Shown: positions 1 to 64,000 of the stretch, one piece after another
How the letters are laid out: every line of letters starts with the position of its first letter
Numbering within the stretch: the first letter of the stretch is position 1
Origin: Bryoerythrophyllum caledonicum
Lineage: Eukaryota; Streptophyta; Bryopsida; Pottiales; Pottiaceae
Length of the DNA stretch: 64,000 nt
Assembly: GCA_963971425.1 (NCBI GenBank)
Contig: OZ020517.1
Location: 29,530,668-29,594,667 of the forward strand
Reading direction: 5' to 3'
Translations under genes and position numbers: made by a program
The notes under the pieces: generated by a model
The model's database searches: none
Seen by the model: only the letters and a program-made list of their open reading frames with translations
What the model was told of the DNA's origin: nothing

Positions 1-1033
1 GGGTCAGAATCTTAGTGGATAGGTCACTGTTCATTCGCGGACTAGGCCCCGCGTTGACTTTGGGTTTTGACTTGGTTTTGCCTTGGGTTTTGTGTAATAA
101 GTGACCTCTAACGGTGCACGTCGTGTGGAGTGGTAGCCACCGCCGCCAAGAGTAGTTAATGTCACCGTTAGAAGGTATCTTTGAGTTTGGACTCTTGTGT
201 GAGTCCTTCGCGGTATAAGAGAGGAGTCCCGTGGCCCCTCTCTTCACTGCTTGATGTGTGTATTTGCTTTCAGTTTAATTCTAAACCTACGCTTTGAGAA
301 GACCTTCGATGGTTGGAGAGCTCGGATTTCATACATGATTGTGAGTGCCATTTCAAGTAGTCCACTCCTCGAGTCCATTCTAACTATCTAATCATTGTTT
401 CCTTGTTCCATCAAAGTAGATTAGTCCGGGTGGGTGGGAATAACAGGTGAGATGAGAGGATAGTTCGTAGGGGCGTGACTCCATCTCTAACTGTTACAAT
501 CGTTTCCTTGTTCCATCAAGTAGATTAGTTGGGTGGATGGGAATAACAGGTGAGATTGTACATGTCTAGGGAAGGACGAGGGGGGAGTGACGGATGTATG
601 AGGGTCATAAGTGAGTCTTGAGTGACCTTCCGGCGTACCGATTGGTGTCGGTTGTGAAGACTCATGTCACTCCCTGAAACATCCCACCTCCAGCTGCATC
701 GGAGGTGGAGGGAGACTGGGAGGAGGACGAATGGTGGGCGGGTAGGCCCCTTGCTCACTTACATTACGCCGCTCCCAGCCTTGGAAACACGGGTCTAACA
801 CCCCTTCGGGGAGATCTCAGTGACACCATAACCATCCAAGGAGTGAGTAGAGTTAGAAGGAGGGAATGGGAGGTAGAGTAGCTGTTACTTGTGTCAACCA
901 CTAAAATCTCTACGAGTCCACGGACTTCCATCTGTGGTGATATAATCTGTACCCGGGTACTTGGGTCCCCCGGATGTCCATAGTGTGTATAGCTGTAAAG
1001 ATGACCTCCCCCTTCCTTAACCGAGACTAAATT
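1..1033. other. Unassigned repeat-derived DNA, no gene
   Basis: No convincing coding region. A direct repeat of about 57 bp occurs twice (about 396-452 and 501-555; shared core ttccttgttccatcaa and gggaataacaggtgag). A TATA-like stretch lies near 213, and a short inverted pair (aacggtg near 108, caccgtt near 162) brackets part of the first 200 bp. The layout resembles a fragment of a retroelement LTR or leader, but no partner LTR is visible in the window. Confidence 0.3.
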
Positions 1034-1245
1034 GAGGTAGGTCCTTACCCGAAGGTCCCTACCTTTGGACGAGGTAGGTCCTTACCCGAAGGTCCCTACC
1101 TTTGGACGAGGTAGGTCCTTATCCGAAGGTCCCTACCTTCCGACGAGGTAGGTCCTTATCCGAAGGTCCCTACCTTTCGACGAGGTAGGTCCTTACCTGA
1201 AGGTCCCTACCTTCGGACGAGGTAGGTCCCTACCTGGGGAAAGCC
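1034..1245. repeat. 37-bp tandem repeat, five copies plus a partial
   Basis: Units start at 1034, 1071, 1108, 1145 and 1182, with a truncated sixth at 1219. Each unit carries an internal inverted pair (ggtagg and cctacc), so every copy can fold into a small stem. Copies differ by only a few substitutions. Confidence 0.9.
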
Positions 1246-1574
1246 CTTGTACGGAGAACGGGAGGGTGGATGTAGATAAACGCTCAGGCGGTGTAATCTA
1301 ACCCTTTTCCTTCCTTTCCTTTGATGTAATTATTGTGATATAGTAACATGGTGTACATCTAGATGAGTTGTTAGTCGTTGTAGTTCTCGGTGATTCTCTG
1401 TGGGAATGATTACCTTAAGGGTATCTTTGTGTTAAGATGTGAATAGTTGCCAACACGTACTACGACACGGCACTATCCAAACAGGTTCAAGCAGAATGCA
1501 CAATTGGGAGGGATCTCGGAAATGGCTTCTTCCAGGTGGTGGCCAAGGAAGAAGCAACCACGCAGAATCTATTG

Positions 1575-2720
1575 ATGCTTACCCCGCATTTATCGAAGTA
1601 GGGAACCTACATTTTTGTAGGTTTATTGTAGCCCCACGAACACCACAATCCATGTGTGGATCACACTCAAAGCCCTACCTGACGAACTACGAAGCAGCGG
1701 ACAAGACATAGCACAGAGCCTTGGTAAGGTCGTAGGAAGGCACAAAGGGAACAAATACTCTGTAGACCAAAAGTTTTGCATTACCGTTGCTTTGGAGGAT
1801 CCTTTTGTCGTCAACATAGATGTTGTCAACCCCGTTTCAGGCGAGACGACGACAGTAGTTGTTGACTACAACAACCTCCCGATTAGATGCAGGTTCTGCT
1901 TATCTACCTCGCACTTGATCAAAGACTGCCAAGTCTTCCAACGCAGTGACGTCAGGTTCCGAAAACAAGCAAACCAGTGACCGGAACACGGACGTTGCCA
2001 GTGAATTCACCCTCAGAAAAGGACCCGTTGACAGCGAATTCACCTTAGGACCTCGTGCCAGGAACCTTAAGGCGCGCACAGAATGAAGGGAGAAGCGAGG
2101 TTAAGCGACGCGATCAGAAACTGAAAGGGAGAGAGTTGGGATACGACCTCAACGCCCCCGAAAGGTGTGAGGCAAGCGAATCTAACCAAGAACAGGAGGA
2201 ACAACCCTTCACACCGAAACATGACAGACCGAACATGAGTGGGAGCGCGCAAGCTAAGGAGCTGCGCCACAGCTCTGGGCAGCACACAATAGATAAGGAG
2301 GACAACGAACCAAGTACCCGATCGGAAATTGGCAGAGGGGCACTGAACGGAGATTACGGTACCCCTACGTCTGGCGAGCGCTCCACCTCACTACACGTTG
2401 AGGTTGCCGCCCATACAATCATCAGACTAGACACGTTTCTTACTAGAGCCTCTCCCGACAATGTCGAAGTAAGGCCTGTAGACTCAGAAATGCTAGATTC
2501 CGAACCTCCGAGCATGTATTCCAGGGACGACCCATTGGCTCTCCAACTTGGAGGGGCCTCCCCCCTCACAGGCCGCACTATGGGGTCCGACGAGTTAAGC
2601 TTCGAACCTGATGAAACACGGTCCATTAAAGGAAAGGAGGTGGGAGACAAACAACACACTCGGGTGAATCACATACCGGCGCACCTAGTGCCTGTGATTA
2701 AAGATTGGCTAATAGATTAA
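1575..2720 (+). pseudogene. LINE ORF1-like remnant with CCHC zinc knuckle
   Basis: The open stretch 1654-1980 encodes a fragment ending in a C-x2-C-x4-H-x4-C knuckle (CRFCLSTSHLIKDC). It follows a segment of the type preceding the knuckle in plant DUF4283/zf-CCHC_4 proteins, the usual ORF1 of plant non-LTR retrotransposons. The frame is closed upstream by stops near 1588 and 1616. It resumes in another frame as a hydrophilic, low-complexity stretch (2055-2720), typical of the tail of such proteins. The endonuclease start just downstream supports a LINE origin. Frame breaks mean it is not functional. Assignment rests on motif and context. Confidence 0.55.
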
Positions 2721-2947
2721 AGGATCGACTACTGCCAGCTCTCTCCAGTGAGAACAAGGTCGTCATCCCATATTGCCGAACAGAGACGAGTTCATTGCCA
2801 CCGGGATCACTCCCCTGGACTAGGCGGGACGCGCCCGTCGCCAAAGCACAAGCCTGGAAGTTCTCTCTCAATTGAGGGAAGAGACCTCGCGGAGCGAGGA
2901 GAGCAATTACGGCCGCCACACCTACAACCTGCATGCAGATTACAATA

Positions 2948-3104
2948 ATAAGCTAGAATGTTCAAGGTATGAACGATCCTACTAAATCAGGCGTAGTTCA
3001 GGACTATTATCGTCAGCCGTTAGAAAAGGTCAAAGTAGTGTGTTTTCAGGAAATAAAGTTACGTGGTATTAGAGCCCAAGTCTTGAACGGAGGTGTCTTG
3101 TATG
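2948..3104 (+). pseudogene. LINE ORF2 endonuclease start, truncated
   Basis: The + frame through 2954 reads like the opening of an endonuclease/exonuclease/phosphatase domain: an NVxGMN motif, then about 25 residues, then VCFQEIKL, matching the usual NVRGLN ... LQETKL spacing of plant L1-type ORF2. The residue before NV is a TAG stop. Homology ends near 3104 in a gagcggt microsatellite, so almost all of ORF2 is missing. Loss of the 3' part is unusual for LINE copies, which normally lose the 5' part, and suggests later deletion or nesting. Confidence 0.55.
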
Positions 3105-3733
3105 TGAGCGGTGAGCGGTGAGCGGAGAGCGGTGAGCAGAAAATTGTGTCGTAGAGAGTAGAAAATATTCGAATATTCTCTGAATAATCTAATAATAGTG
3201 GAATATTCTGTGAATATGACGAAGTTATTTTAGGTGGGATTTCATTTTTCGTCCGAATGTAATTTTGGGACCTAAGACCGTGGAACTATTTTTCCTAAAT
3301 TTATAAAGTTTCCAGTACTTGTTCCCCTTTATGTCTTAAATGCAAATTTTGGAAGGCATATGTGACTACTTTTTTAAAATTTGAAAACTCATAATGATTT
3401 TCTCAGTCTCTCAAAATAGTGGTTTTGGTTTTAGATAACCGCGTCAGTGATGTACCTTCTCGTTTCCGAGAGGGTACATCACATCAATTCCATAAAAACT
3501 AGTATTTCGTAGAACGCAAAGGGTAAAAATGAGCAACTATAATCTCGAACACCGTAAGGGTATATTTCTAATAATAGGTATTATGCAATGTCGGGAGACA
3601 ATATAAAGGTAACGATTATAGATATTCCTCATTTAAAATATTTTTCAGTATAGTGACTGAAAATGACAATCATGTACCTTCTCGGAAACAAGAGGGTACG
3701 CATTACAAAAAAAGTAGAAGTAGGTATTCTATT
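3105..3733. other. AT-rich spacer with microsatellite and two hairpins
   Basis: A gagcggt-type microsatellite spans about 3110-3136. Two near-identical palindromes follow at 3447-3482 and 3672-3703, each with stems of the type gtacc...ggtac around a ttctcg core. No coding region is seen. On the - strand this is the 3' flank of the MULE/SWIM gene. Confidence 0.6.
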
Positions 3734-5280
3734 CTAAACTCCAGAATGTGCCAGAATGCCACTTTCAAGGACTAGTTTCACCTCGTTGAAGCTGAAAGAG
3801 GGTGCATGAATGATGAAGTGGACGTCGGGTTGAAGTTTACAAATCTTCAAGAATATGAAGTACAGATGCTTGCAATATGTGAACGGACTCCGTCCACGAA
3901 ATTCGTTCATGGTCTTTGTAAAGGCTGGACATGTACAGTGGGGAAACGCGCTCACCATAATCGTATATGTTGTCTCATGAGGGGGGCTATATGAGTTTAA
4001 TGTGATGATGCACCCAAAGCCAGGCTGAGGAATCATGCGCACCGAAGTAATTGATGCACTGAGGAGTTCGGCTGATCCCATTGACCGTCTTTGATTCGTA
4101 TTGGGCTTGGCGGAAGAGTGCTTCAAATTCTTCCCACTCCTTTTCGCAGGATACTTGTCAGGATGGTCAGGGACGGAAACGAAGTTGAGGTCCAATAGTA
4201 GACTACCTGTTGAGAAGAGGCGCCTCGGGGATATTTGTTCCTTCTGAGGGAGTTGAAATCCGGCTAGTTGTAAGTCCACAATCTCACTGCGAGTTTGATT
4301 CGTGCCAATCATAACAGGCCAAACTTCTGGGATAAGAGGCTTTTCCCCGCAGACCCATGGACGTCTTAGACCATTCACACAACGATCGATGTCATCGTTG
4401 CAGAAGTAGAAGTCAGTGTCTTCATAGGTGCTCTTTGCTCTACATTCAAATTTGCCAGTGTAGGTAGGAGTAGGAGTTGGCTTTCCTCGTCTGTTAATCC
4501 TCTCCGTGCATTTCTTTCTAATTCCCCTACGTTGCGCCCAACACTTCTTAGCCGAGTTCGCCGGCAGACAAGCAATATGCCACTGGGTTAGATTGGCATG
4601 GGTCTCTTGAACTGCCGTTACAGGGCAAATTCCTGCCCTACATACTAGAGACGCAGTCGGGATTGGATGCGGCGGTTGTGATGGTGAAACCTCGTTATGA
4701 GAAACACCATCATCTTCGTCAATAATGGGCAATGGAATTGACGATGACCGAAGTCATCTAGAGGAGTACCGGGGATGGGAATAGTTTACCCTATCGGGAC
4801 GATGTGATTCGTCATCGGCTCCAAGAGATAAATTCATTTTGCGCTTGTGTGTGCCAAACACCTCCGCGTCTTGCACATAAAAATCACGCGTGCAGAATTC
4901 ATCTGCCCCCGGCATATCCATCATAGAATCCCCTAGTACGCGTGGATCGCCCATCTTTTGGGCTTTTCGTTCGGCAGCACGAAGCTTCAACTCTTCTTTG
5001 CTCGGACCTGTCCCTCCAGCACTACTTTTCAAAAATTGATAATAATTAACTACCTGAAGAAAGGCTCGAACATAATCGTCAACGATTGCGACATACAAAT
5101 CTCCACCGTTATTGCCCGAAGCTTGCTTCCACTTGTTGTGGATGGATTCAGCGAGAGTATAAGAGGGCATTTCCGCGAGTTCATCTTCACACATGCTCTG
5201 TATACAAACAAGCACGTTTACTAGGAAGATTATAAATGAAAGACCGAAATTGTACATAAACGATGAATAAATACGTGAGT
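3734..5280 (-). pseudogene. MULE-transposase/SWIM-type gene, 3' half
   Basis: This is the downstream half of a gene whose 5' half lies at 47369-48906. Reading the - strand, a few exon bases next to the CACTA insertion are followed by an intron with GT at 5274-5273 and AG at 5199-5198. A long exon then runs from 5197 to the stop at 3734. It contains a Cys/His-rich segment and, near the C-terminus, a SWIM zinc finger (CTCPAF ... YCKH, C-x-C-xn-C-x-H), common in Mutator-like transposases and their domesticated relatives. The donor and acceptor phases agree. One in-frame TGA (4756-4754) breaks the exon. With the breaks in the 5' half this is a pseudogene. Family assignment is from recognised motifs, not a search. 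Confidence 0.75.
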
Positions 5281-5283
5281 CAT
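5281..5283. repeat. Target-site duplication (cat), left copy
   Basis: The 3 bp cat directly precede CACTA at 5284 and recur directly after the right terminus at 47366-47368. A 3-bp duplication is the CACTA superfamily norm. Confidence 0.85.
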
Positions 5284-5371
5284 CACTAGTACAAAAGTGG
5301 GAAAAAAAAACCGCACTGGATTCACCATTGCGGTTCTTTTGACCACGTTTTTGCTAGGTGGAAATCGAGTG
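5284..5371 (+). repeat. CACTA left terminal inverted repeat
   Basis: 88 bp, pairing with 47278-47365 in inverted orientation; starts CACTAGTAC and ends CGAGTG. A poly-A run and a gcggttcttttgaccacg core are shared with the small fold-back element at 45521. Confidence 0.9.
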
Positions 5372-5826
5372 TCCAAGATGACCAAAATTGTGGAATTTAA
5401 GTGACTGACAATGGAAAGTGGGGCAATTTATGTACTGAAGCCACAAAACGCGTGTTCTAGACAATATACCGAGATGGCTACTGTGAGTTGATGTTCTTGG
5501 CGTTAACAAGCTAGTTAGTCTCAAACAACATTGGACAATTACATCATATCGCGAGGTCATATTAGAATGATTTAACTTGAACAAGATTTCTACTCAGCAG
5601 TCAATGTCAATGTTATCTTCCTTCACTTCTCTATGGTCTCCATTCAAAGATATGGGGAGCCTCTTCTAATTCTTGTATTCCAAGCGATTCAGGGCAAGTC
5701 TGTGGGGGCGGCTTCTCTGTTCACCTTCTAGCAAATCAAGCATGCTCCCTCCCTCAACACCACCCTTCCCGTCCGTGATTGACCAACACCGTACAGACAA
5801 TCGCTACCTCCAATTGCTTTACCTAC
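5372..5826. other. CACTA left subterminal region, no gene
   Basis: No coding signal. Unlike the right end, no clear array of short subterminal repeats is visible here. Confidence 0.5.
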
Positions 5827-6024
5827 CTCATTCACAAAAGATTCCACGATGCTCAGCAGTAGAGGCTGAGATTCCTGACTCTCTGCCTTCGCTTCATCCA
5901 CCAGTCCCAAAATGTCCACCAGTTTGGTTCTGTTGTACGCCCTGGCTTGTGCACCAAAACTCTCACTCGGCAGCAAATGCACAAAGTCCAATCGCGCCAC
6001 TAGAGCAGCATGTTCCTCGCAACC
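5827..6024 (-). pseudogene. Gene-like exon, possibly a captured host fragment
   Basis: On the - strand an acceptor-like ...aatag precedes 6024 and a donor-like GAG/GTAGGT follows 5827. They bound exactly 66 codons with no stop. The peptide (starting GCEEHAALVARLDFVHLLPS) has a globular composition unlike random ORFs. I do not recognise the family. A poorer open stretch (6263-6033) lies upstream. CACTA elements often capture host exons with flanking intron, and this fits, but coding status is inferred only from composition and splice signals. Confidence 0.35.
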
Positions 6025-6269
6025 CTATTCCCCTACTCAACAACTATACATGGTTCAGCTCCGGCACATAAATCTTCAATGTGTGCTCCAACTCGCACCA
6101 CTCCAGATACTCGCACACCTATGCCATCAGCAACTTGCCTGCACATCATCAACACCTCAATCACACAAGCCCCACCCAACACTGCCAACATAAGAGAATA
6201 CTCTCCCCCGACAAACCTCAACATGCACGGCCTCATATCCACCTCATTCTGAACATGGAACACAATCCA

Positions 6270-7842
6270 AATTGCTCTACAACCACATACACTTCCGCCA
6301 TCCGTAGTGACACGATGAAAACTTTCCCTACAACGAGAGGGCCTCAGTAGACCAACACACCATCAATCCAGCAAAGAATTGACTTGATGTGGAACAGTAT
6401 GCTCGTGTTCACACACTCCCGTATGCTACGTTGTCGGGTAGAGAAGTCTTTGCCTTGGGAAAATACTGGATTTCTTGCTGCAGTTAGTTTTGGCTTAAGA
6501 CATGAAAGACAAGGATAATATAAGAAGTATTAATCCTTGAACACATCATGTATACATACTTGTATCTATACCCTTTTGTACGTATACGTAGAGTATTCCT
6601 ATCCGTATACGTAGAGTATTTTTATACGTACATGTAGAGTACTTTAATACTTGTATTTGTCATGTATAAATACAGTAGAACATACTATACGAATACATGA
6701 TTTATACGTACAAGTATAATACTTTTATACATACATGTACAAAGTATAAATACGATCTACCGTATACAAAACCGTATAAGTTTTGTACATACCTTCAAAA
6801 TCCCGAATCTCCCTCAAAAATAATAGCCAAACTTCAAATAACCACCAAATTAGCATAAACACTTCAAATCAAGAGTGCATTAGCTTTTTGGAAAGCTATC
6901 AAAGTGTTTAACAGAGGGAAAGAAAGATTAAAACTCTACAAGGTACTGTCAAGAGTCCATAGCTCGTCAAAGGTCGTACTCCCAAATTCAGCATCAGCTG
7001 CACCTCCCTTTGCTTCACAGAGCACTCTGACTTCATACAAGCTTTTCCAAAGCCAAGTGATAGCTTCCTAGAAAGCTAATAACACCACCTAAGCTCTCTA
7101 CAAAATTCGTCTTGAGAATCTATACCAAACGTTTTCTATGCTCAGTTGAAGTTGGTGCTTACTTCCACTCTTGAATTTAGTCGGCAGCTCAACACCCTCT
7201 CACTTTCAAAGCCATAACTTTGTCTCAAACAATCTAAATAAAAAGTTACAAAGCTCCATAGAAAACTAACACAAAAACACTTGACTTGCTCAAATTTCAT
7301 AAACAAAAACACTATAAACAAGTTTCTACAAGCTTTTGAAGTCTCGGTCTTCTAAATTTCTTTACAGCAGACACTGTCCAACTCAAACACTCATAGAAAT
7401 TACACACAAATCTCAAATAGAGCGTGCTATATCATTATGAAACCACAACGACAAGATGTACAAGCTCTTAAAATCTCATAGTAAAACTCGTAGTACACAC
7501 TGAGCTCTTGCTCTCCAAAAACTGCACACCGAAAAAAACTCAACTCTCGTGGAAGAGAGAGGGGAACCCGACCCCTTTGCCCCCTCCCAAAGTCAACACC
7601 AGCCCATACCTACGCCTCATGGGCCTCAACTAGTCATTGGCTAACTCCCTTAAGCTTACTTCAGTCTTATCTATCCCTTATCTTAGCCATAAGGCATCAA
7701 AAGTCTACCAAATGGAAAACTATTTCTACCTTTCATCTACCAAACTTCTAACATTCAAGGTGAAGTTTGGAAACATTAAAAACTAAACAAATAAAATCAA
7801 ATATATGTCTAAAAGAGCTTGAAAAGAATTTCAAGAGGAACT
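6270..7842. other. AT-rich spacer, no gene
   Basis: Between about 6560 and 6780 there are many interspersed copies of a gtatacgtagagtat-like motif, giving an imperfect AT-rich simple repeat. The rest shows no coding signal. Confidence 0.5.
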
Positions 7843-8301
7843 TCACTCCATCTGCAAGAACTTGAGGATGCGTTGAAGGATAAGAGCAACAAAGTCAGCA
7901 CGAGCAGCCTTGGTCAATGGATTAATTGGACCTTCAAGCCAACGTTGATGACCGCGACTCCCTTTGATAGGCCTAAGACAACAAGAGTATTGATTGTCAT
8001 TTAGGCCTTCAAAAATCCCTCCAAACGTCACATCTCGAGTACCAGGTTCAACACACCCAACCTGCAATAGAATCACCAGGGCACGAGCATCTTGTTGAAG
8101 ATTGCCGTGCCACCGCTGCTCCACACGAGGTTGCTTTGGCGGCCGAGAAGGCCCAGCTTCTTCTTGTGGACGCTCAAGCAGTGGTGCAGGACTAAGCGGC
8201 AGAAGAGTACAAACCGGCAGTTGAGATAAAGATAAATCTAGCTCAAGCTCTGGTTGAAGCTCTTCATCCTGAGACTCAGAAAAAACTCTCCAATTCGACA
8301 T
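7843..8301 (-). CDS. Hypothetical protein, 152 aa
   Basis: An ATG at 8301 opens a 152-codon frame to the stop at 7843. The N-terminal third is acidic and Pro/Leu-rich. The C-terminal half (about residues 75-152) looks globular, with a VILLQVGCVEPGTRDVTFGG segment. I do not recognise it; any resemblance to the VTFG motif of Costars proteins is too weak to use. It could be another captured fragment within the CACTA or a chance ORF. No splice structure or promoter is evident. Confidence 0.3.
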   Translation of the reverse strand: MSNWRVFSESQDEELQPELELDLSLSQLPVCTLLPLSPAPLLERPQEEAGPSRPPKQPRVEQRWHGNLQQDARALVILLQVGCVEPGTRDVTFGGIFEGLNDNQYSCCLRPIKGSRGHQRWLEGPINPLTKAARADFVALILQRILKFLQME

Positions 8302-8524
8302 GTCCAAAAAAAAATTCAAAACAACTACATAAAACTGATGAAGCTCTAAATGAACCTTCTTCTTATAACACAAATACTTTGTAGAAGGCGTCACCTTGAA
8401 GCTTTCCCAAAGATGTGATAATTTTTCTCCAATCAAATCCACTCAAATAAAATATAAAATAAAAATATAAAACAATGGATAGGGATATAAATCCCTTCAG
8501 CATGCTCTGATAATCGCCAAGCCG

Positions 8525-8745
8525 CGGAAGTCCAACTGGTAAAGTGCTTCAAGCGCCATAGCACTGGTCCGGGTTCGAAACCCTTTGGACCCGTATGAGC
8601 ATGCGAATGGCCACGTGGCTTGGCACTGCTAGTGAAAACTAGGCAGGAAACTACCAGTTGGCGCCATCTACCCCCCCTGAGCATGTGAGAAGATGCAGAG
8701 ACTCTAAGTTTCGTGGTTAAAACCACGGTCCTTTCTCTTCCCCCT
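8525..8745 (+). mobile_element. tRNA-derived SINE-like element
   Basis: An A-box-like stretch (tccaactggtaaagtgc, about 8531-8547) is followed about 25 bp later by a perfect B-box core ggttcgaaacc (8572-8582). This is an internal RNA polymerase III promoter layout. The flanking sequence does not fold as a complete tRNA cloverleaf and runs on into an unrelated body and a pyrimidine-rich end, as in plant tRNA-derived SINEs. Ends and target duplications were not resolved. Confidence 0.5.
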
Positions 8746-9963
8746 TCATTCCTCTGATCTCCCCCCCTCCCTTTTGTCTATACTTTTATTTTCCTTAGTT
8801 TTATTTTTATTTGCTCTGAACACTACTCTCAATCCATTTCACACTGTGTTTACATATTAAACCGTTTCTTTACACGACAACGTCACACCAAAAACCTCCT
8901 TACAATCTAGCCTCCCTGCACCACTGCCGAACCTATGCCGCATTGCATCTCCGCTCGTAAAACCAGTTTCCCTGAACTAGCACAGAAAGTCAAGGAAAGA
9001 AACATACTCGAATCCTAGCGAGCACGCCCCTCTTCTCTACCGTCTTCGTCACCAACGACTTCAGGTCCACCATCTCCACAACTAAAAATCGACCCTGGAA
9101 AACGCTCGAATTTCAAGGGTCCAACAGTTCAAAGTTCAACACTTTCAAGTCTTGAAAAATGGCCACCAAAAATGGGCCTATTCATAGAAAACCACCAAAA
9201 TTCTAGTGTAGAAATCCGTCAGATTTCAAGTGTAGACAACCACTCTGCAAGGCTTGAAAGTTGTAAATTTTCACAGGTGAAAAATTTGATTTTTCTGGTG
9301 TATGAACTTCCGTAGTTCTCTTGAAAAACTGGTATTTTCAAACCATGAAGTAAGCTCTTTTTCAATGAAATACTCTACCATTCAGGTGGCGCATTCTTCC
9401 CATTCTTGGGAACAATATACAGTGGTTCATTGTTTCTGCACAACACAATGTCGTATCGCCATCTACCTTCTCAACCTACACTGAGCTCTACCATCTAACT
9501 TCTCTACTGACACTGAGGTCCTCAACATGCACATGGTCGTCCCACACGGCCCACACAAATCATGTCAAGTAAAGAACTTGACAGACCTAGTCCCTTAAGC
9601 CCTTTGAGCTCACATGGCTTATCACATGCATGCGCATGTCCATAATCAATGGAAATCAAGAAATAAGGAGCTGCACACCGTCGACTTCTCTACCAGCACC
9701 TTCATCTCCTCTTCCTTGAGCAAGTCTGTGCAGTTACACCCCCGGACATATGATGTTGGCCACCTCGAAGAACAGAATGCCGATCTCACAAGAACGAGTT
9801 CTTGGGCCGTGAAGGTCGAGGTCACAGAACTCCCAAAGGTGTCAACTGCTCCCAAAACCTGAACACATCGAGAGATGCAACGAAATGACATATCAATAAT
9901 TTATAAACGATAAAAAATCAAAGAAAGAGAACACAGCTACACAGAAAATGTGGATAAATGTAC
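8746..9963. other. Spacer, no gene recognised
   Basis: Only short open frames with no recognised motif. Possible non-coding flank of the gene-like fragments at 9964-11049. Confidence 0.4.
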
Positions 9964-11049
9964 CTCACATGGATCAATTGTGAACGTTGCCATGGGATAT
10001 TGACGCTGAAGTCCACCTTCAGTCCATAAAGTAAACTTAGGAAGTTGTTTCCAAGACGAGGGCAGCATTATTAACTTCTTTGAATTCATTGCCCGACCCA
10101 TGGAGAGCGACGGCCCGTTCTCATGCCTTATTGCGGCAACAGAGAAGCTGTCATTAAATCCTGGCCGCTGCTGCAAGTTATTATATGTGTATGCTTGTCC
10201 TCATTTGTCTGGTCCAAAAAAGCACCCACAGAGAACACAAGCTCAGAAATGAAAGGTTTTGCAACTGGTCACTCAATTACGAGGAACGGGAAGTTGGAAA
10301 CCGAGGCATTGATATGAATCATTAGTCAACAAGAACTACGAGAAGCCCATTTTTTCTCAGACCAAAATGAACTCGACGAGATTGGCAAGTGACAAACCTC
10401 TCTTTGAGCTGAAGATGAAATAAGATGACTTCGGCTCCACTCTCGAGCTGCGAATGATAGAGGTTTGTAGGATTGGTGTTCATATCCAATGCTTCCAACT
10501 TCGATGTTGCTCCAGTCGAAAGAGTAAATGTCAGCAGCTCCCACAAGTTTCTGCGAAACACCTTTTCTGTCGGCTGCTTCCGAGATGCGTTCGGCGACTC
10601 ATTCCCACCCTTTCGCGTTTGCGTAAGAAAGCAGCGATTGAAGACGTTGAGTTAAAATATGCAAATCGAAAGTGGTTTCTTTCAACATCCAGCCCTGATT
10701 GTAGAGCAAGTCTTGTGCTTCACAGCTACTCGTGTATAACTCCAGGCTCTCCACCTCGTTGCAGAATTCTCCATTCCCGACTAACACAACCATTGTGTTG
10801 CTAGGTCTCCCTTCGTTCTCAACCTGGTATAAAAAAATCCGGTATTATGAGGTTGATCTGGTATATCGACAAGCTGTACACATCAACAATCACTGCATTA
10901 ATCCTCAATGATCTCAATTCCAATGGTGTCGCGTCAAACGCAGGGTTCACCAGAAGCAGCGCACTATCCCATTCCCATCCTGCCACTGAATGACCTAAAT
11001 GTTGTCCCATCGCTCCAGTGCCGCATAATGAACCTCCTCTGTCTCTCAT
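9964..11049 (-). pseudogene. Degenerate unidentified gene fragment(s)
   Basis: Several - strand stretches look protein-like: 11049-10819, 10793-10599, 10561-10322 and 10176-9964. The last ends at a good donor (GAG/GTACAT at 9964). The frame through 10599 is closed by a TGA, and two alternative frames look plausible beyond it, so the gene is broken or the exon model is incomplete. I do not recognise the family. Its place inside the CACTA, with other captured fragments, suggests transduplicated host exons, which is inference. Confidence 0.35.
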
Positions 11050-13129
11050 TCTTAAACCAAACCCCTAACTACACACTCCTCACCAAAAGTCCAAAATCTA
11101 AACTAAACCATCACTGAACACAGCGGCATCCACTCCACTCCACGAACACCGGCTCGCAATCCCGGGTGACAGCAGACAGAGAAATGCACCGTATCTACAA
11201 CCACAATTCCAAACCAAAACCCTCTCCTACAGAATCTGACTCCGATTTGCAAATATGACTCCAATTTTACATCAAAACACAGTGCATCCACCTACACCAG
11301 TTTCCAAGAAGCCCTGGCAAACCGATGAGACCATAAAGCTGCCCGCCCATACGAACTAGACCATGAGCACAAGCATACGATCAATCAACTTAATCAATCC
11401 CACCCGAGACAAATGGTGTCTTAGTCCCATATCGATTGTAGAATAGATCGGAGTAGGGTATAAAGAAGAAGACAACACTCCACAATTTCGAAATTACCCA
11501 TTACACATTGATCATGGTGGAGGGGGGTTGACGTGGCGGCCTATGTCTAGGTGCTTGTGCCGGACCCCTACTGCCTTGACTAATATCTTCAGTCGACATA
11601 AAACCCTTACCATAGCCCTACATAGTTCTTCACGCTTATAGTCATTTTTGTGGAAATTTATCGTCCTCCTTATATTCTTATAAAATTTACATCCACTACG
11701 TTAATTTAATGTTAAAGTTATTCCTACATGACCAAGGGATTTTTGTGTTGTCAAATATAATCTTGTACTTAATCCCTAAATAATCCCTTTTGCAAATCTC
11801 CGGCATGTTTCCATCATGGTTGTGATATATATTTACAATTCTTGGAATTTTCTACAATGATGCAAGAAGACAATAGGTACATGTTTGACTCGGGTTAATA
11901 TACCATTTCTCTATAAAGTACATAAATGAATTTTTTTGAGAAATCTAGAGAGTTCTCCCTCTCTCTATTTAGCCCCTCTTGTTATGATTTTTATAAACAG
12001 AAGATTTTTTTTTGGATTCTTCTTTGGATTTTATATTCAGTTATATGACTTGCGCTCCTCCTCCATTGATAGATTTGATACTTAGTAAATTTTAATTTTT
12101 TAATTGTCCCTCTCCATCTCCTTCTCTTTCCTCTTCCGTTATCTTGATTGAATTTTTTATTTTTGGAAGTCCCTTTCTTGCATTTGCCACTATTATTTTT
12201 AATTTATTTTAAACAAAAGTAGTTCTTCTTAAATTCCACTAAACCCTCACATTCTGTATTTAGTTTTATGACTTCAGTCCTCTTCCATTGATTGGGATGA
12301 CGTTTTTTTATTTTAATTTTTTGATTCTTCCTTTCCATCTCTTTCCTCTTCCTTTATCTTGATTGAATATTTTTGTTTTTGAATGTTCCTCTCTCACTCT
12401 ACCCCTATTATTTTGACTTTTTAAACTAAATTTTTTTATCTTGGATTCTTCTTTTAATTCCATATCGAGTTTTATCACTTGTGTTCCTCTTCTAGTGATT
12501 TGTATGACCCTTATTGAAAGCAAGATTTATTTATAAAAAATATATGAAAATAAAATGGAGATGGCACCTATCCTGCGTGGCATACAACTTGTAGGTTTGA
12601 ATATTCTTTTCCCTTTAATCATTTAATATTGCCTAAGAAAGAAATAAAAGAAAATTTGTTTCAAATGATTCTTCTTCCATTGTTATATTTATGTCTTGTT
12701 GAGTCAGCTAGAATCGAGACAAATTTTAGAACTTGAATATTTTTTGAATGTAAAGTTTTTGGGAGTTGGATAAACGTAACTTGGAAAATAGAATTTTTTA
12801 TTAAAAAATGAGCAAAAATGATGCACTCCCAAGACATTGCGGAGGTTATCCATTATAGATCTATTTTGGCCGAAACGTGCTGAACTTCAAAGTTATAATG
12901 AGAGTTGGTGTAATAGCTTTGACGTCACACATGAATCCATAAAACAATACTGGAAAATTTATGTGCACCACAAGAATGTAACAATGGAATGCTATTATGA
13001 TAGGATGTAAAGACAAATATGTTAAAGCCCTATCATGGGCTTCTCAAAAAAACCTTATAGATACATAAAACGTGAGGTAGCAGAACCATTTCCCAAACAT
13101 TACTAACATCATATCACAACTACTCATAA
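11050..13129. other. AT-rich spacer, no gene
   Basis: From about 11.9 to 12.5 kb there are pyrimidine-rich tracts with loosely repeated cctcttccattgat/tttttatttt modules in two or three degenerate copies. No coding region is supported. The last part is the 3' flank of the dioxygenase gene. Confidence 0.45.
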
Positions 13130-14676
13130 TCAAGATCGAGCCCTCTTCTTCAAAACATTTGAAGAACTTGATGGCTCTGCTGTATCACATGGCCATGTGT
13201 TTTCTTGCGAATAGAATGAAGCAGCAACGTGGCGGCCACGACAATCAACCTGCACCCACAATAAATTCATCAACAACCATTATAGAACAAAATATTTGAA
13301 AAGGCATTATTAGACAATTACAGCTTGACAAATATCAATTATATTTCATATCGCCAAAAACAAAAACAAAAAAAACATGATGGAAAGAGAGGCATTTACC
13401 CGATTTGATTCATATTTCTCCTTAGCTTTTTTGTAACTGATAGCAATCTCACTATCGAGATGATCCAAAGCCGTCTTCAACTTCGTTATCACGTTTCTCT
13501 TTTGGACGAACGCCATGCCCAATGCATTTACACGTGAAGTTCTTGTGGTGCAATGGACTGTAGAATTACAATTCGTCAATAGCGCTGCACCATTTGGTGA
13601 TTTGAACTGAATATGATACTGCGGTAACCAAATCGATGGAAACTGTGTGACTTCCACTCCACCATCTACAAAATATACAAACGATAACTTTTGTCAATAG
13701 AGGTAATAAGAAAAGAAACATCAATATATTCTAACAAGTTTTGTTTAAAACTTACTTGGATAAAGCCATACAATCATCCCAAATCCATAATCGGTAGGAT
13801 CGATGTGTGGACTACAACTATAATCTCAAGTCACCGAGAAACACGTGAACAGCGTACTTGCAAATCTGCACTCCCCTGCTGGTAATCCTTCATTGATAAG
13901 AACTTTCTCCAATCGCTCCATCGTCGTTGGAAACGTTTGCTTGAAATAATTGGATATTTCAGCCTCAAACCTCTCCGACAAATCATACAAACAAAAGTGA
14001 GAGTGGGTGAACCTGTTTGAGCAAAACATTTTATTAGACATCAATTAATATAAAATATACAACACAACAATATAAAAAAATAAGCTTAAACAAGTACCTA
14101 CGATCCAATCTGGCCATGCTCGAAAAGGCCATACATTACCATGCGGCTACCTCCTACTTTCGATCCTCGTACTGTAGACTTTCCATACTTCTCCAAAATG
14201 GACGCCATACAATAAAGTCGTGGACTCTCGTCTTGAGGTATAACGTTGAATCGCAAGACACCCACACAATTTCCCATGTCCTCAATCATTGCTGTCGGCG
14301 TCTGAATCAATCTAAAATTCTTGACGTCTTTGGACAAATCGTATGAAGTCGAGTAGAAAGATTTAGGTTTAAAAACCTTTGTCACCTCCACAGTAGGAAC
14401 ATCCGTTGACGCATCATCACGCCTTTCGTGCTGGTATTTGAAATGATGTTTAATCTTGTCCACACTACGTTCAAGTACAAGATCACAAATGGTACATGAG
14501 TACGTATTACTTACAGCATCATGCGACACACCACATGACTCCAAAAACGACTGGTTGAAGACAAGTTCTGCAAGTCTGCGATGCCGACGTCCGTTGTTGT
14601 GACGAATGATTTGAGCCTCGTTATTTGGCATTGTTCCGCACTTACAAATCTGACACTCATACATAGAATTGTCCAT
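13130..14676 (-). CDS. Zinc-finger 2OG-Fe(II) dioxygenase, TET/JBP-like candidate
   Basis: Four exons fit GT/AG rules and keep phase: 14676-14102, 14012-13756, 13665-13400 and 13249-13130. They total 1218 nt, or 405 codons plus stop. Residues about 8-36 form a U1/matrin-type zinc finger (CQIC ... HNNGRRH) and about 60-85 a C2H2 finger (CTIC ... HHFKYQH). The C-terminal part has a 2-oxoglutarate/Fe(II) oxygenase signature: H261-x-D263, then a WLYPNGG strand, a distal H315 (TVHCT) and a basic 2OG-binding candidate, R322. It ends with a basic LKKRARS, possibly a nuclear signal. One in-frame TGA (13828-13826, codon 254) sits just before the HxD motif, so this copy may be inactive. The oxygenase fold is well supported by motif order; substrate and TET/JBP membership are inference. 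Confidence 0.7.
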
Positions 14677-14794
14677 TTGAATATTTCGCTATTCCATAAT
14701 CACCTGTTGTACAATGAAACACAAAACATAATCAATCACTGAAATAAAATTATCAATAAAAAGAAATCTATGTAATAAAACAAAATCATTTTCC
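14677..14794 (-). promoter_or_regulatory. Upstream region of the dioxygenase gene
   Basis: Short AT-rich 5' flank between the ATG and the 103-bp tandem array. No unambiguous TATA box can be singled out. The position makes it the likely proximal promoter or 5' UTR. Confidence 0.3.
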
Positions 14795-15493
14795 TGAAGC
14801 AAAATTACTCTTCATATCAAGGCCATGTGCAAAGCACACGACGTTAATAATTCAAGCAAAATCACAACAAGGAAAACAATTCCCTCTGAAGCAAAATTAC
14901 TCTTCATATCAAGGCCATGTGCAAAGCACACGACGTTAATAATCCAAGCAAAATCACAACAAGGAAAACAACAACTCCCTCCCTCCCTTTGAAGCAAAAT
15001 TACTCTTCATATCAAGGCCATGTACAAAGCACACGACGTTAATAATCCAAGCAAAATCACAACAAGGAAAACAACAACTCCCTCCCTCCCTTTGAAGCAA
15101 AATTACTCTTCATATCAAGGCCATGTGCAAAGCACACGACGTTAATAATCCAAGCAAAATCACAACAAGGAAAACAACAACTCCCTCCCTCCCTCTGAAG
15201 CAAAATTACTCTTCATATCAAGGCCATGTGCAAAGCACACGACGTTAATAATCCAAGCAAAATCACAACAAGGAAAACAACAACTCCCTCCCTCCCTTTG
15301 AAGCAAAATTACTCTTCATATCAAGGCCATGTGCAAAGCACACGACGTTAATAATCCAAGCAAAATCACAAAAAGGAAAACAACAACTCCCTCCCCCCCT
15401 CTGAAGCAAAATTACTCTTCATATCAAGGCCATGTGCAAAGCACACGACGTTAATAATTCAAGCAAAATCACGACAAGGAAAACAACTCCCTA
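14795..15493. repeat. 103-bp tandem repeat, seven units
   Basis: Units start at 14795, 14887, 14990, 15093, 15196, 15299 and 15402. Spacing is 103 bp in the middle and 92 bp at both ends. Each carries gaagcaaaattactcttc and a ccatgtgcaaagcacacgac block, and the middle units end in a ccctccctccct tract missing or shortened in the 92-bp units. Copies are nearly identical, so the array is recent or homogenised. It lies directly upstream of the dioxygenase gene. Confidence 0.95.
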
Positions 15494-16569
15494 TGAAGCA
15501 AAGTATGTAAAATATAGGAAGGTAGTAATCCAAACAAAATCATGACAAAGAAAAAACATGGCCAAAAGATGTCATACCATTTAATTGCTGTCATTTCATC
15601 CAGCAAATCTTCATAGATTGAGAGTTCCCTCCAAATAACCTCGTCTCCAAATCTATCTTTTTAAGTTCTCCATATATTCTTGACATATCATTTAGACAGA
15701 TCTTCTAGTGAAATCTTCTACTCAAATCCTCTACTCAAATCTAATCCTCACATATGGCTTTTACAAAGTATCTAATCAAATCCTATTGCAATCACTTGCC
15801 CACCTTGTTGCATATCAAAGTGAGTAGTCTGCAAGCTTAAATATATCACATTGCGGTTAACTGAGCCAGTTCAATATCACATTGTCGAGGGTAATTTCCT
15901 AAAAATTGGTTCACGTTATAAGCTTGAATAGAAAACTAAAGATTACGTTGGAGAGATGCATTCCTTCAGCTCAAGTCTTATCCATCCTGCAACACGAAAA
16001 AACTCCCACTAAATTATTTTAATCAACACATCAGATTCAAGTGCAAGTATTTTTAAGGCAATGCTATTACTGAAAACAAACGAATAGTGCACAACTGATA
16101 TGCCGAAGATCAAGCTTCTGCAATTTACTGTAGAAAAAATCACATAACCACTCACATGAATCCACAATGGAAAGAATGTGTATACATTGAAACAGACAGA
16201 TAATAACCTCGTGAAGACAGAGCGCTCCTCACTCATGGCCCTCATACTTCAACATCTTCGCCATGCCTGTCAAGTTCATACCCATCGAGACATTCTGGTC
16301 GCACGGTAGTGCTCGAACCCGTCCGTTCACAGCAGCAGTACCATCACCGCCACATAATTCGAGTCCGCTGCCACCAACAAGAGCTCCGTTGACGAGCAGT
16401 TGAAGTTCACGTCCGTCACCAGATCCTTGATCGACTCCAGCACCTAGCTCCCAGCTTACACACCCACCACCAACAGAACCTCGGAATAAATACTGACCAC
16501 TCAAGTTGCGGCTTCCTTTTCTCCAAATTTTTTTTTCTCTTGTTGTCCTCAGTCTGCCTCAACACACAC
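15494..16569. other. Spacer, no gene
   Basis: No convincing coding signal; AT-rich up to about 16.2 kb, then the start of a GC-richer block. Confidence 0.4.
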
Positions 16570-16686
16570 CAGCGCCTCGTCTCATATCCTGCAACGCCTG
16601 TCCATCGCCAGCGCCTCGTCTCATATCCTGCAACGCCTCTCCATCGCCAACGCCTCGTCTCATATCCTGCAACGCCTCTCCATCGC
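16570..16686. repeat. 39-bp tandem repeat, three copies
   Basis: Units start at 16570, 16609 and 16648 (core cctcgtctcatatcctgcaa). Being a multiple of 3, they generate repeated peptides in all frames, which explains spurious ORFs on both strands here. Confidence 0.9.
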
Positions 16687-17898
16687 CATCGCCACCGCTT
16701 CTTCTTCTTCAAGTTTCCATAGCAGGTCTTCTTCTTCAGGCTTCTTCTTCTTCAAGTTTATTCGAAAAGTATAACTCCTTTTTCACTGCCTTCACAGCTG
16801 CAACCCCCCTTCACTAAAACCATTGTATCATCTTACTCATAGACTTAACTTGCAAGTGCAATAAATCCATTGAAATCTGACTTGTAGAGCTAACTAACCT
16901 CCAAATTTCATAAAATGAAGAAGTAGAACAAGGAAATAGTGAAGGTTTGAATAGACCGCACTTGAAACTGCCACCGCCGTAACTCTCCAGACCCTTCTCT
17001 CCAAAACAGCCGAAATTTTGGTAGCGCTTCCGCGCGGATTTTTCACACAAGAATTTTTCACAACAATTACGAGCTGGAATCCACAATGCACAATTCAGCT
17101 TCCATCAAATCACGAAGTTGGGAAGAAGAGGCTCCCTGATTGGAAGTTGGCCAACCCCGCGGCCGCTCATCCCGCAGCTCTCTCTCACCAACACTCCTCC
17201 TCCGCCAATGTACTCGCGGAGTCCCAGCAGCGCCTCCATTCGCGTACCGACAGACTCGGCACTTCCACCGTCTCCACACAGACTCCGGCCTCCGCCAGGT
17301 CGGCACTTCACCCGTGGACGCAGATGCAGCCACGTAGAACTACAGCCGCAGAACTTCTCTCACCAACCCAACTTGTTGTAGCCGACACAACCAGCCGCCG
17401 AGCCTCCAACAGCATCGGATCGCATCGCCTCTTGGCCTCCGGCGTAACTCCGCAACTCACTCACGTCTCTGAACACACCCTCGCACCAAACTCACACAAA
17501 AACCCCAGACTTCAATCACACACAGGCGCTCTCCGCACCCCAAGCTCCTATCGTCCGAACTCCAACCGACGTCGCACACCAGCTCCCTCACCTAAACGCC
17601 AAAAGACGACGATCCTTCGCAGCTCACTCCGAACCCAGTACCGGATCACGGCTCGTGTCCACAGACCCGCCACGACCTATCACTTGCACCACTGCGCGTG
17701 TCTACAGACACGCCCCCCTTCACGTGAGCAATTCACCTACACAACACACACGAACGCGCGATGCCGTTCACGCAAGTTCAGCAGGCCAGCTGCCTCCAAA
17801 TATTCTTCCCAAAAAAAAAAAACAACGTCTCCCCCAGCCCAAACCTCTGCCCAACGCCCTCGTACTTCCCTGCAGCCATGCAAGACTCTCCCAGATCG

Positions 17899-18152
17899 CA
17901 CGAGCCTGCCTCCGCACCGGATCGCCACCCCCCTTCTCCAAAAACAGAGTCTCCCACGAGCCTACCGCCGCACCGGATTGCCACCCCCCTTCTCCAAAAA
18001 TAGAGTCTCCCACGAGCCTGCCGCCGCACCGGATTGCCACCCCCCTTCTCCAAAAACAGAGTCTCCCACGAGCCTGCCGCCGCACCGGATCGCCACCCCC
18101 CTTCTCCAAAAATAGAGTCTCCCACGAGCCTGCCGCCGCACCGGATTGCCAC
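17899..18152. repeat. 56-bp tandem repeat, four copies plus a partial
   Basis: Units start at 17899, 17955, 18011 and 18067 with a partial at 18123 (core cacgagcctgccgccgcacc). Differences are single bases. A lone related segment (gattgccaccccccttctc) appears at about 22007, next to the inverted partner of the cassette at 18165. Confidence 0.95.
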
Positions 18153-18164
18153 GGTTCTCATTAT

Positions 18165-18325
18165 ACTACTCTCTGGAACCGTTTGCGGAGCATCTTCTCG
18201 GGCAAGCTGGGCCGCTCTCAACACCGGCGCCTTGGCGGCTCCCTGGCCTGCAGTCTGCGCCAGACCCGGCCCACTGCTGCTGGCCCATACCCGGAGTTGC
18301 TCTCATCCTCAGGCATCGACTGCGC
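18165..18325 (+). repeat. GC-rich inverted cassette, copy 1
   Basis: About 160 bp (starting near gtttgcggagcatcttctcg) that recurs in inverted orientation at about 21827-21985 with an estimated 80-90 % identity by eye. It could be a fragment of a coding exon, but the reading frame is not conserved enough to say. Confidence 0.75.
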
Positions 18326-18530
18326 CAACTTCAATTTCAAATTCCCCGCGTTTCGGAACGCATGCAAACCCTAGTAGGACGCTGTTCGGGACTCCTTTCG
18401 GCGCCGCCTCCTTTCAGCTCGGCCTTCTTCCAGCTTTCTCTCTCAACCCCGCAAGACTTTTAGCTCAGCTCCGCCTCCTTCCAACTCTCTCTCCCTCTCC
18501 TTACGTGTGTGTTTAAATTTATGAACATGA

Positions 18531-20314
18531 AATGTACAAGTAGAAACTCGTTGCGGCATTAGTGGCTTATTCAGATTTATCGTTTGAGAATTGAGCATGA
18601 GTTGTCGTATGCGGTTTAGGGTTGGTTGTGATGCTCTTGGCTATATATTCTCGCAGTGATTGCAGGCGATGGTGATGCATAGCAGCCTACCTACACCAGC
18701 TTTGACAACAATGATCGACTCCTTGACTCGTCATCTGGATCCGACTTCTCAGGATAACCATCGACTTTTTATTTGCTTTGTATCTGTGGGAATCGTTTTT
18801 GTTGCATGAATACAAGCTGACCTCTAGCAGTTAGAAGGACTTCGACACGGACAGAATCAGGTATGGTCACGGTTTACCTTGAAGATCAGTTTACAGAAAC
18901 GCATTCTACACTAGGATTATATCATGGTTCGGTATGCTGTCAGAAACGTATGTAGACAGCATATGGAGAATCAATACCATAACCCTGCAGTAAAGGCTCA
19001 CTAATAAAATCTCGCTCAACTCATATCATCACACAATCATCACACAAATCAGCATAAAACGAGGTAGTGTTTTTTTTCCAGGAAACGGATTACTAATGTG
19101 TCACATGGGGCAGTGAACACTTTGGGCAGCAATCCAGCCTAACCAGCCGAACAGTATTCATTGAAAATGTCACCAGTAGTATTCCCTTGTGTTGAAACTC
19201 ATGCCTTTATGTTAAACTCATGCTCGTGTACTATGCACTGAAATTCATCATTGGCTGAATGTCACCAGTACTCATTGGCAGCTCTGCATGGCCAACTGCA
19301 GAAAATCTGAAGCTTGATAATTACATTGCACATCGACATCACGTTGATTGAGATGAGAGCACTAGTCTAGGTAATTTTGTTCTTGAAATTCATCATTGGC
19401 TGCCTCATAATGAGTTTTGAGTAGTAGCTACACAATCTGTACACTTATTGCAGAGGTGGTGAGAGGTTTCGATGGATTATGAGTGGAGGTGTTTTGTGGA
19501 TCACCGGACAGCTGCACCATGCACATCCGGGGAGAGATTATGAACTGTAATGTTCTCCTTATGTTGTAGTTATGACCTATAATGCTCTCTTCTCCAGAAT
19601 CTGTGATTTCCAAGTTTGAATCCGTCTTGTTTATAGGTAGGTGCAATATAGGAATGAGGAGACATTGGAAATATGTGGATTGGTCATATATGACAGGGTG
19701 TCCACCATTAGAAAATGATACGGTTTAAGGTAAGTCCCCCATAAGCAATGTGCATATATGGAGAGAGCATATAATATTTCATTGATTTTTCATCGATAGC
19801 CAATAGAATTCCAATGATAACCCAAAGGATTTCATATTTTTTTGATGAAAATTGAATCAGTCACGAATTTTCAAAGTGTGTTGTGATGTTCAGAGGGTGG
19901 CCACCAATAGTACTCCATAACCACCAACGAAAAACAAAGGTCTTGACTAATAGCAAATCTCCATTTTGAGCTGAAATAGTAGTGTTGGGATGGAAGTGAG
20001 TTGGAAATAACCCAATTTAATAGGCATTGACTATAGATTTTGGTTGATTATAGGGGGATTTAACTTAGATCTTGTAACAATTTGCTATTATTACTGAAGG
20101 GAACAAATAATAATATTCAGCACTAGATGAACTACAAAAATGTAAGGGTTAAAAGATGTTTATATATCATTTTTAATTTTAATACTAATTTTGAGATTAA
20201 GGGTTTCAAATAAACATACTTAAGAAAATAAAATCCACCTGAATAGTATTCAAATGTTTCATCTTCACAAAAAAAATTGAAAGTTATGGAATCAACAGTG
20301 ATTCTTCAAGAAAT
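18531..20314. other. Spacer, no gene
   Basis: AT-rich, non-coding in appearance; no repeats beyond short homopolymers. Confidence 0.45.
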
Positions 20315-20709
20315 TAACCCCTAAAAGCCCAAGCCATATTAGAGAAATCTATACTTAGTTGATAAAAAAAAAGTCAAGATGAACTTATTGAAAATCTAAC
20401 TGTAGAATCTTCTTCTAAAATTTTGTGACATGATGTGGTCAAAATTTCTTAAATTTTGATTGTACGGTTAGAAAGATAATTATGGTCAAAGCGTACATTT
20501 TTGTACCTAGTAGGTACATTTGGGCCTTTAGTGTTTAACCCCTAAAGGCCCCAGTGTACCTACCGAGTACAAAAGTGTACACTTTGATTGCAATAAACTT
20601 TCAATGCATGTAGTCAAAATTCACGAAATTTTGACCACATCATCTCATATTAGTTTAGAAGAAGATCTTATGGTTACATTTTCAATAAGTTCATCTTGGC
20701 AGTTTTTAA
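20315..20709. mobile_element. Pair of inverted TTAA MITEs sharing a central TTAA
   Basis: Two short elements (20315-20537 and 20534-20709) lie tail to tail. The segment around gtcaagatgaacttattgaa (about 20371) reappears inverted near 20675-20695, and the centre near 20535 is ttaacccctaaaggcc. Outer and central borders are TTAA. The pair forms a palindrome of about 390 bp and abuts the next MITE, sharing the TTAA at 20706-20709. Confidence 0.7.
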
Positions 20710-21640
20710 CCCCTAAAGGACCACGACCACTCTCGCTCTAAAACCAGTCCAAAACTGCCACTGCCAAAAAGAGACATGAAAATCACATCTTAAAGTGAAT
20801 TTTGGATTTTCAATTGTAAGATCTTAAAATAGACATCTATATAAACATGCCATATAATTTTGGTTGCAATCCACCGCACGGATTGATAGATTTTAGTGTT
20901 TGAAGTCAAAACAATGGTTCAAGTTCTTCCCTGCGTTGAGTAGATCAGCAGACTTTGACTTCACTTTGTATCAAATTTTTGCATTGTACAAGGTCTAAAT
21001 CCTATACCATTGTCTTAAGCATGATGTTATTTCCCTACACACCAATTTTTAGAGGTAAAAAAGGGGTGTAGCATATTCAAAACAAGTGTGCAAGGAGGAG
21101 TGGAGGTTCAAACATTGTCATTTCACGTTTCATTTTTTTGTGAACTACGTATGTATTCAAATGATAATCCAAACGGTCAATAAGAAGGTTTGCACCATAT
21201 ATTGTTTTTGAAAAAATAAAAAGTGAAAAATGAGAAGATCTCTAGGTTTTATGTAGAAAAGATGAAGTTTTTTTCCCCGTTGCCCGACAATGTGTGAAAA
21301 TGTTTGACTTGGAATATAATGCCTTTTTACACTAAAGACAAGATTTTTTTTTGAAAATTTCCAAAAAAGGAGATATTCTTTATATGTGTGAAAAATCTCA
21401 TTGTCAATAGAAACTTTTGTCAAAATTTTTGGAGGTGCCCGGTCTCCCCACTTTTGGCTTTAAGTGGTACTAACTTTCAAACCACAAATCCAAAAAATAA
21501 AATAAAAATATGTCCACGAAGCTCTTATCAGAGGCAATCTAGAATAAAAATTTCAGAGAAAAGGAATTATTTTTCGAATTTTAGGAACCTGCCCAAAATA
21601 AGAAATCCCCCGAAGGAGACTCTGGTCCTTTAGGGGTTAA
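20706..21640 (+). mobile_element. TTAA-flanked MITE, full copy A (935 bp)
   Basis: Starts TTAACCCCTAAAGGACC and ends with its inverse (ggtcctttaggggttaa). The body has no transposase. A second full copy lies inverted at 22362-23287 and a diverged one at 30025-30975. Flanks are TTAA in every copy, a piggyBac-type target preference. Confidence 0.85.
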
Positions 21641-21826
21641 TCAACAAACTAGAAAAATCCTCTAAAATGGCATGTGCATGTAGGGGTTAATCCAAACACA
21701 ATTTGCAGTGGGCCAGCGTTTGGTAGTCATTGGTGATTAGGAACTTGAGCCGATCAGGCAACTCCATCATGGAAAGTTGCTATCAGCTACAGAACTGAGA
21801 AATAACCCATGATATGGGAGAAATCA

Positions 21827-21985
21827 TGATGCCTGAGGATGAGAGCAACTCCGGGTGTGGGCGAGCAGTGGTGGGCCAGGTCTGGCGCAGACTGCGGGCC
21901 GGGGAGCCGCCAAGGCGCCGGTGTTGCGCGGGGCCCAGCCTGAGGGCAGCTCAAAAACTGTGGGCCTGCCCGAGAAGATGCTCCG
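21827..21985 (-). repeat. GC-rich inverted cassette, copy 2
   Basis: Inverted partner of 18165-18325, located between two inverted MITE copies, followed by a single 56-bp-repeat-like segment (about 22007-22042). Confidence 0.75.
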
Positions 21986-22361
21986 CAAACGGATCCAGAG
22001 AGAACCGATTGCCACCCCCCTTCTCTAAAAACAAAGTCTCCAGCTCAGTCTCGCCAGAGATTTGGCCTAGCCGGTTTTTTTTTCTTTTTTCTTTGTTTTT
22101 ATTTTCAGCAAACACATAGAACCATACTTAACTCTTTCTTTGTTTAATTTTGATGCACTTCAACAAAGACAAAACAAGTGCAAGCCTCAATCTACAAGAC
22201 ACTAATCTTGACCACAAATATAACGCCGCAAACACTTATTTTGAACATAAGAGATGATCTAATTTCTTATCAAAATATCTTTTCCGTTCTCGTAGGTGGT
22301 GGAAGGGTTTCTGGAGGTTGAATTGTACGTCACCGCATCGTGGACGAGGTATATAGTCTTC

Positions 22362-23287
22362 TTAACCCCTAAAGGACCATAGTCTCCTTCAGGGGGATTT
22401 ATGATTTTGGACAGGTTCCTAAAATTCGGAAAAAAATCCTTTTTCTTTGAAATTTTTATTCTAGATTGCCTTTGATAAGAGCTTTGTGGACATTTTTTTT
22501 TTTTTGGTGTGGGTTGAAAGTTAGTACCACTTAAAGCCAAAAGTGGGGACTCCGGGCACCTCCAACATTTTTGACAAAATTTTCTATTGACATTGAGATT
22601 TTTCACACATATAAAGAATATTTCTTTTTTAGGGAAATTTTCAAAAAAAAATCTTGCCTTTAGTGTAAAAAGGCATTTTATTCCAAGTCAAACAATTTCA
22701 CACATTGTCGGGCAACGGGGGAAAAAAACTTCATCTTTTCTACATAAAACCTAGAGATCTTCATATTTTTCACTTTTTATTTTTTCAACAGCAATACGTG
22801 GTGAAAACCTTCTTATTGACCGTTTGGATTATCATTTGAATACATACGTAGTTCACAAAAAAATAATACGTTGAATGGCTATTTTTGAACCTCCACTCCT
22901 TGCACACTTGTTTTGAATATGCTACACTCCTTTTTTACCTCTAAAAATTGGTGTGTTGGGAAATAACATCATGCTCAAGACAATGGTAAAAGATTTAGAC
23001 CTTGTACAATGCAAAAATTTGATACAAAGTGAAGTCAAAGTCTACTGATCTACTCAACGCAGGGACGAAAATGAACCATTTTTTTGACTTTAAACACTAA
23101 AATCTATCAATCCGTGGAGTGGATTGCAACCAAAATTTTATGGCATGTTTATATAGAAGTCTATTTTAAGATCTTACGGTTGAAAATCCAAAATTCACTT
23201 TAAAATGTGATTTTCATGTCTCTTTTTGGAAGTGGCAGTTTTGGACTCGTTTTAGAGCGAAAGTGGTCGTGGTCCTTTAGGGGTTAA
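22362..23287 (-). mobile_element. TTAA-flanked MITE, full copy B (926 bp)
   Basis: Inverted relative to copy A, with the same termini and TTAA borders (22362-22365 and 23284-23287). Copies A and B could form a stem of about 900 bp separated by about 720 bp if transcribed. Confidence 0.85.
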
Positions 23288-23898
23288 TGTTTTGCTGTCA
23301 TTAATATATTAGAATGTTTCCAAGCATTTATCAAGTGTTTTTTGGATGTATCTTTTCTGTTGTAGGTGCCTGTTAGCAACAATCGACCCTAGTCTTTACA
23401 ATACGGATCTCATCATGTGGATGCCCTTCTTATAAGCTGCCTCAAACATCTCGTCATGGACGACTAAAATGTTACATCCGAAACCATCTACTACTAAATT
23501 GTATTAAAATTTTGTCAATAACACTGCTTTAATTTTTTTTCTCTACATGTAAATCTACAAGGACCGTCCATTTCATCCCTTAGTAAACGGATGAGAGTGG
23601 TCGTTTATTGTCTAAACTCCTTTTCATTGTCTCTAGATCTACAAATTCAGCAGATTCTGGCATGCCAGGAAGAGATCAAGGGAAATTTGAACACACGAAG
23701 GATGTTTGTCGATTTTAAAGAATTTTGTTTTTGTGTTGTCATCGTGAAGATCAGCATAGCATTGGCTCTACTTCCAATGTTGGTTTTGATGTGACTTGAC
23801 TCATGCGATTTAGTGCCTTGTCCCGATTCTTGTAGTGTATTGCGCTAGGGTTTGACGCAGGTTTGGCATCAGTTGCAATTGATGCGTGAGGGACCAAT

Positions 23899-24334
23899 GG
23901 GATGAGAAAAAATGAAAATTGAAAAATATGAAGATCTCTAGGTTTTATGTAGAAAAGATGAAGTTTTTTCCCCACTTGCCCAAAATGTGTAAAAATGTTT
24001 GATTTGAGTTAAAATGTTTTTTTACAGTAAAGACAAGAATTTATATTTTTGAAATCTTCAAACAAGGTAATATTATCTACATGTATGGAAAATCTCAATG
24101 TTAATAGAGACTTCTAGCAAAATTTTGGAGTTGCCCGGAGTCCCCAATTCAAATTTTGAGTGGTCCTAATTTTCAAACCATGAATCCAAAAATAATTATA
24201 CAAATATCCCCATGAAGCTCTTATCAGGGACAATCTAGTATAAGATTTTAATATAAGTTTTTTTTTTAAATTTGGAGAACCTACCCAAAATCCAAAACGT
24301 ACACCCCACGTACAGTTGGGCTCTTAGGGGTTAA
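23899..24334 (+). mobile_element. Truncated TTAA MITE copy
   Basis: Homologous to the distal half of copy A (gaagatctctaggttttatg onward) and ending cttaggggttaa. The other terminus is missing. Confidence 0.75.
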
Positions 24335-24842
24335 GTTGCCCTCAATGATCATTGTGAATAATGCACACTATTTTCACTGACTAGTTGTGGCACCATTCAT
24401 CCCCTCCAACATTGCACATTTGGCGCTATATGAATTCCATGAGTCCTTCACCATTTTGCACCAAATTGGTTTTTGGAGCAAAGCATTTTCTCAAGAATTG
24501 AAAGGGCATTCCATGGAGAAGATTGTTTTTCAAAGAAGAGAGGATTGTTTTTCAAGAAAAGAAGATTGTTCTTTCAAAAGAATAGCGCTTAGTTTTAGAG
24601 CCATCCATTACTTTTACATCATACAAGATCTAATGTAGGCCATGTAGATTAAATTAGTATGTACAATTATTGTAGCTAGTAGAAATGTCACATGTTCAAA
24701 ATGACTAGTTCCAATAGACAAGGACTGAAATACTTTTAGTATAGATGATGTTTGATATAAGTAATTAAATGTCATTGTGATGGTGTATTGGTTCATCCAA
24801 TAGTTTCATATTATGGGAAGCTTGATGCATTCATGTAAATAT
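24335..24842. other. Spacer, no gene
   Basis: AT-rich sequence with only short open frames lacking recognisable motifs. Confidence 0.4.
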
Positions 24843-25012
24843 GTACATTTCAAATAAATGCACGATTTTTTAATATATACATGTTGAAGAAATACATACT
24901 TTTCTATATGGAAGTGTATTAATAGGGTGTACATTTCAAATAAATGCACGATTTTTTAATATATACATGTTGAAGAAATACATACTTTTCTATATAGAAG
25001 TGTATTAATAGA
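24843..25012. repeat. 86-bp direct tandem duplication
   Basis: Segment starting gtacatttcaaataaatgca at 24843 is repeated at 24929 with about one visible difference, so the duplication is recent. Confidence 0.9.
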
Positions 25013-25574
25013 GAAGATGTGTTTTTTGAAAAAAAACGGAGAAAAATAAAAAATGCCCATAATTTCAATATAAGCCTATAGACATAGCATTACATGATGA
25101 TAGTTATGTGATCATATTTATATCAATGTGGTCATTGAAGTTTGCTTATGCTTGAATTTAGGAATTAATGTAAAGCTTGTTATATAGTTAAATATCACTC
25201 ACGTTTTTGTTTGGTCTACAATTTAGTTGGTGTATGTAAATACTGTAAAGGATGTACAGTACATACAAGTTTGATTGAATATGTATAGGGAGTGTTGCAA
25301 TCCTTTTGAAACGCATGTACTTGTTTATGAAATCTTAGCATATAATCATCTATCGCTAAATATAAAAACTTGTGACTTCTATTTCATCAAATTTCTTTCA
25401 TGATTCTTTTTCATTTTTTCTTTCAAAATCACTTATTTTTAATCATGAAATCAGGATATATATAAGTACATCTCATTTGTTGCAATTTTTGAGAAATCAA
25501 GTTGCCTTGCCAAAAAAAATGTCACATGCACATGTGACATTTTCACAAATACTATATTTCTATCCCTTCTACAA
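25013..25574. other. Spacer, no gene
   Basis: AT-rich, no coding signal or recognised repeat. Confidence 0.4.
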
Positions 25575-25957
25575 TTTCCTTGAATATGTTACACTGCTTT
25601 TTTACCTGTATAAAATGGTGAACAAAGAATTTGCATCATTTACTACGTGATGGTATAAAATTTAGGCCTTGTGCAATGCAAAAATTTGACATTAAGAGAA
25701 GTCAAACTCTGCTGCTCATGTGAACAAAGGGAAGAAAAAGACCTTGTTTTTCTCTTCAAACACTGTAACCTCCCAATCTATAAAATCAAATTCCATGAAA
25801 TTTGGAGAACATGTATTTCTAATAGTCTAGATAAGGATCGTGCGGCTGAAAGTTTAAAAAAAAAACTTTTATTTTTTGTTCCTTCTCTTTGCACTAGAAT
25901 AAGTAGTTTTGAAGTGTTTGATTTTTTGAGAAATCATCAAGGAACCTTAGGGGTTAA
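25575..25957 (-). mobile_element. Truncated TTAA MITE copy
   Basis: Shares the gtgcaatgcaaaaatttgac and tcaaacactgtaa type segments with the proximal half of the family and ends ccttaggggttaa at 25957. The other half is missing. Confidence 0.65.
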
Positions 25958-28303
25958 TATTAAGTTCTAGATTGCTATGTCCACCAACAATCTTAGTACA
26001 ATTTATAGTACTTTGAATATTGAAAGAAGGATGAAGGTTCGAAGAATATGTTGTGGAAAGTGGTATTCCTTGGAATGTATGGCTACCAAATTTATGAGTG
26101 GAAATTTACCAAGGAGTTTGAGAGGTACTAGACCCAATTTATTTATTTATTTTGCAACTATGAGTTAATACACTGAAATTTTGTAGTGGAATAAGAGCAT
26201 GAAGATTGAGGAATGCTATAATAGTTTAAGTTGGGTTGGATTTATTGAGTATGTATGAATACAAACATGGTGAATACTACATCTACTAGGTTCTATTAAT
26301 AGGATATATATATGTATTGAAATAATTCATAATATGTAATTCCAATAAGTTATAACAATATTTACTGAAACCATAGGATGATAAGCTAAATATAGTGTGG
26401 GATTTGTATATGTTCAGGCCTGAAGTATTATGGTAGCTACATACAGAAGTATGATAAACCATGTATCTTATTCTTTTTTTATCAACCATAAGATTTTATA
26501 TATTCCTGACATGAACAATGATTACTACATTTGTATCATTTTTCCCAACAAGTTTTTACATGTCATTTGTGTAGACAACAATAGTAGCATTGAAAATTAT
26601 AGAGTGAGGCATCATTATAATATATTGTTATCCTATGTTTGATTAAGCCAAGACTCTTTATATGCCCCTAGAGTGCTTACATTTTTACTTGAAAATATAA
26701 TTTTATTACCATGAAGGTGCTTAAAGTGCATTACGAGTTGACATTGTAAGTGCAAAAATGCATGCTCTTAGGCATGGTTGGACTAATTTCAAATGCGTGT
26801 CATTACTAGAATGCTATGTTGGAAAGTAAGTGTATGTATAATCTCACATATTTTCCGATATGGCAAGCATACTTTCAAATTTAACACCTCAATAAAAGTT
26901 ATGCAAAAGTGAGAGAACAAAATAATAAATGATGAAGTGGATGAAGGTAGAAGAATATATCAGATGCATACCATTTCATGGGTAGTTGCTTCTCAGTGAA
27001 GATTTTGCAACAAGTGACACTCTGCCATGCACTGTCACCCTCAATAATGTCCGAGCTACCCGCCCATGACAATTAATTAGCGTCAATTGCCCCAATACCA
27101 TCAACTATGCCAACACCATGAACAATAAAGTTTCCTTGTTAAAACTACACTAAAGATTCCGCCAGTGTCATTAATGTGACCCTCAATCAACCGCCTACCG
27201 GCCGCCATGCCTTTATTCTCCCCCATTAACTTCTCATCCTCATTCCAACCAAATTTTGGTTACAATCAACGACTTTTCATCCTTGACAATCTTCTATTTT
27301 TTATACACTAAACGTCCACAAGTCAAAAAAAAAATAAAGATGCGATCTTTATAACAATTGACAAATAGTCTACTACTTTGTATTTAGTGTATGGTCTTAT
27401 CACTACACTGACCCTTGTTATTTCTGTAATCCATCCAATCGTTGGATACTTATATAACATTTGCATAATGTTATTCTTATACATGCTACATTGATATCTA
27501 TTCAATAGCATGCGAAGTAACATTTCATTATAATGTAATGTTAATGTTAATCAAATGTTAATTTCACCATTGCCATCATAAATAAAGTTTATTGTCATTT
27601 TTTGCCATTCTAATATATACCAATTTCATGTAGACATCTTTATATCTAATTTGATGAGGTTACTTGCATGCCTTTTTTACAACTGTTATCTCAATGTAAT
27701 TTTCACACCATCTTATCTTCAATTAATTGATGGATTAATATTGTAGAGGTTTAGTGTTATTCTAGTATCAAATAGATGTAGAAAAGGACATTTCTTCATT
27801 TTCCTCATGCGACGAGTTTCATTATCTATTCATGATGTTTGTTGAGCCCTATCCTAAAGACTTATGCTTACTTCTTAATTGTAGGGAAGCTCCAAAGAAT
27901 TTTTTTAATTAATAAAAAATGCTAAATTCTTGGTGCTAAACATAGTCTTGATATAATATAACAAGATATCAGATATCAGATTTGGCAATATCATTTAAAA
28001 AGACCTATTTATCAAATCTACTTTATATCAATAAAAAAGATATGAACATTGGTCATATATTCAAAAGAATTAAACCTTCACTACAATAATGAAAGTATAA
28101 GTGACCTAAACTAGAAGTCTATTTATAAATGTAAGCCAATTTGAAGACATAACAAGCATAAGAAGACTCTAATCTTGAAAAAAAAAACTCAATATAAGAC
28201 AAAGTATCCCGTAGCTCACTTGTGTGTACTAGCATAAAAGTGGACACATAAGTAAGTGGATATACTAATTGGATGATATGCAAGTGGATGGAATGATCCT
28301 CAT
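25958..28303. other. AT-rich spacer, no gene
   Basis: Only short open frames; no domain, tandem repeat or terminal repeat recognised. Confidence 0.45.
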
Positions 28304-28890
28304 TTAACCCCTAAAGGACCAAAGTCCCCTCGGGGGACATTTTGAGTTTGGGTAAGATACCACGTTCTCAATTCTAGGCATTATTTTCTGAGATTTTTTC
28401 TTGAATGGACAACTTTTAATTAGCTTTGCGTAGACACAAATTTCGTAGAATTCCGACTTACGGTTCAAAAGTTACAATTTATTTTCACTTACATATACAA
28501 ATAGTGCAGCACTTTATTGTGACATATCACAAATACTGTCACTAAACTTTAATAACTTCTTAATTCGAGTTTTTGTCCATTCAAAAGAAAAAAAATGTCC
28601 TGTTCGAAAGGAAATTGAGATCTTTGCATCTACCATATGGATTTGTGAGTTTCAAAAAACTTAGAAGGATATGATATATGCAAAATGTAAAGTGTATTAT
28701 TGATTCTCAGCACGTAGTTGCATTGCATGATTTTTTAGGACATCTTCTACACCTCTTCTACTTCTAAAATTTGGTGCACATGTGCCTAACATGATCTTTT
28801 TTAAGCTAACATAATAAATTCACGGCCCGTACTGCAAAAAGTTGCCCCAGAAGGTGGTCAAAGTTTGTTGAAGGTGTTTAGTATGACCTC
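28304..28890 (+). mobile_element. Diverged, truncated TTAA MITE copy
   Basis: Begins TTAACCCCTAAAGGACC at 28304, but the body is strongly diverged from copies A and B and no inverse terminus is found; the distal limit near 28890 is approximate. Confidence 0.55.
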
Positions 28891-30024
28891 AAAAAGAGAT
28901 TATGCCCTTGCATGAGAGGAGGTGGCGTTTGGTCTAGAAAGTGACAAAAACATCTCAACGAATTCATCATCAAATTCATAACCTTGGTGACCAATTGTGG
29001 CAGTCTTGGTGTGGATCTGGCTCCCGTGTTCTTGGCGGCGTTGCTTGGACACCTTCATCTGCTCCCGATATCGATGCAAATCTCCTCCAAACAAGACATG
29101 AGCTGCACGGAGAGGACGAGGACTTGTGAGTCCAACTCTTCTCTTCAATCTATCTCCATTTCTTTGGGCAACTAGTATCCGCTTGGTTGGTAAGAGGAGA
29201 AACCACCCCATCGTCTTCTAAGAATTGAGCGACCGTGGCCTCTACTTCGCTATCGCCTCGTCTGTCAGTCATTGCACACGAGAGCACTAACTTGAAGGCA
29301 CACCAATATAGCACACGGAATACAAGTTGAGACCTCAATAGCACTTATGTGTAAATCGAAGGCAATTCTACAAAATTACACGAAGCATATGAAAAAACTT
29401 AGAACAATACCATATGAATTATGAGCAACCTAAGGATAACCCGGTACAATATCTATAGAACATAACAACCATGGTCCATATGGCATTGCCAAACTTGGTG
29501 GGCCTATCCATATTTATTTGGATAGACCAACCATGATGCCTATTAAAAATTGGCTAGGCACAAACCCCACTGTTGATCAACTCGAGCTGCTCTCCTACCA
29601 TCCATCTTCAGTGGGGCTCATCATCCACATAATTGAGGATTAGAATATTCCAATGCACACTGTCCAAGCAACCTCAAAAGGCATGCTCTAAAGGCGCTTG
29701 CGGGTGCGGGCAAGTTTTTTTCTTAAGTCATTGTGAAAGTTTGCCTAAACCGCATGCCATGCCAAAGAGGTCTAGTCATGATATCCAGAAATCGAGGAAG
29801 CCACATGTTGCGATGCCATTCACTGGTCATCAATGGAACTACCGGTCAATGCCAAAGAAGCCAAAAATAAATGAGAAAAGATGCTTTGCTGAGCCCGCCA
29901 AACGATGCCCATTTCCTCAAGGCCGACCTATATTTTCCAAAGCCTGCTGAAAATTTTGCCGGCTTGGGATCCGCACTTGGTCATTGACTTTAGATCATGC
30001 CGCCCATTTTTTGGCCTTGTTGCC
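28891..30024. other. Spacer with weak - strand ORFs
   Basis: The - strand stretches 29344-29150 and 29211-28900 are open and hydrophilic but carry no recognised motif and overlap each other in different frames. They may be a decayed gene; function unknown. Confidence 0.3.
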
Positions 30025-30975
30025 TTAACCCCTAAAGGACCAAGTGTCCAAAATTGGCTTTTTGAAAAATCGGCCAGGTTCCTATGGTGTCAATTTCCAA
30101 CATTATTCTTTGAAATCTTTACTATAGAAAGACATTACCAAGACCTTAGTGGAAAAATAAATTTTTCCTAAATTGGACATTTGATGAAAAAGTTATAGGG
30201 TTTTGAGTTTTAAATGGGGAGGGCGGGCACCTCGGGCAGCTCCTAAAACTTTTGATAGGACACTCTATTGAAAGTGAGATTTTCGGTACTTGCAAGTAAT
30301 ATTATTTTCCTACATATTGTCAAAAAAAAGTTCTTGTCTTTAGTGAAAAATAGCATACCAACCCAAGTCAAACATTTTCACACATTGTCACTCATTGTCG
30401 GGCAAGGTACCAAAAAAACTTCTTCTTTTCCACATAAAACCTAGAGATCTTCATATTTTTCACTTTTTATTTTTTCCACATCAATATGTAATGTAAACCT
30501 TCTTATTAACCATTCGGATTATCAATCAAAAACATATTAAGTTCAAAAAAAAAGAAGTGTGAATTAACAAATTTCGAGCCTCCACTCCTTGCACACTTGT
30601 TTTGAATATGCTACACCCGGTCTCTACCTTTGAAAATTGGTGTGTAAGGAGCTAACATCATGCTTAACAAGATGGTAATAGATTTAGACCTTTTGTAGTG
30701 AAATTTTTGGACACCAACTGAAGTCAAAGTCTGCTGATCCACTTCACGCAAGGAAGAAAATGAACCATTTGCTTGACTTCAAACACTATAATCTTTTAAT
30801 CCGTGCGGTAAAGTTTATGAAATTTTGAACATGTATTAGTCAATAAGCCTTTATTGAGATCCTACGGTCAGAACTAAAAATAAAATTTTTTGTTACCTTT
30901 TTTATTCGTTGCATTAGAATCCATTTAGTTTGAAGTGTTTTTGGTGTAAAACTATCTTGGTACCTTAGGGGTTAA
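30025..30975 (+). mobile_element. TTAA-flanked MITE, full copy D (951 bp)
   Basis: TTAA at 30025-30028 and 30972-30975, left terminus ttaacccctaaaggacc, right terminus taccttaggggttaa. The internal order matches inverted copy B, with substantial divergence, so it is an older insertion. Confidence 0.8.
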
Positions 30976-32444
30976 ATGCGCCGCGCAAGTGCCAAGGATG
31001 CCCTTAGGGGAAAGGCCCGCTTGAACAAAAATTCTACTCCAAAGAATCAAAACACATTGGGCTCTTAGTAGCCAAGGCTTGTTTCCACATGAGCTCGAAC
31101 CAACATTGGGACAAAGGGTCCATTGTTGAGAAATGGGCGTGTCCCATTAGAGTTTTCCTGAAAGTACTAGGCATGGAGATCCACAATTAGATCCTGTATC
31201 CTGAATTTTACTAGTTGCCATGAATGTGGAGTGCCAAAATTGAGGAACCAAAAAGATTGAGTGGATCAGGGGATGTCCGGTTGAATTTAGAGTGCAATAG
31301 TGAATGGTGAATAGTGAATAGAAAATCATGCACATGTGCATGTGGGGCCTAGGCTTGAGGATAGGTGTAGTACTATTGAAGGAGCAAGGTGGAGCTTGAG
31401 GAGACTGTAGAGCTATTCAAGGAATGCCAGCCAATGGTCCGGGAAATATGCAAGGTGAGAATTTTCACCTTGCAAAAATTTCCACTTATAGATGGCATAC
31501 CGAGTTTGTGTTTAGAAAAAGACACAAGGCCCGCACATTGTGCTGCACCCTCTCTTTTTGCCTGACACAGGGCAGCCACCTTGGAAAATTTCGACTTTCA
31601 GGAAAACTCTATTGTCTTTCCCATCGTGTATACAAACAAATATGATCCATGCATCTAGATGTTGGATCAATTTTAAGCTATTTACATGCTCGGAGGGACA
31701 ATAGTGCACATCCATTATTGAAAAGTGAATTCTTTGTCCTTAAATTATGTGTTAGTCTGTGATGGATTCAGTCCCTAGTGTAAATTAATGATTGGTTGTA
31801 AATTTGTGAACTTTCAAATTAGTCTCACACGGATTAGTAGCAAAAACTATTGTAGTGGTTGAAGTTTTCTACGATTTAGTCTAAAAAGGAAGACTAAAGG
31901 CTGCCACCATGATCCCTGTTGCTCGACTGCAGTGTCTTCTTTAAAACAAGGGCTCAAAACGGCTGTCATGCTGCACTAAACTCGAAGAGCTAAAGTAGAC
32001 CGCACGGTCTGCACACCTGGGTTCTTACCATGCAAGGCGTTATCGGCGTGGTGCAGCAGTTGGGGCATTAAGTAGAAAGACGGCGATGTTCATGGTTTAA
32101 GTATCAAAAGTTGTACATGCCATCTTTATTGAATATATATATTCTATGCATGAGAAGTATCTTCTAGGCAAGGTCGTGCACTTGGTTGCATGCATGGTAT
32201 AAAAGAACTATTACGTGGAAGATGTGATGAATTTGTGCCGTCCTGAAGATCCAATCCTACTTAGGCACGTGGAATGCATTGAATTTAGGACAAGGGCATT
32301 TACGAGCTTAACTAAGTTGATGCACCAACAACCATGAAATTTGAACCAAAGTAAGAATTAAAATATTATATAGAAGAGGAAAAAACCACCTCGGAACATA
32401 CATAGAGATTTAAAATAGCAAAATGGTCACTATATTCCACGTTG
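30976..32444. other. Spacer, no gene
   Basis: No coding region supported. Short inverted word pairs occur (for example aaggtgagaattttcaccttg at about 31450). Confidence 0.4.
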
Positions 32445-35400
32445 TCACTTTGGCCTTGAGGCCGCCCTTCCAGGCTTTCCAGTGCCTCCTATTTCTTGAG
32501 CCTTTGATGCTTGAGAACTATGATTAGGTCGAGCCTCCTTCCCCTTTGGATCCTTCAATGCAGGCGCTGAAAAACGCTTGTTTCCACTCCGAGTCCCACT
32601 TTGAGGTGGTTGTGAATTGCTAGCATTGATGTTGAACTTTGGACGTACCCAATCCTCCGTGAGGACACTCAGGCTTTGCAAGTTGGGAACTGGACATAGA
32701 TATGGGATTTCCCACAAGATTGGATTGTTGGGCATACCAACAACCGTATCCACCAAATCTACGTCGGGGGGAAATCTTTTTTCTTTGTCCAACATCACCG
32801 GTATGCCATCAAAGAAGACACGAACAATGCTTACCATCTGAGTACCCGATTTACATTGCATGTGGAGGTCGCTTTGGCTTCTAGAATTTCGGTTGACTCC
32901 AGCGTATCCCTCAGCAACCACGCTACCTGGCACACACTTGTGTAGCAGCCATACTTTGGTCCTTGCCTTGATGGGTTCCTAGAAGAAATGTAATACACAA
33001 CCTTAAGTCCAAATCAAATCATGCAAACAACACTACAAGATCTAAGAATATGGTAGCTCAAAGATAGGAGCTTGGATCATTAAAAGCAAAGCAGTAAACA
33101 CTTACCGAATTCATGGGCCTTGGTATAACTTTTAGTCTTGCAATAATTGAAGCATCGATGGTTGGCGCCCGATGCTTCTTATCTACCTTTTTGGACAAAT
33201 TCTTCTTTCCTTTCGACCTTGCAAGTGCCCTTGTGGATGGAATCACTTTCTCCTTGCCCTTGACTAGTTTCTTTGGTTGCCTTGGAAACACTGGAGGTTC
33301 ATCGTCTTTGCTACATCCTCTATTGTTTCTAGAGCCATCACTATCTTCCACACCTTTAAGATCATCATGCCCCTTGCGAAGGTTGTCTTCTTCACTAGAT
33401 CCTTTATCAGCCACACCACCCTTGTTGTCGTTGCTATCGCCACCATTGCCATGCGAGTCGTATTCATCACCTGCAGGCCTATGCTCCACTAAAGTTGATG
33501 CATCAAGGCTAGTTTTTTTGCTTAGACAAGATGCATTTTGTGTGGCTTTACTCCACGGTGTCAGAGGCGTACGCAAATCAAGGGTTGGCTTCATGGAGGA
33601 AGTGGCGCGTAAGTGCTCTACATCCATGAAGCTTGATATTTCTTCCGGTCCATCAAGAATTTGGCAATTTGATTCACCAACAATCTTTCTACCATCCCCT
33701 GAAAGTGATCCGTCTTCACCACTTGCGGATTTTCCAGACGACAAAAGCGTAATGACAGTTGTATCTAGTCCGACTTGGGCATGTCGCTGATTTACTTTAT
33801 GAACTGGTGTTGAAGATCCGGGAAATGTGGAAGGGTTTGGATCACCCAGAAAAGGCTTGCATGATCGCTTCATCACTTGTTGTGGAGTCCGCAACGGGCC
33901 CCTTTTCAGCCACGCATCCGCCATTGGGGTTTCTGTCTTGCGTTTCGTACGATCATCATGTAATTGAGCTCCAACATTGTCCAATGTGTACTCGTCCATT
34001 GCCTTCTTCACATATAAAGAAACCATAGCTTGAAGCTGGCTAGAGATGTTAACGTCGGCTCGTGCCTTGTTGGCAATTGAGCCCCGAGTAGTGGATGTAG
34101 GTTGGGCATACAGAGTACTCTTTGTTGGGAAGTTAGCAAATAGTTGATCCATGTCGTCCAAAAGGCGCAACATTCGTCTTCACCTTCTTCCTTGCAGAAA
34201 TGCACTCACTGGACATGCCCCTATCCTGCACAAGTCAAGCTTAGTGATATCCCCGTTTGCAGAACAACATGAAATGTGGCAATAATACACACAGACAATA
34301 AATACAATCATGCATGAGCCATAATCATCTCACTTGACATACCTCACGTTTTGCACGGCCAGATGCATTCTTCTGATTCTGCTTGCATTCCTTGTCACCT
34401 ACCTCGGAGTTCCAATATTCTATCAATTTCAACCAAGTCGCGGTAGGACAATCATCAGGTTTCTTTCGGCCCTTGTGCATAATCCAGTGCTCATGATATT
34501 TTGACCGGTTTCGTTTAAATAAACCCAATAAATATGTTGAAACCATTTTTTCTGGTAGAGGTGTGCTTATAGTAAATTGCCTTTTGACCTCATCCATTAT
34601 GTCCGTCATTACTTCCACATCCTTTACGTCTATATAAGCACTTTGGACCAATGATAACGCAGCCAATTTGAGAGCATTTTTGAACTGCGAAGAGTATCGC
34701 AAAATACGTCCATTCTCATCTTGTAAAAGTGCGACCTGGGGGACCCTATTCTCCGACAATGCCATTTTAACTTCACGCAAATACAACTTTCCATCCATCC
34801 TCATAGCCTTTCTACGGGATGTACCATATAGAGTGTTTAACTTACTGGCAGTAAGCTTACCATGTATTGATCGAGCGTTCTTGTCCTTACATGGTCCCCT
34901 CTCTTCCTCCGTGCTAGCACTATCGCCATCACCTGTGAGCCCCTTGCTCATATGGCTTCCACCACGACTGTTTGGTGATCCAGCCGGAGTAGAGGACAAA
35001 GGAAGACTTGACAATGGCGCATTGATGTTTGGTGTATGATCATGTATGTCGGAAACATCTTCTGGGACAGAAGTGGCATTTGGCTAAACATGTCCCCTAC
35101 AAGCTTGGGTGCAATTGGGCTTGACAATTGGGCTGGACATTGGATGAATTCCACGCCCCTGTGCCCCCATGCAATGGGAGCTGGTGCGGAGGATACTGTT
35201 CCAGCATTGCACCTTGTTGTTGAAGATGCATGGGGACATAGTTGCCGCGGGCGTAAGGTGCTGAATATCCCACCCCGAGCATGCCATATGCATGCTCAAA
35301 ACCTGTCGCATAGTTGGGCCATTGTTGTTGACGTGGTCCATAATGCAAGGAAGGCAAACCCCCGTGCACTTGATGAGCTCCGACAAACTGCAGAAGAGAA

Positions 35401-35728
35401 CATTACATAAGAGCACTATCATACATGCACAACATTTTTAGAAGAGATGGTGGTCAACACACCTGAGACTGCTCATGTTGAGAATGTAGTGACAATCCAA
35501 TTGGGAATCCCTACGAGGGACGCACAAAAAGGCACACATAAAGTCAGTACAAGATTTAAACACTTCCTGCATGAAATGACAATTTTGGTCCATTGAACAA
35601 GATAAACTAAGTTGTAGACAATTATATACCTCGGGGTGAATTGGAGGATTGATACGCTCATGACTAAACTGTGTGCTTTTCACTACATCCGGATCTGCAA
35701 GATTCACAGCTTCAACATTCGCGTCCAT
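32445..35728 (-). pseudogene. CACTA TNPA-like protein, Transposase_24 family
   Basis: Five exons fit the - strand: 35728-35630, 35510-35463, 35387-34343, 34225-33106 and 32978-32445, all with GT/AG borders and mostly matching phase. The N-terminal part is Gln/Pro-rich. The third exon holds the plant Transposase_24 (Ptta/En/Spm) core with a conserved W ... YWNSEVGDKE ... NASGRAKRE block. The long fourth exon is acidic, Ser/Lys-rich and coiled. The last exon has the usual C-terminal domain (VVAEGY ... VRVFFDGIP ... WEIPYL). In En/Spm such proteins bind subterminal repeats and help TNP2. Small frame breaks near 35095, 35055 and 34165 suggest a non-functional copy. It lies divergent to TNP2, whereas the two proteins usually share a transcription direction. 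Confidence 0.75.
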
Positions 35729-37014
35729 CTTGAAATATCCAAATATAGAAGTGGATTGAACTGTGTAGTGAGAGTGGCCTTCTGTGGCTTGTAAATTTAT
35801 AGTCTCATTGGCGAAGAAAACTGCTCCATATGAATGTATGTATGAAATCCTCAATGGCATGTATGGCAACTAAAATCTAATGGGCATGACGGAGTTACAA
35901 TAAATGCATAGCATTGCCCTAGAAGTGTAGAGTGCGGCTCAAGAACATGGCATGGATTGCACTGCCACCTAATAAAAGGGTTAGTCGCCTCTATATCATT
36001 AAAGCTTCGACCGCCATACTAATGGCAATTTCAGGCCAATATTGGCGGGTGACAGTCTTCAAGAAAGCATAGTAAATAACTTAGGACACCACGCCGTATA
36101 ATTGCATCCTGTCTATTGAGCGTGGTTAGGCATTAATGGTGTTTGCTGACCCTGACCATGACCATGAATTATCACAAAAGACAGTCACTGTAAGACTTTA
36201 GTCAATACTTAATTTTCATGACTGAACATCCTCATTGTTCTTGCAACTCAAAGTTAAACTCTTGCTACCAACTGAAGTGGTCCTACCTTTTGAGGACATC
36301 TCCTGCTTTTGTATGCACACTAAGCACTTCATCTTAACAATAATCCCAGTGTGGTACAAGTCATTGGCGATTCTAGAAGAGTTTGCATGACCCAAGTCTT
36401 TTGTGATTGGAGAGGAATAGTAGGATTTCACGCAAAGTGGAGTGCAGTAGTTCACACAATGAGTGTCAAGTTTGGAAACCGACAAAACGCGTAATCATGT
36501 ATGGCTTTTGAGCCTTCCAAGAGGTAGTAGAACTTTTGGCCGACTCAAACCATGTGCAACATTATTTGCTTTCCACCCTTTTTTTCCTTCAGTGGACGTA
36601 AATATATAGAACTTGCAATAGAAATATGAGTCATATATCTTTCATGTCTAACGATGCCAGAATGATTGTTGCGTGTTTTAACTTTTGTTGAATGGATTGC
36701 ATATTGTTGACTCTTGGATGTACGCAGGAGGTTTTAATAGCTGCAATGCAACAACATGCATGTGTGGAGAAGCAAACGACAATTCAAAAAGGATTGAAGG
36801 TACATGGATAGACACACGCTTATCTAGTCACATTGTAGAAAACCTTGCAAAGTTTGTATGTCAATCACTAGACTATGTTGCGTAAAGTGTCCTCAATTCC
36901 ATCAATACTTCTGTTTTGTGCCTTGTGTCAGGCACTCCCACTTGGTGCAATGCCTTTTTAAGGCGCGTGAGCATCTACCAATTCTTGCATAGAAGGAAAC
37001 CATATTTGACCAAC
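35729..37014. promoter_or_regulatory. Shared divergent promoter region of TNPA-like and TNP2 genes
   Basis: 1.3 kb between two start codons pointing away from each other, with no supported ORF. It must hold both promoters or further 5' exons; I could not single out TATA boxes with confidence. Possible upstream TNP2 5' UTR sequence reaches 37014. Confidence 0.45.
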
Positions 37015-40000
37015 ATGGAGCATGGTCGGCAAGCTCGCTTCCCACTCAATCACCCCGACCGCATCAAAGCCCGTGACTTAAAACTATTCATGAGAGATGA
37101 AGCTAGGGCAGATAGGGCTGAACTCCAAAAGTACCGATGTCCATGTAATCTCTGTGGTGGCAGAAGGAGACCATATAAAAGAAATACAATATTCAAGCAT
37201 TATACACACCAAGGCAGGCATGGAGCACTTCGCGGTTGGACAGAGGTAATTGTCAAATTTCAACACCCTCGTGTAATTTCTCACAGTATTCCAACTTTTC
37301 CATCTTTACATGAAAATTATTATATTCGAAGCGTATAGTTCCTCTAACTCTAGCTTTACAGGGCAATGATTTTGACTCGTCGGACGAGGAGTGGGAGGCA
37401 CACGTTGGTCCAAATGCACGATCTTTCCTTGGACTACAGGAGCCCATTCAAGAGATCCCTTTAGATTGTGGAGTTGGCATTGCAAGGATGGTAAGGACTG
37501 CATTAGCCGAAGCTGACATCATACATTGCGCCGCATTTAGAGCAACGGCTGAGGCATCCAGAAATAGCGATGATACGGACCATGACCCAGAGCGCGAAAG
37601 TGACATGGAGATGGATAACAACGATGCAGATGCTGATCAAAGCGACAATGAAATGGGTGCCGACAATGGCGTTGATGAAATGCACCTGGGCAGGGGCGGT
37701 ACTCGAGAAGTTGACGGTGAAGAGCAATTTTTTGATTCTAGAGAAAACGGCGATCCAAGTGACGGCATCGATTCGTTTGATGATTCTTCCTCAGATGACG
37801 ATGACTCGTTTGAGGATGAGGGCGAGGATGAAGACCTCGAAGAGATGCTTGGTGAAATCCCAAACGACCGCACAGAGCAAAATCCAGCAATTCATTTGGC
37901 ATCAACATTCCCGGTATACGAGAATTCTGAATTGTCAATGCTTTGTGCAACCTTACTTATATTAAATTGTTGCCGTACGCATGGAGTATCAAATGCATTC
38001 ATCACGGAGATTCTCATGCTTCTAAAAAAGAGTGTTCTACCACAGGGAAACATTTTACCAGGATCTGAATATGAGGCAAGTAAGATATTGAGGAGATTGG
38101 GGTTGTCTTACAATCTAATTCATGCTTGCCCGCGGGGATGCATCCTCTTTAGGGGTGACCTTCAAGATGTAGATGAGTGTCCGATATGCAATAGAAGCAG
38201 ATGGCGCCAGGTGGGTCGGTCAAGGGTCCCAACTCTAGTGCTTCGTCATTTTCCCTTGATCCCAAGACTTCAAAGAATGTTTAGCTCAAGGAAGCTATCT
38301 CGATTGAACTTATGGCACTACTTCCATAGGAGCAACGATGGAAAGATGAGACACACTGCAGACTCTCCTCAATGGAAATTTGTCGACACGCAATTGGAAC
38401 CAGAGGCTGGTGAAGAAATGTTCGGTTCGTCAGATCCCCGACACATACACTTGGGTCTTGCAGCGGATGGCATGAACCCTTGGTCAGTAAAACGGAGCAT
38501 TGACTCTCTCTGGCCGATTATGCTATTCAATTACAACTTACCTCCGTGGCTTGTAACAAAGAGATATTTTGTGATGTTGTCGCTGCTAATTCTACAAAAG
38601 TGAGCGTCACGGGAGAAAATTTTGACGTGTTCCTCCAACCACTGGTTGACGAGCTGCAGATATTGTGGCAAAGAGGAGGAGTTCCAACCAGGGATGCTAG
38701 GGCTTTTCGAGGAATCCGAAACTTCAATCTCCGTGTAGTTCTTATGTGGACATTGCATGACTTTTCCGGATACGGGTTGGTTGCTGGCCTTATGACCAAA
38801 GGATCAAAGGCCTGTCCAATTTGTGGGCCTCATACTATATCAAGATGGTCAACGGTGCTAAGGAAAACTATATATTGCAATTGCCATAGAAGGTATCTTC
38901 AACAAAACCATTATTTTAAGAATGCCCATGCAGCCTTCAACAATGAATCAGACCACGAGGGCGAGCCACAACCACTTACTGGAAACCAGACCATTCGAGG
39001 AGGTCGGGAGACGGAGGCTCACATGGATGCTGGTGGGACATGGAGAGATCCCAACAATCCGGCAAAGCGCCATGGTGTGAAGCGTGTGTCGGCTCTTTTT
39101 CAGCTACCTTACTGGCGGGTGAGAAGTACCAAATCAATAACATGTTGTTTCAATACACCAAGCCTCAGTATAATGTGGTTTCATGACATTGTTTGTAGCG
39201 CTAGATGTTGCTGTAATCACTTATAATATTGTTCCTAACACATTGACGTATATACTTGTTGAAGAACAACGATTGCCAATCAGGAATCTTTTGGATGTTA
39301 TGCACATCGAGAGGAACATTTGCGAAAGTCTTCTTAAGCTTCTATTTGGAAGAAAAGACACTGCGGCATCTAGGAGGGACATGGAGGAAGAGGGTATTAG
39401 AGAGCACCTGTGGATTCATCGTCGAGGCCAACATGTCGGCGGCAACAATTACATGAAGCCTCCAGCGCCTTACGTCTTGACAGTGGAAGAACAAAGAATT
39501 TTCCTTGAACAAGTGCAAAATATGAAGGTACCAACCGGCTATTGCAGAGAAATGAAGAAGCACCTTCTGAACAAAAAAAATTGGTAACATGAAATCTCAT
39601 GACTTCCATATTTTTTTGCAATTCATCTTACCTGTATGCCTGAGACATCTCATGCACCCTGGACCACGCCAAGCCATCATCCGCTTGGGAAGGTTCTTCA
39701 CAATGTTGTGCAAATCAGTTATTGACCCTGTTGACCTTGATCTACTCCATGCATATGCATCAGAGACACTTTGCTTAATGGAAATTTGGTTTCCACCATC
39801 AATATTTGACATCATGTTTCATCTACCAATACACCTAGTTAGACAAATCAAGAAATGTGGCCCTATTGCGAATGCATGGTGCTACCCGGTGGAAAGACAC
39901 ATGAGCATATACAAAGCTTATCTTAGAAAACGTGCAAATCCAGAAGCGACCATAGCCAATGCATACTTGTATGAAGAATCGCTAGGATTTTGCACGGAGT

Positions 40001-41390
40001 ACTTCAAGCTCTATCCCCACACAAGGCGGCGCGTGTGGGATGACGACGAAGAACTTGCAAATGCTTCGGAGGTCTTGGAAGGAGCGTCAACACCGCGTGA
40101 ACTTACAGTTGAAGAGCAGAGGGGCATCCACTCATGGATAATTCAAAACTCAGCAGCCACAACGGATCCATGGAGGTAACATTCACATTTTGCATTAATA
40201 GCCGAGGTTGCTAATTTTCAAGTAGCGTAAAAACCTGTCTTCTGTCGCCAATGGCCATAGTTTTGATTGGACCTTGTTGTACATGACCTAGCTAGAATGC
40301 TACAATATGCCACGGACAAGACATGAGAATCACTAATGTATGCATCATTTGTCCCGCAGGCAATATCAAAGACTTCAATTCGAGCTCGACACGTCACGCT
40401 TGAATTTTCGGGCAGCCGCCGCGGCACGGGGATTGCCACGGAGGGAGCAAATTTGCTATCCAGAAAACATGCATGAAGAATTGCCCGACTTCATAGAATG
40501 GTTGCATGCCTACACAACCAACCTGGTCCGGGCTCGGGGTGCTCAGAACGTAGACATGGAGCTAAGGCGGCTATCAAGTCTCCCATCAAGAGATGCGCAT
40601 TGCTATAAACAGATTTGGGCGTACGGAAACCACTTCCGGGTGCAGGACGATGAATTTGATAATGGATTTCTCACACAAGACTATGGAATTGCTAGCATTT
40701 TTGGAGCAGAAGAAGGTCGGTCAGCTGGCATCAGCATGGTGGGCGTGCTGAAAGAGATCATAGTTGTGCGTTACTCGGCAAGAAGGAGGATCGTTTTTAG
40801 AGGGTCATGGATCCGAAATGACCACAACTATCGTCCATCTACCACAGTTGACGACTATGGATTCACACTTGTGAGGTACCATGACAGGATTGCTTCTACT
40901 AGAGAACCATACGTACTGCCTGCCACGGTCCGTCAAGTAAGCAACTTGACCACATCTAGCACCCATTGTTACCATTTGTATGGCACATATATAATATGTT
41001 GTATTGTAATCAAGTTTAAGACAAATTGGTGACATAATACCCTCTCTAATAACAATGGTGATCTTCAAAAATTCTTGCTAGGTGTTCTTTGTCAAGGACT
41101 GGCTACACCCTCAATGGAGAATTGTCCTACAAAAGGAGCCGCGATCCAGACGCATTGTTGATGGAACAGACAAGCAAATACTTGGAATTTGTGGCGATCT
41201 TGCTGGAATGCACTTGCCTGGAGACCTGAATGGAGTGGAGTTCCAACCCCCCCTCGTCGACATTGGCTTGGCAGTACCTACAGTAGAGATTCAACAACTA
41301 AATGCACTTGTTGATGGGAGGAGACCTTCGGCCAATGGTGTGGGCAGGGGGCGGGGTCGTCGAGGGCGTCGGCAACGCCGCGGAGTTTGA
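37015..41390 (+). pseudogene. CACTA TNP2-type transposase
   Basis: Catalytic transposase of En/Spm-type elements. Exon 1 (37015-37245) has the Transpos_assoc zinc motif CPCNLC with a following H. Exon 2 (37362-39118) carries the Transposase_21/TNP2 core: LLLKKSVLPQ-type segment, CPIC motif, NYNLPPWL, then FDVFLQPLVDELQILW. Later exons hold LDVMHIERNICESLL and MKSHDFHIFLQ (DUF4218; about 39270-40175). Exons 40360-40936 and 41082-41390 form the DUF4216-type C-terminus (PYVLPATVRQVFFVKDW). An acidic low-complexity stretch lies at 37.6-37.85 kb. Two frameshifts are seen: near 38600 and in an A8 run near 39577. The product would be broken, unless these are assembly errors. Family assignment is strong. 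Confidence 0.85.
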
Positions 41391-43330
41391 AGTTGATCAA
41401 ACCATCAAACAACATCTTTCATGAGTTTGCCCAAGACGCCAACAATTATTGTTGGTAAATTACTTGCCCGAAAGTGAATATTAAAAAGTTGATCTTTGTG
41501 CTTATAATGATTCAATTTGCATTTCTATCTCAAACCAATGTACTATAGTATCATAGGAAAACCATTCAAAGAATAATTTTAATAAGGGAATTAGCTAACA
41601 ATATTAGAAGTTCTATTGTCACCCACCACTCAACTCCCATCTACTAGACCTATGCTGAGCCACTGAATAGGCCTTTGAAAAAGTACCCGTTTCACAACTA
41701 GAAAGTACAAAGTCCATGCTATGAGGACCAGTTTTGGTTCAATATTGGATCTGTGGAAGACTTTCCAATTTTCATGTATGTATTCTTTGCAATATGAGCA
41801 CTACCTTGGCTGTTCCTAGAAAGGTCTATTGATTGGTTGTAGGTTTCAGGGTAGAATGGAGGTTTTCAATATATAAAAATTAAATTGCATAAGGATAAAA
41901 CTCCCAAATGTTTGCAAATTATATGTCATAACCTTAATTTTCTACAAAAATATGAATTTCATCTGTAGGCAAATGTGAAGAGTCAACGCTAGCTTTTCCT
42001 TAAGTGGTTGATTATAAGACATCTCATGTTATAACGAGGTGAGTGTTTATAGTATGATCGTCCAGTGCAAGGTAGAGGATCGAGAGGCTGTTTCAATTGT
42101 AGGTCGTGATAGGCCCTGCTATTGTTGGAGGCACTTAGGCCTTACAATGAAGGATTGTACCAAAGGTTGAACTCGATGAAGACAATGCTCAACGGGCTCG
42201 CTGGGGTTGTGAATGACGAAGTGTTCATTAACAGGAAGACCTATCAAAAAGTCTTCAGAAGTATGTGAGTCATCCAATGCATCTTTTTTCTAAGTCACCC
42301 AAGGTTTAAATCCCATACCTCTTCATTATTTATGAAACTCCTCTTTCCTCACTCCTCGTGGAAGACTTTTTGAGAGATTGGTTTTCTTTCTTGTGCTAGA
42401 AAAGGCAACATTAGTTTGTAAGTGAGAGCTATCGTATTTAGGGCTGGTTTTAGTTATGAGAAAAGAGGTAAAAAATATTTGGAATCTTTGCATCACTTTG
42501 CCAGGTGCGTGATCTTAACTTTGGAGGGTTTTATTTCTCATGCAGAGAGATTGTGTTACTTGTGGTGACGTCGTTGAATTTGATGCTCATCATTCTTGGA
42601 TTTGATATGGTGCTCAATACCCTTGCTTTTCTTTAGAACGTTGTCATTGCATTGAAGAGGTTTGATGGACTAAGTTTAAGGTAGAGAATTAACCAATTTC
42701 TTGGATGTTTTCAGGAGTACAACATCAACGTTTCTGAGATGGAGGCGCTTCATTTACTTGTAAGTAACACTCCTTCTTTTAAGGCATGTGTTGTGCGTTA
42801 TCACGATTCATGGTTGGAGTTGATAGGATTTGTCGGTTCTATTGCACCAATATCGTTGTCGCATGGATGTTCACCGCATTGACAAATGGATAATGTTTGG
42901 ATTCATTCTACGCTGTTAACTACTAAGTTTATGCGCTTGACCTTTCCCAAATTTGATCCCACAACAAAATAAATACACTTTTGTTTCTACGTACAAAAGT
43001 TGTGAATATAGATGCTGGGCGGAGACAGCTCATTCCGCAGTTCAGAAGTGATCCAAATTGTCTTAAACCACGGCAAACTTTTAAAATATTCAGGAAAAAA
43101 AGAATTCAAATTACATAAAATAATTTAATTTGCACAAAATCATACGATCATGAGATTTTCACACGTCACAATGATGACGTTGATGAGGGGCACTTGAAAC
43201 CAATACCTCCAGTTGATACATGCCCGGATTGGAGCTATATATGGAAGAGCTTGGCTCTCACTAAGACGTATAATTATGTTTCTTATTTTCAGTTATATTC
43301 CTACAAGAGTTTTATTCTTTCATATAGGGA
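41391..43330. other. CACTA interior, possible zinc-knuckle relic
   Basis: No intact gene. At about 42090-42175 (+) a broken stretch reads GCFNC ... CWRHLGLTMKDC with two stops between. It is reminiscent of a retroelement gag zinc knuckle but too short to assign. Confidence 0.3.
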
Positions 43331-43339
43331 CGTGCATAG

Positions 43340-45425
43340 ATTGTGCGCATTGCATGTTGTGTTTTCCAAGTACAACAGGAATACATTTGTGTCGGTGGAA
43401 GCAATCATTACCAACAATTTTGATCTCCTTTTTGATGGGATGGAAATTAAGTCTGCAGTACACATGTTCCTAACCACTTGAAATGTAGATGTTGCTCGGA
43501 ACAAGGAGGAAGTGGAAGACCTCTTGGAAATGATCACAGAAGAGGATTTGAACAAATGTATCAGGTTTTTTTTTCATTACAATTGCACTTTTGCACATGA
43601 TTCCATAAATATTGAACACATTTGAACCAGATGAGGGAGCTTTGGTTGGCTCCTTTTGTGCGGCTGGAAGTGGACTACGACATGCCTCTTGAAGTGGTTC
43701 AGCGGTTGACATTGGAGTTGGGCCTTAGTTATCAAGATGACGTCTACACTATCTATGGGCCCATGGCCTTGGGAGGTGAGAATGCTATCCTTGAGCACTT
43801 ACGTCCACAATGCTAGATTGATGGGTAATACTTAGCTCTGATTAATCATAATTCAATAGATCTTTACCAAGGCATTAGAGTTATATATATGTAATGTAAG
43901 ACAAAGCTGACACCATGATTTTGAACCTCTTTTCTCATTTTTAACCATTCAAATAGGTCTGAGTTAATCTTTAATCAACTCAAAGAGGGAAAAAGGCCGC
44001 TAAGATTCATGACCTCTCCTTGTTCCTTCTCACAAGAGGCTAAAAGTAGTTCTAACTAAAGTTTAGACACCACCTAATTCTTCCACACTTAATAAGGATT
44101 CCACACCAAGGTTTTTCATCAATCTAATTGCTTTTAAGAGTAGTATTAGAAATCAAATGAGGGATATCTTATTGATACTTTGGGTGACTTTACAAGTGTC
44201 TTGACATAAACTCGTTGATAATGATACCTTGACTTGTTTCTATGAACAGAGCTGGATTCATTACCATTCAAGCTTGAGGTGAACTCGTTGCTTGTTTACA
44301 TGCCATAGACGGCAAAGATCCATCCTCGATTACAAGGGTTAAGTCTACTTCAAAAATTCTTCTTTATTGTTGTCAAATCTTAATTTCTTGGTTTCATCAT
44401 CTATTTTACCCTTGTTCGGAGGCTAATGTTTTCGAAGTCATAAAGAAAGGGATATTCTTCTTCATCATGCTTACCACAATTTTGTGAGAAATATCGAGCA
44501 CTTTGTAGAAGCAACGGCCAATGACCCAAAGGTACCAATTCATCCGTTGCTTTCGTGAGCTAATTAAAGAAGGGGTTGGGTTTCAATCTGGTGTTGAATT
44601 CCTGAAAGTTTTCTTGGAATGACATGTGGCAACAATGAAGGCCATTCTGTATGGTACCAACATCGATAGCCCAATCATCTCTGCTTTGGCGAACGCCGCT
44701 GAAGTTGGAAAGCAGGTTAGTTCAAGTGTAAGATATTATATATAGAAATTTAGAGATTTTTGAGTTCTCATTATCTAACAATTGCATACTCTTGGTTTCA
44801 AGTGGATGTTTTGGTGGAGTTGAAGGTTTGAGTTGATGAGGTTTAAAATATGGGATTTGCACAAAATTTGGAAGTAATTGAGTTGCTTAGATCGATCTTG
44901 GTGACTCGCATTGATATCTTATTATTGAACAGTTTGCTAACTGTTGGGTCATGTAGGATGTTAGGTGCAACGTTGCTTATGGGTTGGTGGGGCTCAAGAC
45001 ACACTGTAAATGCATCATGGTATTACGGAAGGTAGTACTACAGCTCTTCACTTCCTGTGAATAATTTTGTTTGTCTCTTGTTCTACTCGACTACCGACTA
45101 TTGATCTATCATTTAGGGACTAGGAATTACAATCCTCGGACAACGTCCATCTACATAGACTTTGGACTTCTCAACTGCGATCCTCATAATCTCGGGATAG
45201 ACTTTGCAGAAATTTTCAAGTACTTGAATGGTTATCATAGACAGGTGCCATTCAACAAAACGTATAATTTATTGGATCTACTTCTGAGTTCACCTTGCTG
45301 CTTTGGTCACAGTTTCCAATCCAACCCAAGGGAGTCATCTTGGAGGTTGCCTATTGCAAGTTGTTAATAAGTTGCTCCAAGACAATGCGCAATGAGTTCA
45401 TTTGGTTGGTAGAGAGGTACTCTTC
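43340..45425 (+). pseudogene. PPK1: Polyphosphate kinase 1 (PPK1) gene fragment, intron-containing
   Basis: PPK1 makes inorganic polyphosphate from ATP. Pieces in PPK1 order lie on the + strand: FVSVEAII ... LLFDGMEIKSA (43390-43480) and DVARNKEEVEDLLEMI (about 43490-43560); VRLEVDYDMP ... LGLSYQDDVY (43660-43750); DILLHHAYHNFVRNIEHFVEA and DPKV (44450-44540); ILYGTNIDSPIISALANAAE (44640-44715); VDVLVELK (44800); AYGLVGLKTHCKCIMVLR (44975-45028), holding the His of the motif phosphorylated in bacterial PPK1; GTRNYNPRTTSIYIDFGLL (45115-45175); and TMRNEFIWLVERY (45380-45420). Stops (TGA near 43480, others at 44.83-44.86 kb) and frame changes make it a pseudogene. Intron-like gaps indicate capture from genomic DNA by the CACTA. 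The N-terminal part is absent. Confidence 0.8.
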
Positions 45426-45520
45426 TATCCAAATTAGGGCCGTTCTTGTGTATCTCAAGTGTAAGAACTTGTCACGCGTCTTTCCTATCTTATCTAGAAT
45501 GTGAATCTATGAAGCCCTAT

Positions 45521-45858
45521 CACTAACACAGAAGTGGCAAAAAAAACCGCACTAGAATTCGAGTTGCGGTTCTTTTGACCACGCTATCGAAAAAGTGCTG
45601 AATTGTTCCTAAAATGAGTTGTCCCGGTTTATTGGCCATAAGTCCCTCATTTTGGGAATTTTTTGGACGTGTAATATACGGTTGAAAGCGCGTTTTTAAG
45701 ACGCTTCCAACGGTATCTTACAAGTCCAAACAATCCCAACAATGGGGGAGTTATGGCCTAAAATCTGGGACAACCCGTTTAGAAACAGTTCAGCACTGTT
45801 CCGACAGCGTGGACAAAACAACCGCAACTCTATACAAACAAGAAGGGGGGTACTAGAG
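45521..45858. mobile_element. Fold-back mini-CACTA (338 bp)
   Basis: Begins CACTAACACAGAAGTGGC and shares the ccgcact ... gcggttcttttgaccacg core with the big element's TIR. Its two arms are complementary over about 150 bp, meeting in an aagcgcg/cgctt centre near 45690-45715. The last 25 bp of the right arm are degenerate (reverse strand CTCTAGTAC), and no target duplication is seen. It may be a nested MITE or a rearranged old terminus. Confidence 0.65.
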
Positions 45859-47140
45859 AACGAGCAATACTGGATTTTGGATGCCGCTCATAAATGAGTA
45901 GCAGTGGAATTCCATTGCCATTGAATTTTGAGTGGCATTGGATTATGAGTGGCACTAGATTTTTAGTGGCAATAGAATATGAGCAACCTTGGATTTTGAG
46001 CGGCATTGGAAAACAATCAACATTGGACGTTTAGCGATACAGGAAAGCGAGAGGCACTAGAATACGTGTGACAATATAAAACAAGTGGCATTGAAGTTTT
46101 GCTTGACAATGGATCCAAGTAGCAATGATTCCCACATTACAGTCAATGATTTGGGATGAAAATGCAATTTGAGAGGATGATTTCATATGGATTCCATGTG
46201 ACACTTGAATCTTAGTTGTCCGACTGCAGTGAATTTTGAATGACAACATGCATTGAAGTTACGATATCAATTATTAATTATTAGATGCATGCGCAAGTCA
46301 CTCATATGCATGTTGTTAATTAGGTGCTCACATGCAATAATACTATATGCCTCCAATACAACAACGTAACATGTTGTACAACGTAAGCCATTTAATATGC
46401 TATCGTTAATGACTTTGTGTAAGGTTGATTGATTGATGGTATGATGACTCATATTGGACGTCCTAACATTTTGAAAAGTTGAATGTGGATGATGATCAAT
46501 TTGTTGAAAAATAAATGTTGAATATTGCAAATGTCTTGTACACTGGATTTTAAGTGGCACTAGAAAACGAGGAGTACTAGATTTTGGGTGCCGCTAAAAA
46601 AAGAGTGGCATTGGATTGTGAGTGGCACTAGATTTTGAGTGGCACTAGATCTTGAGTGGCACTAGATCTTGAGTGGCACTAGATCTTGAGTGGCACTAGA
46701 TCTTAAGTGGCACTAGAAAACAAGCGACCTTGGATTTTGAGAGGCACTAAAAAACAAGCAACACTGGACTATGACCCTGTGAGTGATACTAGAAAACGAG
46801 AGGTGCTGGAAAACAAGTGGCACTAGAAAACGAGTGGCACTGAAGTTCTCTTTGACAATGAATCCAATTAAGTAGCAATATATATGGTTCTTACATGACA
46901 ATCAATTTGAGATTAAAATGCAATTTGAGATGATTGTTTCATATGGATTTCATGTGATATAGCTTAAATCTTATAAAGTTGTCTCACTGCAATGAATTTT
47001 TAATGACAACGTACAGCCATTGAAGTTATTAAATAGATGCATGTACAATATGTCATTCATATGCATGTTGTTAGAATATGCTCACATGCAATAATATGCC
47101 TCCAATATGACAATGTAACACGCTTTACAACATATTCAGA
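45859..47140. repeat. CACTA right subterminal region: 750-bp tandem duplication
   Basis: The stretch from about 45870-46390 recurs at about 46565-47140 with an offset of about 750 bp (shared markers ggcattgaagtt, tcatatggat, tatgcatgttgtta, acatgcaataata). Both halves start with clusters of gagtggcactaga-like words. Short clustered subterminal motifs of this kind are the usual TNPA-binding sites in CACTA elements. Confidence 0.75.
46619..46708. repeat. 17-bp tandem repeat, candidate TNPA-binding sites
   Basis: Five near-perfect head-to-tail copies of gagtggcactagatctt, about 600 bp from the right terminus. Binding role is inferred from position. Confidence 0.85.
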
Positions 47141-47277
47141 ACCAATTGCTAGATACTTGTTTCATATTTATCAATTATTACCTCCAACAAAAATAAAATT
47201 ATAAGTCAAGAATGCGCAATAAATTATGCGACAATGGAAATATCCAATCCATTGTCACAAGAAATCCTAAATTTTGG
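47141..47277. other. CACTA right subterminal spacer
   Basis: Short AT-rich stretch between the duplicated subterminal block and the right TIR; no gene. Confidence 0.4.
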
Positions 47278-47365
47278 CACTCGATTTCCACCTACCAAAA
47301 ACGTGGTCAAAAGAACCGAAGTGGTGAATCCAGTGCGGTTTTTTTTTCCCACTTTTGTACTAGTG
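47278..47365 (-). repeat. CACTA right terminal inverted repeat
   Basis: 88 bp complementary to 5284-5371, with three mismatches; ends ...GTACTAGTG followed by the cat duplication. Confidence 0.9.
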
Positions 47366-47368
47366 CAT
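47366..47368. repeat. Target-site duplication (cat), right copy
   Basis: Matches 5281-5283 on the other side of the CACTA element. Confidence 0.85.
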
Positions 47369-48906
47369 CAATCCATCCCACTGTCGATAACGGAAGTGCG
47401 AGAATGCCAACCATAGATCAAGGTGTTGAAACTCGTTTTCCGAGACTGCTCCCGACGAAGCCCACCATGCACGAATAGATTGGTATAATCTATCAGCCTC
47501 CTCCATTGTGCTTGCCTTCCTGTACTGGTGGCACAGTGCCTTGTGTTGCTCTCGTAAAGGTCCTTCCGTGATGAACTTGTCAGAATGCTTCACCATTGAT
47601 TGTGCCCAGTGGAATTGGCACGTGCGTTCTTTATCGACCATCACTTCGTCCTTGTTGCCGCTACCATAAATAATCCGAACAACAATCCAATTAGCTTGGA
47701 CACTGTCTGCCATGAAACCTTTGAATTGTGGTGACGAAGTCCATGTCGAGCCATTATAGCGTTGAGATTTTTCCAGAATAACATCTGCGCTGTCGCATCC
47801 TCCGACTCCATATCACAGCATGCAATGCTCATGACACGACGGTAGGTGGCGTTATACACATGGCATGCCATAGTTGTCCACTGCTTCACATGTTTAACAT
47901 GATCAAACATCAACCATGCGTGTTCCAGGTCACCGCCTTTTTGCATACACTTAACCAAATCCACGTCAGAACTCGGTCCAACTTCGGACATCTTGAAGAC
48001 AAATACCTTTTCTGAATCATCACCTTGTCCTGGAAACATGTTCTTATGAACAAATGCCGAATTGCTAAGTCCCCGTAACCTCGTGATCTTGTCTAATACG
48101 CCATACTTCTTAAGGTATCGGAATGAGACCACTTTGTTACGAATACTTGGAGATCCCATGTCCTTGCACTTATCTAACATTGGAACTAACTCTTCAAAAC
48201 TAAGTTGTCTCTCTGGATCGTCCTCTTCGCGCAGCAAGAACTCTCCCACAAGGTCCCTACTCGCCTCTAAAACTATTGAACTTTTAGTGGCAAGAGGGGT
48301 TCTTTGAATTTGATCACTAATTAAGGAGTTGATACGCTCCTTGACGTCTCGATAATCCCCTACTCTTACGGGATGGTCGTGTGACCCTGGATGAATACAA
48401 GTACGTGTAATATTGTGCTTGCTCGAAACATAATAAACTATAGCAAGGCATGATGCAAGACATGAGGGAGGCATGTGACATATTTTGTAGACCAATGTCG
48501 AGCCCAGGGGAGGTACCTGACCTGGAGTGAATGGATGCGGCCTAACTCCTTCGAATTCTGTAACATTAAACGGTGCGGTTCGATGGTCTCTTCGAAGGAA
48601 TTAACAATCAAGATTGTCGCATCGTAGGTGCCCGACACACTTGGAAGTCCGAAAATGTAGTCCGTCGTCATTGATGATATTCGTTGTGATAGTCTTCGTC
48701 CACACGTGTCCATCGTATCTCTTGTCTATGCCATGCATGAGCTTTGCTTGAGTAGATGACGCCGACGGTTGTGCAGGAGGAAGCTCAAAAATGACATTGC
48801 CATTCAATTGGTGAGGAAGATAGTCCACTTATACATGGCGCATTCTATCGTAATCTAGAAGTTTCAAGGGATTCTTACAACCTGGACGTTGACGCAGCTT
48901 GTAGAG
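47369..48906 (-). pseudogene. MULE-transposase/SWIM-type gene, 5' half
   Basis: On the - strand from about 48906, one frame runs GIDKRYDGHVWTKTI (48.73 kb), MPPSCLASC (48.46 kb) and then a MULE transposase region: WTTMACHVYNATYRRVMSIA (47.88 kb), CCDMESEDATAQ, and after a frame change ADSVQANW (47.70 kb) and CQFHWAQSM. It closes at AWWASSGAVSEN ... SHFRYRQWDG, where the CACTA enters. The gene then continues at 5280-3734 with its SWIM finger. Breaks: stops near 48830 and 48600 and a 1-nt frameshift near 47720. This is a decayed Mutator-like transposase or derived gene. Terminal repeats of a MULE were not found, so a former host gene is possible. Confidence 0.75.
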
Positions 48907-49697
48907 TGGTTTTTCACCACTCTAATAAAACATCCAAGTGTATCCATACCTCATAGGATTCGTTACGGGAATGATCATATGCCTAGTTTTAAGTAATTGG
49001 AGATTAATTGTGTCATTAAAGCTATATTTTTGGTTAATTCTTAAAGTTATCTATCTATCTTTAGGAAATTAGGGTTGTTAGCATCACTCTTAAGGGATCC
49101 ACAAACAAAATCTAAACCCCAAGGATCTCTCGTGCCTTAAGAAGGTACATTAGTCCTTTTAAGATTGTGCTTATGCCACTAATTCTTAAACACTTGCCAC
49201 ACTGGGCTAATGGAAGTTTCCATTAAGTCTCATTGCATTGGTTCTTTAATTACAGTCTTTAAGAATTCAAATTCTTACCTCATGCAAAATTGCTCCAGTT
49301 TCACGTCCGTCCACTAAATCCACGTAATCACGTTCTTGAAACGAGGGTTAGTCTCAAAAATCAGATACACAAGTTAACTTAAGTCTTAAGGAGTTTCAGC
49401 TCTTAAGCCTCCATGTGAGCCAAATAAACCGCCCCCTAATGGGGTGGCTTATCTTGAACACAAGATCCTACATATGGGATGCAGCCCCTTGTGCAAACAT
49501 ACTTTAACCATTCATACAAGCATGATGACCCAAGGCGTGGTCACTTAAGAGGGTTCGTTAATAATTAGTGATGTGATGGCTGAATTGAGCCTTAGGTTGA
49601 ATCCAACCTTTAGACAAGCGTAAATTCCGCCTCAAAGCTTTGTTTCCAATGTTTTAAAGCTCCATTAGGTTCAATTTTGCCTTGTGAACTTGATTAG
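48907..49697. other. Spacer upstream of the MULE-type gene, no gene
   Basis: No coding signal; presumably 5' flank of the MULE-type gene and target DNA of the LTR element. Confidence 0.4.
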
Positions 49698-49702
49698 CAC
49701 CT
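49698..49702. repeat. Target-site duplication (cacct), left copy
   Basis: Identical to 62910-62914; 5 bp is the normal length for Ty3/gypsy elements. Confidence 0.9.
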
Positions 49703-52473
49703 TGTGAGTGGCCAAAGTGGGCCCTCACTCTTTTTTCTTTGTTTTTTTCGAGTTTTTGATAGTATTGACCCAATTTTAGTTAAAGTAGTAGTCAATCCAT
49801 CTACTAGAGTCAAATTCCTAGAGTAATAAACTTAGTGCCATGATGTCACACTACGGTTCGTATTTTTCCTCTTCCCTACTAATATGCTTGAAAGTGTAGT
49901 GGAAGTGGAGTGGGAATGAAGAGAAAGATAAAAAAGGGAAAAAAAAGGTCCTTGGAAAATGACTAAAAATTGAGAAATGGGACAAAAATTATGGAAAAAA
50001 TTGAGAGAGTGTCTCCTAGCAGGTAGAAGTAGTGGTAAAATTTCTAGAAATTTCCGAGTTGAATTACTATTTAATTCTAGGGGTTGACTAGTTAGTCGAC
50101 GGGTTGACCACTCGGAAAAAATACTTAATGAACTCCAAAAATGCTAGGAAAATTTGTGTAGACTAATTAGGGTGCTAGGAGTCCAGCTATGTGGTTAGTT
50201 TTTGAAGTTATAAGTAAATTGCAAATCATCAGTAGATAGTAGTAGATCTAGGGTAATGGTCGTTAAAAGATCAAAAGGAAAAGAAAAAAAGGGGAAGAAA
50301 AGAAAAGAAGGTGGTTGGGTGTGCTTCCCCATGCACATGCCACATGACAATTCTTGCCACCATGGAATTAATTTTAGGGAGGCTTGTCAGGAGCAAAGCG
50401 GCGAGTTAATGCTAGTAATAAACTAAAAACATGCAAAAACGGCTGTAAGTGGCCAATCCTGCACTTCTGTGAGAGGTCATGGGCTGCCTCATTTAAACTA
50501 AGCCAGTCTTGTCGGGGAAGAAAAACGAGAAAGACCAAAAGAAAAAGAAAAAAAAAGAAAAAAAGGACAACCAGCCAGGCTGAGTCGCTGGCGAGAGAGC
50601 TGGGGTCACGGGATTTTCGGGGGGCCGTTTTTGGAGCGAGGAGGAGCTCCTGCGAGCAGGAGAGAGGGCTGGAGCTCTCGTTTTTTCTTGGGGTTGGGTT
50701 TGTTTTGTTTGGTGGTTGGTGGTGTGTGCGCCCTGGGCGCGAGGGAGAGCTGGCCTCTCTGTTTTTTTTTCTTTCTTGGAAGAGCTCTGTGGGGAGAGGC
50801 GCGCTCTGAGCGCGTGAAGGAGGTCTCGTGTTCGGGGAGCTGGAGGAGGAGCTCCGGCGCGAGAGAAGAGCTGGACTCTTCTGTTTTTTTTCTTCTTCGT
50901 TTTTCCTGTGCGAGGCTCCTGTGCGAGGAGAGTCTCTCGTCTTTGTGGTGAGCGCACCGGCTGCGCGCGAGGAGGGTCTGCGCCTGCCTGCGCGAGGATG
51001 TCTCGTGTTCGGGGAGCTGGAGGGTGAGCTCCGGCGCGAGAGAAGAGCTGGACTCTTCTGTTTTTGTGTGTGTGCGCGGGGATCGGAGCTGGGGCTTGCA
51101 CGAGCTGGGCTCTGTTCCGGAAGGCTGCTCGGCGAGGGGCGCACCTGTGCGCGCAAGGGTCCGTGATTGTGATCACGAGGTCTGGCTCTGAGCACGGGAG
51201 AGAGAGCCGTGTTTTTTTTTTTTTTTTTTTGTGGTTTTGAGAGAGCGTGCTGGAGTGCTCCTGCGGTGGGAGCTTCGGTGTGGAGGCGCTATTGAAGGTC
51301 GGCGTTGGTGATCGTGGAGCCGTGTGTGCGCGCGGTGGTGTGAAGGTGCCGCGAGCTGAGAAGACTCGAGCTGGAGGATCCAGGCGAGAAGAGGCTGCGG
51401 CGCTCGGACCAGGGAGTATTTCCTGGGTGAAGCTACCTTCCCTAATTCCTACCTGCATGCGGTCGTTGCGGTTTCCTTCTTGTGTTGATTGAATTTGTGG
51501 GATCTCTAAACTTGTGCGGAAGCGCTGGAGGATTTTTTTTTTGACATTAGGGTTCCAAAACTTGGTGATGATTGCTCGCTGGCCGATGCAAGAATGCTGA
51601 TGCTTGTAAGTTGGTGCTTGCTGGAATCGTTGAGAATTTGGTGAATGGTGTTCCCAATTGAATGATGTGTGAGCTCATGAGGAAGCTGTGAATACTTGTT
51701 GTGGTTGTTGGGTCGCCGCTGTCCGTCTGTATGTGGCAGTCCTCAAGGTCTGGTTGGACATTCTGAGGAGTCCATCGTCAAGAGCACGAAAAACTAATAA
51801 GATTAGAAGTTGAAAACGCTCAATTCGGAGTTAATCCTAGGAAGTTAAGATGTTTTTAAAAAAAAAAACAAAACCTGGGACTCACAGGGACTGTCTGCTG
51901 CGACTGCTGGTGGAGGCCGGTATCAATCTCAAATTAGGTATTTAGTGTTTTAACCAAGTTGGAATTGAGCTGGTGATCATTTTAAGAGGAAATTTTTTGG
52001 TATTCGGAGTCCCGAATCAATAGATAAAGGCTGCCGAAGTTGCTGCTCCAACCAGGGTCTGGATCAGGCCTGATCAGCTGACCTAAACTAAAAATAAAAA
52101 AAAAATAAAAAAATAATAATAATAATAAAACAACAAAAAATTAAAATAAATAAATAAATAAAGAATAAGTAATAATAATCATAATAACTAATAGCCATAA
52201 TAATTAGATAACGATTAATTAATTAACTATTCATACCTATCTAATTTATCCAGAGTTAAGCCTTTAAATACCAAGGAGGGTTAATCGAGTTCACTTAACT
52301 GGATTAAGATAATAGTACTATTGATTTCTAAATATATAAATGGATATGCCAAGATCCAAATCCAGTAGAAATTAGGGTTTACAGTTAAGCATAAGGAATG
52401 GTAAGTGGTGTAACAATAGGACCTCGTAGGTTTAAAAATGGATTCTCTTAGGGGGTTTATTTTTGGGCTTACA
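49703..52473 (+). repeat. 5' LTR
   Basis: Starts TGTGAGTGGCC and ends GGGCTTACA. It contains a GC-rich block (about 50.58-51.48 kb), a T20 run near 51215, an A/AT-rich tract near 52.1 kb and a GCGGAAGCGCT motif (51516). The long ORFs on both strands of the GC-rich block are not genes. The U3/R/U5 borders were not resolved. Confidence 0.95.
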
Positions 52474-52475
52474 TT

Positions 52476-52493
52476 TGGTGCGTCCGCCGGGAG
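52476..52493 (+). other. Candidate primer-binding site
   Basis: Two bases after the LTR, TGGTGCGTCCGCCGGGAG begins with the TGG expected to pair with the CCA end of a tRNA. Its layout resembles the tRNA-Asp-type site of plant gypsy elements (TGGCGCCGTTGCCGGGGA) but is not identical, so the primer tRNA is unassigned. Confidence 0.6.
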
Positions 52494-53524
52494 GAGCTTT
52501 TGTTTGGTTCATTGCTTGGAAGGTGTTTGTCTTACTGCTGGATTGCTAAATTTAGGGTTTCTAGGGTTCTGAATGGTCTATTTCTGACCTAAACCGTGAA
52601 TGGAGTGGTTTTTGCCACATATGGGGAGTGGAGTGCGCTATTGCTTGAGGTAAGTTGCTGAACTACTTTTGTGCATATATCCTTGTATGAAGTGTTTTGT
52701 CCAAGTTGTAATGGAGGTGGGGAGTTAGAAGGGTGTGTGGAATTCCCGACCTCCTAACACAAGCACATTGTGTTAGGCGGACCACCTTCTAACTCTTGTG
52801 CTTTGGTTGAGTTAGGGGGCTTAGGGGTGAAAGGTTGAGGCCCTCCCACGATTGCTTGAAAGTAATCAGTGAGCTTCTAAGCCAAAGAGGGAAGGTGCAT
52901 GTGCCCGGGCATGGGACAAGGGCGCCCTTCCCTTCCCCCCCGAACTTGATCTACCACCAAGGTAAGAGCAACTTGCGTGCTATCAATAGCCTTGGTTGTT
53001 GAATGGGATGAATGTTGCATACATGGAATGATATGCATGTTGAAGGGGTCGTGAGGAAGGAGCACGGCATAAGGTGAGTACACGAACCTTCCTCACTACA
53101 CCAAACCCTACACTAGGCACTTAGATTCGCTTAGGGATCGAACAGGGATGGTGAAATTGCAGCCAGGTACGTTCTCCCCTTCTTAATGAACAAATTGTGA
53201 TGAACCAATGAAGGATTTTTCGTACATGTTGGTGTCGTTTCTCTTAAGTTGGTGATGCCATCCCTTGGAGAGAATTTGGGGATACCTTGATACCGAGGAG
53301 AAACCTCCAAGTAGGTGGTCAGCCCAACTAAGAGTCTGTATCGTATGGGGCATAGTGGGTGTACCTCGTCCGGAGGTTAGCCCCACATGTAACCTTCTGT
53401 TTTGTTTACTTCCCAGCACGGGGGAGTTTGGGAGAAACTTGGAATCATTGTAAGTCAATTATTGGTGTTTACGAAATGTCTTCACATAGGTCTAGAAAAC
53501 TAAGAACGGCAACTTAATCGTTAG
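52494..53524 (+). other. Untranslated leader with a strong nested hairpin
   Basis: About 1 kb with no ORF of interest. A 9-bp stem (52724-52732 with 52785-52793) encloses a perfect 10-bp stem, CCTAACACAA/TTGTGTTAGG (52753-52777, 5-nt loop). Such structures in retroelement leaders often serve RNA packaging or dimerisation; the role here is inference. Confidence 0.6.
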
Positions 53525-56056
53525 ATGAGCCCTGTGACTCGATCTGGAAGATGTTATAGACCGCTTCCCCTTCCCCTAATTTCTACTACTCCAACTTCAT
53601 TTCCCAATCCTGAGACATTAGAAGGAGGTCCTAGTACAAGAACCAACTCGGGAGGCCCAAAAGACCGTACAACCGTTGAGGAATCAAGCTTTAGGTCTTC
53701 CTCCTCTCCTCACTCTTCCCCTCTTCCTAGTCCTGGTGACATGGAAGATCCAATTGTCAACCCACCCCTAAACCCCTTGGTTCAACCAAGGGGTTTGCCT
53801 ATTGTAGTTCCTGAAGGGCTTCAAGCTGCCCCTATGCCCCCAAATCTTCCTAGTTTCAAGGGAACTAGGGATGAGGATCCCTCGATGCATGTGGAGCGGT
53901 TTATAGAGTTATTGACTACGTGTTTGATAACCGACAACCGTTACTACTTGGTGTGGTTTCCAACCACACTCAAGGAATCGGCTTACGAATGGTACCGCAA
54001 TCATGCGGCATCCACCTTCCGTGATTGGGATGGCCTCATGAGGTCATTCTTGGAACAATACAGACCCGAAGTAGGCCAGAGTGCAGCCTTGACAGCCTTG
54101 GCAAGCTTTAGACAAGGGAAGGATGAGGATATTTCATCCTACATCCGTAGGTTTGAACAAGTTGTCACCCGGTTCGTGGGTGATTTGCTCACGGATGATA
54201 CCTTGAGACACTTTTTCCTTCAGGGGTTTTATCTAGAGAAAACGATACGGGAAATCCTCCAGACAAGGCCCACCACCTTAGAGGAAGCTAAGGAGGCAGC
54301 TAGGACCGTGGCAGCGGTGGCAACAGAACACGAGAAACTATGGAGGAAGGAGAATGAGAGCATTCCTAGCTTTATTCCCATCCATGCCCGGGAGAAGTCA
54401 GACTCAGTTGAACCTCCACCTGGCCCAACAGTGTATTCTCCACCTGTGGTGAATACTATTCCTCTTAATGTCAGGCCCCCCGTTCCTCTACCCGCTCTTA
54501 CATATGGACCCACTTGGCGTCACGAGATGAAGAAGGAGATCCACGACGCTCAGCAAGGGTTCCAAGACCAACTCCAACAACAATTGAGGGCAATGACAGA
54601 TCAGATGGCTCTTCTACTCAGGAACCAGAACCCTAATGCCCCACCTCCTCAGATAGAGTCAGGTAGGCATTCTTCTGGTATGTGGTGCACTTCATGCGGC
54701 GAGAATGGTCACACCATGCAGTTTTGTACCACCTTCCCACACCATTCAAACGTCTATCAACCCCCACACCGGAATCAACCACCTAACCGTGGTCAAGGTC
54801 TGAGGTCCCAGCCTCGTTGGGAGATCTGCCAATCCTGTGGAAGAAGACATCCACCTGGGAGTTGTTGGTTAGAAAATGGGGTAGTGTGTGGGAATTGCGG
54901 TGGTAATCATCCCACAATTAGATGTAGGGAGAAGGACAAAGTCATTCCTATGAGGCCAATGAGAGGGAATTTTGCCCAACAAGCCATGGATAACCAGAGA
55001 GGGGCTCGAAACTCTTCGAATGACAATAGTCTCCATCCTCCCAACATGTACTATGATTATAATAATCATCGTCAAAACCACCAACCTCCCCAAGGCTTAC
55101 AAACCCAACACGGTTTTGTGCCTTTTGGCCAAAACCAGGCACCTAACCAAGATGCCCGATTTGCATCTCCTTCTTCTTCATCTTCCTCTACCACCGTCAC
55201 ATTGACAGAACTCGGGTCTCAAGGAGCTCCTCAGAGTTCTACCTCTTCTCAATCCCATTTTGTATCGCATGAACCTGTCATTCCACATCAAGTGGCTCAC
55301 CTTTCACTTCCCGTAAATGCGGTATTGACACGAGCCCAAAAGGCCAACCAACCCTTCGTAGCTCAGGAATCAGATGCTAGCTTCGAGGATTCACCACACT
55401 TATCAGAACTTAATGATGTAGTTCATGAAGCCTTGAAGTCCACAAAGGAGGCCAACCAGAAGGTGCCTCCGGTAAATCCATTGATGTTAGATTCCACCCC
55501 TTCTGAAGGAGGTGAAAAACCCCAGAATCCCCACACACCCGAGCCAACCTGGGAGGGTCCAACAATTCCCATTCAAGAAATGGGGATTAAAAACCCTTCA
55601 TCCACCCCCACGTTTAGACCGTATGATCTTTGGGAGGACTTGAATAGGTTGAATGCCAACATTACCATTGCCCAACTCATCCACTTGGCTCCCTTGGTAC
55701 GAAAGGAATTGAAGAAGAAGATTCCCCTAGCCAAAAGGGTAAAGGTCAAGGCCAATTTAGCTGCTAGAATGAGCTCTTCTAGGAAGCCTTCTAAAAAAGC
55801 ATTTGAGGTTCGTGCGGTAGAAATTGAGGCCACTATAGTGGATAAGGTGTTGCCTAAAGTATTGGTGGATGGTGGTAGTGGTGTGAACATCATGCCTCTT
55901 CACACCATGGAACAATTAGGGCTAGAGATCACAGAGCCCTCACCTTATGTGATCAACATGGCCAACCAGATTCCAGAAGCACCAATAGGCCAAATTTCTG
56001 GGTGTAAGATGAACACAGGAGGGGAGGACTACACGATCACCTTCCAAGTGCTTTGA
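53525..56056 (+). CDS. Ty3/gypsy Gag-protease ORF (843 aa)
   Basis: The Gag capsid-type domain (Retrotrans_gag) spans about residues 100-270 (FKGTRDEDPSMHVERF ... LRHFFLQGF). Three zinc knuckles follow: CTSCGENGHTMQFC (388), CQSCGRRHPPGSC (435) and CGNCGGNHPTIRC (455), the first canonical and the other two with a shortened spacing. A Pro/Ser/Gln-rich linker leads to a retropepsin with the active-site DGGSG near residue 782. The frame stops at TGA (56054-56056) about 60 residues past that motif, before the usual end of the protease. The next ORF continues in the same frame at once with LLLGRPWL, the normal protease C-terminal motif. Confidence 0.92.
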   Translation: MSPVTRSGRCYRPLPLPLISTTPTSFPNPETLEGGPSTRTNSGGPKDRTTVEESSFRSSSSPHSSPLPSPGDMEDPIVNPPLNPLVQPRGLPIVVPEGLQAAPMPPNLPSFKGTRDEDPSMHVERFIELLTTCLITDNRYYLVWFPTTLKESAYEWYRNHAASTFRDWDGLMRSFLEQYRPEVGQSAALTALASFRQGKDEDISSYIRRFEQVVTRFVGDLLTDDTLRHFFLQGFYLEKTIREILQTRPTTLEEAKEAARTVAAVATEHEKLWRKENESIPSFIPIHAREKSDSVEPPPGPTVYSPPVVNTIPLNVRPPVPLPALTYGPTWRHEMKKEIHDAQQGFQDQLQQQLRAMTDQMALLLRNQNPNAPPPQIESGRHSSGMWCTSCGENGHTMQFCTTFPHHSNVYQPPHRNQPPNRGQGLRSQPRWEICQSCGRRHPPGSCWLENGVVCGNCGGNHPTIRCREKDKVIPMRPMRGNFAQQAMDNQRGARNSSNDNSLHPPNMYYDYNNHRQNHQPPQGLQTQHGFVPFGQNQAPNQDARFASPSSSSSSTTVTLTELGSQGAPQSSTSSQSHFVSHEPVIPHQVAHLSLPVNAVLTRAQKANQPFVAQESDASFEDSPHLSELNDVVHEALKSTKEANQKVPPVNPLMLDSTPSEGGEKPQNPHTPEPTWEGPTIPIQEMGIKNPSSTPTFRPYDLWEDLNRLNANITIAQLIHLAPLVRKELKKKIPLAKRVKVKANLAARMSSSRKPSKKAFEVRAVEIEATIVDKVLPKVLVDGGSGVNIMPLHTMEQLGLEITEPSPYVINMANQIPEAPIGQISGCKMNTGGEDYTITFQVL

Positions 56057-59000
56057 ATGCACTCGAACAAAAATTCCTTTCCCTTGCTTCTAGGGAGACC
56101 GTGGTTGAGGGCAGCCAATGCTAAGGTAGATTGGAGTGGCGAAAAACCTCACATCACCTATGGTGTGGGGTCGAATCTAACCAAGGTTTATATTCAACCT
56201 AGCTTCCCTAAGACCTTAGGATCTTCTAGCTCATCATCGGAGGATGAAGACCACGTGCCCCGCGGTGCTAGGAAGACAATCAAGGGGGTCAAGTTCGCGC
56301 TTCCAAAAGTAACAAAAACCACCACTCCTCCCTCATTGAGTTGCTTGGGGCCTAGTCTATACGAATGGGAGGATGATGGAGAATTCTCTACTTGGTTGGC
56401 TGAGCACCCGCACACTGAGTCTGACCGATCCATGGATACGTTTTTCATGGAAGAACTTAGTGGTGATCCTCTCAAGGACATTGACTTAGCCATTCTCGTA
56501 GATGACCTACGTTACGAGGATGTTTGTGGTGTCACCTTAGATGGCACACAATTGTCCAATGTAGATCCTATCTTGGATGAAGAAGCCCTCATTTCTCCGT
56601 TGCACTTCAAATCCACTTCATCAGGAATACAAGTGGGAAGTGATCTACCCATCTATCCACCAATCCCCCATGACTGGTACAAGGGACCAACGGAACAACC
56701 TCATGCGAGTCCAAAAGATTGGCAAGAGATAGATGTATCGTTTGAGGGAGAAGGGCCGCGAATGATAAAGGTTGGGAGCCAACTCACAAGGGAAGGATTA
56801 GAGCCCTTTAGAGCCCTAGTCATGGAGTATCGCGATGTGTTCGCATGGTCTTATAGAGAACTCAGAGGCATCCCTCCAGAAGTGGTGCAACATCGAATTC
56901 CCTTAATTCCAGGCTCAGTGGCCGTTCGCCAGAAAGAGCGCCGAATGAATCCACAACTCCAACTTATAGTTAAGGCGGAATTGGAGAAACTCCTTCAGGC
57001 TGGATTTATCCGCCCAGTAGAGATTACCGACTGGGTTTCCCCCATGGTGATAGTCAAGAAGAAAAACGGAAAGTTGAGAGTTTGCATAGACTATCGCAAA
57101 CTTAACCAAGCCACGCAAAATGACCACTTCCCTCTTCCTTTCATTAACACCATTTTGGAAGAAGTGGCTGGTCATGCACTTTACACCTTCATGGATGGTT
57201 ATTCTGGCTATAACCAAATATCCATACACCCCGATGACTACCACAAAACAGCCTTTACCACTCCTTGGGGCACCTTTATCTATGTAGTCATGCCATTTGG
57301 ATTGTGTAATGCACCATCCGCCTTCCAGCGGGCTATGACCCATGCCTTCTCTGATCTCCTACACACATCTATGACAGTGTTTATAGATGATTTTAGTACC
57401 CAATCATCAATTGAGGAACATTTGGCATGTGTTCGAGGAAGCTTCGAGCGGTGTAGGAGGACGGGCATCGCCCTTAATCCAGACAAGATCTTTTTAGCCG
57501 TTGAGAGGGGTGTCTTGTTGGGTTATGTGGTCTCCAAACATGGTTGGGAACCAGATCCGGAGAAGGTCAAGGTGATAGTTGAACTGCCTCCACCCACAGA
57601 TGTTAAAGGAGTCCAAAGGACTCTTGGTCACATGGGATGGTATCGGGAATTAATTCCTGACTATGCGACAATTTCATTACCCATTAATCGGTTGCAACAA
57701 AAGGCGGTAAAGTTTGAATGGACTCCAGAGTGCCAAGGGGCATTTGATATCCTTAAGACCAAGCTTAGCACCTTTCCAGTGTTAAAACCTCCAAACTGGA
57801 ACCTGCCCTTCCATGTTTATTGCGATGCCTCCTCTATGGCGGTAGGGAGTGCATTATGCCAACCAACTGGAGAGAAGGAGAAGGACTACCCCGTGGCCTT
57901 TGCTAGTCGCCAGTTAAACCCGGCAGAAAAAAATTACACCACCACGGAACGAGAATGTCTAGCCATGGTGTTCTCTTTGAAGAAATTTCGCCACTATCTA
58001 TTGCTAAATCGGGTGGTCTTCTTCGTAGACCACATGGCCATCAAATACTTGGTGAACAAAGCCGACCTTAGCGGTAGGATTGCTCGATGGGTACTCCTCT
58101 TGGAGGAGTTTGATTATACCGTGCAATACAAACCGGGTAGGAAACACTTGCAAGCGGATCACCTATCTAGACTATCTGGAGATCCAATTACCACGCCCAT
58201 CGATGATAGCTTGGTAGATGAGAACCTCTTCCTGGTCTCTTCTTCTCCTATTTGGTACCAAAACATTGCGGAGTTCCTCAAAACCCAACAAATGCCGGAC
58301 AACTTGGGGAAAAACGATCGACGGAAGGTGCGCATTAATAGCCGCCACTTCGCCCTTGTAGGTGGCCGTCTCTATCGCCGAGGCATTGATGGCGTTTTGC
58401 GTAGGTGTGTAGAGGCCATGGAGATTCCAGCTATCTTGGCTTCTTGTCATGATAGTGCATGCGGGGGGCATTTTTCTGGTACCTTAACAGGCCAGAAGGC
58501 CTTACGCGCTGGTTACTATTGGCCTTCCATGTTTCGGGATGCCCATGGTTACACTCGACGTTGTGATGCTTGTCAACGTTATGCTAGAAATGATCTACGC
58601 ATAGAGCTGCCACTTCATGTCTCTCTTCCCCTCGTCCCCTTCGAGAAGTGGGGAGTGGATTACATCGGAGAGATTCATCCCCATTCGAGTAGAGGGATGA
58701 AGCACATAGTGGTGGCGACAGAGTATCTCACCAAATGGGCAGAAGCCAAAGCGGTAAAATCAAATGATGCCAAGAGTGGTGCTACGTTTTTGTTTGAGCA
58801 AGTGATAACCCGGTTTGGATGCCCTAAAATCCTCATTAGTGATCGAGGCAAACATTTCCTCAATGAGGTGGTTGAGGACTTAACCAATCGGTTTCAAATT
58901 GACCACCGTAAAACTACACCCTATCACCCTCAGACAAACGGGCACACTGAGAGGGTCAATCAAACCTTGGCCACGATCCTGAGGAAAACGGTCGTAGACT

Positions 59001-59500
59001 CGAAGAGAGATTGGGATGTTAAACTCCCCGCTGCGTTGTGGGCTTACCGAACAACGTACAAGGTGACCACCCAAGCCACTCCGTTTTCATTAGTCTATGG
59101 TGTAGAGGCTGTACTCCCCATAGAGTTTGAAGTGCCATCACTTCGAATAGCGATAGACACTCGATTGACCACCAAGCAGTCCCTGATCCATCGATTGGAA
59201 CGGTTGGAGAAATTGGATGAGGATCGTAGACTGAGCGCACAACACATTGAGGTTGTCCAGAGGCGCCGGAAAATTGCGTTTGATAAACGCCACAAGAAGC
59301 GGACATTGTCGCCAGGGATGTTGGTTTTGCTTCAAGATGCGAGAAGGCTAGAATTCCCTGGGAAGTTTGATGCGTTGTGGTTGGGCCCCTATCTCGTTAC
59401 CAAGGTGTTTCCCAACAACTCGGTCCAACTCGAAACCCTGAATGGTGAATCATTTCCAACGCGCACGGCTGGGAGTCGTTGCAAGGAATACCGGACATGA
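56057..59500 (+). CDS. Ty3/gypsy Pol ORF: RT, RNase H, integrase (1147 aa)
   Basis: In the same frame as Gag and directly after its TGA. It opens with the protease tail (LLLGRPWL). Reverse transcriptase lies at about 305-480, with the catalytic FIDD at 442-445 (Phe in place of the common Tyr). RNase H spans about 580-700 (YCDAS, TERECLA, VDHMAIKYL). The integrase has an HxxxxxxH ... CDAC zinc site (about 797-836) and a DDE core with D in GVDYIG (about 866), D in SDRGKHF (about 928) and E in ERVNQ (about 965). The C-terminus is a short GPYLVTKVF domain without a chromodomain. No stop or frameshift is seen within this ORF. The ATG may be fortuitous; readthrough expression is possible. Confidence 0.93.
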   Translation: MHSNKNSFPLLLGRPWLRAANAKVDWSGEKPHITYGVGSNLTKVYIQPSFPKTLGSSSSSSEDEDHVPRGARKTIKGVKFALPKVTKTTTPPSLSCLGPSLYEWEDDGEFSTWLAEHPHTESDRSMDTFFMEELSGDPLKDIDLAILVDDLRYEDVCGVTLDGTQLSNVDPILDEEALISPLHFKSTSSGIQVGSDLPIYPPIPHDWYKGPTEQPHASPKDWQEIDVSFEGEGPRMIKVGSQLTREGLEPFRALVMEYRDVFAWSYRELRGIPPEVVQHRIPLIPGSVAVRQKERRMNPQLQLIVKAELEKLLQAGFIRPVEITDWVSPMVIVKKKNGKLRVCIDYRKLNQATQNDHFPLPFINTILEEVAGHALYTFMDGYSGYNQISIHPDDYHKTAFTTPWGTFIYVVMPFGLCNAPSAFQRAMTHAFSDLLHTSMTVFIDDFSTQSSIEEHLACVRGSFERCRRTGIALNPDKIFLAVERGVLLGYVVSKHGWEPDPEKVKVIVELPPPTDVKGVQRTLGHMGWYRELIPDYATISLPINRLQQKAVKFEWTPECQGAFDILKTKLSTFPVLKPPNWNLPFHVYCDASSMAVGSALCQPTGEKEKDYPVAFASRQLNPAEKNYTTTERECLAMVFSLKKFRHYLLLNRVVFFVDHMAIKYLVNKADLSGRIARWVLLLEEFDYTVQYKPGRKHLQADHLSRLSGDPITTPIDDSLVDENLFLVSSSPIWYQNIAEFLKTQQMPDNLGKNDRRKVRINSRHFALVGGRLYRRGIDGVLRRCVEAMEIPAILASCHDSACGGHFSGTLTGQKALRAGYYWPSMFRDAHGYTRRCDACQRYARNDLRIELPLHVSLPLVPFEKWGVDYIGEIHPHSSRGMKHIVVATEYLTKWAEAKAVKSNDAKSGATFLFEQVITRFGCPKILISDRGKHFLNEVVEDLTNRFQIDHRKTTPYHPQTNGHTERVNQTLATILRKTVVDSKRDWDVKLPAALWAYRTTYKVTTQATPFSLVYGVEAVLPIEFEVPSLRIAIDTRLTTKQSLIHRLERLEKLDEDRRLSAQHIEVVQRRRKIAFDKRHKKRTLSPGMLVLLQDARRLEFPGKFDALWLGPYLVTKVFPNNSVQLETLNGESFPTRTAGSRCKEYRT

Positions 59501-60138
59501 TAGAGTGGATTCACTATCACTAGCCCACCTCACTTCGTGACAATTGGCCTCACAACGGGGAGGACATGACTCTTCCGATTCAACTAAGTGCCTTTTGACC
59601 ACTAGTTGCAGCCGGTCATCTCTTCTCCATGGGTCAACCATACTAGTTTCATCACTACACTAGAGACAAGTGTTTTCCTTTCTCCCAAATTCTTATCAAA
59701 AATATAGTTTTCTCTCCTTGTTTTCCTTACCTTCCAAAGAGATTGGAACTTCTATCTCTCTGTAGTCCAAGTTCACTCCGATGAAGGCGGAAGGCGGTTT
59801 TGAAATCTTTTTTGGCTGTAGATTCAACCTGGGTCCGTCCAGGGCGAATGGGTTTAACTCAAAAATTGGGACGTGCATCCATTCTGCTAATCTTTCAATT
59901 CTTTCTAGTCGAATGCCGTCTCTATTTTCCCTATTTTTCTCTCATTCTTTCCCCCTTCTCTATTGAAATTTCCTAGCTTTTCTTCAATCCCATCACTTTT
60001 GTCTAACTTCCTAGTTTTCTTCCAAATTCCATAATTGTCTTTCTACATCTCTTTATTTTTTCTCATTACCGTGTGCCGTAGTGAGCAAGAGGTCTAGGTC
60101 CACTCTCCTCTCACGAGTCGGCCCAGATGGTCGCCATG
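59501..60138 (+). other. 3' untranslated part of the LTR element
   Basis: No ORF of interest. The bases directly before the 3' LTR (ggcccagatggtcgccatg) are not purine-rich, so the polypurine tract expected here is not evident; the nearest purine-rich stretch is agcaagagg about 50 bp upstream. Confidence 0.7.
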
Positions 60139-62909
60139 TGTGAGTGGCCAAAGTAGGCCCTCACTCTTTTTTCTTTGTTTTTTTCGAGTTTTTGATAGTA
60201 TTGACCCAATTTTAGTTAAAGTAGTAGTCAATCCATCTACTAGAGTCAAATTCCTAGAGTAATAAACTTAGTGCCATGATGTCACACTACGGTTCGTATT
60301 TTTCCTCTTCCCTACTAATATGCTTGAAAGTGTAGTGGAAGTGGAGTGGGAATGAAGAGAAAGATAAAAAAGGGAAAAAAAAGGTCCTTGGAAAATGACT
60401 AAAAATTGAGAAATGGGACAAAAATTATGGAAAAAATTGAGAGAGTGTCTCCTAGCAGGTAGAAGTAGTGGTAAAATTTCTAGAAATTTCCGAGTTGAAT
60501 TACTATTTAATTCTAGGGGTTGACTAGTTAGTCGACGGGTTGACCACTCGGAAAAAATACTTAATGAACTCCAAAAATGCTAGGAAAATTTGTGTAGACT
60601 AATTAGGGTGCTAGGAGTCCAGCTATGTGGTTAGTTTTTGAAGTTATAAGTAAATTGCAAATCATCAGTAGATAGTAGTAGATCTAGGGTAATGGTCGTT
60701 AAAAGATCAAAAGGAAAAGAAAAAAAGGGGAAGAAAAGAAAAGAAGGTGGTTGGGTGTGCTTCCCCATGCACATGCCACATGACAATTCTTGCCACCATG
60801 GAATTAATTTTAGGGAGGCTTGTCAGGAGCAAAGCGGCGAGTTAATGCTAGTAATAAACTAAAAACATGCAAAAACGGCTGTAAGTGGCCAATCCTGCAC
60901 TTCTGTGAGAGGTCATGGGCTGCCTCATTTAAACTAAGCCAGTCTTGTCGGGGAAGAAAAACGAGAAAGACCAAAAGAAAAAGAAAAAAAAAGAAAAAAA
61001 GGACAACCAGCCAGGCTGAGTCGCTGGCGAGAGAGCTGGGGTCACGGGATTTTCGGGGGGCCGTTTTTGGAGCGAGGAGGAGCTCCTGCGAGCAGGAGAG
61101 AGGGCTGGAGCTCTCGTTTTTTCTTGGGGTTGGGTTTGTTTTGTTTGGTGGTTGGTGGTGTGTGCGCCCTGGGCGCGAGGGAGAGCTGGCCTCTCTGTTT
61201 TTTTTTCTTTCTTGGAAGAGCTCTGTGGGGAGAGGCGCGCTCTGAGCGCGTGAAGGAGGTCTCGTGTTCGGGGAGCTGGAGGAGGAGCTCCGGCGCGAGA
61301 GAAGAGCTGGACTCTTCTGTTTTTTTTCTTCTTCGTTTTTCCTGTGCGAGGCTCCTGTGCGAGGAGAGTCTCTCGTCTTTGTGGTGAGCGCACCGGCTGC
61401 GCGCGAGGAGGGTCTGCGCCTGCCTGCGCGAGGATGTCTCGTGTTCGGGGAGCTGGAGGGTGAGCTCCGGCGCGAGAGAAGAGCTGGACTCTTCTGTTTT
61501 TGTGTGTGTGCGCGGGGATCGGAGCTGGGGCTTGCACGAGCTGGGCTCTGTTCCGGAAGGCTGCTCGGCGAGGGGCGCACCTGTGCGCGCAAGGGTCCGT
61601 GATTGTGATCACGAGGTCTGGCTCTGAGCACGGGAGAGAGAGCCGTGTTTTTTTTTTTTTTTTTTTGTGGTTTTGAGAGAGCGTGCTGGAGTGCTCCTGC
61701 GGTGGGAGCTTCGGTGTGGAGGCGCTATTGAAGGTCGGCGTTGGTGATCGTGGAGCCGTGTGTGCGCGCGGTGGTGTGAAGGTGCCGCGAGCTGAGAAGA
61801 CTCGAGCTGGAGGATCCAGGCGAGAAGAGGCTGCGGCGCTCGGACCAGGGAGTATTTCCTGGGTGAAGCTACCTTCCCTAATTCCTACCTGCATGCGGTC
61901 GTTGCGGTTTCCTTCTTGTGTTGATTGAATTTGTGGGATCTCTAAACTTGTGCGGAAGCGCTGGAGGATTTTTTTTTTGACATTAGGGTTCCAAAACTTG
62001 GTGATGATTGCTCGCTGGCCGATGCAAGAATGCTGATGCTTGTAAGTTGGTGCTTGCTGGAATCGTTGAGAATTTGGTGAATGGTGTTCCCAATTGAATG
62101 ATGTGTGAGCTCATGAGGAAGCTGTGAATACTTGTTGTGGTTGTTGGGTCGCCGCTGTCCGTCTGTATGTGGCAGTCCTCAAGGTCTGGTTGGACATTCT
62201 GAGGAGTCCATCGTCAAGAGCACGAAAAACTAATAAGATTAGAAGTTGAAAACGCTCAATTCGGAGTTAATCCTAGGAAGTTAAGATGTTTTTAAAAAAA
62301 AAAACAAAACCTGGGACTCACAGGGACTGTCTGCTGCGACTGCTGGTGGAGGCCGGTATCAATCTCAAATTAGGTATTTAGTGTTTTAACCAAGTTGGAA
62401 TTGAGCTGGTGATCATTTTAAGAGGAAATTTTTTGGTATTCGGAGTCCCGAATCAATAGATAAAGGCTGCCGAAGTTGCTGCTCCAACCAGGGTCTGGAT
62501 CAGGCCTGATCAGCTGACCTAAACTAAAAATAAAAATAAAATAAAAAAATAATAATAATAATAAAACAACAAAAAATTAAAATAAATAAATAAATAAAGA
62601 ATAAGTAATAATAATCATAATAACTAATAGCCATAATAATTAGATAACGATTAATTAATTAACTATTCATACCTATCTAATTTATCCAGAGTTAAGCCTT
62701 TAAATACCAAGGAGGGTTAATCGAGTTCACTTAACTGGATTAAGATAATAGTACTATTGATTTCTAAATATATAAATGGATATGCCAAGATCCAAATCCA
62801 GTAGAAATTAGGGTTTACAGTTAAGCATACGGAATGGTAAGTGGTGTAACAATAGGACCTCGTAGGTTTAAAAATGGATTCTCTTAGGGGGTTTATTTTT
62901 GGGCTTACA
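60139..62909 (+). repeat. 3' LTR
   Basis: Same length as the 5' LTR. Differences seen by eye: g/a about 15 bp in, an a/t in the A-rich tract, and a/c near the end. Same GC-rich block and same spurious ORFs. Confidence 0.95.
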
Positions 62910-62914
62910 CACCT
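62910..62914. repeat. Target-site duplication (cacct), right copy
   Basis: Matches 49698-49702. Confidence 0.9.
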
Positions 62915-63529
62915 TAACCACCAATTCCAGGCCCAAGTGCGACCCTAACAGCAGCAACCAGCAGACAGGCTCCTCTTTTTATGTTAAAAGTTTAATTCTT
63001 CATTATCTTCGTGATTATGACTCCGTTTTTTACGTTTGTTTTTTGTATTCTTATTAGTTTTTCTTGCTTAACACGATGGCAGCCTTCAATTGATCATTTG
63101 ACTCGACCCTGGACCTCCCAGCCAGCGACCAACAGTGCACCTTCAACATATGACTTTATTCAAGATCATGCACCACATTCCTATGCATGTATCACATTCA
63201 TTCACACAAGAATCCACCCCAGCCTTACTAAGAGTGAGCCTCCAGTTGTGTTCACTTACTAATGGCGCTCTAATCGGTTATTTAGTTGAATATATAGCAA
63301 ACCCTAATTCTACCGAAAAATTGGCAGCGCTTCCGCGTGGTTTTTGTATTTAGAAAATTAGGGTTCAAGTCATACACATGGAATTGAAGAGAATCGAGGG
63401 AGAAAAGAAAAGGGGCTCCCTGAGTTAATTCGGTTCACCCTCCATCCTTAGCCTTCGACTTGCTTGGTCAGCTCCTGATCTTGCTCCTCTTGTTCAGCTC
63501 GTGATCTTGCTCCTCTTGTTGGTGCTCTT
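62915..63529. other. Flank, possible LTR remnant
   Basis: No gene. AACCCTAAT followed about 17 bp later by CAGCGCTTCCGC (63325-63336) mirrors the inverted motif pair in the gypsy LTRs, so this may be part of another LTR. A 26-bp unit (cagctcctgatcttgctcct...) occurs twice at about 63469-63520. Confidence 0.45.
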
Positions 63530-64000
63530 CACTCCGCAGCCCGTATCTTCGTCGTCACAGCTCCGATCCGCGCGTTCTTGAGCTTGTTGGAAAGCCAATG
63601 TTCTAATCTATCTACTCCTAAAATCTTAGCCCGATTGGACAAGAACTCCGCTACTGACAAGGGAAAACCTGAGGCCGTATGAGATCCGCCACCGATCCTC
63701 CAGCTGGTCGTCCTCACTCCGCCGCCCGTATCTTCGTCGTCACAGCTTCAATCTGTGTGTTCTTGAGCTTGTTGAAAAGCCAACGTTCTAATCTATCTAC
63801 TCCTAAAATCTTAGCCCGATTGGACAAGAACTCCGCTACTGACAAGGGAAAACCTGAGGCCGTATGAGATCCGCCACCGATCCTCCAGCTGGTCGTCCTC
63901 ACTCCGCCGCCCGTATCTTCGTCGTCACAGCTCCAATCTGTGTGTTCTTGAGCTTGTTGAAAAGCCAACGTTCTAATCTATCTACTCCTAAAATCTTAGC
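63530..64000. repeat. 185-bp tandem repeat, at least 2.5 copies, runs off the window
   Basis: Units start at 63530, 63715 and 63900 (cactccgc.gcccgtatcttc). The last two are nearly identical and the first is more diverged. The array continues past the edge, so copy number is unknown. Short ORFs across it are repeat artefacts, since 185 is not a multiple of 3. Confidence 0.95.

Follow-up and report, generated by a model that had tools for sequence, protein, structure and literature searches.

The window, that is, the whole 64,000-nucleotide stretch of moss DNA analysed here, holds a giant CACTA transposon within which lies a gene for a predicted zinc-finger oxygenase. The terminal sequence CACTAGTACAAAAGTGGG occurs exactly at 5284 (plus strand) and at 47365 (minus strand) in inverted orientation (2 found against 0.11 expected in a search of the window), and no further site was found in the window with up to three mismatches allowed. 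These ends open terminal inverted repeats of 93 bp on the left (5284..5376, plus strand) and 92 bp on the right (47274..47365, minus strand), which are 95.7% identical over 93 bp and are flanked on both sides by the target-site duplication CAT (5281..5283 and 47366..47368). The repeats and the duplication therefore delimit an element of 42,082 bp at 5284..47365. On its plus strand it encodes a plant-type tnp2 transposase, read as two overlapping open frames (37314..39223; PF02992, E 1.6e-22 and 4e-31, above the cut-off), followed by a DUF4218 portion of the same gene (39571..40176, plus strand; PF13960, E 1.2e-29) and preceded by a weak transposase-associated domain (36886..37335, plus strand; PF13963, E 0.002, below the cut-off). 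Inverted terminal repeats, a 3-bp duplication and a tnp2-type transposase, the marks of CACTA/EnSpm elements, are thus all present, and the termini and the duplication bear out the claim of the first-pass annotation that the gene is carried inside a CACTA transposon.

Apart from these, two long open frames without a Pfam match lie inside the element, one at 32445-35083 (minus strand), which may encode a second transposon protein, and a low-complexity one at 16955-18516 (plus strand). An insertion of ~2.4 kb in the window copy (6431..8880) is absent at that place from the ten other copies compared. Beyond the element, a Ty3/Gypsy retrotransposon occupies window positions 49703-62909, with a gag frame at 53525-56053 and a pol frame at 56057-59497. 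Its LTRs differ at 3 of 2771 bp (99.9% identity), which points to a recent insertion.

The oxygenase gene lies on the minus strand at 14676-13130, oriented toward the left terminus, and its four exons, separated by introns that are all GT...AG, join into 1218 nt (405 codons and a stop). Exon 1 (14676-14102) carries two zinc fingers and the start of the oxygenase region, exon 2 (14012-13756) the HxD motif, exon 3 (13665-13400) the second iron histidine and exon 4 (13249-13130) a basic tail. This four-exon structure had been proposed in the first-pass annotation and was confirmed, as were the basic C-terminal tail and the single TGA at codon 254 (13826..13828, minus strand), which disrupts the window copy in frame while intact copies exist at other loci. 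The U1-type and C2H2 fingers described earlier have both their Cys/His patterns in the sequence, C8-x2-C11-x14-H26-x5-H32 for the U1-like finger 1 (14581..14655, minus strand) and C61-x2-C64-x12-H77-x5-H83 for finger 2 (14428..14496, minus strand), whose four ligands are found in 11 of 11 copies, but their matches in the libraries were weak (zf-met, E 3.8; profile A1 against the U1 finger of ZNF346, E 0.026). Upstream of the gene lies a tandem array of ~100-bp units (14794..15502), and such an array of 3-7 units, the nearest ~200 bp upstream of the gene, was found in all 11 copies examined.

We searched the moss's own genome (437 Mb, 894 contigs) and scored 103 of 150 candidates, so that all copy counts are lower bounds. 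At least 125 exon-level matches were obtained, including at least 16 near-full loci in which exon 1 matched from residue 1 over 150 or more residues at 82% identity or above; below these 16 loci, a tail of paralogues runs down to ~25% identity. The terminus pattern occurs at 54 sites in the genome; 26 of them have no more than one mismatch and the other 28 have three. Of the 16 loci, twelve are bracketed by inverted termini at a distance of 32.7-59.9 kb, counting one terminus among the 24 that has three mismatches. Two further loci, on the short contigs C871 and C861, have the near terminus only, and the remaining two, on C14 and C2, have none. Seen from the side of the termini, 25 of the 26 near-exact ones flank an oxygenase copy, the single orphan being on C11. 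A perfect 3-bp target-site duplication surrounds 10 of the 12 bracketed copies, the two misses being c12_154 and c4_67. Since termini flank the copies and duplications accompany them, the gene belongs to this CACTA family as a regular component. The homologues do not occur only as single-copy genes unlinked to the transposon, which would have told against the earlier reading; many copies, intact ones among them, sit between CACTA ends. Chance, an assembly artefact and a single host gene were considered as explanations and are ruled out by the copy number and the duplications. At two places, C1:42804809-42805141 and C14:13454413-13454570, a related terminus with three mismatches occurs as an inverted pair, spaced 333 and 158 bp respectively, and these pairs resemble short non-autonomous CACTA derivatives.

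The window copy and ten others with fetched flanks were compared for integrity. Ten of the 11 have exactly 1218 coding nt in the same four exons and the eleventh has small gaps; as this structure is shared and the iron-binding H, D and H do not vary in eight members of the family, the window gene is not a product of chance. No internal stop was found in five of the copies, and one of the five, c871, has an altered splice acceptor and an altered HxD, so the search for intact copies proposed at the outset yields four of the 11. Pooled pN/pS was 0.35 over 55 pairs, which are not independent of each other. The more distant groups mostly give 0.2-0.45 when compared with each other, and one young pair reaches 1.0. 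These ratios indicate protein-level constraint on the putative oxygenase gene, in the pattern expected if selection acts on the gene between transpositions and inserted copies then decay.

A relative that is 40% identical and has a second pair of fingers is present in two copies, 99.1% identical over 13.9 kb. Their homology ends exactly at CACTAGTAGGAAATG, beyond which the flanks differ, and the gene lies ~4 kb from this terminus and is oriented toward it. A second terminus of the CACTAGTAGGAAATG family was not found, and as the shared stretch starts without a CACTA sequence, this second CACTA family rests on one terminus. Homologues of the family are also present in Physcomitrium patens, A0A2K1ID74 among them. 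A deeper lineage of the family that both mosses have, represented by L029 (C4:32182500-32185000) and P0007 (49-65% identical by piece), is perhaps a host gene ancestral to the transposon version, or derived from it. Another branch (L036, L035, L055, L033, P0003 and P0004) has an HGTR-type motif with a short GGEF stretch and a sequence closer to CMD1, its member L033 being intronless with one internal stop. LEAFY-type SAM domains were seen at several loci (L053, L054), with a C2H2/BED-like open frame near two. In the LEAFY-type gene of this genome, Asp occupies the position at which mosses have Asp and flowering plants His. No relative turned up in IMG/VR when it was scanned with the family profile by way of one peptide pattern.

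Through profile and structure comparison, the family falls in the TET/JBP fold with CMD1 of Chlamydomonas as its nearest member, which sustains the initial suggestion of a TET/JBP-like oxygenase; the encoded protein is predicted to have a non-haem iron oxygenase domain of this fold, closest to the algal enzyme. The PDB profile score was far better for CMD1 than for the TETs, and CMD1 was reached only by profiles built from own-genome paralogues. As a single sequence, the broken window copy gave no Pfam family over the cut-off, no Tet_JBP line and no meaningful match in the PDB, and it matched one metagenome protein. The P. patens protein alone scored E 0.7 against CMD1, behind unrelated chains, and in the PDB list of profile A2 the unrelated NUP192 (E 0.4) ranks among the TETs. 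Among the scores shown, no member reaches the cut-off of Pfam Tet_JBP (PF12851; 12.5-28 bits or less against 34.9), so the family is not filed as a member of PF12851, and a whole-genome search with PF12851 gave one place, below threshold. The profile searches did not move the protein outside the 2-oxoglutarate oxygenases to which it had been assigned from its motifs, though every scored member stayed under that cut-off. The double-stranded beta-helix with HxD...H was found in a structure model of the homologue P0007, which is 23-33% identical to exons of this family, and the nearest folds to this model, among the structures listed, are DNA 5mC enzymes.

Residues of the active site were mapped by alignment to CMD1 (7cy4) and counted in a 22-row alignment over the rows with a letter at each position; the coordinates below are all on the minus strand. 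The motif H261-x-D263 (13799..13807) corresponds to the CMD1 iron ligands H345 and D347 (each 17 of 17 rows) and H315 (13553..13555) to the ligand H397 (13 of 14), and the H, D, H set is the same in all of eight family members whose identity to the query is 20-53%. The residues of a CMD1-type site are represented as well: D266 (13790..13792) for D350 in 16 of 17 rows, W274 (13766..13768) for W358 of the vitamin C site in 18 of 18, with Ser in one decayed copy, c1_436, and T317 for T399 in 13 of 14, the odd row P0010 looking intronic there. K333 (13499..13501) stands at the position of CMD1 R418, with Lys in 13 of 13 rows. The position of S414 has Ala in 10 rows and Val in 3, that of F416 has Phe in 8, Tyr in 2 and Val in 3 (Val in the family of the window gene), and that of T337 has Thr in 9 of 17. 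For the region of R244/F245/H249, three essential residues of CMD1, no alignment to that enzyme was obtained.

The arginine by which canonical 2-oxoglutarate TETs hold the C5-carboxylate (TET2 R1896, NgTET1 R289), at the position of CMD1 R410, is absent from 13 of 13 rows, which have A, M, I, L, Q or E instead. Of the HxD...H...R core read in the first-pass annotation, H261, D263, H315 and R322 are all at their places, but R322 is unconserved and does not stand at the 2-oxoglutarate position, and it was rejected as the co-substrate arginine. The label of a 2-oxoglutarate enzyme fares no better, given the missing arginine and the Trp at the W358 position. According to PMC7854593, CMD1 D350 contacts cytosine N4, and W358, which is said to fill the space at the R410 position, is required for vitamin C and believed to keep 2-oxoglutarate out. 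On the strength of W274 and the missing arginine we suggest tentatively, and at somewhat less than even odds, that vitamin C rather than 2-oxoglutarate may be the co-substrate; D266 points to cytosine as the probable target.

Taken together, we propose with a probability of roughly 0.6 that a TET/JBP-fold zinc-finger oxygenase is a standing component of this giant plant CACTA element, where it would modify 5mC and counteract silencing. The fingers and the basic tail would keep the protein on DNA, 5-methylcytosine would be flipped out and its methyl group modified, and silencing of the element would be relaxed, upon which the transposase could be made and be active. The oxygenase may in this way erase methylation, and would presumably do so on the element itself, with anti-silencing as the benefit. 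A more specific version, which we regard as possible yet doubtful, is that this moss CACTA family encodes a vitamin-C-dependent 5mC modifier and would use it to place 5gmC, or some other hypermodified base of the CMD1 type, in its own DNA, leading the methylation readers and maintenance enzymes of the host to fail. A conventional 2-oxoglutarate TET-type oxidase yielding 5hmC, 5fC or 5caC, as proposed for fungal transposons, would reduce the likeness to CMD1 to one of fold; as it agrees neither with the residues, Arg being absent at the R1896 position from all 13 rows and Trp standing at the W358 position in 18 of 18, nor with the PDB profile scores, which favour CMD1 strongly over the TETs, we consider it rather unlikely.

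The anti-silencing proposal has also to be weighed against a different substrate, namely RNA, 6mA or protein, as U1-like fingers might bind double-stranded RNA. The finger profile does match ZNF346 (E 0.026), which is an RNA-binding protein. Fungal CcTet is active on both 5mC and 6mA, as described in PMC11040006. The counterpart of the cytosine N4 contact of CMD1, D266, is nevertheless kept in 16 of 17 rows and the nearest folds are DNA 5mC enzymes, so such a substrate seems improbable. CACTA elements are known to capture genes, and this one could be a host gene that was taken up and is carried along as a passenger that brings the element no gain, in keeping with the probable host-type homologues in P. 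patens and in the moss genome (P0007 and L029) and with the decay of many copies. This sits poorly with a copy next to 25 of the 26 near-exact termini, with the retention of frame and introns at a pN/pS of 0.35, and with a relative being carried by a diverged second CACTA family, and we hold a mere passenger to be very improbable.

The general view is that plants rely on glycosylases for DNA demethylation and are without TET enzymes, and the anti-silencing factors known from plant transposons are DNA-binding proteins. A CACTA family in moss that nearly always has a TET/CMD1-type gene, with homologues in Physcomitrium patens, makes two questions testable, namely whether land plants contain 5gmC or oxidised 5mC and whether a transposon alters its own silencing mark. 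If 5gmC is indeed written, a eukaryotic transposon would here be using base hypermodification to counter host defence, and 5gmC would be known for the first time from an organism other than Chlamydomonas. PMC12458080 describes 5gmC as having no reports from other species and suggests that it may counteract transposon repression.

A transposon with a TET/JBP enzyme is already a known kind through a fungal precedent, as Kojima 2025 (PMC12730594) places TET/JBP genes on fungal DNA transposons of 11 lineages, one of them EnSpm, and proposes an escape from methylation. The moss element is alike in having a TET/JBP-fold oxygenase between transposon ends with methylation escape proposed. By their description in that paper, in which 'moss' and 'land plants' do not appear, the fungal elements differ in their fungal hosts and three gene types (PU, AG and PE), whereas the moss element resides in a plant and combines a tnp2 transposase with zinc fingers and an active site like that of CMD1. 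Our literature search found no plant transposon-borne TET/JBP gene, with a mention in Iyer 2014 or 2009 possible; what this case adds is a host and an element from plants, a CMD1-like domain joined to zinc fingers, and an active site that speaks for vitamin C. CMD1 of Chlamydomonas reinhardtii (PDB 7cy4-7cy8) glycerylates 5-methylcytosine with vitamin C, while the moss gene, known here from sequence, is transposon-borne and has zinc fingers, Lys for R418 and Ala or Val for S414. TET2, NgTET1 and CcTet hold 2-oxoglutarate by an Arg, in place of which the moss family has W274. Relief from silencing encoded by the transposon itself is known from TnpA of Spm, a DNA-binding protein without an oxygenase domain. 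VANC of VANDAL elements (PMC10398659) likewise relieves silencing, a property that the moss protein would share if the proposed function is right, and differs from it in acting as a DNA-binding protein without an oxygenase domain.
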